Made by a program: the position numbers and the translations under genes
NCBI GenBank assembly: GCA_017464085.1
Contig: JAFUEE010000136.1
Span: forward strand, 1-64,000
Length of the DNA: 64,000 bases
From: Pseudomonadota bacterium
Lineage (GTDB): Bacteria; Myxococcota_A; Bradymonadia; UBA4248
Reading direction: 5' to 3'
Notes under the pieces: generated by a model
Seen by the model: only the letters and a program-made list of their open reading frames with translations
What the model was told of the DNA's origin: nothing
The model's database searches: none
Shown: positions 1-64,000 of the stretch, in pieces
How positions within the stretch are numbered: the stretch's first letter is position 1
Layout: the number at the start of each line of letters is the position of its first letter

Positions 1-82
1 CCTACATTATCGAGTATACTGACAATTGGCAAAACACGGGGAGGGCATACATTGATGCAAGTTCTCTCCAAAATTATGTTAG

Positions 83-280
83 GTGATGTTCGCCGAGACT
101 GGATTTCTGGTTTTTGCGAACTTTTATGGACACTACCTTAAGGAAAATGTCCAGCTAGTTCTTCCGCTTCCGATACACAATACTTATACATTAAAACAAA
201 GAGATTGGCTATGGTCAATGAAAGACTTCATCAGTCTTGTGCTTGATCGGCAACAGTACTATTTGAAAACGATAACGTGA
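83..280 (+). CDS. Short ORF or gene remnant upstream of vsr
   Basis: A 65-residue frame opens at GTG/ATG and ends one base before the vsr start codon, so it would be co-transcribed with vsr. The sequence is aromatic-rich (LDRQQYYLKTIT at the end) and I do not recognise it. Another frame, open from the window edge to base 86, encodes a plausible C-terminal stretch (starting YIIEYTDNWQ) and overlaps this start. The two may be pieces of one upstream gene, for example a methylase or restriction gene as often found beside vsr, split by a frameshift or by the window edge. Function is not assignable. Confidence 0.3.
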   Translation: MMFAETGFLVFANFYGHYLKENVQLVLPLPIHNTYTLKQRDWLWSMKDFISLVLDRQQYYLKTIT

Positions 281-281
281 T

Positions 282-749
282 ATGCCCGATCCCCTTACCC
301 CTGCGCAGCGCTCAAAATGTATGAGCCATATCCGTCCCAAAGACACCTCGATTGAGGTGTCTTTGCGGAAATTGCTGTGGCATGCGGGGTATCGCTATCG
401 GAAGAACTATTCGAGGTTGCCTGGAACGCCGGATATTGCCATGACTAAGCAGAAGATTGCTATTTTCTGTGATGGTGAGTTTTTTCATGGAAAAAATTGG
501 GAGCATGGCGAGCGGGAACATATTGCACGCGGGCATAGACCTGAGTACTGGCTGAAGAAAATTGAGCGAAATATTGAACGGGACAGGGAGGTCGATGCGC
601 AACTCAATGAGCTTGGATGGACGGTGATTCGTTTTTGGGGGAATGAAATTAAGAAGCATCCAGAGGCGTGTTTGAAAGCTGTTGAAGAGTGTATATTGGA
701 GAAGAAAATTTCTGCTTATGATGTGGTGGGGTTGGATGAGATAGACTAG
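282..749 (+). CDS. vsr: Very short patch repair (Vsr) endonuclease
   Basis: A 155-residue protein of the Vsr DNA mismatch endonuclease family, which nicks DNA 5' of T:G mismatches formed by deamination of 5-methylcytosine. The N-terminal block (LTPAQRSKCMSHIRPKDT) is the usual Vsr signature. The catalytic core follows: GTPDIAM carries the metal-binding Asp (about residue 52), and FCDGEFFHGKNW replaces the FxHGCFWH loop with a Gly-Glu-Phe-Phe-His variant seen in one Vsr subgroup. The C-terminal VIRFWGNEI strand is conserved. Length is normal for the family. Vsr is normally paired with a cytosine-5 methylase; none is visible here, so the partner may lie left of the window. The start follows the previous ORF by one base, which suggests translational coupling. 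Confidence 0.9.
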   Translation: MPDPLTPAQRSKCMSHIRPKDTSIEVSLRKLLWHAGYRYRKNYSRLPGTPDIAMTKQKIAIFCDGEFFHGKNWEHGEREHIARGHRPEYWLKKIERNIERDREVDAQLNELGWTVIRFWGNEIKKHPEACLKAVEECILEKKISAYDVVGLDEID

Positions 750-756
750 GGAGTTT

Positions 757-1155
757 ATGGGCTGTTCAAATCGTTGTGTGTCCTGCCCAATCGCCTCTAC
801 CCAATCTAGCCTAAATCCTACCCAATCTAGCCTAAATCCTACCCAATCAAGCTCAATGCCTACCCAATCCGCTACCCAATCGAGCCCGACGCCTACCCAA
901 TCCGGCCTAAATCCTACCCAATCAGCTACCCAATCGCGCCTAACGCCTACCCAATCCGCATTACTTTTGACCGAGCAAGAGGCGAGTGTGGTGGAAATAT
1001 TAAAGGCTCATCCAGCGTATTCACGGGCGGATATTGCGGAAGCGTTGGGGTGGAAGCGTGACCTGGTGGGATATTACTTGCAGAGGCTGAAAACGAAAGG
1101 TGTGATTGAGCGCATGGGGAGCAATCGGAAGGGGTATTGGGTTGTAAAACTGTAG
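757..1155 (+). CDS. TQS-repeat protein with C-terminal winged-helix domain
   Basis: A 132-residue protein starting 7 bases after vsr, with a GGGAG ribosome site just upstream. Residues 1-12 contain three Cys (CSNRCVSC). Residues about 15-68 are a low-complexity run with nine TQS units spaced by 3 or 7 residues (for example STQSSLNPTQSSLNPTQS). Residues about 70-132 resemble a winged-helix DNA-binding fold (LTEQEASVVEIL, then SRADIAEALGWKRDLVGYYLQRLKTKGVIER and a GYWVV wing). Such C-terminal HTH modules occur in MarR/ArsR-like regulators and at the tail of AlbA-type proteins. It may be a regulator of the vsr locus or a detached C-terminal fragment. The repeat is also highly regular at the DNA level. 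Confidence 0.65.
   Translation: MGCSNRCVSCPIASTQSSLNPTQSSLNPTQSSSMPTQSATQSSPTPTQSGLNPTQSATQSRLTPTQSALLLTEQEASVVEILKAHPAYSRADIAEALGWKRDLVGYYLQRLKTKGVIERMGSNRKGYWVVKL
784..957 (+). repeat. In-frame CTACCCAATC repeat tract
   Basis: The decamer CTACCCAATC occurs nine times exactly, plus one degenerate CTGCCCAATC copy at the start, within about 170 bases. Spacings are multiples of three, so changes in copy number would keep the reading frame. Each exact copy encodes the TQS unit of the overlapping protein. Two neighbouring units also share TAGCCTAAATC spacers. Confidence 0.85.
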
Positions 1156-1165
1156 TTTATAAATA

Positions 1166-1325
1166 GGCTTTGTTCAATGAGCATGGATATGCAAGGTAAG
1201 CAATAATCTGCAATTGGAGCACTGACAGTCTCTTCGCATAAAATCTATAGTTATCGTGCTCACTACTGCCTTTTTCCTATTGCCTACTGCCTTGTATTTC
1301 ATAGCCACAGACGTTGCGCACCGTC
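1166..1325 (+). mobile_element. MITE-like element, copy 1 (diverged)
   Basis: A 160-base non-coding segment aligning along its whole length to segments at 28006-28168 and (inverted) 57615-57768. Shared internal strings include AGTCTCT, TTCCTATTGCCTACTGCC and CTTGTATTTCATA. The left end (GGCTTTGTTCAA) matches the terminal inverted repeat of the other copies. The right end is decayed (GTTGCGCACCGTC against GTTGAACACAGCC). No coding capacity. Flanking target-site duplications are not convincing here. Confidence 0.7.
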
Positions 1326-1336
1326 TAATAATATGA

Positions 1337-2242
1337 TTATTTAGGTTCCGGTTTGGGCAACGGGATGTCGAATGCGCCGGCGGCGCCGGGGGCGATTTCG
1401 TACTTTTGGAACACGACATGCGGTGTGCTTTGGTCAATATAGAAGCTAAAGTCTTTGACCTGAGCGAGTAGATCCCAGTCGATCATCTCTGCGCCGGAAT
1501 CGCTTTTATCTTCAGCATACGCTTTTACGCTTTGAATGATCATTTGCCTGATATCTTCGGGGGATTTTTTGTATAAATCGGTGAGTTTAATGTTTTCGCC
1601 TGTTTGTAAATCAAAATTATAAGTCACCAGGCCGTAACTCTGCGTGCCGCCCATGAACCAGTTCATCATAAGTCCAAAACTGATGTAATTGTCTGAGATG
1701 TTCATGAAGTGAACTTCGTATGTATTGAAGAATTTGTCATCCTCTGCATTGAGTGTGTGATCTGGGCGTTCTGCTTCGTATTCGAGCGCAGATTGCATGT
1801 TGCTTTCGCTGAAAAAATGCGCTTTGGAGGATTGCATGAGTTTGTTGATTTTTGCAAATGCAGGGGTGACTTCCTCAAATACGGGGATTTCATAAAAAAT
1901 TTCGACATCTTTGTGCCAGAGGAGTGTCGTGCGTTCGATTGAGCCCCATGCAGTTTCCTTTTTGCGAGATTCTGCGCGGATTTCGGGGTAATCTTTGTAG
2001 CTGACTGGATAGGGAATGGCGCTTGGATTGGCGTTTTCTGCCATTTTGGGGTGTAGATCAGTGGCTTGTGTTATCTTTGGGGCCGGGGTTTCTTCGGCTT
2101 GTGCAGGCACAGTGTCGGTTTGAGGCACTGCTGTTTGGGGGGCTGTTGGGGTGTCTTGGGATGCGTTGCCTTTTGGGGAAGAACAGGCTGTTGAAAGGCC
2201 GAACATGCTAAAGACACAGAGGGCAATACATAACTTTTCCAT
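1337..2242 (-). CDS. DUF3298-domain lipoprotein
   Basis: A 301-residue predicted lipoprotein. The chosen start (MEKLCIALC) has a GGGAG ribosome site 6 bases upstream; an upstream Met in frame lacks one. Signal peptide residues 1-19 end in lipobox LSTAC with Cys20. A low-complexity Thr/Pro/Ala linker (about 21-60) precedes a globular domain. The C-terminal half has the pattern of the DUF3298/RsiV-type extracellular domain: VTYNFDLQTGENIKLTDLY, a helix (MIIQSVKAYAED), then FYIDQSTPHVVFQKYEIAPG with the conserved YEIAPGAAG motif. In Bacillus RsiV this domain binds lysozyme; in most lipoproteins its role is unknown, and I claim only the fold. It stands alone on the minus strand. Confidence 0.75.
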   Translation of the reverse strand: MEKLCIALCVFSMFGLSTACSSPKGNASQDTPTAPQTAVPQTDTVPAQAEETPAPKITQATDLHPKMAENANPSAIPYPVSYKDYPEIRAESRKKETAWGSIERTTLLWHKDVEIFYEIPVFEEVTPAFAKINKLMQSSKAHFFSESNMQSALEYEAERPDHTLNAEDDKFFNTYEVHFMNISDNYISFGLMMNWFMGGTQSYGLVTYNFDLQTGENIKLTDLYKKSPEDIRQMIIQSVKAYAEDKSDSGAEMIDWDLLAQVKDFSFYIDQSTPHVVFQKYEIAPGAAGAFDIPLPKPEPK

Positions 2243-2596
2243 ATTCACTCCCATGATTGGATAGATGATCAATTTTTGTGGCACTGGAAGGGCAAAAGGT
2301 GCAGACCCATTGTCCGGGGGAAGTGTATTGCAAGTGCGTGCGCGTGTAAACGGATTTATTTATCGGTAGATGCTGTGTGAGGGGATACGTGATGTACGCA
2401 GAGGGGGATATGAAGTATAAAAATATGGTTTGGATGAAATATCAACTGATATTCAATGTTTGGAAGGTCTGATTAATTGCTGTGTTGGAATATTGGGATT
2501 TCTGTCACATAAGATTTGTGCGGTCGAGAGGCGCGTATCCTCAGAAGGTGTGCGAATTAATCAGAGAAGCATAAGAGGGGGATGCTGTACCTGATA
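2243..2596. other. Non-coding spacer with an inverted repeat
   Basis: 354 bases with no credible gene. It contains an 11-base inverted repeat, TCTGATTAATT at 2468-2478 and AATTAATCAGA at 2555-2565. The string GTCTGATTAATT recurs at the 102-bp direct repeats near 57.8 and 58.0 kb, so this may be the end sequence of a small decayed element. The right part is the 3' flank of the next minus-strand gene. Confidence 0.45.
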
Positions 2597-3757
2597 TTAA
2601 AACAGCTTGACGCGCACGGCTTTGGGGCCGTCGAAATCTGTTTCTTTATATTTGCTCTGTGCTTCGGTCTGGAAATTACTTGTAAACACAATTAGATGTG
2701 TGTGCGTGGTTGGGGAAGTGCTAAATTCTGGTTGAGAATGGATGGCTTTTTCCAGAAGCTCAAAATACCACATCTGTGCAATGATTTCGCGCATTTTTTG
2801 ATCTTTAATTTTAGCTGAGGTGATTGCATTGATATATTTGCTGTTTTTATAGGTGTCTTGGAAAATGCCTGAATTATAAAAGTCGAAAAAGTGCTGATCA
2901 GCTTTTTGAATCCATGTCTGTTGCAGATTTGCGATGGTCGATTCATGGTCTGAGGCAATTGAGTTGATAGATTGCTTTAGAAGGTCATCGAGTTTGTGGG
3001 CAATGATTTCATTTAGAGCATTTTTATATCTATTCATGAGTCCGATATGGTCATCTAAAAGGTAGGAAAGCCCTTGGGAATCGACTCTGAAACACCTATT
3101 AGGCTTTTTCTTGCATGTTTGGAGTTCTTTTGACAGGCGATCGGCAGGATCAGGTTCGGTGGCTAAAAGTGCGATCAAGGTGTTGCTGATATTTGTCAGC
3201 AGAGCTGCGCGCCGTAACTCGATTTCATTCAGGAACTCGGCTTCGAGTTCCTGCGCTTTAATTTGTATTGCTAAAGCTTCGGTTCGTTGTTGCGTATATA
3301 AAGCTTCGGTTCGTTGTTGCGTATATATGGCCGTCAGTACGGCTTCGCTTTTATTGTGTGTGATGAGGCTGCCGCATGCGAGCGCGAGCGTGACTGAAGT
3401 CATGATGACGATGTTCCGCGTCGCGCGTTTGCTGCAGGCTTGCAGACGGAAGACCAGCCTGAGGGAAGCGTTGGAGTCGGCCTGATCGTATGAAAACGGG
3501 GTCATCATGCGATAGTTGTCGACATCATTCGAGAGGCGTTTTGTCTGGATGCGTCTGCGGATGATTGGTATCGTGTGGATGAAGCAGATGATGGCAGCAA
3601 TGGCAAGGATGGTGCTCGCGACAGACCAAGGTTCATACGCTGCGAGCGCTTGAATGCCGTTGATGCTGCCCCAGAGAAACAGGGCTGCGGGAATGAATAT
3701 CGCGAGGACTAAGGTGCCGGTATGTTCGTCTTTGAGTGTGTCGAGAAAGTTGTTCAT
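2597..3757 (-). CDS. Unknown membrane protein with coiled coil
   Basis: A 386-residue protein I do not recognise. The start (MNNFLDTLKDEHTG) has a GAGGG ribosome site 5 bases upstream. Three membrane segments are visible at about residues 14-33 (LVLAIFIPAALFLWGSI), 45-66 and 115-132 (VIMTSVTLALACGSLI). A charged cytoplasmic loop joins the second and third. The rest is soluble and begins with a coiled coil of TEALxxQ units. This coiled coil contains a perfect 27-base tandem duplication (3273-3326) encoding YTQQRTEAL twice. No enzymatic motif is seen. The neighbours do not suggest a role. Confidence 0.55.
   Translation of the reverse strand: MNNFLDTLKDEHTGTLVLAIFIPAALFLWGSINGIQALAAYEPWSVASTILAIAAIICFIHTIPIIRRRIQTKRLSNDVDNYRMMTPFSYDQADSNASLRLVFRLQACSKRATRNIVIMTSVTLALACGSLITHNKSEAVLTAIYTQQRTEALYTQQRTEALAIQIKAQELEAEFLNEIELRRAALLTNISNTLIALLATEPDPADRLSKELQTCKKKPNRCFRVDSQGLSYLLDDHIGLMNRYKNALNEIIAHKLDDLLKQSINSIASDHESTIANLQQTWIQKADQHFFDFYNSGIFQDTYKNSKYINAITSAKIKDQKMREIIAQMWYFELLEKAIHSQPEFSTSPTTHTHLIVFTSNFQTEAQSKYKETDFDGPKAVRVKLF
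3273..3326. repeat. 27-bp perfect tandem duplication in coding sequence
   Basis: Two identical 27-base units (3273-3299 and 3300-3326) lie in frame in the membrane protein gene and add one nine-residue coiled-coil unit. The perfect identity suggests a recent slip or a variable site. Confidence 0.9.
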
Positions 3758-3896
3758 CGTACCCTCAGGCGTGAGATTCAAACGCAGCCCATAGCATATA
3801 TGCACCTATAGGGAGATTGTCTGAATCTGTCATGATGTACCGAAGATTATAGAGCATCCGGCGCGAATATCAAACATTATTGGTGATGTGCATGTG

Positions 3897-4010
3897 GCAG
3901 GCGCGGCGTATCGCAGATAGCCGCGCCCATTGAGGGGCATGCGCGGCGTATTGCCGAAGGGCAATAGGCGCGCACAGACGCGGCGTATCGCAGATAGCCG
4001 CGTCCCCCAT
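3897..4010. repeat. REP-like palindrome cluster
   Basis: Three consecutive nested palindromes follow the pattern outer arm GCGCGG, inner arm (GTATCGC or GTATTGCC), short loop, complementary inner arm, then complementary outer arm. Examples are GCGGCGTATCGCAGATAGCCGC (first) and GGCGTATTGCCGAAGGGCAATAGG (second). The cluster lies between the 3' end of pepP and the 5' end of the membrane protein gene. The family recurs in many intergenic gaps of this window. Confidence 0.75.
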
Positions 4011-4015
4011 GCAGA

Positions 4016-5338
4016 TCATTTTGCGATGCCGGGGCCGAGGACGATGCTTCCGTTTGTGGTGATCAGGATATCGTCCTCGATGCGGATGCCGCGCATATCG
4101 CGGTATTTGGCGACAGCGTCATAATTGATGAAATCCGCGAGATGTTTTGCGGCGGTCCATCGGTCGATGAGTTCGGGGATGAAGTAGCAGCCGGGTTCGA
4201 CGGTGAGTACGAAGCCGGGCTCGAGTGCGCGCGCGAGGCGGAGGGCGTCGAGGCCGAACTGGGTGGAACGCTTTGTGCCGGGGGCGTAACCGACATCGTC
4301 GCCGTAGTTTTCCATGTCGTGGGCGTCGAGGCCGAGCATGTGTCCGATGCCGTGGGGCATGAAGAGCGCGTGTGCGCCGTTGGCAAGGGAATCGTCGATG
4401 TTTCCGCGCATGAGGCCGATGGCTTGTAGGGCTTCGGTGAGCGCGCGGCAGGCGGCGATATGCACGTCGTATTGGGTGGTTTGCGGGACTTTTGTCTGTG
4501 CGATGCCAGCGAGCTGTGCTTTGAGGACGGCGTCATAGAGCTCTTGTTTTTGAGCGCTGAAGCGGCCGAGTGCTGGGAGGGTGCGCGTGATATCGGCGCA
4601 GTAGCCTTCGACGGATTCGGCGCCGCAGTCGATGACGAGCATATCATCGGCATCGATTTTGTGACCGTATCCGGAATTGTGCAGAGTTTCGCCATGTGTC
4701 GTGACGATCGGATTGAAGGCCTGGTCGCGTTCTTTGGCGATTGCGGGTGCGAGGAGAGCCGCGAGAATGTCAGATTCGAGGCGGCCGGGTTCGAGGGCGG
4801 CTTGCGCGTTTGATATCATGCGCTTCGTGAGTGAGATGGCCTCGTTGAGTTCGGCAATTTCGTCTGAATCTTTGACTGAGCGCAGGGCGATAATTGCGCG
4901 TCCGAGGTCGCGAGAAGCGCGTGAGGGGAGCTGATCCGGGGAGATTTTTAGCCAGGTCGAGAGGCGGAGCTTGAGCTGGAAATCGTATGGCTCGACCCAG
5001 AGAGTATTTTCGGTGAGATATCTGCCGAGGTCTGCGTAGTTGGCGGTATATCGGATGGCCGAGCGCGCGGCGAGCATTTCGGGGCCGGGGACGGGGCCAG
5101 TCCAGATCACGTCATCGGGATCGGGCGGTGTAATAAACAGGATTTCAGTGCCGTCGTCCCGGATCAGCAGAGCGGCATCAGGTTCTTTGAGGCCTGTGAA
5201 ATATCGGAAAGTCGCGTCCTGGTGGAACGGATAGAGTTCTGCCGGGTAATTTCTCGGCACATTGGACGCGGAAAGGATAAGGATATCGCCCTGTGGGGCG
5301 TTTTTTCTAAGCCTTGATCTTCTGCCTGCGTAATCCAT
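4016..5338 (-). CDS. pepP: Xaa-Pro aminopeptidase (M24B family)
   Basis: A 440-residue aminopeptidase P, which removes N-terminal residues preceding proline. The start (MDYAGRRSRLRK) has AAGGAAC just upstream; the longer frame would overlap prfA. The N-terminal non-catalytic domain (residues 1 to about 170) holds the typical PAELYPFHQDATFRYFTGL block. The C-terminal pita-bread domain carries all dinuclear metal ligands: Asp in VIDCGAE (about 239), Asp in ADITR (about 250), His in HGIGHMLGLDAHD (about 330), Glu in VEPG (about 377) and Glu in RIEDD (about 418). It begins 22 bases after the prfA stop, so rpmE-prfA-pepP is probably one transcript. Cytoplasmic. Confidence 0.93.
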   Translation of the reverse strand: MDYAGRRSRLRKNAPQGDILILSASNVPRNYPAELYPFHQDATFRYFTGLKEPDAALLIRDDGTEILFITPPDPDDVIWTGPVPGPEMLAARSAIRYTANYADLGRYLTENTLWVEPYDFQLKLRLSTWLKISPDQLPSRASRDLGRAIIALRSVKDSDEIAELNEAISLTKRMISNAQAALEPGRLESDILAALLAPAIAKERDQAFNPIVTTHGETLHNSGYGHKIDADDMLVIDCGAESVEGYCADITRTLPALGRFSAQKQELYDAVLKAQLAGIAQTKVPQTTQYDVHIAACRALTEALQAIGLMRGNIDDSLANGAHALFMPHGIGHMLGLDAHDMENYGDDVGYAPGTKRSTQFGLDALRLARALEPGFVLTVEPGCYFIPELIDRWTAAKHLADFINYDAVAKYRDMRGIRIEDDILITTNGSIVLGPGIAK

Positions 5339-5360
5339 GAGAGTTCCTTGTGGAAGCGGA

Positions 5361-6443
5361 TCACGTCTCTTCGCTGTTGAGCTGTTCGAGGTGTTCAGCC
5401 GTCTTGAGCGCTTTGATGATTTCATCGAGCTCTCCGGTTTCGACGACGGTGTCGAGGTTGTAGACGGTCAGACCGATGCGGTGATCGGTGATCCTGTTTT
5501 GCGGATAGTTATAAGTTCGGATGCGTTCGGAGCGATCTCCGGAGCCGACCATGCTTTTTCGCGCGCCAGCGCGCTCGCTGTCAAGTTTTGAGCGCTGCAG
5601 GTCATAGAGGCGGCTGGCGAGTACTTTCATGGCCTTGGCTTTATTTTTGTGCTGAGAGCGTTCGTCCTGGCTGGTGACGACGAGGCCAGTGGGGATATGG
5701 GTGATGCGGATGGCAGATTCGGTTTTGTTGACGTGCTGTCCGCCAGCGCCGCTTGAGCGATAGGTGTCAATGCGGAGATCTTTTTCGTCGATTTTCATGT
5801 CGACGTCTTCGGCCTCAGGGAGGATGGCGACGGTGCAGGCGGAGGTCTGTATGCGGCCCTGGCTTTCGGTGACGGGGACGCGCTGTACGCGGTGTGTGCC
5901 GGCTTCAAATTTGAGGTGCGCATAGACATCGGTGCCGCTGACCATGGCGACGACTTCTTTGTATCCGCCGACGGTGCCTTCGCTTGCGGAGATGATCTCG
6001 ACTCTCCAGTTCATTTTTGCGGCATAACGCGTGTACATCTCGAAGATGTCGCCAGCGAAGAGGCTGGCTTCATCGCCGCCGGTGCCAGCGCGGACTTCGA
6101 GGATGATGTTTCTGCTGTCCATGGGATCTTTCGGGAGCATCATGATCTGAAGTTCTTCGCGTTTGGCGTTGATTTCAGGTTCCAGGCGCGCGATGTCTTC
6201 TTTGGCCATGGCGCGGATATCCTCGTCGTCTTCAGCGAGCATCTCGCGAGCGTCGGAAAGCTCCTGCTCGGCAGCCTTGAGCGCGCGGAAAGCGTTCACG
6301 ATGGGCTCCATGTCGGCGCGTTCTTTCGCGAGCGCGTTATATTTGGCCGGATTTTCGAGGGTGTCCGGATCGCCGAGGCGATGAGCGGTGTCTTCGTAGC
6401 GGCGTTCGAGTTCTTGGAGATTCTGCAGGAGTTTTGGTGACAT
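5361..6443 (-). CDS. prfA: Peptide chain release factor 1
   Basis: A 360-residue class I release factor recognising UAA and UAG. The start ([18 protein letters not shown]) fits family length; the in-frame upstream extension of 31 residues has no family counterpart. The PCRF domain spans roughly residues 20-220. The codon-recognition tripeptide PVT is in [19 protein letters not shown], the RF1 type (RF2 has SPF). The catalytic GGQ is in [15 protein letters not shown]. The C-terminal block [21 protein letters not shown] is typical. It lies between rpmE and pepP, and rpmE-prfA adjacency is common in bacteria. Confidence 0.97.
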
Positions 6444-6486
6444 GTGCGGACTTGGAGTGCTGGATCGGTGTAAAAGCGCGTGGAAG

Positions 6487-6590
6487 CGCTGAGAAAATAA
6501 AACAAACCCCGAAAAGGGCTCGCAGGCGGAGCGCATATCGGCGTCGATAAGACCGGCGCGGATGCGGACTGGCCTGGGAGGATTTCGGGG
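6487..6590 (-). terminator. Possible long-stem terminator/processing hairpin after rpmE
   Basis: Reading the minus strand from rpmE, CCCCGAAA near 6590 can pair with TTTTCGGGG near 6495. The distal arm is followed by a T-rich run (TTTGTTTTATTTT). The loop is about 80 bases with its own GC-rich structure. It may attenuate transcription from rpmE into prfA. Weak evidence. Confidence 0.3.
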
Positions 6591-6606
6591 CCTGATTTAA
6601 AACAAA

Positions 6607-6810
6607 CTACTTGGCGCGGTTGTATTTCTTGTTGAAGCGTTCAACGCGACCGGCGGTGTCGACCATCTTCTGTTTGCCAGTGAAGAGGGGGTGGCACTGC
6701 GAGCAGATTTCGACGGAGTAGTCGCCGAGCGTGGAGCGTGTTTCGATCACGGCACCGCATGCGCAGGTGATCTTGGCGGGTTTATAATCGGGATGAATGC
6801 CTTTCTTCAT
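6607..6810 (-). CDS. rpmE: 50S ribosomal protein L31 (zinc-binding type)
   Basis: A 67-residue L31. The N-terminus MKKGIHPDY and the body [25 protein letters not shown] are hallmarks. Zinc ligands are present: a CxC pair (TCACGA, residues 16 and 18) and CSQC (36 and 39), so this is the C+ form rather than the zinc-free form. Ribosome site TGAGGTAAATC precedes ATG. It is the first gene of the probable rpmE-prfA-pepP transcript. Confidence 0.97.
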
Positions 6811-7101
6811 GATTTACCTCATTCTTGAGTATTTGACGGATAACACCGCCGTGTAATGATATGACTCTGCTTCTGGTACAAAAAAAATTTGCGGCCAGAA
6901 TAAAACCGCCGCTCTATAAGCGTAAACGGCCTTCGGGTCAAATGTTTTTTTTAGGAAAGTCAGGTTGCATGCTGTTCCGGAGCAGGTTTTGAGCGGGCGG
7001 GATGCCCGTATTCTCAGGTTTGCGTGTCATGTGGGCAAGGCGCCTACAGTCCAGGTGCGAGCGGGACGCCTGCATTTTCAAGGTTTTGGGTCAAATGTTT
7101 T
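6811..7101. other. Non-coding gap between ftsA and rpmE with short direct repeats
   Basis: 291 bases without a gene. GGGTCAAATGTTTTTT occurs twice, near 6936 and again near 7087 at the 3' end of ftsA. Between them lie two related GCGGG(C/A)-type blocks (GAGCGGGCGGGATGCCCG near 6992 and GAGCGGGACGCCTGCA near 7058), which look like copies of an extragenic repeat. ftsZ, the usual gene after ftsA, is not here. Confidence 0.5.
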
Positions 7102-8358
7102 TTAAACGATCTGTTTGAGCCATGAAACGAAGCGTCCGAGGAGGGAGTTATTTTTCTCGTCCTGTGGGCTGTACGAGGCGATATCGTGCTGATTCATGGC
7201 GTGGAGGAGGAGCCCGATGACGGTGGCGCACTGAGGGTTTTGAACGAAATCAGTGATTCCGCCGATGCCAGTGGGGATGCCTCTGCGGACGGGCATGCCG
7301 AAGATGCTTTCCGCGAGTTCGGGGACGGCATCCATGCGAGCGGTGCCGCCAGTGAGGATGATGCCGGCGGGGATTTCATCTTTATGTCCGGATTTTTCGA
7401 TTTCTTTTGCGACCATTTCGAAGATTTCTTCGAGGCGCGGCTGGATGATTTCGGCGATGACCTGTTTGGGGCGTTTTTTGGGATCGCGTCCGCCGGGCAT
7501 GGGGATGAGGACGATTTCGTCGGTGCCGACGGCGGAGGTCATCGCGCAACCTGACTGCAGCTTGAGTCGTTCCGCGTCAATGACGGAGATCTGAAGGCTC
7601 TGAGCGATATCGTTCGTGAGGTGGTTTCCGCCGAGCGGGAGGACGTAATTGTGTACGAGCGCGCCTTTGACCCAGATGGCGACATCGGTGGTGCCGCCGC
7701 CGATGTCGATGAGGACGCAGCCGAGTTCTTTTTCGTCGCGGCTCAGTACGGCTTCGCTTGACGCGAGTGACGAGAGGACGATGTCAGCGACATCGATTTT
7801 ATATCGCTGGATGCTTTTGATGATGTTCTGGACAGCGCTGGATGCGGCCGTGACGATATGCACGTTTGCTTCGAGGCGCACGCCGCTCATGCCTTTTGGA
7901 TTCTTGATGCCGCGCTGTGTTTCGTCGAGGATGTATTCCTGAGCGAGCACGTGGAGGAATTCGCGGTCGGGCGGGATTGGGATGGCTTTTGCGCTTTCGA
8001 GGCATGCGGCGATGTCGCTGTCGGTGATCTCGTCATTTTTGAGCGTTGTCAGTCCCTGAGAATTTCTGCCTTTGATGTGATTGCCCGTGATGTTGACGAT
8101 CACGCTGGAGATTTTGCAGTTGGCAGTGACTTCGGCTTTTTCGATGGCTTCATTGATGCATTGAGCAGCCGAATCGACGTTTGTGATGTTGCCCTTCTGT
8201 ATGCCTTTGGATACAGCGGATCCCACGCCGATGACGTTGAGCTCTTTGATTTTGGGATCGTCCGCATTTTCGGTGACTTCGCCGATGACGGCATACGTCT
8301 TGTGAGTTCCGATATCCAGACCGACGAGGATATCGCCATTTTTAACTTTATCGGTCAT
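7102..8358 (-). CDS. ftsA: Cell division protein FtsA
   Basis: A 418-residue actin-like ATPase that tethers FtsZ to the membrane and recruits the divisome. Visible motifs are phosphate-1 (ILVGLDIGTHKTYAVIGEV, residues about 10-27), the FtsA-specific 1C subdomain (about 85-170), phosphate-2 (CVLIDIGGGTTDVAIW, about 215) and the adenosine motif (GIILTGGTARMDAVPEL, about 318). The C-terminal LLGRFVSWLKQIV is the amphipathic membrane-targeting helix. The start overlaps the ftsQ stop by 4 bases (ATGA), so the two are translationally coupled. No ftsZ follows, which is unusual for an ftsQA pair. Confidence 0.96.
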   Translation of the reverse strand: MTDKVKNGDILVGLDIGTHKTYAVIGEVTENADDPKIKELNVIGVGSAVSKGIQKGNITNVDSAAQCINEAIEKAEVTANCKISSVIVNITGNHIKGRNSQGLTTLKNDEITDSDIAACLESAKAIPIPPDREFLHVLAQEYILDETQRGIKNPKGMSGVRLEANVHIVTAASSAVQNIIKSIQRYKIDVADIVLSSLASSEAVLSRDEKELGCVLIDIGGGTTDVAIWVKGALVHNYVLPLGGNHLTNDIAQSLQISVIDAERLKLQSGCAMTSAVGTDEIVLIPMPGGRDPKKRPKQVIAEIIQPRLEEIFEMVAKEIEKSGHKDEIPAGIILTGGTARMDAVPELAESIFGMPVRRGIPTGIGGITDFVQNPQCATVIGLLLHAMNQHDIASYSPQDEKNNSLLGRFVSWLKQIV

Positions 8359-9227
8359 GTCGCGTCTCCGTGCTTGTTTTCTTCTGTTTTGGCCGTTCCT
8401 GTGGCATCTGCGCTGGCGGTCTCTGATTTGGGTTCTTTGACGAGCGGTTTGACGACAATTCTGTCGAGCGAGCTGTCGCCGTCCAGGAGGATATATGCGG
8501 CCGCGACGTGTCTTCGCGCGAGTTCGTCGTCGATGACGAGCAGGCGTGAGATGCGTTCATCGAACCTGTCGTATCCGAGCCTGATTTCGCTTGTCTCAGT
8601 GAAGAGCGTGTATCCAGTCGCATTGTCGTAATGTACTTCCTGTATTTTGTGCGGGAATCCGCGTTTGGCGACATTTTGAGCGAGATCGAAGGCTCGGACG
8701 ATTTCGGCTGCTTGTGTGTCGACGGCGCGGCCAGTGCTTACGATGGGGGCCATGAGCATGTCTTCGGGAGTCCAGGGTTTGATGACTTGCCCGTCAGGGT
8801 TGACGACATAGAGCTGTCCGTCGTTGACGATGCCCAGTGCTTCGTGTTCTTCGATGGTAATGTCCACGGCATCTGGCAGGTCAATTTTTACGGTTGCCTT
8901 TTTGACCCAAGGGAGTGTTTCGATGCTCGACGCGATGGTTCGGACATCGGCCTCGAACAGGTTGACGCCATCCATCTGCAGCCCGGAGGCATCGAGGATT
9001 GTCTTGTCATTTAGGCGTACATTGCCGTGAATGCTGATCGAGTGCGGCACGAAGCGCCCTTGTGAGACCTGATGCTGGTAGTACATGTAGATGCCATAGG
9101 GTATTCCTATCGCGAGAGCACAGGTCAGCGCGATTTTGAGTATGAACAGGACGAGATTTTTTACGCCCTGTTTGTCGAGCTTCGGTCTGGGTTCGCGTTT
9201 GCGGTTCTGGCGTGAGTTCTGGGACAT
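8355..9227 (-). CDS. ftsQ: Cell division protein FtsQ
   Basis: A 290-residue bitopic divisome protein. The start MSQNSRQNRKRE is preferred because it gives a short basic cytoplasmic tail before the single membrane helix (about 24-48). The POTRA domain follows (FVPHSISIHGNVRLND, then LPWVKKATVKIDLPDAVDITIEEHEA), then the FtsQ beta domain (GQLYVVNPDGQVI to about residue 260). The last 30 residues are a low-complexity polar tail. It overlaps ftsA by 4 bases. A gap of about 110 bases separates it from the small lipoprotein upstream on the same strand. Confidence 0.93.
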   Translation of the reverse strand: MSQNSRQNRKREPRPKLDKQGVKNLVLFILKIALTCALAIGIPYGIYMYYQHQVSQGRFVPHSISIHGNVRLNDKTILDASGLQMDGVNLFEADVRTIASSIETLPWVKKATVKIDLPDAVDITIEEHEALGIVNDGQLYVVNPDGQVIKPWTPEDMLMAPIVSTGRAVDTQAAEIVRAFDLAQNVAKRGFPHKIQEVHYDNATGYTLFTETSEIRLGYDRFDERISRLLVIDDELARRHVAAAYILLDGDSSLDRIVVKPLVKEPKSETASADATGTAKTEENKHGDAT

Positions 9228-9338
9228 GATGACAGCAGGGTAAGGATCTGCGGCAGGCAGACAGAAAGGCCGCAGGTATTGTGTCCGAAAAACTCCCGAT
9301 GGCAAATTTTGGAACTTGCGGGGCCGTCGTCAGAGCGT

Positions 9339-9677
9339 TCAGCGTTTTCTGGTATATTCGCAGGCGGATTTGACGGCTTCGTTGGTGCCGCAAGTGCCGA
9401 GCTGGATTTCGAGGAACATGCTGTTGCACTGTGAGAACAGGCTGATGAACTCCCCGCGTTCGCTGTCGTTTCGTACCGCCGGCATGCGGTCAAGAATTTC
9501 GGTATAGGATCTTGCGACTGGTGCGAGCTTGTCGCCCATTTTGTCGCAGTCGTCCGTCATCTGGCTGATCACGGCGAGTTCGCCGCAGATTGTCTCCAGT
9601 TTTCGTTGGTCATCGTTGCATCCGGCACAGCATAAAATGACCAAAACTAGCAATGCCGAGGTCGCATGAATCTTCAA
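9339..9677 (-). CDS. Small lipoprotein, TTG start
   Basis: A 112-residue predicted lipoprotein of unknown function. I place the start at a TTG codon (9677) because a strong GGAGG (9683-9687) sits 5-6 bases upstream and the resulting N-terminus (MKIHATSALLVLVILCCAGC) is a compact signal peptide with lipobox CAGC. The longer ATG frame puts 22 polar residues first and has no ribosome site. The mature part has five Cys and is helical (CGELAVISQMTDDCDKMGDKL). It sits upstream of ftsQ in the same direction but with a 111-base gap, so linkage to division is uncertain. Confidence 0.65.
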   Translation of the reverse strand: MKIHATSALLVLVILCCAGCNDDQRKLETICGELAVISQMTDDCDKMGDKLAPVARSYTEILDRMPAVRNDSERGEFISLFSQCNSMFLEIQLGTCGTNEAVKSACEYTRKR

Positions 9678-9827
9678 AATAGCCTCCGAGTGATTGGCTT
9701 TGTTAAAGGACTGCCTACCACACTTTAGATAACAGTGCAACACAAGAATAGATGCGGAATTTTAGCTTTTTATTTCGCAAGTGTACGGCATATTGCGCGT
9801 GCATCGAGCGTTGCATAAAGGTATCGG

Positions 9828-9896
9828 CGGTCGTATGCGCCGGGAGGCGCATAGACAGCCGCCGAAGGCCGTATGCGCCGGGAGGCGCATAGGCCG
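9828..9896. repeat. REP-like palindrome pair
   Basis: Two copies of GTATGCGCCGGGAGGCGCAT in 65 bases, each a hairpin with GGGA or similar loop. The second is extended by outer arms GGCC/GGCC. They lie in the gap upstream of rph and belong to the window-wide nested palindrome family. Confidence 0.7.
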
Positions 9897-9984
9897 TAGG
9901 ATCAAAAAAGTGGTCAGAATGTGCTGTCCGCGCTATAAGGCGGCCGAAACGTGCGTATTTGGGCGCACGGCATGGAGAAACAGA

Positions 9985-10716
9985 ATGGAACAAAAGAATA
10001 TCAGTCGCGTGGACGGTCGTGTCTGGGATGCGATTCGCCCGGTCAGGATTACCCCGGATTTCATCCCGTCGGCAGCAGGCTCGTGCCTGATCGCAAGTGG
10101 CAATACGCGCGTGATCTGTACCGCAAGTGTCGAGGAAAAGGTGCCGCCGTTTCTTGAGAATGCAGGTCTCGGGTGGCTGACGGCCGAATACAGCATGCTG
10201 CCTGCGTCCGCCTCGTCTCGTATGACGCGCGAGAAAGTTGCAGGAAGCGGCAGGACGTTCGAGATACAGCGCCTGATCGGGCGTAGCCTTCGCGCCGCGC
10301 TTGACCGCAAAAAGCTTGGGCTTCGGACGATCACGATCGACTGCGATGTCATTCAGGCGGATGGCGGCACGCGCACGGCATCGGTGACCGGCGGTTATGT
10401 CGCGCTCGCGCTTGCGGTGCGGAAGCTCATGCAGAGCGGGGCTTTGCGCGAAAATCCGATTATTCATCAGGTGGCGGCGATCAGCCTCGGGAAAGTTTCG
10501 GGCAATCTTCTGCTTGATCTCAATTTTATTGAGGATTCTTCGGCGGATATCGATGCAAACATGGTGGCGACGCCGGATGGCTGTTTGATCGAATGGCAGA
10601 CGACAGCTGAACGCGCGCTGTTGCCGTTGGCGGAATTGAGCGATATGACAGCCCTTGGTATGAAAGGTATTTGCGAGCTCGCGGAGCTACAAAACCAGGC
10701 GATCGGCGATTTCTGA
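9985..10716 (+). CDS. rph: Ribonuclease PH
   Basis: A 243-residue phosphorolytic 3'-5' exoribonuclease that trims tRNA 3' ends. The start [12 protein letters not shown] has GGAG 8 bases upstream; the longer frame runs through REP palindromes and is rejected. Hallmarks: [34 protein letters not shown] at the N-terminus, [45 protein letters not shown] in the core, and the C-terminal block [24 protein letters not shown]. Length matches the family (about 240). It is followed after about 140 bases by an outer membrane protein gene on the same strand. Confidence 0.96.
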
Positions 10717-10743
10717 CGTGAATTTTGTTCGTTTTGACAGTGC

Positions 10744-10763
10744 CGGGGGGAAGAGTCCCCCCG
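10744..10763. repeat. G6/C6 hairpin
   Basis: A perfect palindrome with a CGGGGGG arm, a 6-base loop and a CCCCCCG arm, between rph and the next gene. A near-identical hairpin lies at 41137-41156. Both sit directly beside REP-like sequence, so the hairpin may be a recurring component. No T-run follows. Confidence 0.6.
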
Positions 10764-10855
10764 CGCGGCTATCCGGTCGCATTCGCAGAGACGTTCACGG
10801 GAACGCCTCTGGATGCGCCCGAATACGCCGCTCCCCCCTCCGCGCTTGCGCGCGC

Positions 10856-12139
10856 ATGACCACATGTGCAATCCTGCTTTTCATGCCTTTTTGCGCGCAG
10901 GCCTCTCCTGGAGACGCGTTCGGCGTGGATGCGTTTTCAGTGGCACGCGGCATGGCAGTGACCGCCGGCGCGGAGCCTGTTTCTGCGGCGGCGACCAATC
11001 CCGCGCGGCTCATCGATGCGAAGGGCATTGAAGCGGCTGCCGGATTGGTGGTCGCGGATGACCGTTTGCGCATCAATGGCTCGGATGCGGGGCTTGAGAC
11101 GTATTTGGGGTGGCGCTTGGGGATCGCGGCCGCGCTTCCGCTTGGAAAATATGATGACAGGCTGTTCGCCGGTGTGAGCTTGCATCTGCCGAACCGGGGG
11201 TTGTTCGATGTCGAGAACACGGCGGTCGATGCGCCTGTTCTGATTCGCACGGGGAGCAATGCGCGGCGCATGTCGGTCGATGTCGCGCTGGCTGGCAGGG
11301 TCTGGGATCGGATCTCTGTGGCCGCCGGACTCTATCTGATGCCCGATGTCATTGCGGATGTTTCGATCGATTTTACGGAAAACAGATCTCAGAGCCGCAG
11401 CAGCGTCCATGTCGATTATAAGCTGTCGCCGATTGTCGGCGTCTATGCCGAACCGGTGGCAGGGCTTGGACTTGGCCTGGTCTGGCGCGGGGCGGCTCAG
11501 CTCAGCCTCGATGTGCCAGCGATGATCCGCGTCAGCGAGTCTGTCGGGAATATCCGCGCAAAGCTCAGGGGATATGCCTATTCTGAACCGCATGATATCC
11601 GGCTGGGCATACGGTATGATTTTTCGCACCTCGTCACGGCGGATTTGTGCCGCTTTCAGGTAGAGCTCGACGCGGCATATCGGCATTACACGTCGCCGAT
11701 CGCGACGCATGCCGAGGTCAGCCTGTATGATGATGCTGGCAATGAAATGGATGCGTCCGTTCGGACATATCAGTCGTTTGAGGATTCTTGGGAAATCCGC
11801 ACGGCACTGATCTGGAACCCGATGGATGGATTTTCTGTTTCGGCGGGGTATGCTTTTGAAAAGACGCCGATTCCCGCGCAGCGCGGCGTGTTCAATGTTT
11901 TGGATGGCGACAGGCATGTCGTATCGTTTGGCGGCACGTTCTGGTTCTCCCCGACGAATGCGCCGGATATGGGGGTTGCAACGTCGGCACAGTTTGGCAT
12001 ATATATGCCGAGGACGATGGAAAAGTACGTGTATGCGCCAGATAATGCCGGATTTCCGCGTATATCGTTCGGAGGCTTTGATGTGGCCTGGCATATCGCC
12101 TATATGATTCGTTTTGCCGATGACAGGCACGGGAGGTGA
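10856..12139 (+). CDS. FadL/OmpP1-like outer membrane beta-barrel protein
   Basis: A 427-residue exported protein. I place the start at ATG 10856, where MTTCAILLFMPFCAQA is a clean signal peptide cleaved at AQA-SP; the frame stays open to a GTG at 10718, but that adds 46 basic residues over a G/C hairpin. No strong ribosome site is seen. The mature N-terminus (VDAFSVARGMAVTAGAEPVSAAATNPARL) matches the OmpP1/FadL/TodX pattern, in which the chain begins with Ala/Gly-rich residues and an NPA motif. The rest alternates in short amphipathic strands and has a typical SAGYAFEKTPIP block as in this family. Members import long-chain fatty acids or hydrophobic compounds; the substrate here is unknown. 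It is 4 bases upstream of the next lipoprotein gene. Confidence 0.6.
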   Translation: MTTCAILLFMPFCAQASPGDAFGVDAFSVARGMAVTAGAEPVSAAATNPARLIDAKGIEAAAGLVVADDRLRINGSDAGLETYLGWRLGIAAALPLGKYDDRLFAGVSLHLPNRGLFDVENTAVDAPVLIRTGSNARRMSVDVALAGRVWDRISVAAGLYLMPDVIADVSIDFTENRSQSRSSVHVDYKLSPIVGVYAEPVAGLGLGLVWRGAAQLSLDVPAMIRVSESVGNIRAKLRGYAYSEPHDIRLGIRYDFSHLVTADLCRFQVELDAAYRHYTSPIATHAEVSLYDDAGNEMDASVRTYQSFEDSWEIRTALIWNPMDGFSVSAGYAFEKTPIPAQRGVFNVLDGDRHVVSFGGTFWFSPTNAPDMGVATSAQFGIYMPRTMEKYVYAPDNAGFPRISFGGFDVAWHIAYMIRFADDRHGR

Positions 12140-12143
12140 GTGC

Positions 12144-14357
12144 ATGCGTTCTGCAATAAAATGGATGCTCGTATGCCTGCTGTGCGCAGGGTGTTCGTCG
12201 GAAACAGCGGGGATTGATGCGGATGGCGATGGGCTTTCGGATCACCAGGAGCGCATATTCGGCACTGATCCGAACAATCCGGACACGGATGGCGATACGC
12301 TTCCCGATGGGGAGGATCTCGCGCCGCTTGAGGGCGTAGGGTATGCGCTGTCTGCGTCCGTATCTTCGAGGGAAGCCACGGAAACGGCTGCCAGCGCGCG
12401 TCTTTCTGTGAGCGTGCGCGATGATCGCGGGCGCTGGCTGGACAGTGTAGCGCTCGGAGTTTCTGCAAGCGCAGGCAGTCTGTCGGCGCTGGAACATGTG
12501 GCGACAGGGCTGTATGAGGTCACGCTGACGGCAGCTGAGGATACCGTTGCCGTGGTGACGTTCGAAACCTTGACGGATGGACGGCCTGATGGGCGAGCGG
12601 CTGAAACCATAGAGGTCCGGCTGAGCCTGAAAACACCAGATGATCCGAAGATACCAGATGATCCGAAGATACCAGATGATCCGGTAATCCCGATAGACCC
12701 GGCGGCGTGGACGTTTGATGGGGAGCTCGAAGTGCCCGGCATCAACCCGGGGCGCTATGCAAATGCCGGCAGGCTTTCAGGGGCGCTTTATGTCATGGCT
12801 GTGGACGGAAGCGGTCTGGATTGGGCCGGGGAAGCGCTGAGGCCTTGGGCTGATGCATTTGTGCAGGTCGATCTGGCGGATGGCTCTCATCTCGTGGGGC
12901 GGACGGATGCACGTGGCATTGCATATTTTAAGGATGATCGGCTGAAAGGACCGGTCGATGTGACCGTGGGCGCGGCTGGGGCGCGCTATACGACATGGCT
13001 GGGCGTGGATGCGCGCGTCGTGTGCGCAGGCATTCACCAGCGCGATGTGCTGCGGAGAGAGGCGGATACAAAAGGTGCGCGGATCACTGGGGCCGTGCGC
13101 GGATTTTGGGGGGAGACCGGTCTGGAGACATTTCCGCCAGAGAACAACAATGTGTTCGGGACGTTTAACATCGCGATCGTGCAGGTGGGCATACGCAATA
13201 TGCCGCTCAGTTCGATGAACACAGGGGCTGTCTTGCTCACACCTGATGAGAATTCCGCGAGTGCGGCTTATTTTGATGTGCCGCCCAATCTGGTGCTGGC
13301 GAATCGCTCGGATCCATCGGCTGCGCGTTTTGCGCTGAGGGATCTGAAACCCGGCAAATACACTGTGTTTGCGCTTGCAGGCGCCGGCGGCAATATCATG
13401 GAAGCCTCGAAGAATCCATACGTGATGAAGTTCGAGCCGATGGCGATGGGGTTTAAGGAAGTTGAAGTTTCAGCCGGGGAGACGCTCGACCTGACGCTCG
13501 ACCTGACGCTCGATATGCGCCATGGCACGGATGTGTCGAAACTGCGCTTTGGCAATCTCCCGAACGATCCCAAAACCGGGAAACCGCTGCCCATGGGGCT
13601 GATCATGCCGCTGATCAACACGGGGAAGGGATATGTTTTTCTGGATGTGAATACAGCTTGGAACTTTGACGGTTTCAAGAACCCAGTGTCAGTGAAGTAT
13701 CCGGGCAATGTGTCGGAAGTCTTGTCGCGCTATGGGCTTGATGTGCAGCCGATGGTCGTGGGGCTTGCTGCACGCCAGGCGGTGAACGGCTTTGATCGTC
13801 CGGGCATCTCTACGCTGATTCGTCATCCAGAGCGCATCAAGAACAGCACGCTCGGCGATTCCTATATGGATTCACGCGGCGATTGGCCAGTCTTGCCGGA
13901 GTTTGTCACCCCGCGTCCGCCGGTTTCTGACGCATTCGATGCCGTCGGAGACGCTTTGGGGGCCGCTCGCTATATCGCTTGGAAAGGCGCGCCCGATGCC
14001 GACATGAGCGTGATTCGATTCAACTATATGACGCCGCCGATTCACAACAAGATTCTTGATTCTGATATCGGTGCTTCGCAATCACATCTGCTGTGGGAAG
14101 TGTATGTGCCCGGTGCAGATACGGAAATCGTCTTGCCCGAACTCGATAAGGGGGCGCCTGATTATCCCGTGCTTATCAATTATGAACCCACTGCTCCAGG
14201 TGATGCCTATCAATATGATGCGCAGACCATCGAGCTTGAAATAAACACCTATTATATGGGACCGCGCGCCTTTGATTATCAATCAAACTTTTTAATTGAT
14301 GATGTCAATATGAATGCTTGGGGTGTTTCGCAAGATTCATATTTGATTAGAAGGTGA
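12144..14357 (+). CDS. Large lipoprotein with TSP3-like calcium loops
   Basis: A 737-residue lipoprotein. The start (MRSAIKWMLVCLLCAGC) follows GGGAGG by 8 bases; the upstream Met in frame overlaps the previous gene. Lipobox LCAGC is at residues 13-17. Residues about 20-55 hold two thrombospondin-type-3-like loops (DADGDGLSD and DTDGDTLPDGED) that usually bind calcium. An Ig-like/invasin-like domain follows, then a linker with tandem IPDDPK units, then a globular region of unknown family. One section carries a short duplicated LDLT motif (near 13490-13515). It is tightly linked to the FadL-like gene and the two probably form an envelope operon. Function is unknown. Confidence 0.65.
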   Translation: MRSAIKWMLVCLLCAGCSSETAGIDADGDGLSDHQERIFGTDPNNPDTDGDTLPDGEDLAPLEGVGYALSASVSSREATETAASARLSVSVRDDRGRWLDSVALGVSASAGSLSALEHVATGLYEVTLTAAEDTVAVVTFETLTDGRPDGRAAETIEVRLSLKTPDDPKIPDDPKIPDDPVIPIDPAAWTFDGELEVPGINPGRYANAGRLSGALYVMAVDGSGLDWAGEALRPWADAFVQVDLADGSHLVGRTDARGIAYFKDDRLKGPVDVTVGAAGARYTTWLGVDARVVCAGIHQRDVLRREADTKGARITGAVRGFWGETGLETFPPENNNVFGTFNIAIVQVGIRNMPLSSMNTGAVLLTPDENSASAAYFDVPPNLVLANRSDPSAARFALRDLKPGKYTVFALAGAGGNIMEASKNPYVMKFEPMAMGFKEVEVSAGETLDLTLDLTLDMRHGTDVSKLRFGNLPNDPKTGKPLPMGLIMPLINTGKGYVFLDVNTAWNFDGFKNPVSVKYPGNVSEVLSRYGLDVQPMVVGLAARQAVNGFDRPGISTLIRHPERIKNSTLGDSYMDSRGDWPVLPEFVTPRPPVSDAFDAVGDALGAARYIAWKGAPDADMSVIRFNYMTPPIHNKILDSDIGASQSHLLWEVYVPGADTEIVLPELDKGAPDYPVLINYEPTAPGDAYQYDAQTIELEINTYYMGPRAFDYQSNFLIDDVNMNAWGVSQDSYLIRR

Positions 14358-14390
14358 TTTTTTGTGGGATGTTTTTTGTGGATGTTTTTT

Positions 14391-14463
14391 GTGGGGGAAA
14401 CCTTTTCTTTTGTGCCAAAAGAAAGGGTTTCCCCCACACCCCCTTCCCAAAGAAAGGCAATGG
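14391..14463 (+). repeat. 73-bp hairpin element, copy 1
   Basis: A 21-base arm (14391-14411), loop GTGCC and complementary arm (14417-14437) with one mismatch, followed by a conserved 26-base tail running to GGCAATGG. The same element, inverted and with a perfect stem, is at 58209-58281. It follows the lipoprotein gene but has no T-run after the stem, so a simple terminator role is not supported. Just upstream, GATGTTTTTTGTGG-like units repeat about three times. Confidence 0.8.
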
Positions 14464-14497
14464 TTTTGAGGGGGGGAGGCAAAATAGTTATGTAATA

Positions 14498-15376
14498 TCA
14501 GTCATGCTTCTCAAATTTATCAAGATTATCGATTTCTTCTTTTGACAAGCCGGTATGCTTTGCGATGAATTCAACACTCATTCCAGCTGATTTTAAAGAG
14601 AGTGCAATTTCTTTCTTTTCTTCGATTTTCCCTTCGATTTTCCCTTCGATTTTCCCTTCTCGTTTCTGATCAATTCCATACATTCTTGTGACGTAATCCT
14701 GATCAAACAATGCTGTCATGATGTTCATAATCTCTGCCTCCCTTTGAAGGATATATTTTGAAAGAATATTTGTGTCTCTGCAAATACGAAGCGTCTCCTT
14801 GAGCGCTTGCTCCGTATAACCATAATGTTTGACCTGTTCGTTAAACACACGACAGAACATGATGTATTGATTGATGATGTCTGCGTTGCCCTCTTTGTAA
14901 TAGATGATGTGTGCAGTGGCGTCGAGATCGCAGGTATGATCGCCCATGAAGAACAGGTCGCGAAAAGAAAGCGTGTCAGGTTGTGACTGCCTGACCCCCG
15001 TAAAGATGACGTACAGCTCTGGTTTGGGACATTCCAGTTTGTTATTGCCATAAAGAAAGACTTCACGTTCCTGGAAATAGTCCATCAGGCTTTGGATGGC
15101 GTAGGACATCAATCGAATGACGATATTCGGTGACCATGAACTCTGCGCCTCGACAAGAATCATCAGCCGGTTCTTGACCAGAATCCCCAGGTCATTATGC
15201 TCGTGCTGCGCCACCACACAACGCCTTGTGATCGTCTCAATATCCGAAGCTCTGATATGCTTGTCTTCGGGATGCAGCGTGCGATAGAGCTGCAACTGAT
15301 ATTGCGGAATCGAAAACAGGTGCGTAAAGATGCTGTCTTTCGTCCCGTGCCTGGTCTTGTTTGCTTTTTTTGCCAT
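14498..15376 (-). CDS. Rpn family recombination-promoting nuclease/putative transposase (PD-(D/E)XK)
   Basis: A 292-residue protein of the PDDEXK_2/Rpn family. E. coli Rpn proteins promote RecA-independent recombination with DNA nuclease activity. Visible features are an N-terminal TKDSIFTHLFSIPQYQLQLYRTL block, the nuclease core HNDLGILVKNRLMILVEAQSSWS (Asp about 62 and Glu-x-Gln about 75), then SYAIQSLMDYFQ. The C-terminal tail has three GKIE units from a 12-base tandem repeat (about 14620-14665) and ends with GMSVEFIAKHTGLSKEEIDNL, the usual helix-turn-helix-like tail. GGAG lies 8 bases before the ATG. These genes are often multicopy and mobile; no terminal repeats are visible. Confidence 0.85.
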   Translation of the reverse strand: MAKKANKTRHGTKDSIFTHLFSIPQYQLQLYRTLHPEDKHIRASDIETITRRCVVAQHEHNDLGILVKNRLMILVEAQSSWSPNIVIRLMSYAIQSLMDYFQEREVFLYGNNKLECPKPELYVIFTGVRQSQPDTLSFRDLFFMGDHTCDLDATAHIIYYKEGNADIINQYIMFCRVFNEQVKHYGYTEQALKETLRICRDTNILSKYILQREAEIMNIMTALFDQDYVTRMYGIDQKREGKIEGKIEGKIEEKKEIALSLKSAGMSVEFIAKHTGLSKEEIDNLDKFEKHD

Positions 15377-15982
15377 GCCGCAACTCCATTGCCATTGGGG
15401 AGATCATGCCCCTATTAAGCATTATAGCGACAAAAAAGCGTCATGGCGAGTGTTTATCGTGAGGTGCCGGAAAAGCCTGGATTTCGAGAATAGTGACGAT
15501 AAGCTTCTGATGTCAGTGGGGAAAGTTGTTTTACCATTTGATAATGTTAGAAATTTTTAATTATTGCTCTGATCTTGGCAGAATAGCACACATGCGGGGC
15601 AATTGTCACAGTGAAGGCGGGCGTATCGGGTTGGCTCCCCGATAGCCCGCCTGATGGGGAGCCGTAGTGCCGCGTGCGGCACAAGGCGAGCGTTATATAA
15701 AATATATAAAAGGTATATATAAAATATGTATAAATGAGTAAAGGGTATTAAATGTATAATAAAATATATAAATGGATGAGGGATGGGATGTGATGGCTGT
15801 CGGATGAGGATTAAGGTAGGGTATAATGGTGTGATGTGGTGAAATGGGGTAGAGTGTATGTATGTGTGAGTAAATTTCAGGATATCAGGATAGGGACAAT
15901 ATATTGACGTGATTGAAGAATGTGTTACTATTCATAGGCTTACCGTTGGTGAGTGAGTTAGCTTACATATAAGGAGTAAGGT
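15377..15982. other. Long AT-rich spacer upstream of paralog A
   Basis: 606 bases without a credible gene. It holds a REP-like palindrome (15627-15652, GCGGGC outer arms around TATCGGG/CCCGATA), a small palindrome TGCCGCGTGCGGCA (15667-15680), then an AT-rich tract (about 15695-15775) with repeated ATATATAAA-type words. The right end carries the probable promoter and ribosome site of paralog A. The AT tract could act as an UP-like or nucleoid-protein-binding region. Confidence 0.5.
15904..15931 (+). promoter_or_regulatory. Probable sigma70-type promoter of paralog A
   Basis: TTGACG (15904-15909), a 16-base spacer and TACTAT (15926-15931), about 50 bases upstream of the start codon. The AT-rich spacer lies just upstream. 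Confidence 0.5.
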
Positions 15983-18900
15983 ATGAGCGAGAATTGTAAG
16001 CGCAGGCTTGCGCTGGCCTGTTGTGCCGCGATGGCGCTTGGTTTTGCGAGCTGCAGTGATGACGGGGCGGGGTCTGCCGGATCGAAGCCGCAGAAATGTG
16101 GCGATCAGGTGTGCACGGACACGCAGAAATGTGTGGACAATGTGTGCAAAGCGCTTTGCGGAACGGATGTCTGCAAAGATGACCAGACGTGCGAGGAAGG
16201 TGTTTGCAAGGACAAGCCTGAAGATCCGTGCGCGAAATGTGATTCTGCAACGCAGATTTGCGAAGATGGCGTATGCAAGGCCAAGCCGGCCGACGATCCG
16301 TGTGCGAAATGCACGGACAAGCAGGTATGCGAGGAAGGTGTCTGCGTGGACAAGCCGGAAGATCCGTGTGACAAGTGCACGAGCGGCCAGGTGTGCGATC
16401 CGGATACGAAAGAATGCGTTGATATCGTCGAGGATCCGTGCCTGAAGTGTTCGGATGACGAGGAATGCGTCAATTTCGAGTGCGTGAAGAAGGATCCGTG
16501 TGCGAACAAGACGTGTCCGGACGGCTATCGCTGCGACCGTGAGAAAGAAGGGGAGTGTGTCGAGATCGACCCCTGCGAGACGGTCGTGTGCCTTGCGGAA
16601 CAGACGTGCGTGAAAGCGCGTTGTGTCGATGATGCGTGTTTGGACAACGGCGTCGAGATGTCATGCGATCCTGGGCAGGTGTGCTCCAAGGGCGAATGTG
16701 TCGATGACGGCTGTGTGAAATCGGACGGCACGCCGGTTTTATGCGATGAAGGCTGGGAATGCATCAAGGGGATCTGTGAGGAGACCGTTTGTCTGGACAA
16801 ATTCTGCGAGGATGGCCGTTCGTGTCGCGGCGGTGTCTGCGTGGACAATGAATGCATTGACATGACCTGCGAGGAAGGACAGATCTGCTCGAAGGGCAGC
16901 TGCACGTATGAGGCATGTCTGGATAAGGATCCGTGCGTGTCGGGCAAAGCCTGCAATGCGGAAGGTGTCTGCGAGTTCATCAAGGCGCCGGCGATTTCGC
17001 TCGACGAGCCCGAAGACAAGACGACGGATGAGTCAGGCAAGACGATCGCGCTGGCGCTGCACCTGAACAACGCGCCGACGGCGGATGTCCGCGTTGCCTG
17101 CGAAGTCGTGACCGAGAGCCCGAACAAAGAGGTTGAGGTGGCTTGCGAGGATATCGTGTTCAATGCCGACAACTGGCAGGGCGAACATACGATTCTCGTG
17201 ACTGGCGTGGAAGACTTCATTAAGGATGGCGATCAGGTCTATCAGATCAAGGTGACGACAGTGTCGGAAGATGCGGATTTCAACGGTCTTGAGACTGCAT
17301 CGGTTGATTTGACAAATATTGACCTGACGGCGCCGGGTTTCACGTTCTCTGCGACTGCGCTGACGACGTATGAAGATCAGCAGCAGGAAGCGGCGACGTT
17401 CACGGTGTCGCTGAACTCCAAGCCGTCTGCCACGGTGAGTCTGGCGGCAATGTCTTCCAACCAGGAAGAGGGCAAGGTGTCGCCTACGACGATACGCTTT
17501 ACGACGGACAACTGGAATCAGCCGCAGACGCTGACGGTTCAGGGTGTCGATGACGATGTCCGCGATGGCAATATTAATTATACGATATTCTTCTCCCCGT
17601 CAGAGTCGAACGATGAGGATTATCAGGGGATTCAGCCCAAATCGATCAAGGTTACGAACATTGATAACGACGTGGCCGGTCTGAACGTGAATATTCCGGC
17701 AGAGGAATATGAGGTTGTGGAAGGCCAGGCGAATGTGATTGTCGTGAAGCTGAACACGAAGCCCAAGCAGGCTGTGAAGGTGAAAGCGAGCGTCGATGAT
17801 GCGACAGAGGCATCGCTCGACATCAAGGAAATCGAGATTGCGCCTGAGGAATGGAGCACTGGCAAGGAGATTCGCATTTCCGGTCTGCGCGACTATGTGA
17901 TCGATGGCGACCAGCCGATAAAGATCAGCTTTGAAGTCGTTTCCGAAGATGAGGACTATCACTTTACGGATCCGATTGTATATGGCGGTACAGTGAAGGA
18001 TATCGATACGGCAGAGCTTGTGCCGTCGCTCGGTGTTTCGCCGATCGTCAAAGAGGGCAGTTCTGATCTGGTGACGGTGTCGCTGTCGCTGTCGTCGAAG
18101 CCGACCAAGGATGTGAATGTTGCGATCTCTGTGACGGATGATACAGAGATCAAGATCAACAAGAAGACGATGAAATTCACCCCGGAGCACTGGGATATGT
18201 CGCAGGATCTGCTTGTGAGCTCTGTGGATGACAGCATAGTGGACGGCGATATCAAGTCGAAGGTTGTGCTGAAGATGACCTCTGCCGACAAGAATTTCAA
18301 CGATGTCACGAAAGAGATCGAGTTCACGACGGTTGATAACGATGTGGCGGGATTTGTGGTCAATTCGAATGCGGCGTCGTTCCCGGAGAACAGCGGATCG
18401 ACGACAACGATGACAGTGGCGCTTTTGGCGCAGCCGCTTGCGGACGTGAAGGTGACAGTGGCGTCTTCGGATGCGACCGAGCTTGCCGTGACGAGCGCCA
18501 ACACGCTGACGTTTACGAAGGACAACTGGAACAATCCTCAGACCGTGAGTGTGAAGGTTGTCGATGACAACATTGCGGATGGCACTCAGACGGCGTGGGT
18601 GAACTTTACGGGTTCATCGACAGATGCGAACTTCAACGGTGTTACGGCGAAGTCGGCGACATATACAATTATTGATAATGATACGGCGTCGATTGTGCTG
18701 ACGACAGATGTGGTGACAGTGCCGCAGGCATCGCCGACGGCGACAGCGGGCGTTCGCCTTGGCGTTCAGCCGAGCGGCAACGTGACGGTGACGATGGCGA
18801 CGACGGATGCGAAGATCATGTCGTTCAGCAAGGCGACATTGACGTTTACGACGGATAACTGGGACAAGCCGCAGAACGTGACAGTGACTGGCAATTTCAA

Positions 18901-19786
18901 CGCGATCGCGACGGCATCCGCGACGGCGACGATTTCCGCCAGCGGCACGGGAGGCGGCTATAATAACATCGTGAGCAACAAGATACCGCTCGAATTCGTG
19001 AAAGTCCCGCTCGTTCAGGATTTTGATTATACAGGCAAGACGCAGACAGTCGGCCTGCCCAAGGGCAAATATAAACTGGAAGTCTGGGGTGCGCAGGGCG
19101 CAAATCACAATGGCGGTCTTGGTGGCAAGGGCGGTTATTCGACGGGCGTGCTGACGCTTGCGAACTCCGCGACGCTTTATATCCAGGTGGCCGGAAAGGG
19201 CAATTCGTATAATGGCGGCTATAATGGCGGCGGCAAATCTGCGCATACGGATGGTGCCGGCGGTGGCGGTGCGACACATATCGCGGTCAAGGACGGCCTG
19301 CTCAAGAACTTCTCCTCGACGTATAAATCGGAGGTGTTCATCATTGCCGGCGGCGGCGGCGGCGGTGCTGAAAATGGCAGCTCTGCCGGCGGCTATGGCG
19401 GCGGGACGAGCGGTGGCACGGGTGGTTACAAGTCGTGTGGTATTTGGGGCGTCGGCGGCACTGGCGGATCCCAGACGGCAGGTGGCGTGCTCGGCAGCAA
19501 CCGCAGCGATGACAGCGAAGGTACGGATGGTTCGTTTGGCATGGGCGGCACCGGCAGCAAAGTCGTGAACGGCGGCGGCGGCGGCGGCGGCGGCCTCTAT
19601 GGTGGCGGCGGCGGCGAAGGCGGCAATCGCTGCAACGCAGCTGGTGGCGGCGGTTCTGGTTATCTCAATGCCTCGCTTGCGAATGCTGAGACGCGCAATG
19701 GCGGCGTTTCGTTCCCGGCGCCGATTGGCGGTACCGAGACCGGTCATACGGGCGACGGCCATGTCAGGATCACGCTTGTGCAGTAA
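15983..19786 (+). CDS. Giant surface lipoprotein, paralog A (Cys-rich / Calx-beta-like / glycine-rich)
   Basis: A 1267-residue lipoprotein, first of four tandem paralogs. AAGGAG precedes the ATG by 7 bases. The signal peptide ends in FASC with Cys24. Residues about 35-330 are an EGF-like Cys-rich region (units such as DPCAKCDSATQICEDGVCK). Residues about 335-1005 are about six repeats of about 110 residues with the Calx-beta-like pattern TADNWxxPQTVTVxGVDD...DGxxxYTI...VTNIDND. Residues about 1007-1267 form a glycine-rich domain starting FDYTGKTQTVGLPKGKYKLEVWGAQG with long GGGGG runs, resembling Pfam PF12810, the glycine-rich domain of ALK/LTK receptors. The head (SAGSKPQKCGDQVC) and tail (THIAVKDGLL) are of the C type; the end (ITLVQ) is like D. 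Probably an outer-surface adhesin or binding protein (inference). Confidence 0.8.
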   Translation: MSENCKRRLALACCAAMALGFASCSDDGAGSAGSKPQKCGDQVCTDTQKCVDNVCKALCGTDVCKDDQTCEEGVCKDKPEDPCAKCDSATQICEDGVCKAKPADDPCAKCTDKQVCEEGVCVDKPEDPCDKCTSGQVCDPDTKECVDIVEDPCLKCSDDEECVNFECVKKDPCANKTCPDGYRCDREKEGECVEIDPCETVVCLAEQTCVKARCVDDACLDNGVEMSCDPGQVCSKGECVDDGCVKSDGTPVLCDEGWECIKGICEETVCLDKFCEDGRSCRGGVCVDNECIDMTCEEGQICSKGSCTYEACLDKDPCVSGKACNAEGVCEFIKAPAISLDEPEDKTTDESGKTIALALHLNNAPTADVRVACEVVTESPNKEVEVACEDIVFNADNWQGEHTILVTGVEDFIKDGDQVYQIKVTTVSEDADFNGLETASVDLTNIDLTAPGFTFSATALTTYEDQQQEAATFTVSLNSKPSATVSLAAMSSNQEEGKVSPTTIRFTTDNWNQPQTLTVQGVDDDVRDGNINYTIFFSPSESNDEDYQGIQPKSIKVTNIDNDVAGLNVNIPAEEYEVVEGQANVIVVKLNTKPKQAVKVKASVDDATEASLDIKEIEIAPEEWSTGKEIRISGLRDYVIDGDQPIKISFEVVSEDEDYHFTDPIVYGGTVKDIDTAELVPSLGVSPIVKEGSSDLVTVSLSLSSKPTKDVNVAISVTDDTEIKINKKTMKFTPEHWDMSQDLLVSSVDDSIVDGDIKSKVVLKMTSADKNFNDVTKEIEFTTVDNDVAGFVVNSNAASFPENSGSTTTMTVALLAQPLADVKVTVASSDATELAVTSANTLTFTKDNWNNPQTVSVKVVDDNIADGTQTAWVNFTGSSTDANFNGVTAKSATYTIIDNDTASIVLTTDVVTVPQASPTATAGVRLGVQPSGNVTVTMATTDAKIMSFSKATLTFTTDNWDKPQNVTVTGNFNAIATASATATISASGTGGGYNNIVSNKIPLEFVKVPLVQDFDYTGKTQTVGLPKGKYKLEVWGAQGANHNGGLGGKGGYSTGVLTLANSATLYIQVAGKGNSYNGGYNGGGKSAHTDGAGGGGATHIAVKDGLLKNFSSTYKSEVFIIAGGGGGGAENGSSAGGYGGGTSGGTGGYKSCGIWGVGGTGGSQTAGGVLGSNRSDDSEGTDGSFGMGGTGSKVVNGGGGGGGGLYGGGGGEGGNRCNAAGGGGSGYLNASLANAETRNGGVSFPAPIGGTETGHTGDGHVRITLVQ

Positions 19787-19837
19787 TTTTGTTTGAGGTG
19801 CACCGCTATCGGCCAATGGCCGATACGCGGCGCTTTG

Positions 19838-19876
19838 GGCCGGGCTATCGCTTCGCGATACGCCCGGCCTTTTTTT
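19838..19876 (+). terminator. Terminator of paralog A
   Basis: GCCGGGC plus TATCGC, loop TTC, then GCGATA plus GCCCGGC and a run of seven T. It is preceded by a second palindrome (TATCGGCCAATGGCCGATA). This double-hairpin cassette is repeated after all four paralogs, and its stem is of the REP-like nested type. Confidence 0.85.
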
Positions 19877-19958
19877 GTATTGTGTCGTTGTGTGTTTGTG
19901 AAAGAATGTATATGATTATGAAAAGAAATATATTGATATGGTTGGATAAATAATTTTC

Positions 19959-19988
19959 TTAACACATGTGCAAAAAAATCGCTATGCT
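19959..19988 (+). promoter_or_regulatory. Possible promoter of paralog B
   Basis: TTAACA (19959-19964), an 18-base spacer and TATGCT (19983-19988), in an AT-rich stretch about 55 bases upstream of the start codon. Confidence 0.4.
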
Positions 19989-20044
19989 CAATAAATCATA
20001 GGTCCAATGCCTTGAAGAAGGCTTTTACTGTGAGGAGCATGAAT

Positions 20045-23000
20045 ATGAACGAGAATTCCAAGCGTAGGCTTGCATTTGCGTGTTGTGCCGCGATGGCGCT
20101 TGCCTTTGCGGGCTGTGGTGATGACGGCGCAGGGAGCGCGAGTGATTCGCGCAAGACTTGCGGGGATGAGGTGTGCACGCCGTCACAGACTTGCGTGGAG
20201 AACCATTGCGTAGAGAACGAGCCGGAAGACCCGTGCGCGAAATGCGATTCGGAAACGCAGATCTGCGAGGAAGGCGTCTGCAAAGACAAGCCCAAAGACC
20301 CGGAAGATCCGTGCGCGAAATGCGATTCAGAGACGCAGATCTGCGAGGAAGGCGTCTGCAAAGACAAGCCGGCCGTCGATCCGTGCGCTGCCTGTGGGGA
20401 GGATCAGGAATGTGTGGAAGGCGTCTGCCAGGATCTGTGCGGAGGGGAACTGTGTACCGGGAGCAAGGTCTGCAATCTTGACACGCAGAAGTGCGAGGAG
20501 CCAGTGAATCCGTGCGATGCGTGTACAGACAAGCAGGAATGCATCAACCTCGAGTGCGTGGACATCGACCCGTGCGCGAACAAGACGTGTCAGGACGGCT
20601 ATCGCTGCGACCGCGAAAAAGACGGGGCGTGTGTCGAGATCGATCCCTGCGAGGGCATCACATGCGGCGATGAGCAGACGTGCATCAAGGCGCACTGCAT
20701 CGACAATGCGTGCTTAGAGAACGGCGTGGAAAAGGACTGTGGGGAGAACATGGTCTGTTCCAAAGGCGAATGCGTCGATGACGGCTGCCAGGACAAGACA
20801 TGTGAAGAAGGGTGGCAGTGCAAGAAGGGCGAATGCGTTGAAACTGCCTGCATCGACTATTTCTGCGATGAAGGACGCTCGTGCAAGGGCGGCAAGTGCG
20901 TCGACAACGAATGCCTCGACATGACCTGCGAAGAAGGCCAGATCTGCTCTAAGGGTAATTGCACTTACGAGATCTGTCTCACCAAAGATCCGTGCTCTGC
21001 CGGCAAGACTTGCGATGAAAACGGCGAATGCGTGTTTATCGTCAGTCCGGCGATTACGCTCGACGAGCCCGAAGACAAGGTGACGGATGAAGCCGGCAAG
21101 TCGATCTCGCTGACGCTTCACCTCAACAATGCGCCGACCTCGGAAGTCCGCGTTGTCTGCGATGCCGTCACGGAAAGCCCCAATAAGGAAATCGAGGCTG
21201 CGTGCGATGAAATCGTCTTCAATGCCGACAACTGGCAGCTCGAGCAGACGATTGTCGTGAAGGGCGTAGACGATTACCTCAAGGATGGCGACCAGGCATA
21301 CAAGCTCAAGGTCACGACAGTTTCCGAAGATGCGGATTTCAACGCGCTCGTCGCGGAATCCGTTGACCTGACGAACATCGACATGACGAAGGCTGGCATT
21401 GTCTTTTCGCAGACAGCGCTGACGACGTATGAGGATCAGGAGCAGCCTGCGGCGACGTTTACGGTGAAGCTGACGTCGATACCGTCCTCGGATGTCAGCC
21501 TGACGCTGAATTCTTCCAATGATAAGGAAGGCGTGGTCACTCCGACGACGCTCAAGTTTACGAAAGAAAACTGGGGTGCGGAGCAGACCGTGACTGTTCA
21601 GGGCAAAGACGATGAGATGCGCGACGGCAACATCAATTACACGGTGTTCTTTGCGCCTGCGGAATCGAATGACGAGGATTATGCCGGGATGCAGCCGTCG
21701 CCGATCAAGGTGACGAACATCGATAACGATGTCGCCGGCCTCAACATCAATATTCCGGCAGAGGATTATGAGATCATCGAGGGACAGGATTCGCTGGTCG
21801 TGGTGAAGCTGAACACGCAGCCAAAGAATGACGTGAAGGTGAGTATCGCGATTGACAATGTGAACGAGGCTGTCTCCGATACGAAGGAGGTCGTGCTGAA
21901 TGCCGAGAACTGGAAAAACGGTGTCAATGTCCGCTTGACGGGTGTGCGCGATTATGTGATTGACGGCGATAAACCAGTCAAGATTACATTTACCTCAGCA
22001 TCAGAGGATGAGGATTACAACCTCGAGCCCGTCGTGTTCGATGCGACGGTCAAGGATATGGATAAGGCTGACCTCGTTGTCTCGATGGGGGATGCTCCGG
22101 TTGTCAAAGAAGGCGACAGCGGTATGGTGACGATGAGCGTATCGCTCGCGTCGAAACCGACAAAAGATGTAACGGTCGCGCTTTCGGTGACGGATCCCTC
22201 CGAGCTGAAGATCAACAAGCAGAGCCTGACATTCAAGCCTGAACATTGGGATATCGGGCAGGATGTGCTTGTCAGTTCAGTCGATGACGATATCGTGGAT
22301 GGCAACATCAAGTCGAAAGTCGTGATGCAGATGACATCTGGCGATAATAACTTTAAGGATAAAACAAAAGAGGTCGAGTTCACGACAGTCGATGACGATG
22401 TGGCCGGGTTCCTGATCAATTCGAATTCGGCGTCATTCCCGGAGGGAAGCGGCGCGACGACATCGATGAAAGTGAGCTTGCAGTCACAGCCGACAGCAGA
22501 TGTGAAGGTGACGGTGTCGTCGACGGATGCGTCGGAGCTTCAGGTGACGAGCGCGTCGACGCTGACATTTACGACATCGAACTGGAAGACGCCTCAGGAA
22601 GTTTCTGTAAAAGTCGTGGACGATCATATTGCAGATGGCACGCAGACCGCGCAGGTCAAGTTCGTCGGCGCGTCAAGCGATGCGAATTTCAACGGCATTA
22701 CCGGTTATTCGGCACTTTATACGATTACGGACGATGATGCGCCTTCGATTGTTCTGACATCAGCTGTGACGACGATTCCGCAGGCATCTCCGAGCACAGT
22801 CGCAAGCGTCGCGCTCGGCATTGAGCCGACCTCGAACGTCACGGTGACGCTCGTCTCTGACCATAAGGCGATCACGTTTAGCCCGTCGACGCTGACGTTC
22901 ACGACTGCCAACTGGGACAAGGCGCAGGAAGTCAAGGTGAATGCTGATTTCTCCGGCATTGCAACTGCCTCTGCGACGGCGAACATCACCGCCAAAGCGA

Positions 23001-23878
23001 CAGCGAGCAACAGCTACAACAGCGTTGTGAGCAATGCGATTGCGCTTAACTTGGTCAAGGTGCCTGAAGTTCAGAACTTTGCCTATACGGGCAAGGTACA
23101 GTCGGTGAGTTTGCCCAAAGGCAAGTATAAGCTTGAGGTCTGGGGCGCTCAGGGCGGCGGCAGCGGCAATGGTGGTAAAGGCGGTTATTCGGTCGGCACC
23201 GTGACATTGGGTAATACGACGCAGGTTTACGTTTATGTTGGTGGTCAGGGGACAAACAGCACTTCTACTGGCGCCGGTTGGAATGGCGGTGGTTACCCGA
23301 CATTGGATAGCTATTATGGTGGTGGCGGTGGTACGGATATTCGTATCGGTTCCGATTCATTGTATTCTCGAGTCATTGTTGCAGGCGGCGGCGGCGGCTA
23401 TCGTTCATCTGGGTTTACGCCTGGTGGTGGCGGTGGTTTGACGAGCTTCCTTGGAACGCCTTCGGATGATTATTGTGCAGCGCATGTGGCGACGATTTCC
23501 AATGCTGGTGAATCGATTGCAAACGGTGGCAAATCTTCCTGGGGACAATATGTGACGGATGGTTCCTATGGGCAGGGCGGTAGCTGGATTTCTAATGCTG
23601 GTACGCTGAGCGGTTTTGCAGGCGGCGGCGGCGGCTGGTATGGCGGCGGTGCCGGTCATGCGCCGACAGGCGGGTCTGGCTGGGTCTATACAGCGACGAA
23701 CTACACGAACTGGAAGGCGGGCAATGCCGCAGATGCGAACAAATATACGCTCAGCAGCGTCTATTATCTGGAAAATGCCCAGACGACAGCTGGCAACGCC
23801 TCCTTGCCGCTTCCTTCTGGTGGCACCGAGACCGGTCACACCGGCAACGGCTATGCCCGTATCACGCTCGTCAAATAA
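20045..23878 (+). CDS. Giant surface lipoprotein, paralog B
   Basis: A 1277-residue paralog of A. Of two in-frame ATGs, the second (20045) is 7 bases after GAGGAG and is chosen; the first is only 1 base away. Lipobox FAGC. The head differs from A (GDDGAGSASDSRKTCGDEVC, as in D) and is followed by EGF-like Cys units, about six Calx-beta-like repeats and a glycine-rich domain from about residue 1005 (VQNFAYTGKVQSVSLPKGKYKLEVWGAQ). The glycine-rich domain is of the TDIRIGSDSLYSR type, shared with D, not the THIA type of A and C. It ends ITLVK, like C. Parts of the glycine-rich segment (about 23200-23620) use more A/T-ending codons than the rest of the gene. Likely surface-exposed; ligand unknown. 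Confidence 0.8.
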   Translation: MNENSKRRLAFACCAAMALAFAGCGDDGAGSASDSRKTCGDEVCTPSQTCVENHCVENEPEDPCAKCDSETQICEEGVCKDKPKDPEDPCAKCDSETQICEEGVCKDKPAVDPCAACGEDQECVEGVCQDLCGGELCTGSKVCNLDTQKCEEPVNPCDACTDKQECINLECVDIDPCANKTCQDGYRCDREKDGACVEIDPCEGITCGDEQTCIKAHCIDNACLENGVEKDCGENMVCSKGECVDDGCQDKTCEEGWQCKKGECVETACIDYFCDEGRSCKGGKCVDNECLDMTCEEGQICSKGNCTYEICLTKDPCSAGKTCDENGECVFIVSPAITLDEPEDKVTDEAGKSISLTLHLNNAPTSEVRVVCDAVTESPNKEIEAACDEIVFNADNWQLEQTIVVKGVDDYLKDGDQAYKLKVTTVSEDADFNALVAESVDLTNIDMTKAGIVFSQTALTTYEDQEQPAATFTVKLTSIPSSDVSLTLNSSNDKEGVVTPTTLKFTKENWGAEQTVTVQGKDDEMRDGNINYTVFFAPAESNDEDYAGMQPSPIKVTNIDNDVAGLNINIPAEDYEIIEGQDSLVVVKLNTQPKNDVKVSIAIDNVNEAVSDTKEVVLNAENWKNGVNVRLTGVRDYVIDGDKPVKITFTSASEDEDYNLEPVVFDATVKDMDKADLVVSMGDAPVVKEGDSGMVTMSVSLASKPTKDVTVALSVTDPSELKINKQSLTFKPEHWDIGQDVLVSSVDDDIVDGNIKSKVVMQMTSGDNNFKDKTKEVEFTTVDDDVAGFLINSNSASFPEGSGATTSMKVSLQSQPTADVKVTVSSTDASELQVTSASTLTFTTSNWKTPQEVSVKVVDDHIADGTQTAQVKFVGASSDANFNGITGYSALYTITDDDAPSIVLTSAVTTIPQASPSTVASVALGIEPTSNVTVTLVSDHKAITFSPSTLTFTTANWDKAQEVKVNADFSGIATASATANITAKATASNSYNSVVSNAIALNLVKVPEVQNFAYTGKVQSVSLPKGKYKLEVWGAQGGGSGNGGKGGYSVGTVTLGNTTQVYVYVGGQGTNSTSTGAGWNGGGYPTLDSYYGGGGGTDIRIGSDSLYSRVIVAGGGGGYRSSGFTPGGGGGLTSFLGTPSDDYCAAHVATISNAGESIANGGKSSWGQYVTDGSYGQGGSWISNAGTLSGFAGGGGGWYGGGAGHAPTGGSGWVYTATNYTNWKAGNAADANKYTLSSVYYLENAQTTAGNASLPLPSGGTETGHTGNGYARITLVK

Positions 23879-24187
23879 TTTCCTGTTCTGACTGCACCGC
23901 TATCGGCCATTGGCCGATACGCGGCGCTTTGGGCCGGGCTATCGCCGAAGGCGATACGCCCGGCTTTTTTATTTTTGCGCGGCGTATCGCGAAGCGATAG
24001 CCGCGCGCCGGCGCGTATGCCGCAGGCATAGCGGCCGGCCCCTGAATAAAAATCGTCAGCCTCATGGGCGTGATAAAGTGTACCGCGACTGTGGCTGAAA
24101 AACTGATGTACAGGCTGTAAATTTGATACTACAATTTGGATGTCGTGATGTTTAGCCAGGTCTGGCTTTTTTATAAGGAGTATGAAT
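23879..24187. other. Spacer between paralogs B and C
   Basis: 309 bases. It holds the double-hairpin terminator cassette, then REP-like palindromes (about 23977-24043, GCGCGGCGTATCGCGAAGCG type and GCGTATGCCGCAGGCATAGC type), then a promoter-bearing AT-rich stretch. AAGGAG at 24175-24180 serves paralog C. No gene. Confidence 0.6.
23933..23970 (+). terminator. Terminator of paralog B
   Basis: GCCGGGC plus TATCGCC, loop GAAG, then GGCGATA plus GCCCGGC and six T. Same cassette as after A, C and D. Confidence 0.85.
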
Positions 24188-27100
24188 ATGAACGAAAATT
24201 CCAAGCTTAAGCTTGCATTTGCATGTTGTGCGGCGATGGCGCTTGCATTTGCGGGCTGCAGTGATGACGGTGCGGGTTCTGCCGGATCGAAGCCGCAGAA
24301 ATGCGGGGATCAGGTGTGTACGGACACGCAGAAATGTGTGGACAATGTGTGCAAATCGCTTTGCGGAACGGATGTCTGCAAGGATGACCAGACGTGTGAA
24401 GACGGCGTCTGCAAGGACAAGCCGGCCGATGATCCGTGCGCGAAATGTGATTCAGAGACGCAGATTTGCGAAGACGGCGTCTGCAAGGACAAGCCGGCCG
24501 ATGATCCGTGTGCCGATTGCGCCTCGCAGGGCAAAGTCTGTGACCCGGCGACCAGGACATGCATCGATCCTCCTGAGGATCCGTGCTCCTTGTGCACGGA
24601 CAAGCAGGAATGCGTCAATCTGGTGTGCGTGGACATCGATCCGTGCGCGAACAAGACGTGTCAGGACGGCTACCGCTGCGACCGCGAGAAAGATGGGGAG
24701 TGTGTGGCGATTGATCCCTGCGAGGGGATTTCTTGTTTGGCAGACCAGACGTGCATCAAGGCGCACTGTATTGATAATGCGTGCATCGAAGATGGCGCGG
24801 AAAAGAATTGCGGGGAGAACAAGGTCTGTTCGAAGGGCGAATGCGTCGATGACGGCTGCGTGAAAGACGGCACGCCCGTGTCATGCGATGAGGGATGGCA
24901 GTGTATTAAAGGGCTCTGCGAGGAAACGGCATGTATCGACTATTTCTGCGAAGAAGGTCGTTCGTGCAAGGGCGGCAAGTGCGTAGACAACGAATGCCTC
25001 GACATGACCTGCGAAGAAGGCCAGATCTGCTCTAAGGGAAATTGCACTTACGAAATCTGCCTCGACAAGGATCCGTGTTCAGCCGGCAAGGTCTGCAATG
25101 CAGAGGGAGCTTGCGAATTTATCACGGCGCCAGCAATCGCGCTTGATGAGCCTGAGGATAAGACGACGGATGAGGCGGGCAAGGCCGTGTCGCTGACGCT
25201 CCACCTCAACAACGCGCCGACAGCGGATGTCCATGTGTCATGCGAGGTCGTGACCGAGAGCCCCAACAAGGAAGTGGACGCGGCTTGCGAGGAGATCGTG
25301 TTCAATGCCGACAACTGGCAGCACGAACAGACGATTATCGTGACCGGCGTCGATGATTATTTGAAGGATGGCGACCAGACCTATACGATCAAGGTCACGA
25401 CAGTTTCTGAAGATGCGGATTTCAACGCGCTCGTCGCGGAATCTGTGGGGCTGACGAATATTGATACGACAAAGGCTGGGTTCGTGTTCTCGGCGGCTTC
25501 GCTGACGACGTATGAAGATCCCGAAGCCGAAGCTGCGACGTTTACTGTCCAGCTGTCGTCAATTCCAGCATCGGATGTCAGCCTGACGCTTTCGTCATCC
25601 AATGAAAAAGAAGGCATTGTTTCGCCCAAACAGCTCAAGTTTACCAAAGAGAATTGGGGGGAACTTCAGACGGTTACCGTCAAGGGGGTGGATGATAACG
25701 TCCGCGATGGCAATGTGAACTATACGATATTTTTCGCGCCATCAGAATCGAATGATGAAGATTATAATGGCATTCAGCCTGTATCCATCAAGGTGACGAA
25801 TGTGGATAATGATGTCGCTGGCATAAATGTCAACATTCCGGCGGAGGATTATGTCATTGCCGAAGGCGAAAGCCATCTTTTGAGCGTGAAGCTCAATACG
25901 CAGCCGAGGCATGATGTCACGGTCACGATCAGCGTGGACGATGCGACAGAGGCGGAGCTTGACATCGATAAGGTCGTGCTGAACTCAGAGAACTGGAATG
26001 TCGGGGTTCCGGTCAGTCTTTCCGGCGTGATCGATCATGAGATAGATGGCGATCAGCCATTCAAAGTGACATTCACGGTTTCATCCGAAGATGAGGATTA
26101 TAATTTTGAGCCACGCGTGTATTCCGGCATTGTAAAGGATGCTGACAAAGCAGATCTGGTGACGATTCTCGGTGATTCTCCGATTGTCCGCGAGGGCGAT
26201 GGCGGATTTGTGACCATGAGCGTTTCGCTTGCTTCAAAGCCTACTAAAGCGGTCACCGTGGCGCTTTCTGTGACGGATGGTACGGAGCTGAAGATTAACA
26301 AGCCGGAGCTGACGTTCAAGCCGGAACAGTGGGATATCGGGCAGGATGTGCTTGTGAGTTCCGTTGACGATGAGATTGTGGATGGCGATATCAAGTCTAA
26401 AGTCGTGATGAAGATGACATCTGCTGATGCACATTTTGATGGTGTGAGCAAGGAAGTAGAATTCACGACGTTGGATAACGATATTCCAGGATTTGTGATC
26501 AGCTCGAACGCTGCTTCATTCCCTGAAAACAGTGGTTCGACGGCTTCGATGACTGTTGCGCTTCAGGCTCAGCCGACTGCGGATGTCAAAGTATCTGTGT
26601 CTTCTAGCGATGTGACGGAACTCGCGGTGACGAGTGCGTCCACATTGACCTTTACGCAGGCAGATTGGAAAACGCCGCAGACTGTGAATGTGAAGGTTCA
26701 GGATGATAACATTGCGGACGGCACGCAGACTGCGGTCGTGAAGTTCGTCGCGAGCTCATCTGATCCTAAATTTAATGGCATTACAGGACAGTCGGCGTTG
26801 TATACGATCATTGATAATGAGATGCCATCGATTGTTCTGACTGCGGCTGAAACGACTATTCCTCAGGCATCTCCCAGCACTACGGCAAAAGTTCGTCTTG
26901 GTGTTCAGCCTAGTTCCAATGTGACGGTTACGCTTGTCGCGAGCGATCCTAAAATCCTTTCATTCAGCCCTGCGACAGTGACGTTTACGACGAATGACTG
27001 GAATCAGGATAAGTCCGTGACTGTGGCGGCTGATTTCAATCTGATTCAATCGGCATCTGCTACGGCGACAATCTATGGAAAGGCGTCTGGCGACAAGAAC

Positions 27101-27907
27101 TATGCCAATATTGAAAGCAACAAAGTCAATCTTGATTTGGTCAAGATTGCCGAAGTTCAGAATTTTGCCTACACTGGCGATATCCAGTCAGTCAATCTTC
27201 CCAAAGGGCGTTACAAACTTGAAGTTTGGGGCGCGGAAAGCGGCAAGGGCAGCGGCACAGGGACTTCGACGAATGGCGGTTATTCTTCGGGCATCGTTAC
27301 GCTTGCGTCCAGCACGACGCTTTATGTCGTTGTGGGCGGCAAAGGGGAGTCAGGCATAAACAACAGCGTGAGGAATGCTGTGGGCGGCTATAATGGCGGC
27401 GGATACAGCTATTCGCATTGCACATGTAATGCCGGCGGCGCAGGCGGCGGCGCGACGCATATCGCGACAAAGACGGGGCTTTTGGAAACGCTTGAGTCGT
27501 CTAAATCAAATGTTTTGATTGTTGCCGGCGGAGCCGGTGGGGCTGGCTGGAACGGTCAGGGCGGTTATGGCGGCGGTGCCAATATGAGCGGTGGCAATGG
27601 CGGAGACGGCAATGGCGGCACGGTTTCATCGGGTTATCGGTTCGGGCTTGGTCAGGGCGGTTCCCACTCGGCGTGTTCCGGTTCCAATAGTGTGCATGCC
27701 GGCGGTGGTGGCGGCGGTTATTATGGCGGCTATGCCAAGGGGACATTGACCTCCAATGCAGGTGGCGGCGGCGGCTCTGGTTTTGCCAGCGCGTCGTTGA
27801 GTTCGGTTGTGGGATACAATGGCAATGTCTCTATGCCTGCGCCTGCTGGCGGTTCAGAAACGGGGCACACTGGTAACGGCTATGCCCGTATCACGCTCGT
27901 CAAATAA
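24188..27907 (+). CDS. Giant surface lipoprotein, paralog C
   Basis: A 1239-residue paralog. The start at 24188 lies 7 bases after AAGGAG (the ATG at 24182 is too close). The head SDDGAGSAGSKPQKCGDQVC and the following LCGTDVCKDDQTC are nearly identical to A, while the first residues (MNENSK) and upstream flank resemble B. It has EGF-like Cys units to about residue 310, about six Calx-beta-like repeats to about 985, then a glycine-rich domain (VQNFAYTGDIQSVNLPKGRYKLEVWGAE) of the THIATKTGLL type shared with A, ending ITLVK like B. The second half uses noticeably more A/T-ending codons than A. Surface lipoprotein of unknown ligand. Confidence 0.8.
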   Translation: MNENSKLKLAFACCAAMALAFAGCSDDGAGSAGSKPQKCGDQVCTDTQKCVDNVCKSLCGTDVCKDDQTCEDGVCKDKPADDPCAKCDSETQICEDGVCKDKPADDPCADCASQGKVCDPATRTCIDPPEDPCSLCTDKQECVNLVCVDIDPCANKTCQDGYRCDREKDGECVAIDPCEGISCLADQTCIKAHCIDNACIEDGAEKNCGENKVCSKGECVDDGCVKDGTPVSCDEGWQCIKGLCEETACIDYFCEEGRSCKGGKCVDNECLDMTCEEGQICSKGNCTYEICLDKDPCSAGKVCNAEGACEFITAPAIALDEPEDKTTDEAGKAVSLTLHLNNAPTADVHVSCEVVTESPNKEVDAACEEIVFNADNWQHEQTIIVTGVDDYLKDGDQTYTIKVTTVSEDADFNALVAESVGLTNIDTTKAGFVFSAASLTTYEDPEAEAATFTVQLSSIPASDVSLTLSSSNEKEGIVSPKQLKFTKENWGELQTVTVKGVDDNVRDGNVNYTIFFAPSESNDEDYNGIQPVSIKVTNVDNDVAGINVNIPAEDYVIAEGESHLLSVKLNTQPRHDVTVTISVDDATEAELDIDKVVLNSENWNVGVPVSLSGVIDHEIDGDQPFKVTFTVSSEDEDYNFEPRVYSGIVKDADKADLVTILGDSPIVREGDGGFVTMSVSLASKPTKAVTVALSVTDGTELKINKPELTFKPEQWDIGQDVLVSSVDDEIVDGDIKSKVVMKMTSADAHFDGVSKEVEFTTLDNDIPGFVISSNAASFPENSGSTASMTVALQAQPTADVKVSVSSSDVTELAVTSASTLTFTQADWKTPQTVNVKVQDDNIADGTQTAVVKFVASSSDPKFNGITGQSALYTIIDNEMPSIVLTAAETTIPQASPSTTAKVRLGVQPSSNVTVTLVASDPKILSFSPATVTFTTNDWNQDKSVTVAADFNLIQSASATATIYGKASGDKNYANIESNKVNLDLVKIAEVQNFAYTGDIQSVNLPKGRYKLEVWGAESGKGSGTGTSTNGGYSSGIVTLASSTTLYVVVGGKGESGINNSVRNAVGGYNGGGYSYSHCTCNAGGAGGGATHIATKTGLLETLESSKSNVLIVAGGAGGAGWNGQGGYGGGANMSGGNGGDGNGGTVSSGYRFGLGQGGSHSACSGSNSVHAGGGGGGYYGGYAKGTLTSNAGGGGGSGFASASLSSVVGYNGNVSMPAPAGGSETGHTGNGYARITLVK

Positions 27908-27962
27908 TTTCCTGTTCTGATTGCACCGCTCTCGGCCTTTTGGCCGATACGCGGCGCTTGGG

Positions 27963-28000
27963 GCCGGGCTATCGCCGAAGGCGATACGCCCGGCCTTTTT
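27963..28000 (+). terminator. Terminator of paralog C
   Basis: GCCGGGCTATCGCC, loop GAAG, GGCGATACGCCCGGC, then a T-run. The T-run and the following ATTTT also form the left flank of a MITE insertion. Confidence 0.8.
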
Positions 28001-28005
28001 ATTTT

Positions 28006-28168
28006 GGCTCTGTTCAACAGGCGTGGATATGGTTCCAGAACGTATGATCGGCAATCGAGCATCGATAGTCTCTCCGCATAAAAGCTATTACCTTTATCAT
28101 GCGCACTGCAGCCCACCTTCTATTGCCTGCTGCCTTGTATTTCATATCCACAGACGTTGAACACAGCC
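28006..28168 (+). mobile_element. MITE-like element, copy 2 (best-preserved ends, with target-site duplication)
   Basis: A 163-base element with terminal inverted repeats: GGCTCTGTTCAAC at the left and GTTGAACACAGCC at the right, extended inward by GTGGATATG/CATATCCAC. The flanks are TTTTTATTTT (27996-28005) and TTTTTATTTC (28169-28178), a 9 of 10 match consistent with a target-site duplication inside the T-run of the paralog C terminator. No coding capacity. It is related to 1166-1325 and 57615-57768. Confidence 0.8.
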
Positions 28169-28358
28169 TTTTTATTTCTGCGCTGCGTATCGCGATGCAT
28201 TGGCCGAAAATCTATATGTATGCTTCGGGCATGGCTGTGTGTGTGATGGGCATCTGTTTCTTGATTTGTATGAAAAAATTGTTAAAGATGATAGGGTGTT
28301 TGAGCCGCTTTGTTTTTTGCCTTGCTCTGATGACAAAGGCTTTTTTATGGAGGAAAAA

Positions 28359-31300
28359 ATGAGCGAGATTTCAAAACGTAGGCTTGCATTTGCCTGCTGC
28401 GCCGCCATGGCGCTTGGTTTTGTGGGCTGCGGGGACGATGGTGCCGGGAGTGCGAGTGATTCGCGCAAGACCTGCGGCGATGAAGTATGCACGCCGTCAC
28501 AGACTTGCGTGGAGAACCATTGCGTCGAGAACGACACTTTAGATCCGTGCGCGAAATGCGATTCAGAGACTCAGATCTGCGAGGATGGCGTCTGCAAGGA
28601 CAAGCCGGAAGATGATCCGTGCGCGAAATGCGATCCAGCGACGCAGATCTGCGAGGATGGCGTCTGCAAGGACAAGCCGGAAGATCCGTGCGCGAAATGC
28701 ACAGAAGCGCAAAAATGCGTGGAAGGCGTCTGCAAGGATCTCTGCGGCAGCGAAGTGTGCGCGGATGATATGATCTGCAACCCCGACACGCAGAAATGCG
28801 AGAAGCCTGTCAATCCATGCGATGAATGCACGGATAAGCAGGAATGCGTCAATTTTGAGTGTGTGGACGTCGATCCGTGCGCGAACAAGACCTGCCCGGA
28901 TAACCAGCGCTGCGACAGCACTCAGGATGGCAAGTGCGTGGATATCGATCCCTGCGAGAATGTTCCGTGTTCGGCTGGACTGAGCTGCATCAAGGGGCAT
29001 TGCGTCGAGGATGCGTGCATCGAGAATGGCGAAGAGAAGGTTTGCGAAAATAATCAGGTCTGCTCTGCTGGTGAATGCGTGCCCGGCGGATGCGCCGGCG
29101 TGAAGTGTGACGAAGGCTGGCAGTGCATGTCGTTCCCATGCGATGAGAACTCGAGCTCTGCTGAGTGTCAGAACGGCTATAGAGGACAGTGCGTTGAAAC
29201 CATCTGCATCGACTATTTCTGCGATGAGGGCCGTTCGTGCAAGGGCGGCAAGTGCGTCGACAACGAATGCCTCGATATGACCTGCGAGGAAGGCCAGATC
29301 TGCTCGAAGGGCAATTGCACCTATGAAATCTGTCTCACCAAAGATCCGTGCTCGGCCGGCAAGACGTGCGATGAGGACGGCGAATGCGTGTTTATCGTCG
29401 ATCCGGCAATCGCGCTCGACGAGCCTGAAGACAAGACGACAGATGAGGCTGGCAAGAGCTTGTCGCTGACGCTCCACCTCAACAATGCGCCGACTGCGGA
29501 TGTCCATGTGTCATGCGAAGTCGTGACCGAAAGCCCCAACAAGGAAGTGGACGCGGCTTGCGAGGAAATCGTGTTCAACGCCGACAACTGGCAGCTCGAA
29601 CAGACAATCGTCGTGACCGGTGTCGATGATTATCTCAAAGACGGCGACCAGGTCTATAAGCTCAAGGTCACGACTGTCTCTGAGGATGCGGATTTTAACG
29701 AGCTCGTCGCGGAATCCGTCGAACTGACGAATATTGACAAGACCACTCCAGGCATTGTCGTCTCTGAGACTGCGCTGACGACGTATGAAGATCAGGCGCA
29801 GGAAGCCGCAAGCTTCAGCATTGTGCTGACGTCGATTCCTTCTGCAGATGTCAACCTCACTTTGTCTTCGTCGAATCCGAATGAAGGCGTCGCGACCCCG
29901 ACTACGCTCAAGTTCACAAAAGACAACTGGAATGAGCCTCATGTCGTGACCGTCAAAGGCGTCGATGATAACGCGCACGATGGCAACAAGAATTACACGA
30001 TTTTCTTCTCCCCCTCTGAATCTAATGACGAGGATTATAACGAAAAGCAGCTCACCCCGATCAAGGTGACGAATGTCGATAACGATGTCGCCGGTTTAAG
30101 CGTCAACCTTCCTGAAGCATTCGTTCTTTTGGAAGGGCAGACTATGCCGCTTCTTGTCAGGCTCAACACTCTGCCAAAGAAAGATGTCAAAATCACCATG
30201 AATGTGGATGATAAGACAGAAGCCGAGTTTGAAGAAGCCGAAGTCACGCTGACTCCCGAAAACTGGAACACCGGTATTGAAATTCATCTCAAAGGCGTAG
30301 CTGACAGTGTGATTGATGGCGATCAGCCGGTCAAGGTGACGTTCAAGGTCGAATCGGAAGATGAAGATTACAACTTCGATGCGATTGATTTTGAGGGCAC
30401 AGTTCAGGATACCGATACGGCTGAAGTCATTTACAACATGGGCGATCTCCCGATAGTCAAAGAAGGCGACAGCGGTTTCGTGACGATGAGCGTTTCGCTT
30501 TCTTCCAAGCCGACCAAAGATGTGACGGTTGCACTTTCGGTGACGGATGACAGCGAGCTCAAGCTCAACAAGAAGACGCTGACGTTCAAGCCCAATTATT
30601 GGGATATCGGGCAGGACGTGCTTGTCAGTTCTGTGGATGACGATATCGTCGATGGCAACATCAAGTCGAATGTCGTGATGAAGGCGACCTCGGGGGATGC
30701 GAACTTCAACAACAAGGTGACAGAAGTCGAATTCATGACTGTCGATGACGATGAAGCTGGATTTGTGATCAGCTCAAATGCTGCTTCATTCCCCGAGAAC
30801 AGCGGTTCGACGACTTCGATGACGATTGCGCTCAAAGCGCAGCCGACTGCCGATGTCAAGGTTGCGGTCACCTCGACAGACGCTTCCGAACTTGCGGTGA
30901 CATCCGCCAGCTCGATCACATTCACGACGAAGAATTGGAAGACGCCGCAGACTGTGACCGTCAAGGTTGTCGATGATAACATCGCAGATGGCACGCAGAC
31001 CGCCCAGGTCAAGTTCGTCGCTTCATCGTCTGACAAGAATTTCAACGGTGTGACTGATTATTCGGCCAAATATACGATTATCGATAATGATGCAGCATCT
31101 GTCGTTGTGACGACTGCCGCCACGCAGCTGTCGTCCGGCATGACCAGCACGACCGGCACCGTGGCGCTCGGCACGCAGCCCAGCGGCAGCGTGACCGTGA
31201 CGATGACCGCGAGCAACGCGAATTACATCACGTTCAACCCGGTTAAGGTGACGTTTACGGAAGCGAACTGGAACAAGCCGCAGAACTTCACGCTGACGGG

Positions 31301-32249
31301 CAATCTCAATGCAGTTGCCGGTTCGCAGGCCAATGTGAACATCTATGGCAAGGCTTCCGGCGGCGAATATAACAACGTCCAGAGCAACACGATTGCGATG
31401 AATCTGCTCAAGGTGCCTCAGGTCCAGAACTTTGCCTATACGGGCAAAGTCCAGAGCGTGTCGTTGCCTGCCGGCAAGTACAAGCTCGAAGTCTGGGGCG
31501 CTCAGGGGGGGAGCGGGGGACATCCAACACTAAGTTCTAATTATCCAGGGGGTAAAGGCGGTTATGCGACAGGAATTATCACCCTAGCAACAGCAACGAA
31601 TGTTTATGTTTATGTTGGTGGTGCCGGGTCTAAAGGATATTTGGAGAAGCAGATTAATTTAGGTGGGTTTAATGGTGGTGGTGCATCTGCTGCATGCACA
31701 AGCACAAACAAAAATTCAGGCAGTGGTGGCGGCGCTTCTGATATTCGCATTGGCAAAGATAGTCTATATGCAAGAGCTATTGTTGCTGGTGGTGGCGGTG
31801 GCGGTGGTAACCATTATTGGTATACTGGAGAATATAATGGAACTGGCGGCGCTGGTGGGGGGATTAATGGCGAAAATGGCCATAATAATAACAGTAATGG
31901 TATTGGAATTGGGGGAACAGCATCAAGTGGAGCTGCGTTTGGGGTAGGTGCAACTTCTGAGACCAATTCGTGTATGTCAGGTGCAGGCGGCGGTGGCGGC
32001 TGGTATGGTGGAAGGGCTTCGGCAACGGGGCGATGTGTTCATACTGATGGTGCAGGCGGTGGTTCTGGGTATGTGTATACGTCGTCAACGTATACTAACT
32101 ATCCGGCCGGTTGTCTGTTGAATAGCAATTACTATCTCGGCAGTGCACAAACAATTCAGGGAACTGTCTCCACGATGCCTTCCACGCTTGGCGGCACGGA
32201 GACCGGTCATGCCGGCAATGGCTATGCGCGTATCACGTTGGTTCAGTAA
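28359..32249 (+). CDS. Giant surface lipoprotein, paralog D
   Basis: A 1296-residue paralog. The true start is ATG 28359, 5 bases after GGAGG; the frame is open 53 codons further upstream but without a signal peptide. Lipobox FVGC. The head (GDDGAGSASDSRKTCGDEVC) matches B; the first residues (MSE) match A. It has EGF-like Cys units including an extra loop (MSFPCDENSSSAECQ), about six Calx-beta-like repeats, and a glycine-rich domain from about residue 1017 of the SDIRIGKDSLYAR type shared with B, ending ITLVQ like A. From about 31505 to 32150 the glycine-rich segment is clearly richer in A/T and uses different codons (AAT, GGT, ACA), then returns to the usual style for the last about 30 codons, which suggests an imported cassette. 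Confidence 0.8.
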   Translation: MSEISKRRLAFACCAAMALGFVGCGDDGAGSASDSRKTCGDEVCTPSQTCVENHCVENDTLDPCAKCDSETQICEDGVCKDKPEDDPCAKCDPATQICEDGVCKDKPEDPCAKCTEAQKCVEGVCKDLCGSEVCADDMICNPDTQKCEKPVNPCDECTDKQECVNFECVDVDPCANKTCPDNQRCDSTQDGKCVDIDPCENVPCSAGLSCIKGHCVEDACIENGEEKVCENNQVCSAGECVPGGCAGVKCDEGWQCMSFPCDENSSSAECQNGYRGQCVETICIDYFCDEGRSCKGGKCVDNECLDMTCEEGQICSKGNCTYEICLTKDPCSAGKTCDEDGECVFIVDPAIALDEPEDKTTDEAGKSLSLTLHLNNAPTADVHVSCEVVTESPNKEVDAACEEIVFNADNWQLEQTIVVTGVDDYLKDGDQVYKLKVTTVSEDADFNELVAESVELTNIDKTTPGIVVSETALTTYEDQAQEAASFSIVLTSIPSADVNLTLSSSNPNEGVATPTTLKFTKDNWNEPHVVTVKGVDDNAHDGNKNYTIFFSPSESNDEDYNEKQLTPIKVTNVDNDVAGLSVNLPEAFVLLEGQTMPLLVRLNTLPKKDVKITMNVDDKTEAEFEEAEVTLTPENWNTGIEIHLKGVADSVIDGDQPVKVTFKVESEDEDYNFDAIDFEGTVQDTDTAEVIYNMGDLPIVKEGDSGFVTMSVSLSSKPTKDVTVALSVTDDSELKLNKKTLTFKPNYWDIGQDVLVSSVDDDIVDGNIKSNVVMKATSGDANFNNKVTEVEFMTVDDDEAGFVISSNAASFPENSGSTTSMTIALKAQPTADVKVAVTSTDASELAVTSASSITFTTKNWKTPQTVTVKVVDDNIADGTQTAQVKFVASSSDKNFNGVTDYSAKYTIIDNDAASVVVTTAATQLSSGMTSTTGTVALGTQPSGSVTVTMTASNANYITFNPVKVTFTEANWNKPQNFTLTGNLNAVAGSQANVNIYGKASGGEYNNVQSNTIAMNLLKVPQVQNFAYTGKVQSVSLPAGKYKLEVWGAQGGSGGHPTLSSNYPGGKGGYATGIITLATATNVYVYVGGAGSKGYLEKQINLGGFNGGGASAACTSTNKNSGSGGGASDIRIGKDSLYARAIVAGGGGGGGNHYWYTGEYNGTGGAGGGINGENGHNNNSNGIGIGGTASSGAAFGVGATSETNSCMSGAGGGGGWYGGRASATGRCVHTDGAGGGSGYVYTSSTYTNYPAGCLLNSNYYLGSAQTIQGTVSTMPSTLGGTETGHAGNGYARITLVQ
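31505..32150 (+). other. Segment of atypical base composition within paralog D
   Basis: Within the glycine-rich domain, codon choice switches abruptly from GC-ending (GGC, AAC, ACG) to AT-ending (GGT, AAT, ACA) just after the WGAQG block and switches back near the ETGHAGNGYARIT block. The conserved flanks would be ideal for homologous exchange of the middle. Judged by reading, not by a computed profile. Confidence 0.6.
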
Positions 32250-32302
32250 TTCTGTTTGAGGTGCACCGCTATCGGCCTTTTGGCCGATACGCGGCGCTTT
32301 GG

Positions 32303-32340
32303 GCCGGGCTATCGCCGAAGGCGATACGCCCGGCCTTTTT
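32303..32340 (+). terminator. Terminator of paralog D
   Basis: Same GCCGGGCTATCGCC / GGCGATACGCCCGGC hairpin with a T-run, followed by REP-like palindromes (32342-32412) up to the converging cysteine synthase gene. Confidence 0.85.
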
Positions 32341-32341
32341 G

Positions 32342-32412
32342 ATTTTGGCGCGGCGTATCGCGCAGCGATAGCCGCGCGCCGGCGCGTATGCCGCAGGCAT
32401 AGCGGCGGCCCC
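32342..32412. repeat. REP-like palindromes
   Basis: GGCGCGGCGTATCGC / GCGATAGCCGCGC and GCGTATGCCGCAGGCATAGC in tandem, nearly identical to the block after paralog B at 23977-24043. Confidence 0.7.
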
Positions 32413-32424
32413 GAAAAATGAAAA

Positions 32425-33348
32425 TCAGGGGACGGGCTCGAACAGGGATTTGCTGAAATATCTGTCGCCCCGGTCGGGGAGGACGCAGACGATGTTGCCG
32501 GTCACGCCGGATCGCGCGAGTTTGAGCGCGCCGCACAGGGCTGCGCCGGAAGAAGAGCCCGCGATGATGCCTTCTCTTCTTGCAAGCTCGCGGCAGGTGT
32601 CGATGGCTTCGCGGTCGGTGATCTTGACGGACAGGTCCATCAGCGAGATATCGAGCGTGTCCGCAATGAAATCGTTTCCGATTCCCTCGATGTTATAGTC
32701 GGCGTGTTCCCCGCCGGTGATTGTCGAGCCGACGGGGTCTGCGATCACGGCCTTGAGCGCTGGCAGGCGCGATTTGAGGTAACGCGCGATGCCGGTGAAG
32801 GTGCCGCCGGAGCCTGCGCCTGCAATGAAATAATCGATTTTGCCATCGAGGTCCTGATAGATTTCCGGGCCGGTCGTTTCATAGTGGGATTGCGGATTGC
32901 TCTGGTCGGAAAACTGGTTGAGCAGGACAGAGCCGGGGATTTTCTGGTGCAGTTCGGCAGCTCTCCTGCCGGCTTCGAGCATGCCGCCTTCGCGCGGCGT
33001 GTGGATGATTTCTGCGCCGAGTGCCTGCATCAGGACCTGTTTTTCTTCGGAGAATTTTTCTGGGACGACAAAAATGATGCGGTAGTTCCGGTTGAGCGCG
33101 GCGAAAGCGATGCCAAGCCCCGTGTTGCCTGCCGTTGCCATGATGACCGTGCCGCCTTCGCGCAGGTCGCCGCGCTGCTCGGCGGCTGCAAGCATGTGCC
33201 TGCCCGTGCGGTCTTTGACGCTTCCGAGCGGGTTGTATAATTCGAGCTTTGCAAAGATATTGACGCCCTCGGGGAGATCGAAATGCCCGATTTTGACGAG
33301 CGGCGTGTGACCGATGAGATCATGGAATGAGCTGTAGTAGTGCATCAT
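32425..33348 (-). CDS. cysK: Cysteine synthase / cystathionine beta-synthase-like PLP enzyme
   Basis: A 307-residue fold-type II PLP enzyme. The PLP lysine is in NPLGSVKDRTG (about 45). The substrate loop reads TAGNTG where most O-acetylserine sulfhydrylases have TSGNTG. The phosphate-binding loop GAGSGGTFTG (about 180) and the C-terminal SSSGAA are intact. It makes cysteine from O-acetylserine, or, given its neighbour, cystathionine from homocysteine and (acetyl)serine as in MccA. It overlaps the preceding cystathionine enzyme gene by 4 bases (ATGA), so they are coupled. It is last in the operon led by the poly-Cys leader ORF. CysK, CysM and MccA cannot be separated by eye. Confidence 0.85.
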   Translation of the reverse strand: MMHYYSSFHDLIGHTPLVKIGHFDLPEGVNIFAKLELYNPLGSVKDRTGRHMLAAAEQRGDLREGGTVIMATAGNTGLGIAFAALNRNYRIIFVVPEKFSEEKQVLMQALGAEIIHTPREGGMLEAGRRAAELHQKIPGSVLLNQFSDQSNPQSHYETTGPEIYQDLDGKIDYFIAGAGSGGTFTGIARYLKSRLPALKAVIADPVGSTITGGEHADYNIEGIGNDFIADTLDISLMDLSVKITDREAIDTCRELARREGIIAGSSSGAALCGALKLARSGVTGNIVCVLPDRGDRYFSKSLFEPVP

Positions 33349-34511
33349 TTCACCTCGCTGTTCTGAATGGCCTGATCCAGGTCGGCGATGAGATCGTCCG
33401 TGCTTTCGATGCCGACGGAGAGCCGGATGAGCGCGTCTGTGATGCCGATCTGTTCGCGGATTTTTTGTGGGAAGGCTGCATGTGTCATGGTCGCCGGATG
33501 GCAGACGAGGGATTCCACGCCGCCGAGGCTTTCTGCAAGCGCGATGAGCTTGACGGATCTGAAGAACGCCCGGTAGTCATGCGATGGCTTGAGCTCGAAG
33601 GAGATCATGGCGCCGCCGTTGCGCGCCTGTTTTGTCTGGATATCGTGTCCCTGGGCATCCGTGAGCCCGGGGTAATAGACTTTTTGGACGGCTTTGTGCC
33701 GTCGTAGGAAATCCGCGATGATTTCGGCATTTGCGGTATGTCTGTCCATCCTGACGCCGAGCGTGCGTATGCCCCGGATGAGGAGGAATGAATCGAATGG
33801 GGCGAGTACGCCGCCGGTCGCATTCTGGAGATAGGAGAGCCTGTCGGAGAGGTCTTTTGTCGTGACGACCGCGAGTCCGGCGACGAGGTCGCTGTGCCCG
33901 CCGAGGTATTTGGTCGCGCTGTGGACGACGATGTCGGCGCCGAGTGCGATGGGGCGCTGCAGATACGGTGTCATGAAGGTGTTATCGACGATCGTGAGGA
34001 TGTTGTGCGCGCGCGCGATGGCCGCGATGGCCGCGATGTCTGTGACGCTGAGCAGGGGATTGGCAGGGCTTTCGATGAGCACTGCCTTGACATCCGGAGA
34101 GATGGCCTGCGCGAAGGTTTCCGCGTGCGTCGTGTCGCAGATGCTGTACCGGAGCCCGAAGCGTTTGAATACGTTTTCGAGGACCCGGTAGGTTCCGCCA
34201 TAGACATTGCTGGAGATCAGGATGCGGTCGCCGCTGCCAAAGAGGTTCAGCACGGCCGTGATGGCAGCCAGGCCGGAGGCGAATGCAAAGCCGGCATAGC
34301 CGCCTTCGAGTTCTGCGATGAGGGCTTCAAGCGCGGCGCGCGTCGGATTGCCTGTGCGCGAATATTCATAATTCCCTACGGGATGGCCGAGCTCGACCTG
34401 CTCGAATGTCGATGTCTGATAGATCGGGACATTTACCGATCCCGTGAGCGGATCGCCATAAATGCCGCCATGAATGAGTGCTGAATCGATGTTTTTGTAA
34501 TGTTTTGTCAT
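33345..34511 (-). CDS. Cystathionine gamma-lyase/gamma-synthase family PLP enzyme
   Basis: A 388-residue Cys/Met metabolism PLP enzyme (MetB/MetC/MccB family). The start MTKHYKNIDSALIHGG has GAGGGA upstream. Motifs: VNVPIYQTSTFEQ, EYSRTGNPTRAALE, ASGLAAITAVL, the PLP aspartate in VDNTFMTPYLQRP, the PLP lysine in VHSATKYLGGHSD (about 203), and C-terminal LGGVESLVCHPATMTHA and RLSVGIE. Adjacent coupling to a cysteine synthase/CBS-like gene is the arrangement of mccA-mccB reverse transsulfuration (methionine-derived homocysteine to cysteine), but gamma-synthase activity is also possible. It follows the methyltransferase gene by about 45 bases. Confidence 0.88.
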   Translation of the reverse strand: MTKHYKNIDSALIHGGIYGDPLTGSVNVPIYQTSTFEQVELGHPVGNYEYSRTGNPTRAALEALIAELEGGYAGFAFASGLAAITAVLNLFGSGDRILISSNVYGGTYRVLENVFKRFGLRYSICDTTHAETFAQAISPDVKAVLIESPANPLLSVTDIAAIAAIARAHNILTIVDNTFMTPYLQRPIALGADIVVHSATKYLGGHSDLVAGLAVVTTKDLSDRLSYLQNATGGVLAPFDSFLLIRGIRTLGVRMDRHTANAEIIADFLRRHKAVQKVYYPGLTDAQGHDIQTKQARNGGAMISFELKPSHDYRAFFRSVKLIALAESLGGVESLVCHPATMTHAAFPQKIREQIGITDALIRLSVGIESTDDLIADLDQAIQNSEVK

Positions 34512-34556
34512 GATGTATTCCCTCATGTGTGAAATGCATATATATGCAGTTGTGAG

Positions 34557-35486
34557 CTAAATATGGTAGGTATATGTCGGTGATATGAAATGCTCTGTTT
34601 TTTCTGCGGTCAGAAAATGTATATTTTCGTATGCGCGAAGCCCGTCTTTGCGGCCGTCGAAGTACAGCTTTTGAATTTGATTGGGTGTTTGATGATCTGT
34701 CACCGTAAAATGATTTCTCATAAACATTTTCGCGAGTTCGTATGTAGAAAAGCCATGGGTCATATTTTCGCCGAGCTGTCTTGTCATTTCCGCGAGTTTG
34801 CGTGCGCGTTCGGAATGGTGAGAAAATGTCGTCTTGTCTGGAAAATCCAGAATGATTTTGCTCTGTTTCGCGGTGATATCATCGAGTTTCCTGATCGTAT
34901 CTTCGAGTGTTTCCAGCGTGAGATAATAGGTGACGCCGAGAATGGAAATAAATGTCGGGATATTTGGATCGAGACCGGCATCAAGCAGTTTTTGTGAAAG
35001 GTCGTCTTTTGCAAAATCGACAGCGACAAAATGGATGTTGCGCCGTATGATCCATCCCAGTGTTTCAAGCCGAGTTTTTTTATATTTTTGCGTGTCTGGG
35101 TGGTCGATTTCAAATATCGTGATGTTATCATTATCATTTCTGAATGAGAAAGTGTCCATGCCAGCGCCGCAGATAATATATTGACAATGCGAGTGTGCCT
35201 TGAGGAAATCTTCAAATATATGTTTTGTATATGCTTCACGCGAGAGCGGGATGGGGGCCAGGAAGCATACGCCGTTCTGGATCGCGTCTGGATCGTGGCT
35301 GGCTGCCGCAGGGCATTGGGCGCAGAGGCCGTTTCTGAGCATGTCGCATACATGGGTGTACTCTTCTTCCCCCATCAGATCGTATGCGAGGTAGTCATCG
35401 AAAATTTTGGTGCGGTCAAAAGTGGAGTGATGCGCTCTGACAAAAGAGCACAATTTTGCAGTTATGCTTTCCTGATGGTCAATCAT
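34557..35486 (-). CDS. Class I SAM-dependent methyltransferase, LCMT (leucine carboxyl methyltransferase) family
   Basis: A 309-residue methyltransferase. The start MIDHQESITAKL has a strong AGGAGG site about 5 bases upstream. The SAM-binding loop is YIICGAGMDTFSFR (about 105), followed by IFEIDHPDTQKYKKTRLE and FVAVDFAKDD, the pattern of the LCMT/TIGR00027 family of bacterial O-methyltransferases (many with polyketide or unknown small-molecule substrates). Later TFISILGVTYYLTLE and FDFPDKTTF-like blocks match the family. It heads the structural genes of the sulfur operon. A SAM-consuming enzyme upstream of transsulfuration genes would release SAH and homocysteine that feed them (inference). 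Substrate unknown. Confidence 0.8.
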   Translation of the reverse strand: MIDHQESITAKLCSFVRAHHSTFDRTKIFDDYLAYDLMGEEEYTHVCDMLRNGLCAQCPAAASHDPDAIQNGVCFLAPIPLSREAYTKHIFEDFLKAHSHCQYIICGAGMDTFSFRNDNDNITIFEIDHPDTQKYKKTRLETLGWIIRRNIHFVAVDFAKDDLSQKLLDAGLDPNIPTFISILGVTYYLTLETLEDTIRKLDDITAKQSKIILDFPDKTTFSHHSERARKLAEMTRQLGENMTHGFSTYELAKMFMRNHFTVTDHQTPNQIQKLYFDGRKDGLRAYENIHFLTAEKTEHFISPTYTYHI

Positions 35487-35607
35487 AATTTCCTCCTGTA
35501 TGAGGTAAATCAGAGAGGTGGGGATGCTGATGGGATATGCTGAATGTATAGATACAGCAGAGTCTTTCTCGCGAGACCCGTCTGGAAGGAATGATTGATT
35601 TTTGCGG

Positions 35608-35664
35608 AAAACTCGCGTCTGGCGTATGCGCATGCCGCGAATGCGGCTCATGACATGAGACGCG
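35608..35664 (-). promoter_or_regulatory. Structured leader hairpin (possible attenuator)
   Basis: Read on the minus strand, CGCGTCT (35664-35658) can pair with AGACGCG (35620-35614), enclosing a GCCGCATTCGCGGC-type inner hairpin and followed by AGTTTT. The end of the upstream leader ORF (TCGCGTC, 35722-35716) is also complementary to the same downstream arm. Two competing partners for one arm is the logic of attenuation. The T-run is short, so a terminator role is uncertain. Confidence 0.4.
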
Positions 35665-35709
35665 CGCCCTTTGGCGAAAAACAATCAGGGATTGCCGGAC
35701 GGCAGGAAA

Positions 35710-35799
35710 TCAGGCGACGCGACAACAGGGACAACAGGGGCATGCTGCAGCATTCAAAGCAGTCACAATGCAACGATATGAGGCTTTAAACATACGCAT
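35710..35799 (-). CDS. 29-residue poly-cysteine leader peptide
   Basis: A short ORF, ATG at 35799 to TGA at 35710, with AGGA 8 bases upstream of the ATG. It encodes MRMFKASYRC... and ends CPCCPCCRVA: six Cys in all, five of them in the last ten codons. It lies between a good minus-strand promoter and the methyltransferase/transsulfuration genes, where a ribosome stalling at Cys codons would sense charged tRNA-Cys. Poly-Cys leader peptides controlling sulfur genes are known in Mycobacterium; I know of none described for this gene set. A weak CAATCCCTGATTGTTTTT stem with T-run (35697-35680) follows the stop codon. Confidence 0.65.
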   Translation of the reverse strand: MRMFKASYRCIVTALNAAACPCCPCCRVA

Positions 35800-35859
35800 G
35801 ATGCAGATCCTGAAAAAAATTCTGGCTGGATTGCAGAATACCCTGATATCATCCAGGTA

Positions 35860-35882
35860 AAACCTACCCAAATGATAGGTTT
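35860..35882 (-). promoter_or_regulatory. Operator-like palindrome at the transcription start
   Basis: AAACCTA (35860-35866), 9 bases, TAGGTTT (35876-35882): a perfect 7-base inverted repeat immediately downstream of the -10 box and overlapping the expected +1. This is a typical place for a repressor site. The regulator is not identifiable. Confidence 0.5.
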
Positions 35883-35911
35883 ATGTAATCCCATCGAGAG
35901 GTACATGTCAA
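35883..35911 (-). promoter_or_regulatory. Promoter of the poly-Cys leader / sulfur operon
   Basis: On the minus strand, TTGACA (35911-35906), a 17-base spacer and TTACAT (35888-35883). The -35 box is a perfect consensus. The transcript would have a leader of about 390 bases before the methyltransferase start. The remainder of the 35487-35996 gap contains no other gene that I can support. Confidence 0.6.
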
Positions 35912-35996
35912 GCAGGTCATTTGAATTTTTTGCGCGCGGAGGATAGTCTTCAGCCCTTCAGGCGTTTTCTGAAGCTAGTGACGCGCGATGCGGCGG

Positions 35997-37082
35997 TCAC
36001 TTGACGGGTTGGATTGTGCCTTTGGGGGCTTTGGTTTTCTGACCTTTGAGGAAGTAATTGACGGCGATCTGATGTTCCGCGTAGGTTTTGGAAAAATAGT
36101 GCCGCCAGGTGCCGTCATTTCTGGCGACGAAGTAGAGCAGCAGGGTGTCGTCGGGGCCGGCATAAGGCGTGAGGACGGCGCGCAGGCTTGCGGCGGAGGG
36201 TGTGGAGATCGGTCCGGGCGGCAGTGCGGGGACGACGTATGTCGAGTAGGTATTTTGCGGGTCTTTGCATCGCTCCGGGGAGGGCTTTTCGCCTGGTGTT
36301 TTTGGGGGATAGACGCAGGTCGGGTCTGACTGGAGCCGCATTTTTTTCCGTATGCGGTTCATGAAAATCCGCGCGATGACGGGGCGTTCTGCATCGACGA
36401 GCGCTTCTTTTTCGACAATGCTTGCGAGCGTGACGAGGCTGTGGTCGTTGAGTTTGCGGGCGAGAGCGGCTTCATGTGCGCCGCGATTTTCCTCGACGAG
36501 CGCGAGCCATTGTTTTCGCCATCTGGCGTGCATCTGCTCGAGGACGGTGTCGGCGGTCGTGCCAGCATCGAAGGTGTAAGCGCCTGGCGCGATATACCCT
36601 TCGAAGGATCTGGCAGGTATGCCGGCCTGTGCGGTGCGGACGGGGTCTGTGGCCATTGCGAGGAAAGTTTTTTCGTCAGCGATGCGGAGCGCCTGCAGGC
36701 GCGCGGCGATCTCGTAGAGGTTCATACCTGGTAGGATCTGTACGCTTTTTCGGGCGAATTTTCCGACGCGCGCGATTGCGTTGGGCAGGTCGGCGGGTGT
36801 GAGCTCGGGTGTGAGCACGACTGCGCCAGGCTGGAGCTTGTTTTCGAGGCCGCTTCGCATGAAGACGACGAGCATCATCCAGTCATGGTCGATGATTTTG
36901 GCGGATGCGAGTTTTCTTGAGATGGATCGGGCGCTGCTTCCGGGCTCGACCTGGAAGACGCGTTCGGGTGCGCCGAGGTTGAGGGGCGCGTGTATGAACC
37001 GCGTGTACTCGTAATAGAGCCAGGCGCATCCCATGCATGCGAAGAAGAGTAGTATGACAAACCATCTGACGAATTTCGCCAT
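35997..37082 (-). CDS. mltG: Endolytic murein transglycosylase MltG (YceG-like)
   Basis: A 361-residue membrane-anchored lytic transglycosylase that cleaves nascent glycan strands and sets their length. The start MAKFVRWFVILLFF places one membrane helix at residues 5-25; upstream in-frame codons lie in unrelated sequence. A LysM-like subdomain follows (PGSSARSISRKLASAKII). The catalytic Glu is in LASIVEKEA (about 235). Other family motifs are LQSDPTCVYPPK, YSTYVVPALPPGPISTPS and the C-terminal HYFSKTYAEHQIAVNYF. Ribosome site is weak. It is divergent from the lipoprotein gene on its right, with about 295 bases between. Confidence 0.93.
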   Translation of the reverse strand: MAKFVRWFVILLFFACMGCAWLYYEYTRFIHAPLNLGAPERVFQVEPGSSARSISRKLASAKIIDHDWMMLVVFMRSGLENKLQPGAVVLTPELTPADLPNAIARVGKFARKSVQILPGMNLYEIAARLQALRIADEKTFLAMATDPVRTAQAGIPARSFEGYIAPGAYTFDAGTTADTVLEQMHARWRKQWLALVEENRGAHEAALARKLNDHSLVTLASIVEKEALVDAERPVIARIFMNRIRKKMRLQSDPTCVYPPKTPGEKPSPERCKDPQNTYSTYVVPALPPGPISTPSAASLRAVLTPYAGPDDTLLLYFVARNDGTWRHYFSKTYAEHQIAVNYFLKGQKTKAPKGTIQPVK

Positions 37083-37296
37083 TGCGTGACCGTATATGGA
37101 GCGGCACGGGCAGCGAGCGCGCGGTGCGCCGGGCATCCTTTTGCGCGCCAGGAGCTGTGCCTGAGTGCAGAGAGAAGGCCGGCGGCAGGGCATCTGCTCG
37201 CGTGGACATGCGCCGGCGCGGGGATTATCGCAGACAATTTTTGAGAGTGAAATTTGGCGGGTAAACTGGGGCTGCCGTATGAAGGGTTCAAAAAAT

Positions 37297-37325
37297 TTGA
37301 TTAAAAGCGTCTCATAAAGTAAATT
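37297..37325 (+). promoter_or_regulatory. Possible promoter of the PPC-like lipoprotein gene
   Basis: TTGATT (37297-37302), a 17-base spacer and TAAATT (37320-37325), about 50 bases upstream of the lipoprotein start codon, in the divergent gap beside mltG. Confidence 0.4.
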
Positions 37326-37377
37326 GAAAGCGATTTAGCTTCGAGCTCATTCGATGCCATAATCAGGGAGAATCGCC

Positions 37378-38247
37378 ATGTTTCGTAAAATTACATGTAT
37401 TGCCGCCGCGCTCTGGGGGCTGTTTACGGTTGCCGGATGTGTCGTGGATGGATCGGAGAGCGGTGTGAACGCGTCGATCGAGACCCAGACGGAAGCGGCC
37501 AATTTCATAGATTTGGACAACAAGAAAGAGGGCGCGCTCGGCCTGATTTTCGGCATGGCGCAGATAGACGACAGGCTTGACTATAATGGTGGCGATCGCG
37601 AAGACTGGCGTTATATTCTGGTGTCAGAGCCAGGCACGATGACGATCAAGATCAATGTGGACCAGCCTGCAAACATCGATGGCGGCTGGAACATCATCGA
37701 TTCGGAGGGCAGGACGCTTCACCGCCAGTCGTTCAGCAAGTCGCAGGGATATTACGAATTCTCGAATTTCCCGGTCAAACGCGGCGTGTATTATTTCCAG
37801 ACGTTCGCGACTGCGGGCAAGTCGGTTTATACGATCGCGACGAGTTTCCAGCCGAATCTTGCGCCGCCGCCAGAGCCGGAGCCTGAGGAAGAGCCCGAGC
37901 CCGAGCGTGTGGAGCACAAGCCCAGGCCCAAGGTCAAGCCTGACAGCCCGAAGCCCGAGCCGAAGCCTGAGCCCAAGCCCAAACCCGCAGCGGATACGAC
38001 CAAGCGCGTGATCGGCTTCATTTCTATTATTACCGAAAAATCAGACGGCTCTGCCGAAATCACGATCCGCGATGCCGGCAAGAACAAAGGTGTCGAGACG
38101 GGCGCGGTCGGCGTGATCGAAGGCACGAATCAGAAAATTGAGACGACCCAGTGTTTTGCGACATCCTGCCGCGCATACGTGCCCGCGAGCTCCAATCCCA
38201 AGAGCCTCAAGAAGGGCGCGAATGTCGTGTTCAAGGTCGATAAATAA
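37378..38247 (+). CDS. Lipoprotein with Pro/Glu/Lys-rich linker
   Basis: A 289-residue lipoprotein; AGGGAG lies 7 bases before the ATG. Signal peptide with lipobox VAGC (Cys21). Residues about 40-160 look like a bacterial pre-peptidase C-terminal (PPC)-like beta domain (DREDWRYILVSEPGTMTIKINV, then GVYYFQTFAT). A stiff linker of PEP/KPK units follows (about 163-205). The C-terminal domain (about 208-289; VIGFISIITEKSDGSAEITIRDAG, then FKVDK) resembles a small beta-barrel of the kind found in peptidoglycan- or ligand-binding tails. The linker could span the cell wall layer. Function unknown. Confidence 0.65.
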   Translation: MFRKITCIAAALWGLFTVAGCVVDGSESGVNASIETQTEAANFIDLDNKKEGALGLIFGMAQIDDRLDYNGGDREDWRYILVSEPGTMTIKINVDQPANIDGGWNIIDSEGRTLHRQSFSKSQGYYEFSNFPVKRGVYYFQTFATAGKSVYTIATSFQPNLAPPPEPEPEEEPEPERVEHKPRPKVKPDSPKPEPKPEPKPKPAADTTKRVIGFISIITEKSDGSAEITIRDAGKNKGVETGAVGVIEGTNQKIETTQCFATSCRAYVPASSNPKSLKKGANVVFKVDK

Positions 38248-38267
38248 TAAATCGCAGATTTTTTGAC

Positions 38268-38336
38268 CTGCCGCTCAGGCCTCCGGCCATACGCGGCAGG
38301 CTCGGCCTATGCCAGATGGCATACGGCCTCGCTTTT
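38268..38336. repeat. REP-like palindromes / possible terminator
   Basis: GCCGCTCAGGCC ... GGCCATACGCGGC and GGCCTATGCCAGATGGCATACGGCC hairpins after the lipoprotein stop, ending CGCTTTTG. The weak T-run means partial terminator function at best. Confidence 0.55.
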
Positions 38337-38494
38337 GTGAGATTCGCCGGCCGGCAGCCGCGTATCCCGAAGGCTGGGGGTTCTAAAAGCATGTAAACGC
38401 ATCGTTTCAATCGGGGCTATGAAAATCCGGCAGAGTACTGTATGATGACGGAAGTCAGTCCTTTTTTATGCGTATGGCAAGATTCGGAGGGGAG

Positions 38495-41053
38495 ATGGTG
38501 AACAGGTGGCGTTGTCGTGTATTTGGATCGCTTTTGGCGGCTTCTTTGATTGGCGTGTCGGGAATCGGCGGCATTGAGCTGCCTGGGGCATCTTTTGTCG
38601 GCACTGCGGAAGCGAGACCGATTTCGGACGATTCAGTCGTGCTCGACATCAGCGGCCTGCCGATGCGCGGGAATCCGGATGGCATCGTCACGATCGTCGA
38701 GTTCTCGGATTATGAGTGCCCGTTCTGCAACCGCGCGGAGCCGACGCTTGATCAGCTTCTGAAAGATTATCTCGATGATTTGCGCATCGTGTTCGCGCAC
38801 ATGCCGCTGACGTTTCACAAAAATGCCGAAGGCGCCGCGAAAGCGGCGCGCGCCGCTCAGCTGCAGGGCAAGTTCTGGGAAATGCACAAGAAGCTGTTTG
38901 AAAATCAGAAAACGCTCCATGAAGGGTTCTATATCGAGACGGCGAAGGAACTCGGCTTGGATATTGAGCAATTCAAGGCCGATATGAATTCAAGCGAGAC
39001 GGCTGCCTATATCAAGAAGTGTTCAGGGGATGCTTCAAGAGCCGGGCTCAGCGGCACGCCGTCGTTCCTGATCAACGGGGTGGAGTTTATCGGCGCGCAG
39101 CCGATAGATAATTTTAGAAAGAAGATTGAGGAAGCGCGTTCGCGCGCCAAAGATGTGGCAGAGACGAAAAAACTCAGCGGGGATGCGCTGTACAAGGAGC
39201 TAGTGAGGACTGCGCCCAGTTCGGCGCCGTTGCCGGGGGATGAGGAGGCTAAGGAAGACCGCATCTATATCGCGGACGACAAGTCGCCTGTGCTCGGGAG
39301 CGCCAAAGCTCCCGTGACCATCGTCGAATTTACGGATTTTCAGTGCCCGTTCTGCCGGCGCGCGAACGATACGCTCCACACGCTGATCAAAAACAACCCG
39401 GACAAGGTGCGCGTGGTGTTCAAGCACTATCCGTTGCCATTCCACCAGAATGCCGAGCTCGCGGCGCGCGCGGCGGAAGCCGCCAAAAAACAGGGCAAAT
39501 TCTGGGAATATCACGACATTCTGTTCGAGAACCAGAGGGCGCTTTCACGCGAGGATCTGATCGGATATGCCAAACAGCTCAAGCTCAATGAAAAGAAATT
39601 CATCGAGTATATGGATGGCCCGGAATCTCTGGGCATTGTCAAGCAGGATATCGAGTCTGGCACGAATAACGGCGTGCGCGGTACACCGCATTTCTTCTTT
39701 AACGGTGCGAAATTTTCGGGCGCGCAGCCGCTTCCAAAATTCCAGGATATGCTTGATGACGAGCTCAGGATTGCCGATGGCTACAAGAAGAAAAAACTGA
39801 CTGGCCAGAAACTCTACGCGCAGATTGTCAAAGATAATCCCGACGCGCCCCAGAAGCCGGCCAAAGCTGGCGATGATTCTGCGCCTGCGCCCTCTGGGCC
39901 GCGCAAGCTGATCAGCGAGAGCTATGCGCCGACGCGCGGCAGCGCCAAAGCGCCGATCACGCTCGTCGTCTATGAGGATTACGAATGCCCCTTCAGCAAG
40001 CGCGCCAATGAGACAGTCAAGAAACTTGTCGAGAACAACCCGAACAAGATCCGCGTCGTGTTCAAGCATTACCCGCTGGATTTCCACTCGCATGCGAAGC
40101 TGGCGCACAAAGCCGCTGCAGCCGCTCACAAGCAGGGCAAGTTCCTCGAATATCGCGATATGCTCTATGAAAATCAGAAAAACCTGGAGCGCGAGGATCT
40201 GATCGCATACGCCAGAAAACTCAAGCTGAACGAAAAGAAGTTCGTCGAGTATATGGATGGTCCGGAAGCCCTCGGGCTTCTGCAGATGAATATGGACGAG
40301 GGCAAGAATATTGATATCAAAGGCACGCCCAACTTCTTATTTAACGGCAGGGCGTTCTCCGGCGCGCAGCCGCTGGACGCATTCCAGAATGTGGTCGATC
40401 AGGAGCTCAAGCTGGCGGAATCCTATGCCAAAAAGAAGCTGACCGGCCGCAAGCTGTATGAGCAGATCGTGAAGGACAATGTCGGGATCGATGACGATTC
40501 CGCGCCCGTCAAGCCGAGCATCCTGGGCATGCCGTATAAGGGTGCCGCAGATGCGCCGGTGACGATCATCGAGTATTCGGATTTCCAGTGCCCGTTCTGC
40601 AAGCGCGCCAGCCAGACCGTCGACGAGCTGCTCAAGCTGCCGGAATATCAGGGCAAGATCAAGGTCGTGTTCAAGCAGCTTCCGCTTGAGTTCCACGAAA
40701 ATGCGCACCGTGCGGCCGAGGCCGCGATGTTCGCGCATGACAAAGGGATGTTCGCGCATGACAGGGACAAATTCTGGCAGATGCACGACATCATGTTCGA
40801 GCACAGCGATGCGCTTTCGGAAGACGATCTGCTGAACTATGCCGAAAAGATCGGCCTGAGCCGCAGCGAGCTCAAGGCGGCGCTCGATAGCGGGAAGTTC
40901 AAGGAAATCGTGGATGAACAGGCCAGAGAAGCCAACCGCCTCGGCCTCAAGGGCACGCCGTCATTCCTGATCAATGGGGAGCAGCTTCTGGGCGCGCAGC
41001 CTCTTGAGAAGTTCAAGGCGAAAGTGGATGAGGCGCTTCGCAAGGCGCAGTGA
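38495..41053 (+). CDS. Exported protein with four tandem DsbA-like thioredoxin domains
   Basis: An 852-residue protein whose start is placed at ATG 38495, just after GGAGGGGAG (GTG 38498 is equally possible). A signal peptide (SLLAASLIGVSGIGG) precedes four DsbA/Com1-type domains of about 205 residues. Active-site motifs are CPFC (about residue 75), CPFC (284), CPFS (498) and CPFC (699). Each domain has its cis-Pro loop (GTPSF, GTPHF, GTPNF, GTPSF) and a FKxxPLxFHxxA block. Domain 3 has Ser in place of the second Cys (codon AGC at 39995), so it cannot cycle as a normal oxidase but could form mixed disulfides. Single-domain DsbA is usual; four in one chain is rare. It probably folds or shuffles disulfides in the Cys-rich lipoproteins nearby (inference). 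Confidence 0.85.
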   Translation: MVNRWRCRVFGSLLAASLIGVSGIGGIELPGASFVGTAEARPISDDSVVLDISGLPMRGNPDGIVTIVEFSDYECPFCNRAEPTLDQLLKDYLDDLRIVFAHMPLTFHKNAEGAAKAARAAQLQGKFWEMHKKLFENQKTLHEGFYIETAKELGLDIEQFKADMNSSETAAYIKKCSGDASRAGLSGTPSFLINGVEFIGAQPIDNFRKKIEEARSRAKDVAETKKLSGDALYKELVRTAPSSAPLPGDEEAKEDRIYIADDKSPVLGSAKAPVTIVEFTDFQCPFCRRANDTLHTLIKNNPDKVRVVFKHYPLPFHQNAELAARAAEAAKKQGKFWEYHDILFENQRALSREDLIGYAKQLKLNEKKFIEYMDGPESLGIVKQDIESGTNNGVRGTPHFFFNGAKFSGAQPLPKFQDMLDDELRIADGYKKKKLTGQKLYAQIVKDNPDAPQKPAKAGDDSAPAPSGPRKLISESYAPTRGSAKAPITLVVYEDYECPFSKRANETVKKLVENNPNKIRVVFKHYPLDFHSHAKLAHKAAAAAHKQGKFLEYRDMLYENQKNLEREDLIAYARKLKLNEKKFVEYMDGPEALGLLQMNMDEGKNIDIKGTPNFLFNGRAFSGAQPLDAFQNVVDQELKLAESYAKKKLTGRKLYEQIVKDNVGIDDDSAPVKPSILGMPYKGAADAPVTIIEYSDFQCPFCKRASQTVDELLKLPEYQGKIKVVFKQLPLEFHENAHRAAEAAMFAHDKGMFAHDRDKFWQMHDIMFEHSDALSEDDLLNYAEKIGLSRSELKAALDSGKFKEIVDEQAREANRLGLKGTPSFLINGEQLLGAQPLEKFKAKVDEALRKAQ

Positions 41054-41099
41054 TCGGCCGTCGCGCTGCATTTGCGTGCGCAGGCCATGCGGGGCGCAG

Positions 41100-41156
41100 A
41101 GGGGGGAGCGGCGTATTTGCGAAGCAAATAGACGCGCGGGGGGAGGCTTCCCCCCG
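41100..41156. repeat. REP-like palindrome with G6/C6 hairpin
   Basis: GCGTATTTGCGAAGCAAATAGACGC nested palindrome followed by the CGGGGGG...CCCCCCG hairpin at 41137-41156, which has a twin at 10744-10763. Confidence 0.6.
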
Positions 41157-41195
41157 TCAGAAATATTCGCTCAGAACGGGGGCGCGTAAGTGGCG

Positions 41196-41732
41196 TTATT
41201 GGCAGTTTCTGAGGCAGAGCGTCTCGATGCGCCAGTTTTCGTGATTTCGCTGCATGCTGGGCTGTGCGTTGAGCCAGTCGAGATAGACGGCCAGGTGCCT
41301 GAGTTCGGTGTCATTCATATCGCCGCGCCAGGTGCGCGTGAGGATGCCGTTGAGCGGGCATTTGGCAAACAGCGAGGGGGTGTTGTCGACGAGGACGATC
41401 TGAGAGAGGTCGTCGGTGATCTGGCGGAGCGGTTTTTCATAGGGCTCGGAGCCGTCGGTCGTTTCGATTTTTTTGCAGAAGCCTCGTCCCCAGAGCGTGA
41501 AGCCGGGCACGCCGATGTATTCCCAGACGGCTTCCAGGTATGCCTGCTGGCCGGTTGACCAGATGGTGCACTCAAATTTTTTTGCGACATTTTGCAGAAA
41601 ATCGCGCACGCCCGGGCGAAGCATCGTATAAAAGTCGGAGCCTTGGGCCGAGAGTTTGACGCATTCAGGGCTGATGGATTCCGTGGTGGAGTAGAGCAGT
41701 GTTTCGTCGAGGTCGAGAACGAGTTTTTTCAT
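41196..41732 (-). CDS. HAD family FCP1/SCP-like (NIF domain) phosphatase
   Basis: A 178-residue HAD-fold protein. The start MKKLVLDLDETLLYS puts the catalytic DxDxT motif (DLDET, residues 7-11) at the N-terminus, as in the NLI-interacting-factor/FCP1 family best known for dephosphorylating eukaryotic RNA polymerase II tails. Supporting blocks are YTMLRPGVRDFLQNVAKKFECTIWSTGQQAYLEAV and the C-terminal Asp pair in IVLVDNTP. The family also occurs sparsely in bacteria. The start codon directly abuts, on the opposite strand, the possible start of the next gene (41731). Substrate unknown. Confidence 0.82.
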   Translation of the reverse strand: MKKLVLDLDETLLYSTTESISPECVKLSAQGSDFYTMLRPGVRDFLQNVAKKFECTIWSTGQQAYLEAVWEYIGVPGFTLWGRGFCKKIETTDGSEPYEKPLRQITDDLSQIVLVDNTPSLFAKCPLNGILTRTWRGDMNDTELRHLAVYLDWLNAQPSMQRNHENWRIETLCLRNCQ

Positions 41733-42447
41733 GAGATATCCAGCAAAAGGAAAGGCGTGCGGCCGGAGTCGGGCTGCCGGTGTATTTAGACGATTGAATT
41801 TTAGTAGATTCATCCCGGCGCTGTCATTATTTTTCTCGTGCATGGGCGGCGCGGCGCAGGCGCAGCCGGTCGTGATTTCGCGGGACGCGGCGGTCGTGCA
41901 GCAGGTCGGGACGCGGTATGTCTATGAATCGTATGCCGTGGTTCATCCGCTGCAGCCGCCTGTGCGCGAGCGCTATGAGGTCGATCTGACGGAGATCTGG
42001 CCGGGGGGCGTGTCGTTCAAATACCGCGTGGAGCAGTCGGTGATCGGCACGGACGAGGGCATTCAGACGCTGACATCGCTGGATGACTGCAGCTCGCTGG
42101 ACCCCTGGTGGGAGCCGTCGGAGACCGCGTTTGACGACCGCTGCGAGCTCTGGGTGCCTCCAAAGGTGTTGCGCGAGCTCGTGACGACGGGGACGAGTTA
42201 TCTGTCGGTGGATAAGCTCGTGCGCCGGGACAGCGTGATCCGCTGGGAACGCGTGGGATTTGTGCATTTTCTGGTGACGCGCGACGGCTATCCGGCGATG
42301 CTGGAGAGCATCAAGGTGCGGACGACGCGCGGGGATGAGTTCGTCATATTGGCGGACCCGAAAAATCCGCTGATTTTGAGCGCGAAGTCGACGCATTTTT
42401 CTTGGACGCTCAAGGAAATCGGCAGGTCTGGTGCGGCTTCTGAGTGA
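41731..42447 (+). CDS. Secreted protein of unknown function
   Basis: Up to 238 residues. The frame opens at ATG 41731, overlapping the divergent phosphatase start. A better signal peptide arises from TTG 41794 (MNFSRFIPALSLFFSCMGGAAQAQ), cleaved after AQA, but no ribosome site is clear at either. The mature part is beta-rich (RYVYESYAVVHPL, RYEVDLTEIWPGGVSFKYRV) with one Cys pair near DDCSSLDPWW and DDRCELWVP. I do not recognise a family. Probably periplasmic. Confidence 0.6.
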   Translation: MRYPAKGKACGRSRAAGVFRRLNFSRFIPALSLFFSCMGGAAQAQPVVISRDAAVVQQVGTRYVYESYAVVHPLQPPVRERYEVDLTEIWPGGVSFKYRVEQSVIGTDEGIQTLTSLDDCSSLDPWWEPSETAFDDRCELWVPPKVLRELVTTGTSYLSVDKLVRRDSVIRWERVGFVHFLVTRDGYPAMLESIKVRTTRGDEFVILADPKNPLILSAKSTHFSWTLKEIGRSGAASE

Positions 42448-42474
42448 CCGGTGCGCAGTGATACAAAAATAGAC

Positions 42475-42503
42475 TTGATGTTTATCTGGTGTTTAAGTAA
42501 AAG
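42475..42503 (+). promoter_or_regulatory. Possible dksA promoter
   Basis: TTGATG (42475-42480), a 17-base spacer and TAAAAG (42498-42503). The same -10 box appears in the rpsO candidate downstream. Confidence 0.35.
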
Positions 42504-42579
42504 CGCCGCGCAAATTTTTTGCTTTTGGGAACACAGGCGTTTCCGGAAGCGAAATCACCTTAGATAAAAGGTTTGTGCC

Positions 42580-43002
42580 ATGTCATATTTAACTCCCGAA
42601 CAAGTGGAAGAAATTCGGCAATCGATTGAGAAGCAGCGCGCGGAGATTCTTGAGAAGGTCAACCAGCGCAACGAGGATGAATACGAGCCGGAAGTTCGCG
42701 GTGACGATGCCGATATTGCCAATTCAGAAGGCATTGCGATCACGATGGAGCGCCTGCAGACACGCGATGTGCGCCTTCTGAAGAAACTGGACGAGGCGGC
42801 GCGCTGGATCGAGACGGAAGATTTTGGATATTGCGAGAGCTGTGGGGAAGAGATTGGCTTTAAGCGTCTTTTGGCACGTCCGGCCGCCCGTCTCTGCATC
42901 GAATGCAAACAGAACGAAGAGCAGCGCGAACGCGGCTATTATCATCCGCGCCCCCGCAAGCCGCCTAAGACGCTTCACCATCCCGATGATGAGGAAGATT
43001 GA
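42580..43002 (+). CDS. dksA: DksA/TraR family RNA polymerase-binding protein
   Basis: A 140-residue DksA-type protein that binds in the RNA polymerase secondary channel and works with ppGpp in the stringent response. The N-terminal long helical hairpin (LTPEQVEEIRQSIEKQRAEIL) has an acidic tip (GDDADIAN, about 41-48). The C4 zinc finger is CESCG (about 86-90) and CIECK (about 107-111). The C-terminus is a Pro/Lys/His-rich tail. AAAGG lies 10 bases before the ATG. Length is close to E. coli DksA (151). Confidence 0.9.
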   Translation: MSYLTPEQVEEIRQSIEKQRAEILEKVNQRNEDEYEPEVRGDDADIANSEGIAITMERLQTRDVRLLKKLDEAARWIETEDFGYCESCGEEIGFKRLLARPAARLCIECKQNEEQRERGYYHPRPRKPPKTLHHPDDEED

Positions 43003-43010
43003 TACAGAAC

Positions 43011-43039
43011 TTGACCTTGCGCGTCAAAACATGTAAAAG
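43011..43039 (+). promoter_or_regulatory. Probable rpsO-pnp promoter
   Basis: TTGACC (43011-43016), a 17-base spacer and TAAAAG (43034-43039), beginning just after the dksA stop and about 145 bases before rpsO. The leader contains GC-rich inverted repeats that could mediate autoregulation. Confidence 0.45.
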
Positions 43040-43184
43040 GCGCGCATCCCACAGGCAGTGCGCCCAGGGGGCCTGGTCCTAAGCCCGGGTCTTCCGGTAT
43101 CGCGGGCATTGCGAGGGGATTTTTTTTTACCATGCTGCCGAGGGGTGTTTCCCGGGCAGTTATTAAGCTTATGGAGAATTAGGA

Positions 43185-43451
43185 ATGCTTCACCGCACAG
43201 TCAAAGCCGAGATCGTCAGCAAGTTTGGTCGTCACGAAGGTGACACCGGTTCACCCGAAGTCCAGGTCTCCCTGCTCACCGAGCGCATCAATGTCCTGAC
43301 CGAGCACTTCAAATCCAACAAGAATGACCATCACAGCCGTCGTGGTCTTCTGATGCTCGTTGGCCGCCGCCGTCGTCTCCTTGACTATCTCAAGGACAAA
43401 GACATCCAGCGTTATCGCGACCTGATCGCGAAACTTGGCCTCCGCAAGTAA
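43185..43451 (+). CDS. rpsO: 30S ribosomal protein S15
   Basis: An 88-residue S15 (exact family length 88-89). The core [23 protein letters not shown], the DHHSRRGLL motif and the [24 protein letters not shown] end are all present. GGAGAATTAGGA precedes the ATG. rpsO-pnp is a classic conserved pair; here a terminator-like hairpin lies between them. Confidence 0.97.
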
Positions 43452-43482
43452 GGATTTCGGGGGCATTTGCCCCCTTATGTAT

Positions 43483-43507
43483 GCCGTCAGTCTCTGGCGG
43501 CTTTTTT
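43483..43507 (+). terminator. Rho-independent terminator after rpsO
   Basis: GCCGTCAG, a short loop, CTGGCGGC and six T. A second hairpin (GGGGGCATTTGCCCCC) lies just upstream. It would limit read-through into pnp. Confidence 0.75.
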
Positions 43508-43663
43508 ATTATTTATTCACTTCAACGGGGATCGCTTCGCTGTGCAATGCTCTGGTTCCGCAGGCAGTCTGTTCTGCAGGCCTGGAAGATTGTGCAATCG
43601 AGGAGAGCCCCAAATCGATGAATCCTTTGAAATATAAGGGGTTCAGTGTTAAGGAGAAACTCA

Positions 43664-45760
43664 ATGGCACGTATCATCAAAGAATCCGCAATGATTGGCA
43701 GTCACGAAGTGTCGATCGAAACAGGTCGTATCGCCAAGCAGGCCGCCGGTTCGGTGCTCATCCAGAGCGGGGAGAGCATGGTCATCGTGACGGCATGCAC
43801 GAAACCTTGCGACAGCAATCAGGATTTCTTCCCGCTGACCTGCGAATACGTCGAGAAGATGTATGCCGCCGGCCGCATTCCCGGCTCTTATGGCCGCCGC
43901 GAAGGCCGTCAGGGTGAACATGAGACGCTCGTGAGCCGCTTGATCGACCGCCCCTGCCGCCCGCTTTTCCCCGAGGGGTTCAAGGACGAAGTGCAGGTGA
44001 TTGCGACAGTTGTGAGCTATGATCCGAACTGCGAGCCTGATGTCCTTTCAATCACAGGCGCGTCTGCCGCGCTGATGCTCTCAAATCTGCCTTGGGATGG
44101 CCCTGTGGCAGGCGTTCGCATCGGCCGCATCGATGGCAAATGGATCGCCAACCCCACGAATGACGAGCGCGCCAAATCCGATACCGATATCGTGATGGTC
44201 GCCAGCGAGAAGGCGATCGTGATGGTCGAAGGGGAGACCGAGGGCCTGACGGAAGCGGAATTCCTGGATGCGATGGATTTCGGTTCGGCATCGGTTCAGG
44301 ATATCCTCAAGGTGCAGCGCCGCATGGCGGAAGCTGTTGGCAAGCCCAAGAAGGCATTCAAGGCACCGGAAGCCGATCCTGCAATCGTCGAGCTCATCGC
44401 GCGTTATAACGACGATATCATGAAGGCCATGACGATTCCTGCAAAGCTCGAGCGCTATGCGGCGCTGGATGCGCTTCAGGCTCGCATTCTCGAAGAAAAT
44501 GCCGAAGCTTATGGGGAGCGCAAAGGGGAAATCATTGCGGCTTATGAAGATGCGAAATATCATTTGATGCGCAATCTGATTACCGACAAGCATGTCCGCA
44601 TCGATGGCCGTCGTCTCGACCAGGTCCGCCCGATTACTTGCGAAGTCGGCATTCTGCCTCGCGTGCATGGTTCGGCGCTGTTTACGCGCGGTGAAACACA
44701 GGGCCTCGTGACCGTGACCATCGGCACGGCGACAGATGATCAGCGCATCGAGGAGCTGAAAGGCCAGTATTCGAAGCGCTTTATGCTGCATTACAATTTC
44801 CCGCCGTTCAGCGTGGGCGAAGTCAAGGGGCTTCGCAGCCCGGGCCGTCGTGAAATCGGTCACGGCATGCTCGCGGAACGCGCGCTCCAGTCGGTCATGC
44901 CGACGGCAAATCCCGATTATCCTTATACGCTCCGTATCGTTTCCGAGATTCTTGAGTCGAACGGCTCGAGCTCGATGGCGACAGTCTGCGGCGGCACGCT
45001 CGCTGCCATGGATGCCGGTCTTGAAATCAAGGCGCCTGTTGCCGGTGTTGCGATGGGCCTCATTAAAGAAGGCGACAAGATCGCAGTACTCACCGATATC
45101 CTCGGCGATGAAGATCATTTGGGCGATATGGACTTCAAAGTCTGCGGCACGGCTGACCTCATCACGGCAATCCAGATGGATATCAAAATTACCGGCATTT
45201 CGCGCGAGATCATGGCGCAGGCGCTCAAGCAGGCGCATGAAGGCCGCAAGCACATCCTGGGCTGCATGCTGTCGGCAATCAGCGAGACGCGCGACTCCAA
45301 GAGCAAATATGCGCCGCGCATTGAGACGATCAAAGTCGATCAGTCCAAGATCCGCGAGATCATCGGTTCTGGCGGCAAGACGATCAAGAATATCACGGCT
45401 GTTTCGGGCGCGCAGGTCAACATCGATGATGACGGCACGGTGACAATCGCTTCCGACAAGGGCATGTGCATCGACAAGGCGCTCGAGATGATCAATGCGA
45501 TCATTCGCGAAGCCAAGCCCGGCGAAGTCTATCTCGGCACGGTGACCAAGATCATGGATTTCGGCGCGTTCGTGAAGATTTTCGAGGGCACCGAAGGCCT
45601 GTGCCATATCTCCGAGCTGACCGACGGCCACGTGGACAACGTGACGGATGTTCTCAAAGAGGGCGAAGAGGTGCTCGTGAAAGTTCTCGCGGTCGATCCG
45701 CGCTCCGGCAAGATCAAGCTTTCGCGCAGGGCTGCGATTGGTGAAAAGCCGACGGCCTGA
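43664..45760 (+). CDS. pnp: Polyribonucleotide nucleotidyltransferase (PNPase)
   Basis: A 698-residue 3'-5' phosphorolytic exoribonuclease, core of the RNA degradosome. The start MARIIKES follows AAGGAG by about 7 bases. Two RNase PH domains (about 10-145 and 312-540) flank an all-helical linker. Markers are GSYGRREGRQGEHETLVSRLIDRP in the first and FPPFSVGEVKGLRSPGRREIGHG in the second, with DILGDEDHLGDMDFKVCGT near the catalytic site. A KH domain (KIREIIGSGGKTIKNI, about 555-612) and an S1 domain (GTVTKIMDFGAFVKI, about 620-690) complete the standard layout. The C-terminal tail is short. Confidence 0.98.
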   Translation: MARIIKESAMIGSHEVSIETGRIAKQAAGSVLIQSGESMVIVTACTKPCDSNQDFFPLTCEYVEKMYAAGRIPGSYGRREGRQGEHETLVSRLIDRPCRPLFPEGFKDEVQVIATVVSYDPNCEPDVLSITGASAALMLSNLPWDGPVAGVRIGRIDGKWIANPTNDERAKSDTDIVMVASEKAIVMVEGETEGLTEAEFLDAMDFGSASVQDILKVQRRMAEAVGKPKKAFKAPEADPAIVELIARYNDDIMKAMTIPAKLERYAALDALQARILEENAEAYGERKGEIIAAYEDAKYHLMRNLITDKHVRIDGRRLDQVRPITCEVGILPRVHGSALFTRGETQGLVTVTIGTATDDQRIEELKGQYSKRFMLHYNFPPFSVGEVKGLRSPGRREIGHGMLAERALQSVMPTANPDYPYTLRIVSEILESNGSSSMATVCGGTLAAMDAGLEIKAPVAGVAMGLIKEGDKIAVLTDILGDEDHLGDMDFKVCGTADLITAIQMDIKITGISREIMAQALKQAHEGRKHILGCMLSAISETRDSKSKYAPRIETIKVDQSKIREIIGSGGKTIKNITAVSGAQVNIDDDGTVTIASDKGMCIDKALEMINAIIREAKPGEVYLGTVTKIMDFGAFVKIFEGTEGLCHISELTDGHVDNVTDVLKEGEEVLVKVLAVDPRSGKIKLSRRAAIGEKPTA

Positions 45761-45777
45761 TGATGCGATAAAGTGAA

Positions 45778-45803
45778 AAGGCGCCGAAAGGCGCCTTTTT
45801 TTT
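45778..45803 (+). terminator. Rho-independent terminator after pnp
   Basis: AAAGGCGCC, tetraloop GAAA, GGCGCC and eight T: a near-ideal intrinsic terminator. Confidence 0.95.
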
Positions 45804-45807
45804 GTGC

Positions 45808-45925
45808 CGTATGCGCCGCAGGCGCATAGGCGCGAAGCGCGGCGTATGCGCAGCATAGCCGCGCCCAATGTAGAGCCGTTCCGTGGAACGGCTTCGCGGC
45901 GTATGCGCAGCATAGCCGCGCCCCA
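45808..45925. repeat. REP-like palindrome cluster
   Basis: GTATGCGCCGCAGGCGCATA, then two copies of GCGGCGTATGCGCAGCATAGCCGC separated by a CCGTTCCGTGGAACGG palindrome. A related AGCCGTTCCGTGG word occurs next to REP sequence at 51250, showing the modules travel together. Confidence 0.75.
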
Positions 45926-45949
45926 AAACGCGCCATTGGTGAAAAATTA

Positions 45950-48900
45950 TCAATTTTTAACCGGCACGCAGAGGCCGGATTTGAGGCAGATTTCGAGCGG
46001 TTTGCAAGTGGCGTCGCCGCAGGGGCAGTTTTCGCCGGTGCATGTCCAGCCCAGTGTGCCGCATTTGAAATCGCCGTGCTGCGCGTCAAGGTGAGTAGAT
46101 TTGCATGTCGTCTCTTCATCGGGATGCTGGCATTGGCCGTCAAGGCAGGTCGCGCCCATCGGGCAGCGCGCGTCACCGCAGGCACAGCCTTTGGGATCGC
46201 CGCAGATGGCGGAGTATTCCGCATAGATGGTCGAGCTCGAGCACATGCCTTTCCGGACCTCTTCGACGTGGAAGTAGTACGTTCTGTACATCTCGTCCCA
46301 TTTGGGCAGGGAGAGTTTCGAGCCTCTGATTTCGTCTGTCTCATCCTCGATGACTTCGTAATAGCCGGCAAAATAGTGGCCCTGGTCATAGTTGAGGCGG
46401 AGAGCCTCGCATCCGTCATGCGTGCAGAATGTGCCGGCTGTGCATCCGGAAGGCTCCGCTTCGCATTTGCACCATTGGGGGGACAGGCACAGATGCATCA
46501 CGCCCTCGGTGAAATAGCCTTCGGCATCGGCCCTGATCGGCTGATGCGTTTGGGGATGCAGGCATTTGCCGTCTGTGCAGATCGCGAATTTGGGGCATTT
46601 CAGATCGGTTTCGACATTGCTGCCGCAGGCGCAGGCGGTCTGGTTGCAGACGATTTCTTGGTTTTCGTTGCAGATATAGCCGCTGGCGAGATCGAGCGGC
46701 TTGCCGCCGCAGGTGTAAGCGCCATTCTTGATGACGGCATGTTTGAGCGCGTCGGTCGCGCAGAAATCGTTCTGATCGATATCTTCACCGTTGAACGGGC
46801 AGGTGCATCCGTTTTCGTCGTCGCATGTCCAGCGCGTGCGGTCGTACATGCGGGTGCATTTGAAATCGCTGCCCGGACGGATCAGGCCGCCGCAAGTGCA
46901 TGTGCCAGACTGGCAGAGCTCGGCATCCTTGCATGTCTGCTTGCCGCAGGCGCAGCCGTTGGGATCGTTGCATATCCAGACCAGGATGTCGACGTAGTCA
47001 TTGATTTTCTGGCAGCTGTACTTGCTGGGATCGCCGTCGCCGCGCTCGATGTTTCCGCAAAATACCTTGTTGTGCTTGCATGTGGTGTTTTCTGGCGCGA
47101 AAGTGCCGGCGCAATTGCACCCTTCGGCAGCTGTGCATTTCCAGCCGTTCATGCGGATCCTGTCGCAGACATAGCCTTCGCCGGGCTTGGGTTCACCATA
47201 ACACACCGTATCATCCGTATCGTCCTTCATACTGCATGAGAATGTATTTCTGTCTGCGGAACAGTTTTGCTTTTTGAATTCGTCCGGCACCGGCTTGCCC
47301 GCATAGAGGCATTTTTCGTCAATGCAGGCTGCATTTTCGGGGCAGAATTCGCCGCCGCACTTGCAGTTTGATGTCTTGCAGGTCCAGACTTTGTGCGTGT
47401 CATCGAATGATCTGGAAGCGGTTTTGTCATCAAACGAGGAGAGCGACAGGCAGCGGTAGCCGTCAGGCATCTGCGGCGCGGGCCTGGCCGCTTTGTCGGC
47501 AGTGCCCCTGCACCAGCGCGTGCCGCCCTTGCATGTATCGGGGTCGTAAGTGTGTACCCATTTGCCCGGGCAGATGTCTGAATCGCTGTCATCGGAAGCG
47601 CTTTCGTCAGGGGTTCCGGCGTTTGCTGCGTTGATATCCGGTATGTCGCCGTCGCAGTAGGGATCGTCCTTGATATATTTGTCTGTCTTGAGCGCCTCGT
47701 CGATCTGGCAAGTATCGTTTTCGCATGTGCCCTCGCGGCAGACCTGGCCGAGGTGGCATTTGTGCTTGCCGCATTTGCAGGTCTTTTCGTCACAGATGAA
47801 TGTCGTGGCCTTTTTGCCGGCTTCTTTCAGGCGCCTGAGATCGTCGTGGCGTTCGAGCACGCAAGTGCCCGACTCTGGGCTTGAGAGCGTCAGGTCAAAG
47901 CCGGCATCGATGTGATAAGCCTCTTCATTGTCCCAGGTGCCGGGGGCGATCGCGTCTTGCTCGTAGTGGCGGCCATCTGTCGTCCAGCAGCCGCCTTCTT
48001 TCTCGCAGCGTGCGAAATACTCTATCGAATAGCATGTCCCTTCTGCAGTCTCCGAGTCGCAGGTGAATTCTCCAAAACGGTTGCTCGTGAATATATGGTT
48101 ATCCCTGCCGATATTTTCACCCTCAAGCGTCCAATATGTCTGCTTGTCATTGATGGGCGGCTCCCCGTTGCTCGTCTGTTCCGGATTCATCATATATTCG
48201 CTGGGTTCCCCGCAGATGCAGTGCCCTTGGATGCATACGCCGTCTTTCATGCAGAAACCGTCGCCGCACGGGCAGTTGCCCTTTTCGCATTTTTTCACGA
48301 GGGTATGGCATTTGCCGTCATCGCACTGCTCCCCTTTTTTGCACTTTGAATCGCCGCATGCGCATCCTTTCTTGTTCTGGCATGTCCAGTGGCTGCCGAG
48401 CTTCCAGTCGAGCGCTGCGCATTCGTATTTGTCCGCGTCGCGCCATGGGATTTCGTGGCCGCCGCAGGCCAGGACGTCTTTGCGGATGAGAATGCCTTCG
48501 GGAAGCTTGTAGACCGAGCCGTCGAGCGTGTAGCTGCCCGTTTCCTCGACTTCCCAGCCGTTTGCGGTGCAGTTCAGGCCTTTTCTGTTTTCGAGCTCGA
48601 CGCCCTGGCAGGATTTTGAGAAGCATTTGTCGTCGTGCGCGATCGTCTTGTCGTGACAGGTGCATTCGTGATGCATGCATTGCCAGGCGCCGTCCTCGAG
48701 CATGCATTTGTATTGTTCGCGGTTCGGGATATCGCCGTAAAAGCCGCACTGCGCGCCGTTTTGAGTGATATCAGTGCCTGCCGGATAGGTCATGCCATGA
48801 TATTTGCAGCCGTCGTTGTTGACGCATCGCCAGAATCCTTCGCCGCAAGCCCAGTCCGCAGCCTCTGCGCGCGCGATTCTGACCGGTCCGCATGTGCAGC

Positions 48901-49108
48901 TGTCGCCGTCCTCCGTGCCGCCCAGGCATGCGGGCAGTGCGGCGATCGGCGCCGTGTTCTGTTCCGCTTCGGGGGCCTGAGCCGCTTCGGGAACGGGATC
49001 TGTCTGCTGTTTGGGTTCATCTGCGGGTTCTGGGGCTGGCTTTTCTGTGCATCCGAGGGCACAGCAGATTCCCAATAACACGATATATCTTCTGTGAATA
49101 TCAAACAT
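45950..49108 (-). CDS. Giant Cys-rich lipoprotein with CxCGxxxC repeats
   Basis: A 1052-residue lipoprotein; GGAGAAA precedes the ATG. Signal peptide with lipobox ALGC (Cys20), then a Pro/Glu/Ala linker (about 21-58). The rest is a chain of irregular Cys modules such as CACGDSKCKKGEQCDDGKC, many beginning WxCxNxxGCACG. The C-terminal module ends CGDATCKPLEICLKSGLCVP. The pattern is like the knottin/EGF-type heads of paralogs A-D but without the Calx-beta or glycine-rich parts. Many disulfides are expected. No enzymatic motif. It is divergent from the next lipoprotein gene with a spacer of about 250 bases. Confidence 0.7.
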   Translation of the reverse strand: MFDIHRRYIVLLGICCALGCTEKPAPEPADEPKQQTDPVPEAAQAPEAEQNTAPIAALPACLGGTEDGDSCTCGPVRIARAEAADWACGEGFWRCVNNDGCKYHGMTYPAGTDITQNGAQCGFYGDIPNREQYKCMLEDGAWQCMHHECTCHDKTIAHDDKCFSKSCQGVELENRKGLNCTANGWEVEETGSYTLDGSVYKLPEGILIRKDVLACGGHEIPWRDADKYECAALDWKLGSHWTCQNKKGCACGDSKCKKGEQCDDGKCHTLVKKCEKGNCPCGDGFCMKDGVCIQGHCICGEPSEYMMNPEQTSNGEPPINDKQTYWTLEGENIGRDNHIFTSNRFGEFTCDSETAEGTCYSIEYFARCEKEGGCWTTDGRHYEQDAIAPGTWDNEEAYHIDAGFDLTLSSPESGTCVLERHDDLRRLKEAGKKATTFICDEKTCKCGKHKCHLGQVCREGTCENDTCQIDEALKTDKYIKDDPYCDGDIPDINAANAGTPDESASDDSDSDICPGKWVHTYDPDTCKGGTRWCRGTADKAARPAPQMPDGYRCLSLSSFDDKTASRSFDDTHKVWTCKTSNCKCGGEFCPENAACIDEKCLYAGKPVPDEFKKQNCSADRNTFSCSMKDDTDDTVCYGEPKPGEGYVCDRIRMNGWKCTAAEGCNCAGTFAPENTTCKHNKVFCGNIERGDGDPSKYSCQKINDYVDILVWICNDPNGCACGKQTCKDAELCQSGTCTCGGLIRPGSDFKCTRMYDRTRWTCDDENGCTCPFNGEDIDQNDFCATDALKHAVIKNGAYTCGGKPLDLASGYICNENQEIVCNQTACACGSNVETDLKCPKFAICTDGKCLHPQTHQPIRADAEGYFTEGVMHLCLSPQWCKCEAEPSGCTAGTFCTHDGCEALRLNYDQGHYFAGYYEVIEDETDEIRGSKLSLPKWDEMYRTYYFHVEEVRKGMCSSSTIYAEYSAICGDPKGCACGDARCPMGATCLDGQCQHPDEETTCKSTHLDAQHGDFKCGTLGWTCTGENCPCGDATCKPLEICLKSGLCVPVKN

Positions 49109-49262
49109 AAAATTTCTCCAGGATAAAGGCGCATTTCATGCAGCACATGCGCGTATCACGAACGGCGCAAAATCATACATGATTGTGCGATACAATCCTA
49201 TCAATTTCGTTGTGCGCGGCCTATGCCTGCGGCATACGTCCGCGCGTGGGGGTTCGGTAATG

Positions 49263-49291
49263 TTGCTGATATGAATATGTCATGTTATATC
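49263..49291 (+). promoter_or_regulatory. Possible promoter of the 473-residue repeat lipoprotein
   Basis: TTGCTG (49263-49268), a 17-base spacer and TATATC (49286-49291), about 65 bases before the start codon. A REP-like GCGCGGCCTATGCCTGCGGCATACG palindrome lies just upstream (about 49214-49240). Confidence 0.4.
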
Positions 49292-49357
49292 GCATGGCGG
49301 CGCATATTGGCATACATGCCGCGCGTCGTTTATTCATGTTGATTGAGGATTGTGGTT

Positions 49358-50779
49358 ATGAAACGATATCTTCCCCTTTTGCTGGTGCTCGCGCTCGTCG
49401 GATGTAACGATGAATCAGGCGCAACGAACAGCTGCGAAACCATTTGCGTAGATAATCATACGCTGCTGAAATGCACGCCTGACGGCCCCGTGGGGGAAAA
49501 CTGTATATATGGGTGTGAAAACAGCGCGTGCAAGCCGGCGCCTGCATGCGTGGATTCGTGCAAAAATGCAGATACGCTGTTCAAATGCACGGCGACCGGG
49601 CGAATTGAGGAAGCCTGTCCGAACGGCTGCGAGAACGGCGCGTGCAAAGCCGCGCCAGCATGCGTGGATTCGTGCAAAAATGCAGATACGCTTTTGAAAT
49701 GCGCGGCGACCGGGCGAATTGAGGAAGCCTGCCCGAACGGCTGCGAGAACGGCGCGTGCAAAGCCGCGCCAGCATGCGTGGATTCGTGCAAGAACGCGGA
49801 TACGCTCTTGAAATGCACGGCAGACGGCCCTGTTGAGGAAGCCTGCCCGAACGGCTGCGAGAACGGCGCGTGCAAAGCCGCGCCCGCGTGCGAAGTGTCA
49901 TGCAAGGATGGCAACACGCTCTCGCTATGCGATGATGACGGCAAAGCTGTCGAGAAAACGTGCAAGGCGGGCTGCGAGAACGGCGCGTGCAAAGCTGTTT
50001 ATGGCGAAGCGCCGAAAACATGCAGCGCCAACAGCGATGCCGTGTGCCTGACGGAGACGACAGCTTATATCTGTTCAGACTGGTGGAATCAGGAAGGCGG
50101 CTATGACCTGTTCACGCATCACTGCGCGGGCAACCGCACATGCATGGACGGCGACTGCATCGTCGCGGATGTGACGAAATGCGCCTCAGACTATTGCAAG
50201 GACTTCGATACGCTTGTCGAATGCCAGAACGGCATGCCCGTCGAGCGCGCCTGCGGGGATGGAAATCTCTGCATCGAACGCGCCTGCCGTCCGTCAGCGC
50301 TCAAGACATGCAGGTCGGATGGCGACTGTGCCGAGGCCGAGACGTGTTATCAGAATTTCTGCTATCTGAAATCGAACATGGCGATAAAAGTCGGCGATCC
50401 GTGCGATTCTGCGACGTTCCAGGAGTATTGCAAGGGCGATATCGAATATAAATGCGGCTATGAGGATACGGTCGAAACGAATGATTGCAGCGGCTATAAT
50501 GGCTGCAGCACATTGGTCAAGCAGGCCTATCAGACGCATGCGCCGATATTTAATGCGATCTGCCGTGGCACGACAGAGAATCTCTCGGCATGCACACAGC
50601 CGGGCGTTGTCCTGAACCGCTGCTATAATGTGGATGATCCCTATTTTGCGATTCATTTCAGTCTGGCATCGGTCTGCGTGCGCGGTTCGGATGGCCGCAT
50701 GATTTATCTGACCGACAGCGAGGAGACGGACTGCGGCAATTATTGTGATGAAAGCACCGGGCTCTGTCCTGAGAAGTAG
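49358..50779 (+). CDS. Cys-rich lipoprotein with near-identical 38-residue repeats
   Basis: A 473-residue lipoprotein. The start is at ATG 49358 (MKRYLPLLLVLALVGC), with GAGG about 9 bases upstream; a TTG five codons earlier is less likely. Lipobox LVGC. Residues about 25-215 contain five repeats of about 38 residues of the form SCKNADTLLKC...EEACPNGCENGACKAAPAC. The central three are almost identical at the DNA level (49540-49870), so copy number may vary. The C-terminal half is Cys-rich but non-repetitive (for example GDCAEAETCYQNFCYL). Function unknown; likely envelope-exposed. Confidence 0.7.
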   Translation: MKRYLPLLLVLALVGCNDESGATNSCETICVDNHTLLKCTPDGPVGENCIYGCENSACKPAPACVDSCKNADTLFKCTATGRIEEACPNGCENGACKAAPACVDSCKNADTLLKCAATGRIEEACPNGCENGACKAAPACVDSCKNADTLLKCTADGPVEEACPNGCENGACKAAPACEVSCKDGNTLSLCDDDGKAVEKTCKAGCENGACKAVYGEAPKTCSANSDAVCLTETTAYICSDWWNQEGGYDLFTHHCAGNRTCMDGDCIVADVTKCASDYCKDFDTLVECQNGMPVERACGDGNLCIERACRPSALKTCRSDGDCAEAETCYQNFCYLKSNMAIKVGDPCDSATFQEYCKGDIEYKCGYEDTVETNDCSGYNGCSTLVKQAYQTHAPIFNAICRGTTENLSACTQPGVVLNRCYNVDDPYFAIHFSLASVCVRGSDGRMIYLTDSEETDCGNYCDESTGLCPEK

Positions 50780-50794
50780 TCTCATTTTCTTTGC

Positions 50795-50866
50795 TCGCGC
50801 TATGGCCTTTGGCCATACGCGCCGTGCGGCCGGCTATTTCGCGTCGCGAAATACGCCGGCCAGGCG
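50795..50866. repeat. REP-like palindromes after the repeat lipoprotein
   Basis: GCGCTATGGCCTTTGGCCATACGCGC and GCCGGCTATTTCGCGTCGCGAAATACGCCGGC, both nested palindromes of the window-wide family. Little T-run, so weak as terminators. Confidence 0.65.
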
Positions 50867-50933
50867 TTCGCGCTGATAGCGACATGTGATTGCCTCTGCA
50901 TTTTGAGTTGCGGCAATGTCGCAAGAGAGTCAA

Positions 50934-51343
50934 ATTTCAATATGTGTATTATATTATTCATTGATAATTGATGTTTATTGGAGTGTTATTATAGAAACCG
51001 GATGTTTCTTGTAAATTAAATATTGCGATGGTGTTCCTTCGATATTTTCAATGTTTGGGATGCAAATATGGTCATCGCGAGCAATCAGGATGGCGGCATT
51101 TCGCAATCGAGGGGTGCATGCGCTTTGGTAAAGGGCTTGATGATTTTCACGATTGCCTGAGAGCAAGCTATGCAGAGTTTTGTCAGGGCTGGGTCATGAG
51201 ATCTGACGATGGCGATATCCACGCCGGCTGAACAGAGTTTTAGGATTTTGTAAAGCCGTTCCGTGGGACATTTGCGCGGCGTATGCCGTGAGGCGATAGC
51301 CGCGCCACATGCGCGGCGTATCACCAGGGGGATAGCCGCGCGC
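50934..51343 (-). pseudogene. Spacer with possible decayed gene fragment and REP palindromes
   Basis: The gap from 50780 to 51429 holds no intact gene. On the minus strand, two overlapping frames together read like one broken protein: AGVDIAIVRSHDPALTKLCIACSQAIVKII (about 51235-51145) and then NAAILIARDDHICIPNIENI...SQYLIYKKHPVSI (to about 50980), joined by a frameshift near 51110. I do not recognise the family. REP-like palindromes follow at 51269-51343. The left part is very AT-rich. Confidence 0.3.
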
Positions 51344-51361
51344 CCGATGAGGGTGCAAGAT

Positions 51362-51390
51362 TTGTATTAGGGTGTCAAATCTGATATAAT
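51362..51390 (+). promoter_or_regulatory. Promoter of the DUF285 lipoprotein operon
   Basis: TTGTAT (51362-51367), a 17-base spacer and a perfect TATAAT (51385-51390), giving a 5' UTR of about 33 bases to the start at 51430. Confidence 0.7.
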
Positions 51391-51429
51391 ATATGATGGG
51401 TGCCTTTTGTTTACTTTTTGGAGTGTGTG

Positions 51430-54400
51430 ATGAAACGTCGATTTGTTTGTGCAGCTTGTTTTTGTTTGTGTCTTGGCGTGTTTGGTTGTGGCGGGGATGA
51501 CCCGAAGAAAGATACCGAAAAGAAGCCTGTTGAGAATGTCCCGGAGAACACGGAAGAGCTTTGTTCGGATAAGTTTGATAACGACAACAACGGCAAGACG
51601 GACTGCGAGGAAGAGGACTGCCAGTGGTTTGAAGTCTGCGCGGCGAACGCGGGTGCCGAGAACACGGAAGTGCTTTGCACGGATGGCATCGACAACGACG
51701 GTAACGGCAAGACGGACTGTGAAGAGGATGATTGCCAGTGGTTTTCGGTGTGTGCGTATGGTGCGACCGAGGAGAACACGGAGCGGACGTGCACGGACGA
51801 GATTGACAATGATGGGGATGGCAGGATTGACTGCAATGATTCGGGGTGTCAGGAACTGAGCGTTTGTCAGCAGCATCAGGTGGAAGACACGGCGGAGCGT
51901 TGCTCGGACGGCCGTGATAACGATGGTGACGGGAAGGCCGACTGTGCGGATGCGAATTGCGAGGTGTTTGAATTTTGCCAGGACGAGGATGTGACACCGG
52001 AGACGACGCCCGAGCTCTGTCAGGATGGCAAAGATAATGATGGCAATGGCCGCGCGGATTGTGATGACGCGAACTGCCATGTGCTGAGCGTGTGCCAGAA
52101 GCCGGAGAATACGGAGGCGCTGTGCTCGGACGGTATTGACAATGATTATAACGGCGTGAAGGACTGCGCGGAAGAGAGCTGTAAATCGTTTGGCGTGTGC
52201 GGATCGGATCAGCCGGCATGTTCTGAGGGGGCGGAATCGTGCGCGAGCGGTTTTGTGCGGAGCTATTGCCAGGGCGGCGCATGGCAGTCGGAAACCTGCG
52301 ACAACGGCTGCGTCGATGGCAAATGTGTGACCTGCGAGGTTGCTTATGGCGCGGACAAATGCGATGAGGAGACCCGGAAGTATTCGTATTGCAAGGACGG
52401 CAGGCGTGTGGAGGAAAGCTGCCAGAACGGCTGCGAGAACGGCAAGTGCCGCGCGTGCATTGTCGGTGCGGAGCGATGCGTCGACAGTTACGAGGTTTGC
52501 CAGGAAGTCGATGGCGTGGCGACGTGGGTGGCTTCTGAGTGCAAAAATGGCTGTGAGAACGACACGTGCAAGGACTGCGACAACCCCGGTCAGAAGGTGT
52601 GTAACGGCAATGTGCTCGAAACATGTACGGACAGCCGCCTGAAGCAGATGACCGAATGCGAGTTTGGCTGTGCCGAGGGCGCGTGCCTCAAGTGCAAAAA
52701 GGACGCACTGGGATGCGACAGTGACGGAAAGACAGTGACGAAGTGCGACGGGCAGTCATATCAGCCGACTTCGACGGTATGCCCGAGCAGCTGTTTTGCA
52801 GGTTCCTGTTCGGATATGAACGGCAACCATATCAAGGACGAGCTTGAGAAAGATTATGCCGATCTGGACAAATCGTGCAGCAAGCAGTCGGATTGCGCGT
52901 CTGGCGGTTTTTGTGACAGTTTTACGGGCAAATGCACGATGCGCTGCGCGTCTGCGGACTGGTGCGAGTCGGGATTTATCTGCCGTGGTGACGGCATCTG
53001 TGCGCCTGAGGCATTCGTGACGGAATGGTTGATCTGGAATTATAACGATGTCGTCGAGCTGCCGACCGCGACGGCCACTGAGTGCAATTTCACGGTGGAA
53101 TGGGGCGCGTCTGGCAAAGAGACGTTCACGTCTTGCCCAAAGCCGAATCTTACGCATAAATTTAATTATAAAAACGGCGGTAACATTACTGTGGATGTCA
53201 AAGTCACGGGGACTTTTGACGGGTTCAGCATGGGGAACTCGAAGGAGTCCTATATGAATCCGGAAAATCTGGGGCGTTTTGTGGGCGTGAAATCGTTTGG
53301 CCCTGTGGGGCTCGGCGCTGGCGCTTTCGCTCACGCGGCGAATATGACAAAGCTATCGACGGTAGATGTTCCCGATGCCTCCAAGCTGAAAGACATGAGC
53401 GCCATGTTTTATGGGGTGAAACAATTAACCTCGGGCATTGCGAACTGGAACGTGAGCAACGTCACCAGTATGAGTCATACGTTTAATGGGGCGGAGGCAT
53501 TTAACGAGGATCTGTCCAAATGGGACACTTCAAAGGTGATGTCGCTGAACAATACGTTTAGGGATGCCAAGGCGTTTAATGGCAACATCACGACATGGGA
53601 TGTGTCGAACGTGAAGAGCCTGACCAGCCTGTTCTATGGCGCGGAGAATTTTAACCAGCCGATCGGGAACTGGAATGTCTCGAAAGTGACGAGCATGAAT
53701 CATACTTTTGATGGCGCGAAAAAGTTTAATCAGGATATATCCAAATGGGATGTCAGCAATGTCGAAAAGATGGCATCGATGTTTAGAAACGCGGAAAGTT
53801 TTAACAAATCGCTGGAGGCCTGGGGGAACAAAGTTTCCAAAGTTCAGGAAATGCAATATATGTTTTCAGGCGCACAGAAATTTAATCAGCCGCTCAAAAG
53901 CTGGAAAACTTCGTCAGTGACGAATATGGAATCGATGTTCTCCAATTCGGCGTTTAATTACGATATCTCCAGCTGGGATGTCTCGAAAGTGACGAATATG
54001 AAATCTATGTTTTATCACTCACCATTCAATCAATATATTGGTGATTGGAATGTGTCGAATGTGACGAATATGAGAGCTATGTTCTCACATGCCGAGTCGT
54101 TCAATCAGGATATCCGCAAATGGGATGTGTCTAAAGTCACCGACATGACCATTATGTTTTCTGGCGCAGTCAAGTTTAATCAGAATTTGGATAGCTGGAA
54201 CGTTTCCAGTGTGATGAAGATGGGGTCGATGTTTGAGGGGGCTACGGCGTTCAATGGATCGATCAACTCGTGGGATGTGTCTCGTGTCCAGAATATGAGC
54301 TCGATGTTCCGAGGTGCCAGGGCATTTAATCAGCCACTGGATAAATGGGGGACTAAGATTTCGAGTGTGACGACAATGAGCTCGATGTTTGAATGTGCGC

Positions 54401-54702
54401 TCTCTTTTAATCAGGACGTGACCAAGTGGGATATGAAGAAGGTGCATAGTATCGACAAGATGTTCTATCTTGCGCGCAAATATAGCAAGATACCGTCGAG
54501 TTGGCAGCCGACTTATGTCGTGAATACCTGCAACAGCTCAAAGATCTGCGATTCCGTTTCGGATTTGCTGACCTGCTCGGAGGTCAATTTTGTAAACGCG
54601 ATTGATGATATGGCAGACAAATGGGGATTGAAGAAACCTTGCAGTGCGACATTGCGCACGCTCGGTCAGGATTGCGCAAAACTTGAGAAGTCGTGTCCTT
54701 AA
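51430..54702 (+). CDS. Large lipoprotein: DNDxDG repeats, Cys-rich region and BspA-like DUF285 repeats
   Basis: A 1090-residue lipoprotein; the start MKRRFVCAACFC follows GGAG. Lipobox VFGC (Cys20). Residues about 35-255 hold six units of about 33 residues (ENTE-LCSDGIDNDGNGKTDCEEDDC type) whose Asp/Asn loops look calcium-binding. A Cys-rich region follows (CQNGCENGKCRAC type) to about 520. Residues about 670-1015 are about 14 repeats of about 25 residues (FNQDISKWDVSNVTNMxxMF), the DUF285/26-residue surface repeat family seen in BspA-like and Mycoplasma/Listeria surface proteins, a leucine-rich-repeat-like solenoid. Likely surface adhesion or binding. The next gene lies 76 bases on and shares the DNDxDG head, so they probably form an operon. 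Confidence 0.82.
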   Translation: MKRRFVCAACFCLCLGVFGCGGDDPKKDTEKKPVENVPENTEELCSDKFDNDNNGKTDCEEEDCQWFEVCAANAGAENTEVLCTDGIDNDGNGKTDCEEDDCQWFSVCAYGATEENTERTCTDEIDNDGDGRIDCNDSGCQELSVCQQHQVEDTAERCSDGRDNDGDGKADCADANCEVFEFCQDEDVTPETTPELCQDGKDNDGNGRADCDDANCHVLSVCQKPENTEALCSDGIDNDYNGVKDCAEESCKSFGVCGSDQPACSEGAESCASGFVRSYCQGGAWQSETCDNGCVDGKCVTCEVAYGADKCDEETRKYSYCKDGRRVEESCQNGCENGKCRACIVGAERCVDSYEVCQEVDGVATWVASECKNGCENDTCKDCDNPGQKVCNGNVLETCTDSRLKQMTECEFGCAEGACLKCKKDALGCDSDGKTVTKCDGQSYQPTSTVCPSSCFAGSCSDMNGNHIKDELEKDYADLDKSCSKQSDCASGGFCDSFTGKCTMRCASADWCESGFICRGDGICAPEAFVTEWLIWNYNDVVELPTATATECNFTVEWGASGKETFTSCPKPNLTHKFNYKNGGNITVDVKVTGTFDGFSMGNSKESYMNPENLGRFVGVKSFGPVGLGAGAFAHAANMTKLSTVDVPDASKLKDMSAMFYGVKQLTSGIANWNVSNVTSMSHTFNGAEAFNEDLSKWDTSKVMSLNNTFRDAKAFNGNITTWDVSNVKSLTSLFYGAENFNQPIGNWNVSKVTSMNHTFDGAKKFNQDISKWDVSNVEKMASMFRNAESFNKSLEAWGNKVSKVQEMQYMFSGAQKFNQPLKSWKTSSVTNMESMFSNSAFNYDISSWDVSKVTNMKSMFYHSPFNQYIGDWNVSNVTNMRAMFSHAESFNQDIRKWDVSKVTDMTIMFSGAVKFNQNLDSWNVSSVMKMGSMFEGATAFNGSINSWDVSRVQNMSSMFRGARAFNQPLDKWGTKISSVTTMSSMFECALSFNQDVTKWDMKKVHSIDKMFYLARKYSKIPSSWQPTYVVNTCNSSKICDSVSDLLTCSEVNFVNAIDDMADKWGLKKPCSATLRTLGQDCAKLEKSCP

Positions 54703-54778
54703 TTTGCCGCTGGCATGGCTTCCTCTCCTGTTTGGTGAGGGAGCTGATTAAACAAAAACAAGCATGAGAGGAAGTATC

Positions 54779-57610
54779 ATGAAACATAAATTTCTTTGGA
54801 TGGTAAGTTTGGGATTGGCTTGCACGTTTGCGGCATGCGGCGGGGACGACCCGGATCCGGAAGATCAGCCGAAAGAGCCTTCGAAGCCGCAGGTTGTCGA
54901 GAATACGATGCCGCTGTGCAGCGACGGCATCGATAACGATGATAACGGCAAAGCCGATTGCGATGACGAGGGGTGCGGCGGCTTCGTGTTCTGCAAGTCG
55001 GATGATCCGACGAAAGAGAATACGCCCAAGAATTGCGCTGATGGCAAAGATAACGATGGCGACGGCGACATGGACTGCGCAGATGCGCAGTGCAAGAGCT
55101 TTACGATTTGCAAAGAAGCTGAGCCGGAGAATACGGAAGCCGCATGCAAAGACGGCCTCGATAACGACAAAGACAGCAAGAAAGACTGCGACGACAGCGA
55201 TTGTGAAGCGTTCTGCAAGAGCGATCCGGGGCCAGGACCTGAACCCGGAAGCGTCGAGAATACCGACGCGCTTTGCCATGATTCGCAGGACAACGACGGC
55301 GATGGCAAGATCGATTGCGATGACAGCGACTGCTCGGCGTTTTGTACGCCTGACCCCGGACCGACAGATAAAGTCGAGAATACGCCCGAACTGTGCAGCG
55401 ATAAGCAGGATAACGACGGCGACGGCAAAGCCGACTGCCTCGATACAGATTGTCAGGGCTTTGATATATGCAAGGCGGGCGAAGGCGTGAAGGAAAACAC
55501 GCGTGAGCTTTGCACCGATGGCCTCGATAACGATGGCAATGGTGCAGCCGACTGCGACGACAAGAATTGCAAGACACTTCTGGTCTGCACTTCCGGCGGT
55601 AAATCTGGCGAGAACTCTCCGGCACTCTGCGCCAACGGGATGGATGATGACGGCGACAGCCTGTCGGATTGCGCCGATCCCGAATGCCACTATTTCGAGA
55701 TCTGTCAGGGCAAGACTGCCACTGGCGAGAACTCTGAAGCCGCCTGTAAGGATGGCAGGGATAATGATAATGATGGCTATATAGATTGTGCAGATGCCGA
55801 ATGTCAGGGCTTTTCTTCATGCTCGGATGCGTGTCCCGATGATCCGTTCAAGTTTGTAGATGATCAATGTGGCTGCGGCAAGACTCTGATTGATGGCGAA
55901 TGCTATATCAATATCGTGGATGCTGAAGGGCTCAAACAGCTCAAAGATAGCAGTGAAAAATATGTCATCAAGCGGCCGTTCAATATCGGCACGAGCGATA
56001 TGGCGCCGATTACTGGGTTCAAGGGCACGCTCTTTGGCGATGATATGCGCATCATGGGCTATCTGACGCAAACGGCTGTGACGAATCCCTATTCTGAAGG
56101 CTTTCAGGAATGCGGCCTTTTCGGATCTACAGATGGTACGCCGACGTTCAAAAATATTAATATTGCGATTACGCTCAACTGCGAGGATTCGACCTATTCT
56201 GGCATGATCAAGGCGGGCGCGCTTGTGTCCAGCTCGAAGGGCACGCTGACGGATATCGAGGGTGAATCCAAGGTGATGCTGATCAGCAAAAAGTCGGATA
56301 TGAAAGTGGCAAGTTATAAAGTATTGGTGGGCGGAATCGGTGGCTTGCTTGAGGGGGATCTCAAAAATGTGGAAGTGACCGGCAATACGTCTGCTGAGAT
56401 TGAATGGACATTTGATAACGATCAGACGACTGAGTTTCATTTCAATAACATCTTTATTGGTGGCGTTGCGGGATATCTCGGCGGCAATAGTGTTTCCAAT
56501 ATTCAGGCACCTTCCAATGTCACACTGGACTATAAATTGACATTTAAGGGGGAGGGCTGGAAACATGAAATCTATGCTGGTGGTATAGCAGGAAAAGCTG
56601 TTCGGTTAGATAAATGCAGCAATATTGGTGGTAATATTCTCGTTCAGCATGGCAACGAGAAGAACACCGATTATAGCCATTATATCGGTGGTATTGCAGG
56701 GCAAGCTCATCGCGTGACAAATTCTGTATTTGATGGCAATCTGACTTCTAGTGGTTCTGCGGGCAATCAAGCAGCGACCGATAAGTATGATTCAACGCTG
56801 ATCGGTGGCATTGTTGGAAATTTAATTTCAGCTACGCCTGATGATACAGTCGTCGATGGTTGTTATTCGCATGCCAACATGACGTTGATTTCAGGGGCAG
56901 GCATGTATGTCGGCGGCCTTGTGGGACGCATGGGGCATAAGCCTAAGGCTAAAGAAACGGATTCAGAGAAATATTATATTTTAAATAGCTATTCAGATGC
57001 TACGCTTTCGGTCGTGGCTCCCAAAACTGCTTACGACAAAACGAATTTTTATTGGGGCGGTGCAGTTGCACAGGCCGCAGAATACGGTTATGTTTTGAAC
57101 AGTCATTTGCGTTCAAATTATCTGTTTGATGAGTTCTCTGTGGCAGCCCCCGATGGTAATCATGAGCTTTCGCTTGGCGGAATCACAGCAAAGACCGACA
57201 CGGATAAAGATGAGAACGGCGGTCAGCTGATTGATAATATCGTCTCTGGCGGCCCGAAAGTCTCAGAAGGCAGCGAAAACGCCGCGAAATACCAGGGATC
57301 GATGGCGGCAACATTCGGATATTATATTTATGAAACCTATTGGGATGGCGCGGTTTATGGCACGAAGACGCAGGATGCGACGCAATCTACCAAGCAGGAT
57401 GTGACGGCAATGCCGTATTCCTACAATGCGTCCGGCGTGCCCGTTTTGAGTGACAGCCGCACCGTGCTCGGGCTTCTTCGCAGCAACTCCGGTCATGACG
57501 AAGGCCCGATGTCTGCCAAACTGCCGCCCAAACTGATTTATAGCGACTGGAAAGAGATTAGCGACAGCGATGGTCACAAAGTGCCAGTGCCTGTGAGCAG
57601 CTGGTATTGA
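54779..57610 (+). CDS. Large lipoprotein: DNDxDG repeats plus GLUG-like beta-solenoid
   Basis: A 943-residue lipoprotein; GAGGAAG precedes ATG 54779. Lipobox FAAC. Residues about 35-345 contain eight DNDxDG units (LCSDGIDNDDNGKADCDD type), sharing the head design of the previous gene. After a short Cys knot (CPDDPFKFVDDQCGCGK) the C-terminal 550 residues are beta-solenoid-like, with glycine-rich GGIAG/GGVAG turns recurring about every 40-70 residues (FIGGVAGYLGG, YAGGIAGKA, YIGGIAGQA, LIGGIVGNL, YVGGLVGRM), as in GLUG-motif proteins. No catalytic motif. Probably a second surface protein co-expressed with the DUF285 protein. Confidence 0.78.
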   Translation: MKHKFLWMVSLGLACTFAACGGDDPDPEDQPKEPSKPQVVENTMPLCSDGIDNDDNGKADCDDEGCGGFVFCKSDDPTKENTPKNCADGKDNDGDGDMDCADAQCKSFTICKEAEPENTEAACKDGLDNDKDSKKDCDDSDCEAFCKSDPGPGPEPGSVENTDALCHDSQDNDGDGKIDCDDSDCSAFCTPDPGPTDKVENTPELCSDKQDNDGDGKADCLDTDCQGFDICKAGEGVKENTRELCTDGLDNDGNGAADCDDKNCKTLLVCTSGGKSGENSPALCANGMDDDGDSLSDCADPECHYFEICQGKTATGENSEAACKDGRDNDNDGYIDCADAECQGFSSCSDACPDDPFKFVDDQCGCGKTLIDGECYINIVDAEGLKQLKDSSEKYVIKRPFNIGTSDMAPITGFKGTLFGDDMRIMGYLTQTAVTNPYSEGFQECGLFGSTDGTPTFKNINIAITLNCEDSTYSGMIKAGALVSSSKGTLTDIEGESKVMLISKKSDMKVASYKVLVGGIGGLLEGDLKNVEVTGNTSAEIEWTFDNDQTTEFHFNNIFIGGVAGYLGGNSVSNIQAPSNVTLDYKLTFKGEGWKHEIYAGGIAGKAVRLDKCSNIGGNILVQHGNEKNTDYSHYIGGIAGQAHRVTNSVFDGNLTSSGSAGNQAATDKYDSTLIGGIVGNLISATPDDTVVDGCYSHANMTLISGAGMYVGGLVGRMGHKPKAKETDSEKYYILNSYSDATLSVVAPKTAYDKTNFYWGGAVAQAAEYGYVLNSHLRSNYLFDEFSVAAPDGNHELSLGGITAKTDTDKDENGGQLIDNIVSGGPKVSEGSENAAKYQGSMAATFGYYIYETYWDGAVYGTKTQDATQSTKQDVTAMPYSYNASGVPVLSDSRTVLGLLRSNSGHDEGPMSAKLPPKLIYSDWKEISDSDGHKVPVPVSSWY

Positions 57611-57614
57611 TATC

Positions 57615-57768
57615 GGCTATGTTCAACGACTGTGGATATGAAATACAAGGCAGTAGGCAATAGAAGGTAGGCAGTAGTGCGCATGATAAAGGCTATAGCG
57701 AGAGACTATCGAGGCTCGATTGCCGATAGGGCATTTTGGGGCCATATCCAAGCTTGTTGAACAGAGCC
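57615..57768 (-). mobile_element. MITE-like element, copy 3 (inverted)
   Basis: A 154-base element in reverse orientation. Its reverse complement begins GGCTCTGTTCAAC and ends GTTGAACATAGCC, with inner GTGGATATG-type arms and the same internal TCGATAGTCTCTCGC, CTTTATCATGCGCACT and TTCTATTGCC words as copy 2. No coding capacity. No obvious target-site duplication. Confidence 0.8.
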
Positions 57769-57777
57769 AAACGCTTT

Positions 57778-58071
57778 AGGAAAGTCTGATTAATTGGCCC
57801 CTAACCCCCGGCCCCTTTCCCCGATGGGGCAAGGGGAGCGGATTTGCGCGATATCATGATTGGATATTATGCAATTGTTCAGAGTTTCCTTTAGTTGCGC
57901 CTTTTACCCGGGGTTGCGCCTTTCAGGCTTACCCCGGGTTACATATTTGGCACCTCTCCGGGGTGCTAGAGGAAAGTCTGATTAATTGGCCCCTAACCCC
58001 CGGCCCCTTTCCCCGATGGGGCAAGGGGAGCGGATTTGCGCGATATCATGATTGGATATTATGCAATTGTT
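57778..58071. repeat. 102-bp direct repeat pair
   Basis: Two identical 102-base units (57778-57879 and 57970-58071) start AGGAAAGTCTGATTAATTGG and end CAATTGTT. Each contains a CCCCTTTCCCCGATGGGGCAAGGGG palindromic core. The 90 bases between contain CCCGGGG palindromes (TTACCCCGGGTT) of a separate REP-like type. No gene in 57611-58312. Confidence 0.85.
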
Positions 58072-58084
58072 AGAGGTTTCTTAG

Positions 58085-58190
58085 AGTTTTCGCGTCCAAA
58101 CGCAAAAGTAGTGAATGTGCGTTTGAAGTTTTCGCGCCCAACGAAAAAGTGGGGAATGTGCGTTTGAAGTTTTTGCGCCCAACGAAAAAT
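58085..58190. repeat. Degenerate tandem repeat of about 41 bp
   Basis: About two and a half units beginning GTTTTCGCGCCCAACGAAAAAG and including GAATGTGCGTTTGAA. Junk frames here translate to WARKLQTHI-type repeats. Confidence 0.6.
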
Positions 58191-58208
58191 TAGACGATCC
58201 CTCACTTC

Positions 58209-58281
58209 CCATTGCCTTTCTTTGGGAAGGGGGTGTGGGGGAGACCCTTTCTTTTGGCACAAAAGAAAGGGTCTCCCCCAC
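58209..58281 (-). repeat. 73-bp hairpin element, copy 2 (inverted)
   Basis: A perfect 21-base stem (58235-58255 with 58261-58281), loop GGCAC, and the conserved tail at 58209-58234. Reverse complement of the element at 14391-14463. It lies just beyond the 3' end of dut. Confidence 0.85.
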
Positions 58282-58312
58282 GCATCACCCCCCACGCATC
58301 CCCCCTCAACCC

Positions 58313-58783
58313 TCAGGAACCAGTGCTGCCGAAGCCTTTGTCGCCGCGTGTGGTTTTGTCGAAGGAAGCTGCAGGGGTCCAGCGCACGTCGAGATGGCGC
58401 ATGAAGACAGCCTGTGCGATGCGGTCGCCGGTGTGAATTTCGAAAGGTGTTTCGGAGGTATTGAAGAGCAGGACCATGAGTTCGCCGCGATAGTCGGAAT
58501 CGACGGTGCCCGGGGCGTTGAGCACGGTGATGCCGTGTTTGAGCGCGAGTCCGCTTCGCGGGCGTATTTCTATATGGGTATGAGGCGGTGGCGCCACGCG
58601 CAGGCCTGTGTGGACAAGGGCGCGTCCGTGCGGCGGAAGCGTGAGGTTTTCGATGCTGGAAAGATCGTATCCGGCCGCTTGGTCGCTTTGCTTTTGGGGA
58701 AGCTGGGCGTTGTGGGAGAGGCATTGCACGCGGCAGGTCAGCGTGTGAAGTTCGTTGAGAAATCGTATTATTTGTGCGAACAT
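58313..58783 (-). CDS. dut: dUTP diphosphatase
   Basis: A trimeric dUTPase that hydrolyses dUTP to dUMP, keeping uracil out of DNA. Motifs are in order: AGYDL (motif 1), RPRSGLALKHG (motif 2), NAPGTVDSDYRGELMV (motif 3, with the catalytic Asp), GDRIAQAVF (motif 4) and the C-terminal arm RGDKGFGSTG (motif 5; usually RGxGGFGSTG, here Lys replaces one Gly). The start is uncertain: ATG 58783 gives 156 residues; an internal GTG at 58729 gives 138, nearer the family core. Neither has a clear ribosome site. It is divergent from rsmI. Confidence 0.9.
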   Translation of the reverse strand: MFAQIIRFLNELHTLTCRVQCLSHNAQLPQKQSDQAAGYDLSSIENLTLPPHGRALVHTGLRVAPPPHTHIEIRPRSGLALKHGITVLNAPGTVDSDYRGELMVLLFNTSETPFEIHTGDRIAQAVFMRHLDVRWTPAASFDKTTRGDKGFGSTGS

Positions 58784-58879
58784 AGCGTATGTGGCGAGGG
58801 AAAGAGAGACTTCGCATTTTGGCCGAAAGGTCTTTTTTCGGCGCATTGCGCCATATAGATTAAAAACGATTGGAAGGAT

Positions 58880-59740
58880 ATGAAAGATTGTCAGCCGGTA
58901 GAACCCCGAACACTTTATGTCGTTGCGACGCCGATCGGAAATCTCGGGGACATGTCCCAGCGCGCGTTGGATGTGCTCGGGCAGGTCGATTTTATATTGT
59001 GTGAAGATACGCGTCATAGCGGTATATTGCTCGAGCATTTTGGCATTCGCAAGCGCGTCGTGAGTTATTTTGCGCACAATGAGGCGTTGCGGACCGATCA
59101 GTTTATGCCGAAGCTGCTGGATGGGGAGAGCGCGGCGTTGATTACAGACGCGGGGACGCCGGGTATTTCAGACCCGGGAAGCAGACTTGTGGACGCGTGT
59201 CTGGAAGCCGGAGTGCGCGTGTGTCCGGTGCCCGGTGCTTGTGCAGTGCCGACGGCAGTGAGCGCATGCGGATTTTATCAGTTCACGGGGTTTGAATTTG
59301 TGGCGTTTTTCCCGCGCAAGAGTTCGGAACGCCGGGAGATGTTTGAGAATTTTGCGCACCGCAGCACGCTTTTGGTCGGGTATGAATCGCCGCAGCGCAT
59401 CGCATCTCTGCTGGAAGATCTCGTTGCAGTGGCTGGACCTGAGCGCCGGGTGTGTATGTGCCGAGAGCTGACAAAGAAATTTGAATCGATCGAGCGCACG
59501 ACTGCCGGTGAATTGCTCGAAAAGTATCGCGCAGATCAGCCCAAAGGGGAGATGTGCCTGATCATTGAGGGCGAAGTGTGTGCGGAGCAGGAAGCGGAGG
59601 GGCTGTCGGAGGATGCCAAGCGCCTGATTGCATTGTTAAAGGACTATGGGATGTCTGCACGCGATATACGGGATGTCGTTTCGGCGTATTGCGGCGTGCG
59701 TGCGAAAGATGTTTACCAGGCGGTGATTGGCGCGTCATGA
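58880..59740 (+). CDS. rsmI: 16S rRNA (cytidine1402-2'-O)-methyltransferase RsmI
   Basis: A 286-residue RsmI that 2'-O-methylates C1402 in the ribosomal decoding centre. The N-terminal tetrapyrrole-methylase-like fold shows LYVVATPIGNLGDMSQRAL, LCEDTRHSGILL and ALITDAGTPGISDPGSRLV, the SAM-binding signatures. Later YESPQRIASLLEDL and CRELTKKFE-x-I-x-R are family-typical, and the C-terminus has the KDVYQAVI end. GGAAGG lies close to the ATG. Length is normal (about 285). Confidence 0.96.
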   Translation: MKDCQPVEPRTLYVVATPIGNLGDMSQRALDVLGQVDFILCEDTRHSGILLEHFGIRKRVVSYFAHNEALRTDQFMPKLLDGESAALITDAGTPGISDPGSRLVDACLEAGVRVCPVPGACAVPTAVSACGFYQFTGFEFVAFFPRKSSERREMFENFAHRSTLLVGYESPQRIASLLEDLVAVAGPERRVCMCRELTKKFESIERTTAGELLEKYRADQPKGEMCLIIEGEVCAEQEAEGLSEDAKRLIALLKDYGMSARDIRDVVSAYCGVRAKDVYQAVIGAS

Positions 59741-59745
59741 AACGG

Positions 59746-60020
59746 TGCGAGCCGTATGCGCGCAGCCGTCAGCTCCCCAGGCAAGAAAAGAAGGCGCTCG
59801 GGAGCGTGCGAGCCGTATGCGCGCAGCCGTCAGGGGAGCACATAGGGGAGCGCAAAAGGGCGTATCGGGGAGCAAAGCGAAGCCGATAGCCCGACTGGCG
59901 CGGGCGTATGCCGTCAGGCATAGCCGCGCCTCCATATAATAAAGTCAGTGGCGGCGTATCGGCGCAAGCCGGAAGCCGCCCAGCGCGGGCGTATGCCGTC
60001 AGGCATAGCCGCGCCTCCAT
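59746..60020. repeat. Dense REP-like array after rsmI
   Basis: The 342-base gap between rsmI and the YitT gene contains at least five nested palindromes. A 38-base unit (GCGCGGGCGTATGCCGTCAG...CTCCAT) is perfectly repeated at 59898-59935 and 59983-60020. Another word, AGCCGTATGCGCGCAGCC, occurs twice (about 59748 and 59809). No gene is supported. Confidence 0.8.
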
Positions 60021-60023
60021 GTA

Positions 60024-60095
60024 TGGCGCGTCTTTTAGCGATCTACCATATAAAGACGTGAAGATGCTTTGTGGCGCGTCTTTTAGCGATCTACC
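60024..60095. repeat. 24-bp direct repeat across the YitT gene stop codon
   Basis: TGGCGCGTCTTTTAGCGATC plus TACC occurs at 60024-60047 and 60072-60095. The second copy includes the last codons and stop of the YitT gene, so the first looks like a partial duplicate of its 3' end. Confidence 0.85.
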
Positions 60096-61267
60096 TTTGG
60101 AATAGTCGTCGAAGAGACATATTCATCGACCGCATGCTGATGCATTTCTTTCGGAATCACAGGCATTTCGGGAATTTCGATCAGTTCGGAGATCGGCGTT
60201 TCCCAATTCGGGTCATACTGCGCGCCCTTGCCTTCTGCGATTCGTCGAAGTTCCTCGACTTCGTCGGCTAAAATCTCGGAATCTGCTGATTTTTCGAGGG
60301 GAAGCGCCTCCTGCGCCTTTTCGTCGGCCGACATCTTATTGAGCGTCTCGCTGGAAATCACGTTGCCGTTCTCGTCTTTGAGCTCCGCCTTGCTGAACCC
60401 GGCCTTGATCGCATCAAACCCGATGCCGAACACGCTCATGACGTTCGAGACCGCGATAAACGCATGCGGATCGATGGCCTTGACGGTCTTGAAGATTTCC
60501 TGAGACTCTCGCTTGCGCGCGACAAGGAAGATCGTCTTGCGATGCTGCTTTGTGTACCAGCCGATGGATTCAAACAGCGTTGCGCCTCGGTGGTGGCGAT
60601 GAATGATCTGATCCGCGATCTCACGATATTTGGACGTAAATATAAACATCTGCACCGACTGCCTTCGTCCATTACTCACCATATCAATCGCATACGCCTG
60701 AACGCCCATGAACACAAAGCCGTAAGCGACTGTCTCAATGCTGTGCGTCATCAGATAAGACGAAGTGATCACGCACGAATCGAAGATCAGATAGACGCGG
60801 CCCCAGCTCAAATTCTTATATTTTGACGCGATCATGACGACGATGTCGGAGCCGCCTGTCGAAGCGCCCCGCAGCAGATAGCAGGCGACGCCGGTGCCGC
60901 CGATGATGCCGCCCATGATGCCGCTGAGCAGCTTGTCCGTGATGAGCGGTTCTGAAGGCGTGGGCACGATTGCCAGAAACACCGTCAGGCCGAGGATGCC
61001 GAGCACCGTTTTGATGCTGAAATCCTTGCCCAATACTACGAACGCGACCGCGCACAAAATCACGTTGAACCCGATATACGTGATATAGATTTTGATGCCG
61101 GTCATATAATAAATCATTGCGCAGATGCCGCCCAGACCGCCGCCGACAAAGCCGTGCGGCAAGACAAAGACGTTCCATGCGCAAGCATACAGCAAAAGCC
61201 CAAACGTGATCCAGAAAGCGTCCTTTACTTTGACCCACGCTTTTTCAGCACCCTTGCTCAAGACCAT
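60083..61267 (-). CDS. YitT family membrane protein (DUF2179)
   Basis: A 394-residue integral membrane protein. AGGAGGGG precedes the ATG. The N-terminal part has five or six helices with the family motifs LPHGFVGGGLGGICAMIYY, GGIIGGTGVACYLLRGASTGGSDIVVM and IFDSCVI. A DUF2179 domain follows (MFIFTSKYREIADQIIH...RGATLFESIGWYTKQHRKTIFLVARKRE), ending near IDPHAFIAVSNVMSVFGIGF (about 285). The last about 100 residues are an acidic tail without a family match, making the protein longer than usual (about 285). The transport substrate of the family is unknown. A REP tandem duplication lies upstream (61388-61456). Confidence 0.9.
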   Translation of the reverse strand: MVLSKGAEKAWVKVKDAFWITFGLLLYACAWNVFVLPHGFVGGGLGGICAMIYYMTGIKIYITYIGFNVILCAVAFVVLGKDFSIKTVLGILGLTVFLAIVPTPSEPLITDKLLSGIMGGIIGGTGVACYLLRGASTGGSDIVVMIASKYKNLSWGRVYLIFDSCVITSSYLMTHSIETVAYGFVFMGVQAYAIDMVSNGRRQSVQMFIFTSKYREIADQIIHRHHRGATLFESIGWYTKQHRKTIFLVARKRESQEIFKTVKAIDPHAFIAVSNVMSVFGIGFDAIKAGFSKAELKDENGNVISSETLNKMSADEKAQEALPLEKSADSEILADEVEELRRIAEGKGAQYDPNWETPISELIEIPEMPVIPKEMHQHAVDEYVSSTTIPKVDR

Positions 61268-61387
61268 AATTTCCCCTCCTGCAGCGCAAACAGATAGAAA
61301 AACGGACGCGCTTTATCACAAATCACCAAAATGTCCACATGCATTCCAAGAATATGCGGATATTTTCGCAATCTTATGCAGATTATT

Positions 61388-61456
61388 TGGGGGCGCGCCT
61401 ATGCTGCGCATACGGCGCGCGTGGGGGCGCGCCTATGCTGCGCATACGGCGCGCGT
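61388..61456. repeat. REP-like tandem duplication
   Basis: The unit GGCGCGCCTATGCTGCGCATACGGCGCGCGTGGG is present twice back to back; each is a nested palindrome with the family GCGCGCC/GGCGCGC outer arms. Confidence 0.8.
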
Positions 61457-61464
61457 GGGGGGCA

Positions 61465-63231
61465 TCAGCTGTCCTTGTGCATGTCACTGACGGCTGTTTG
61501 TAATCGGCTCTTTTCGCCTGCGCGCGCATTTTGGTTTGTTGCGACGACGAGAAGTTCGAGGATGCGGATCATCCGGTCGCATTTCTGTGAGAGCGCGTTG
61601 ATATTTTGGCTGAGCATCGCGTTATTTTCCGAAAGCTTTTGAACGGATTCTGCAATCTGCACGGTGTGTTCGCTCATTTTTTCGGTATTGGCAGCGATGG
61701 TTTTTGTCAGGAGAGTGAGTTCGCTGTTGTCCGTCTGGAGGGCAGGGGCATTGTCGCCAGTGTGAGATGCCTGGGGAGTCTGGGCGCTTTGGGGGAGGGA
61801 GGATGTAAACGCCTTCATGCTGTTCTCGATCCTCTGGACGCTCAGCGTGCAGACGGCGGTATGTGAGAGCAGGTCATTCAGGCTTGCGAGGATTTCTTTG
61901 TTGTCCTCATGGAGGCTTTGGGTATCGAGTTTCTGTGCAGTTTCGGCGATCTGTGTGCCGGTTTCAGCGAGTGCTTGGATGCTCTCTTCGATGTTTTGCA
62001 CGCTGTCTGTGCAGTCTTCAATATGCGTGGAGAGCGTGTCAATGCTGGATGCGAGGCTGTCCGTAGCAGCGGGAGCATTCTGGGCATTGCTGAGGGTTTT
62101 GGTGTTTTCGGCAATCTGCGCGGTTGTTTTGGTGAGTTCCTGAAGGCCGGACTCTATGTTTTGGACTGAGTGTGTATTGAGGGCGCTGTTTGTGGAGAGC
62201 GCGATGATGTTCGCAGCGATGTTGTACGTCGTTTCAGACAGCGAGGCTGTTGTCGTGGCGATATTGAGCGTGTTGTCTGAGAGGTTTGCGGCATGATGCG
62301 CGACGCTGGCAAGGTCGTTTGTGAGGCTTGCCAGCTGTGCAGGCTCCCCTATTTGGAGTGCGATGTCTTCAGTTGGGGGAAGTGTCGAAGCTTGTGGCTG
62401 CGGTGCAGATGTCGGGGCGGGGGCACTGCGGAGGGCGCGGAGGTGATCCTCGATGTTGGAGAGCTGTGCCTCGATGGTCGCGAGATTATTCTGTCCGGCG
62501 ATCGGCATCAGTGACTGAATTGTCTCGAGAAGCTCGGCGATTCGGTTGTCGGGAAGTGCCTGAGTTGCTTCAGAGTCAGCAGTGCTATCGGTACTGGCAG
62601 GCATGCTGACTTGGGAGAGGTGTGTTTTGATATTTTCAAGCAATTCAATGATTTGATCTTCCCGAATTTGGCATTCTTCGAGGGTATTTTCGAGCCCTGA
62701 GAAATCAGGATCGCCGGGCATGCATGCCGTGATTTCATTGAGCATGCGCTTCGCGATGGCTTGGATTTCAGCGATGATTTTGTTTGCGTTCTGTGCGGAT
62801 GCTTGCGAGTTTTCTGCGGGTGCAAGCTCGTGAGGTTGCAGAGATTGTGGCGAGAATCGAAGCGTGGAATCGCCTTCGCATTGTTCAAAATGGACTTTGA
62901 GGAGTTTGTAAATCTGATCGAGTCCGAGGAGAAGGCCTTTCTGCTTGAACGGCTCTTCGGATGTTGCCGTGTCGGTGCCGCACAAGAGCCTGGTCATGTC
63001 GAGATGAAGATTGTGGATGACTTCGGTGCAGTTGGCGACATTGCAGCTGAGGTAGTTGCCTAGCCAGTCTGTATTTTCTGAGATCGTGTGTGTGATATAA
63101 TAGGCAATGCCAGCGAGGTCTGTATTTGCGATGTTTTGCTTGATGCGCAGATCGCCGGGTTCAAATTCGCGGGACCTGTTCAGTTCGGCCTGCAGGGATT
63201 GAAAATATGTCGTAAATTCTTTTAGGTTCAT
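61465..63231 (-). CDS. Soluble coiled-coil protein of unknown function
   Basis: A 588-residue protein; the start MNLKEFTTYFQSLQAEL has GGAG upstream. The N-terminal about 140 residues are globular (DLRIKQNIANTDLAGIAYYITHTI). From about 150 the chain is almost entirely helical with heptad-like IAENTxxLS / SVQNIEESIQALAE units of about 45 residues, similar in texture to methyl-accepting chemotaxis or tape-measure coiled coils. There is no membrane helix or HAMP. Pro/Ala-rich breaks occur near residue 270 (PAPTSAPQPQAS). Possibly a structural scaffold. It follows the TPR gene on the same strand by about 60 bases and may share its transcript. Confidence 0.55.
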   Translation of the reverse strand: MNLKEFTTYFQSLQAELNRSREFEPGDLRIKQNIANTDLAGIAYYITHTISENTDWLGNYLSCNVANCTEVIHNLHLDMTRLLCGTDTATSEEPFKQKGLLLGLDQIYKLLKVHFEQCEGDSTLRFSPQSLQPHELAPAENSQASAQNANKIIAEIQAIAKRMLNEITACMPGDPDFSGLENTLEECQIREDQIIELLENIKTHLSQVSMPASTDSTADSEATQALPDNRIAELLETIQSLMPIAGQNNLATIEAQLSNIEDHLRALRSAPAPTSAPQPQASTLPPTEDIALQIGEPAQLASLTNDLASVAHHAANLSDNTLNIATTTASLSETTYNIAANIIALSTNSALNTHSVQNIESGLQELTKTTAQIAENTKTLSNAQNAPAATDSLASSIDTLSTHIEDCTDSVQNIEESIQALAETGTQIAETAQKLDTQSLHEDNKEILASLNDLLSHTAVCTLSVQRIENSMKAFTSSLPQSAQTPQASHTGDNAPALQTDNSELTLLTKTIAANTEKMSEHTVQIAESVQKLSENNAMLSQNINALSQKCDRMIRILELLVVATNQNARAGEKSRLQTAVSDMHKDS

Positions 63232-63293
63232 ACATTCTCCGCAACTCAAGTAGTTTTAATCTCAAAGACGTATAGTGTGCATGCCGGCGTGTG

Positions 63294-64000
63294 TCAGGGC
63301 CGGCTTTTCTGCATTACGAGTTTTCGCCCTTCGGGGGATGCGCTGCCAACGATGGCGATGGCCTTGTCGATGGCTTTGTCGGATTCCGTGAAGTTTCCGG
63401 CTGCGCGATAGTATTCAGAGAGCTGCACCCAATAGACTGATTTTTGGGCGTTTGCTTTTTCGGCAATTTTATAATAGCTGATTGCCTTGTTGAAATTGCC
63501 GAGTTTTGCCTGGATCTGCCCGGCGAGCACATTTGCGATCGGGTGTTTGGGATCCATCGCGAGCGCAATCTCGACTTGTGTCTGAGCGGCTTCCCAATTT
63601 TTGATATTCATCTCAGACCTTGTGTTCTGGAGAGCCGTTTTGATCGAGATGGGTTCGTCCGTTTGTGGGGAGCTTGGTTTGGGTGTTTCCTCTCGAGTCG
63701 TGGGCTGTTTTGCGGCGAGGGCAGTCCTGGCAGGTGCATGGGCATGCGCGATGGCAGGGGCTTCTTTCGGGGCTTGTGGCTGAGCGTCAGCGATTGCCGC
63801 CTGAACGGCAGAATCATCCTGCTGTGTGTTCTCTGGAGTGTCTGCGTTTTCGCCGGCATCTGGTTCAATCGCTTGTACGGGGAGCGGCTGCTGTTCGTCA
63901 GCAGTTTGCGCTGTTTCTTGGGTGATTTCTTCGGGGATGGGATGATCAGGTGCGGCTTGTGTGTGCACGACAGGTGCTGTTTTTGGGGTGCCCGTGTTGA
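63294..64000 (-). CDS. TPR-repeat protein (partial, runs off the window)
   Basis: The C-terminal part (at least 234 residues) of a protein whose frame stays open to the window edge, so the GTG at 63968 is not necessarily the start. The N-terminal visible half is a Pro/Ala/Gln/Thr-rich disordered linker (about 120 residues). The C-terminal half has tetratricopeptide repeats (NWEAAQTQVEIALAMDPKHPIANVLAG, GNFNKAISYYKIAEKANAQ, GNFTESDKAIDKAIAIVG). It may be an envelope or motility accessory protein in which a linker carries a TPR head; function not assignable. Confidence 0.65.
   Translation of the reverse strand, partial: NTGTPKTAPVVHTQAAPDHPIPEEITQETAQTADEQQPLPVQAIEPDAGENADTPENTQQDDSAVQAAIADAQPQAPKEAPAIAHAHAPARTALAAKQPTTREETPKPSSPQTDEPISIKTALQNTRSEMNIKNWEAAQTQVEIALAMDPKHPIANVLAGQIQAKLGNFNKAISYYKIAEKANAQKSVYWVQLSEYYRAAGNFTESDKAIDKAIAIVGSASPEGRKLVMQKSRP

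Follow-up and report, generated by a model that had tools for sequence, protein, structure and literature searches.

Four large lipoprotein genes, A to D, follow one another on the forward strand of the window (the whole stretch of DNA analysed, 64,000 nucleotides). Shared motifs pair them in two ways: A with C and B with D in the heads and tails, and A with D and B with C at the extreme ends. How did such an array arise? The preliminary description took the pattern as the trace of a two-gene unit duplicated in tandem, (A-B)(C-D), and later recombined near the gene ends. The genes belong to a large family of what are probably tethered lipoproteins. In our judgement it is likely that the tip and the remaining part of the gene have separate histories in this family, and that the array was put together as a mosaic of conversion tracts.

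Architecture of the four proteins and their relatives

All four proteins start with a lipoprotein-type signal. After it come a head rich in Cys, a stalk of about six ~111-residue repeats, and a C-terminal glycine-rich domain (GRD). The genes, the stalk of B, and the genes used as synteny anchors are as follows.

Gene A: 15983–19786, + strand; ORF for a 1267-residue lipoprotein with Cys-rich head, beta-sandwich repeats and THIA-type GRD tail; Pfam PF12810 3.7e-29; signal MSENCKRRLALACCAAMALGFAS-C
Gene B: 20045–23878, + strand; ORF for a 1277-residue lipoprotein with DIR-type GRD tail; PF12810 2.4e-40
Gene C: 24188–27907, + strand; ORF for a 1239-residue lipoprotein with THIA-type GRD tail; PF12810 2.8e-32; Calx-beta 9.9e-5 (below cut-off)
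Gene D: 28356–32249, + strand; ORF for a 1297-residue lipoprotein with DIR-type GRD tail; PF12810 8.4e-49; start taken at 28356 (MSEISKRRLAF), the longest ORF call beginning at 28200
Stalk of B: 21047–23068, + strand; about six ~111-residue repeats of beta-sandwich fold, residues ~335–1008 (AlphaFold2 model of three repeats, Foldseek; repeat count from sequence)
Upstream anchor: 12114–14357, + strand; TSP3-repeat protein, followed in G2 contig C222 by a family gene
Downstream anchor: 32425–33348, − strand; cysM-like PALP gene (PF00291 1.5e-71), in the same position in G2 contig C72, beside a tail fragment

The signals of A–D carry a lipobox and cysteine (LGFAS-C, LAFAG-C, read by eye), with Cys24 invariant in the alignment. 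The tails match PF12810 over profile positions 2 to 242/243 with 102.9–167.2 bits (4e-29 to 8e-49), the Pfam cut-off being 24.5. The scores of the stalks against Calx-beta (PF03160) are below its cut-off of 27 (22.8 bits in C, 18.0 in A, and 10.1 in D), and the stalk is therefore named only Calx-beta-like. Modeled with AlphaFold2, three stalk repeats of B form beta-sandwiches with a mean pLDDT of 94.2, and Foldseek matches this model to cadherin-, Ig- and integrin-like multidomain proteins. The mean pLDDT of the tail model is 64, with good confidence in the beta parts only and values below 50 at positions 149–232, in the glycine-rich half. All 21 PDB matches of the tail model with E ≤ 0.001 are ALK or LTK (Foldseek, E 5e-7 to 3e-5, probability 1.0), but their TM-scores are ~0.3 and the glycine-rich part has low pLDDT. 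ALK and LTK were also the sole, weak, matches when the tail profile was searched against PDB sequences. A search of NCBIfam gave no match for A–D, and a literature search on bacterial PF12810 proteins found nothing useful. Judging from the domain family and the architecture, the glycine-rich tip most likely binds a specific ligand, and A–D are probably tethered adhesins or receptors that would be displayed on the cell surface.

The tails of A–D resemble the ectodomains of human ALK and LTK in their PF12810 scores (103–167 bits) and in that the significant Foldseek matches of the tail model lie only there, with TM-scores of ~0.3; unlike these receptors, the tails are tips of bacterial lipoproteins with a beta-sandwich stalk and no kinase, and the structural similarity is that of a partly low-confidence model. 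Tandem Calx-beta-like beta-sandwich repeats of ~110 residues are also found in the large surface proteins BapP and LapA (PMC12153261), like the ~111-residue repeats of the A–D stalk, although A–D are lipid-anchored at the N-terminus, score below the Calx-beta cut-off, and end in a different tip. The adhesin gp38 of T-even phages, a polyglycine sandwich whose glycine-rich motifs with variable loops form the binding tip at the fibre end (PMC6851490), is an analogy only; it is a phage protein with a much smaller domain, and no match to it in sequence or fold was found for the A–D tips.

The genome carrying the array (G0) has 27 PF12810 domains, compared with 16 in RGIG7731, a congener from water buffalo rectum (G2), six in an uncultured Myxococcales MAG (G4), and two in each of G1, G3, and G5; none was found in any of the 14 control genomes searched. 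Six family members stand in tandem on contig C35. The genomes with the family are MAGs or fragmented assemblies, G2 and G4 being MAGs; that of G0 comprises 199 contigs, and that of G2 is fragmented at the A–D subfamily genes. The locus of the array is judged to be common to G0 and G2, because two G2 contigs keep its flanking genes beside family sequences. The upstream genes recur on contig C222 (74–77% identity), and after them comes a family gene that is cut by the contig end. On C72, the cysM, Cys/Met and LCM-type genes recur beside a fragment of a tail end, which lies on the side where D lies in G0. Next to the corresponding anchors in G1, G3, G5, G6, and G7, no family gene was found within reach of their contigs.

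Separate histories of tips and bodies

The tail motifs alternate along the array as first described, with THIA..GLL in A and C and DIRIG.DSLY.R in B and D, but they proved to be labels of subtype and not marks of kinship. Tails of the THIA type (20) and of the DIR type (24) are spread among 58 family proteins and fragments from several genomes. The four tails, with their placement in a tree of 15 tails of the close group, in which the alignments of the glycine-rich core are gappy, are listed below.

A tail: 19046–19777, + strand; ALK/LTK-type glycine-rich domain; its sister is the tail on G2 contig C245 (support 100/98)
B tail: 23102–23869, + strand; ALK/LTK-type glycine-rich domain; its sister is the tail of the second gene on G4 contig C52, G4b (100/99)
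C tail: 27188–27898, + strand; glycine-rich domain; no resolved sister
D tail: 31455–32240, + strand; glycine-rich domain; no resolved sister

A third sister pair that crosses species joins the tail of the paralogue C125 with that of G4 C112 (99/98). The AU test rejects A+C (p 0.0065) and B+D (p 0.0001) in the tail tree, and it also rejects A–D and the three G4 tails, each as a clade; some of the groups tested had been named after earlier trees were seen. In a larger set of 33 rows, a single clade of the eight tails from the array's own genome is rejected (dlnL 157).

The body tree is of a different shape. The two G4 genes are sisters in it (100/100), the body of B stays with those of its own genome, and a grouping of B with G4b is rejected (AU p 1e-178, dlnL 199; with more taxa, p 2.5e-6, dlnL 242). 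Compared with other paralogues, the bodies of A–D are rejected as a clade of their own (p 0.025). The pair A+B is also rejected (p 0.026); A+C and B+D are neither recovered nor rejected. For A and its G2 C245 tail sister, the incongruence of the bodies is not significant (AU p 0.17).

The same change of affinity is seen along the chain of B. Its identity per column to G4b, minus that to its own paralogues, is −0.144 [−0.176, −0.112] in the body and +0.286 [0.215, 0.356] in the tip core, does not differ from zero in the flanking blocks, and is back at zero in the last block. The identity flips at the conserved YKLEVWGA block that precedes the tip, and flips back in the conserved last ~25 residues. 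In DNA, gene a of G4 is 89% identical to C112 immediately ahead of the tip and 96% in the last 78 bp, compared with 55% in the core between them. Core and tip are phylogenetically decoupled, in the sense described for Rhs genes, when tail and body trees are compared. Tip and shaft have different ancestry and were recombined in evolution, not copied together as one duplicated pair. The preliminary description was right about the geometry, in that conserved blocks surround the variable tails, and it is inside those blocks that the identity switches fall.

Mosaic structure and competing explanations

The four ORFs are present, and so are the head motifs that first suggested the pairs: A and C have SAGSKPQKCGDQVC, B and D have SASDSRKTCGDEVC. 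The tracts that they belong to, and one in the stalk, are the following.

A head tract: 15983–16305, + strand; 88% DNA identity to C 24188–24513; A–C dS 0.34, dN 0.03 over 51 codons; A–B dS 1.86
C head tract: 24188–24513, + strand; matches A by DNA identity and dS
B head tract: 20045–20350 (limits approximate), + strand; SASDSRKTCGDEVC block common to B and D; B–D dS 0.76, dN 0.04 over 55 codons
C stalk tract: 25178–25300 (approximate), + strand; the youngest tract common to C and D, with the D partner near 29450–29572; C–D pS 0.17 over 40 codons; includes an exact 35-bp match at 25259 in C and 29532 in D

Sliding identities and quartet sites along the length of A–D show a topology that changes repeatedly. 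The quartet sites fall into 175 topology runs, fewer than in any of 10000 permutations (mean 232). In the first block of the head, 44 of the 46 sites that are informative back AC|BD; this is followed by AD|BC at columns ~377–446, AC|BD again at 499–589, AB|CD at 590–649, where C and D are 97% identical in amino acids, and mixtures further on. A home-made PHI-type test gave p 0.002 for head and body together and p 0.10 for the body alone. Synonymous divergence is at least 0.8 in most comparisons (body dS mostly ~0.8–2.4); among A–D it is mostly near saturation, which leaves the tract boundaries and dates poorly defined. Younger tracts include the A–C head, the C–D segment at 581–620, and one part of the stalk in the G4 pair (0.43). 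The array is not a duplicated pair but a mosaic, in which a few younger tracts lie on a background that is old, and the A/C and B/D heads can be read as short putative conversion tracts (~51 codons in A–C), set against an older divergence of the bodies.

If a two-gene unit had been duplicated in tandem and the ends of its genes swapped later, heads would pair and tail subtypes alternate as they do here. Yet the tail tree rejects A+C and B+D as sisters and finds closer relatives of the tails in other species, both subtypes of tail occur throughout the family, and the body tree neither unites A–D nor recovers the pairs. A duplicated A-B unit is rejected by the tail trees and unsupported by the body tree, and we give this history very little credence. 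In their last residues A does agree with D, and B with C. A like pairing of the N-termini is present as well, although it rests on 3–6 residues and the unlinked paralogue C125 also starts with MSE; the pairing reported for the 5' flanks did not hold, for outside the short start region the sequences upstream of the ribosome-binding site show no A–D or B–C similarity. When paralogues have matching motifs at their ends, these can give a false picture of how the genes were duplicated. Recombination between the paralogues, in turn, is supported by trees, quartet sites, and identity switches, and on a wider scale than first proposed. Chimeric joining of paralogues in a MAG could produce mosaics, and the assembly in 199 contigs, with family genes often at contig ends (G2 C222, C72), invites the suspicion; however, the longest exact repeat among A–D, 55 bp, is too short to mislead a normal assembly, and the same pattern recurs independently in G4 and G2, so that an artefact seems most improbable.

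The data are explained by homologous recombination between paralogues through the conserved blocks that flank the tip, with gene conversion as the mechanism that we infer. A lipid anchor, a disulfide-rich head, a beta-sandwich stalk of about six repeats, and an ALK/LTK-type glycine-rich tip make up the protein. The tip lineages would last across species under purifying selection, while the stalk, the head, and the last ~25 codons would be homogenised among the paralogues inside each genome by homologous recombination and gene conversion, with switch points in the YKLEVWGA block and in the conserved last block, TETGHTGNGYARITLV. Alternatively, the bodies could be inherited vertically and the tips could move between paralogues, perhaps between cells, through the same two blocks, in which the switch points do lie. 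A bodiless tail fragment at the syntenic G2 locus, 84% identical in DNA to a tail elsewhere in G2, and further tail-only fragments on G2 C80 and G4 C230 are consistent with such replacement, as is the lack, in the A–D subfamily, of any G0–G2 tip pair at the 81–88% identity seen at dispersed loci. On the other hand, the divergence of the B and G4b tips (74% in amino acids, dN 0.24, dS ~2) resembles ordinary species divergence and not recent transfer, and no array of displaced tips was found. The sequence pattern does not fully separate the two directions, but homogenisation of the shafts inside each genome is favoured as the main one, because the B/G4b divergence looks vertical; replacement of tips appears possible but less probable.

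C-terminal displacement in Rhs genes is a close precedent for replacement of this kind: their core and C-terminal tip are decoupled in evolution, which has been put down to homologous recombination, tips are occasionally found dissociated, and the cores of E. coli cluster by locus (Jackson et al. 2009, PMC2935791). The A–D family shares the decoupling of tip and core. Unlike Rhs, it has no YD-repeat core and no sign of toxin/immunity pairs, its bodies cluster by genome, and its tips, which are glycine-rich domains, are flanked on each side by a conserved block. Downstream arrays of dissociated tips of the Rhs type are absent from the array's own genome, and G2 and G4 have single tail-only fragments.

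A multigene family with divergent tips between conserved blocks might also serve antigenic or phase variation, by rapid exchange of cassettes into an expressed surface gene, and the preliminary description had suggested that the blocks could support ongoing exchange. The divergence, mostly near synonymous saturation, shows little recent exchange, and no silent, promoterless cassettes of the vls/pilS type, which would accompany an expression locus, were seen in the array's own genome, where all 27 GRDs sit in ORFs of at least 593 residues. Eight orthologous G0–G2 tips at dispersed loci are 81–88% identical, compared with 53–80% for those bodies in which a comparison was possible, so the tips are conserved modules and not hypervariable antigens. 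Such variation is accordingly very hard to credit. Within the A–D subfamily, the best G0–G2 tip pair is 61% identical, G2 being fragmented at these genes, which hints at a possibly faster turnover of tips.

Tips that evolve apart from their scaffold are known from toxin systems (Rhs) and phage fibres, and here such decoupling is found in ALK-domain-tipped tethered lipoproteins of an uncultivated lineage. More tentatively, we can speculate that the family holds a large repertoire of ALK-like glycine-rich tips in discrete trans-species lineages, whose shafts are continually homogenised, and that it forms a modular receptor system in which tips and shafts are re-paired through the two blocks. Should the tips prove to bind ligands, every conserved lineage of tips would be a separate specificity, and the two switch blocks would predict how new pairings arise.

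The 3' flanks of the four genes

As first described, the bases that begin the 3' flanks pair A with D (TGTTTGAGGTGCACCGC) and B with C (TTTCCTGTTCTGAYTGCACCGCT), and an exact run of 46 bp spans the stop codon in B and C. Double hairpins follow each gene.

A flank: 19787–19875, + strand; terminator-like double hairpin, GCTAT..ATACGC type hairpins followed by a T run
B flank: 23879–23972, + strand; double hairpin
C flank: 27908–28000, + strand; double hairpin
D flank: 32250–32342, + strand; double hairpin

A role of this flank as a recombination site specific to the family was considered and rejected: the exact GGGCCGGGCTATCGC hairpin occurs only in B, C, D, and C111, yet it is a member of a genome-wide class. 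Similarity of the flanks is therefore weak evidence of shared ancestry. In the region of the array, Rfam has no match that exceeds its threshold. The hairpins belong to the class GCTAT-stem-loop-stem-ATACGC, with one bulged base and inner stems that vary freely. The class has ~700 copies in the array's own genome, where the pattern matches 826 times, compared with 126 for the mirror control. In all seven other genomes of the same bacterial family that were searched the pattern is found 269–772 times each, and the seven genomes from outside that family are at the level of the control.

Bulged hairpins in the window and across genomes

Hairpins of a bulged class, GCTAT-X-loop-X'-ATACGC, in which the inner stem X covaries freely, occur genome-wide and at the following positions of the window.

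19801–19875: bulged hairpin, 3' flank of gene A
23890–23970: bulged hairpin, 3' flank of gene B
27920–28000: bulged hairpin, 3' flank of gene C
32260–32340: bulged hairpin, 3' flank of gene D
50799–50820: bulged hairpin

Variants of the bulge base were absent from the loci examined. With a mirror pattern as the baseline, 826 matches were counted in the own genome against 126 for this control, and each of the 7 other family genomes searched contained 269–772 (controls 14–104), whereas the matches in 7 genomes outside the family stayed at control level. In the region of the A–D array no Rfam entry scored above threshold, and we know of no described element that matches the class. It looks like a family-specific structural element, namely a terminator, a REP-like or a protein-binding hairpin. 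If the hairpins are REP-like, the four matches to Y1_Tnp (PF01797) in the own genome, located on contigs C183, C177, and C16, are possible partners.

Family members at other loci

Six family members, with a different body clade, are arranged in tandem on own-genome contig C35 (52.9–76.4 kb; stretches L032 and L033), and one tip of this array has an 86% identical counterpart on contig C179 of the relative G2. Tails lacking a body are found in G2 on C72 (L085:144–496) and C80 (L095), as well as in the relative G4 on C230 (L099). The C72 fragment, positioned at a locus syntenic with D, shares 84% DNA identity with the tail on G2 C223.

Other genes of the window

The 861-residue protein encoded at 38468–41053 (+) includes four DsbA/thioredoxin-like stretches and is possibly an oxidase or isomerase acting on the many Cys-rich proteins. 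An 1100-residue protein (51400–54702, +) carries five DUF285 stretches, and its homologues adjoin genes of the glycine-rich domain family at several other loci (L037, L039, L046). The 292-residue ORF at 14498–15376 (−) weakly resembles Rpn-family recombination-promoting nucleases (42.7 bits, below the cut-off of 52.1), with a relative located beyond cysM in the genome G6.
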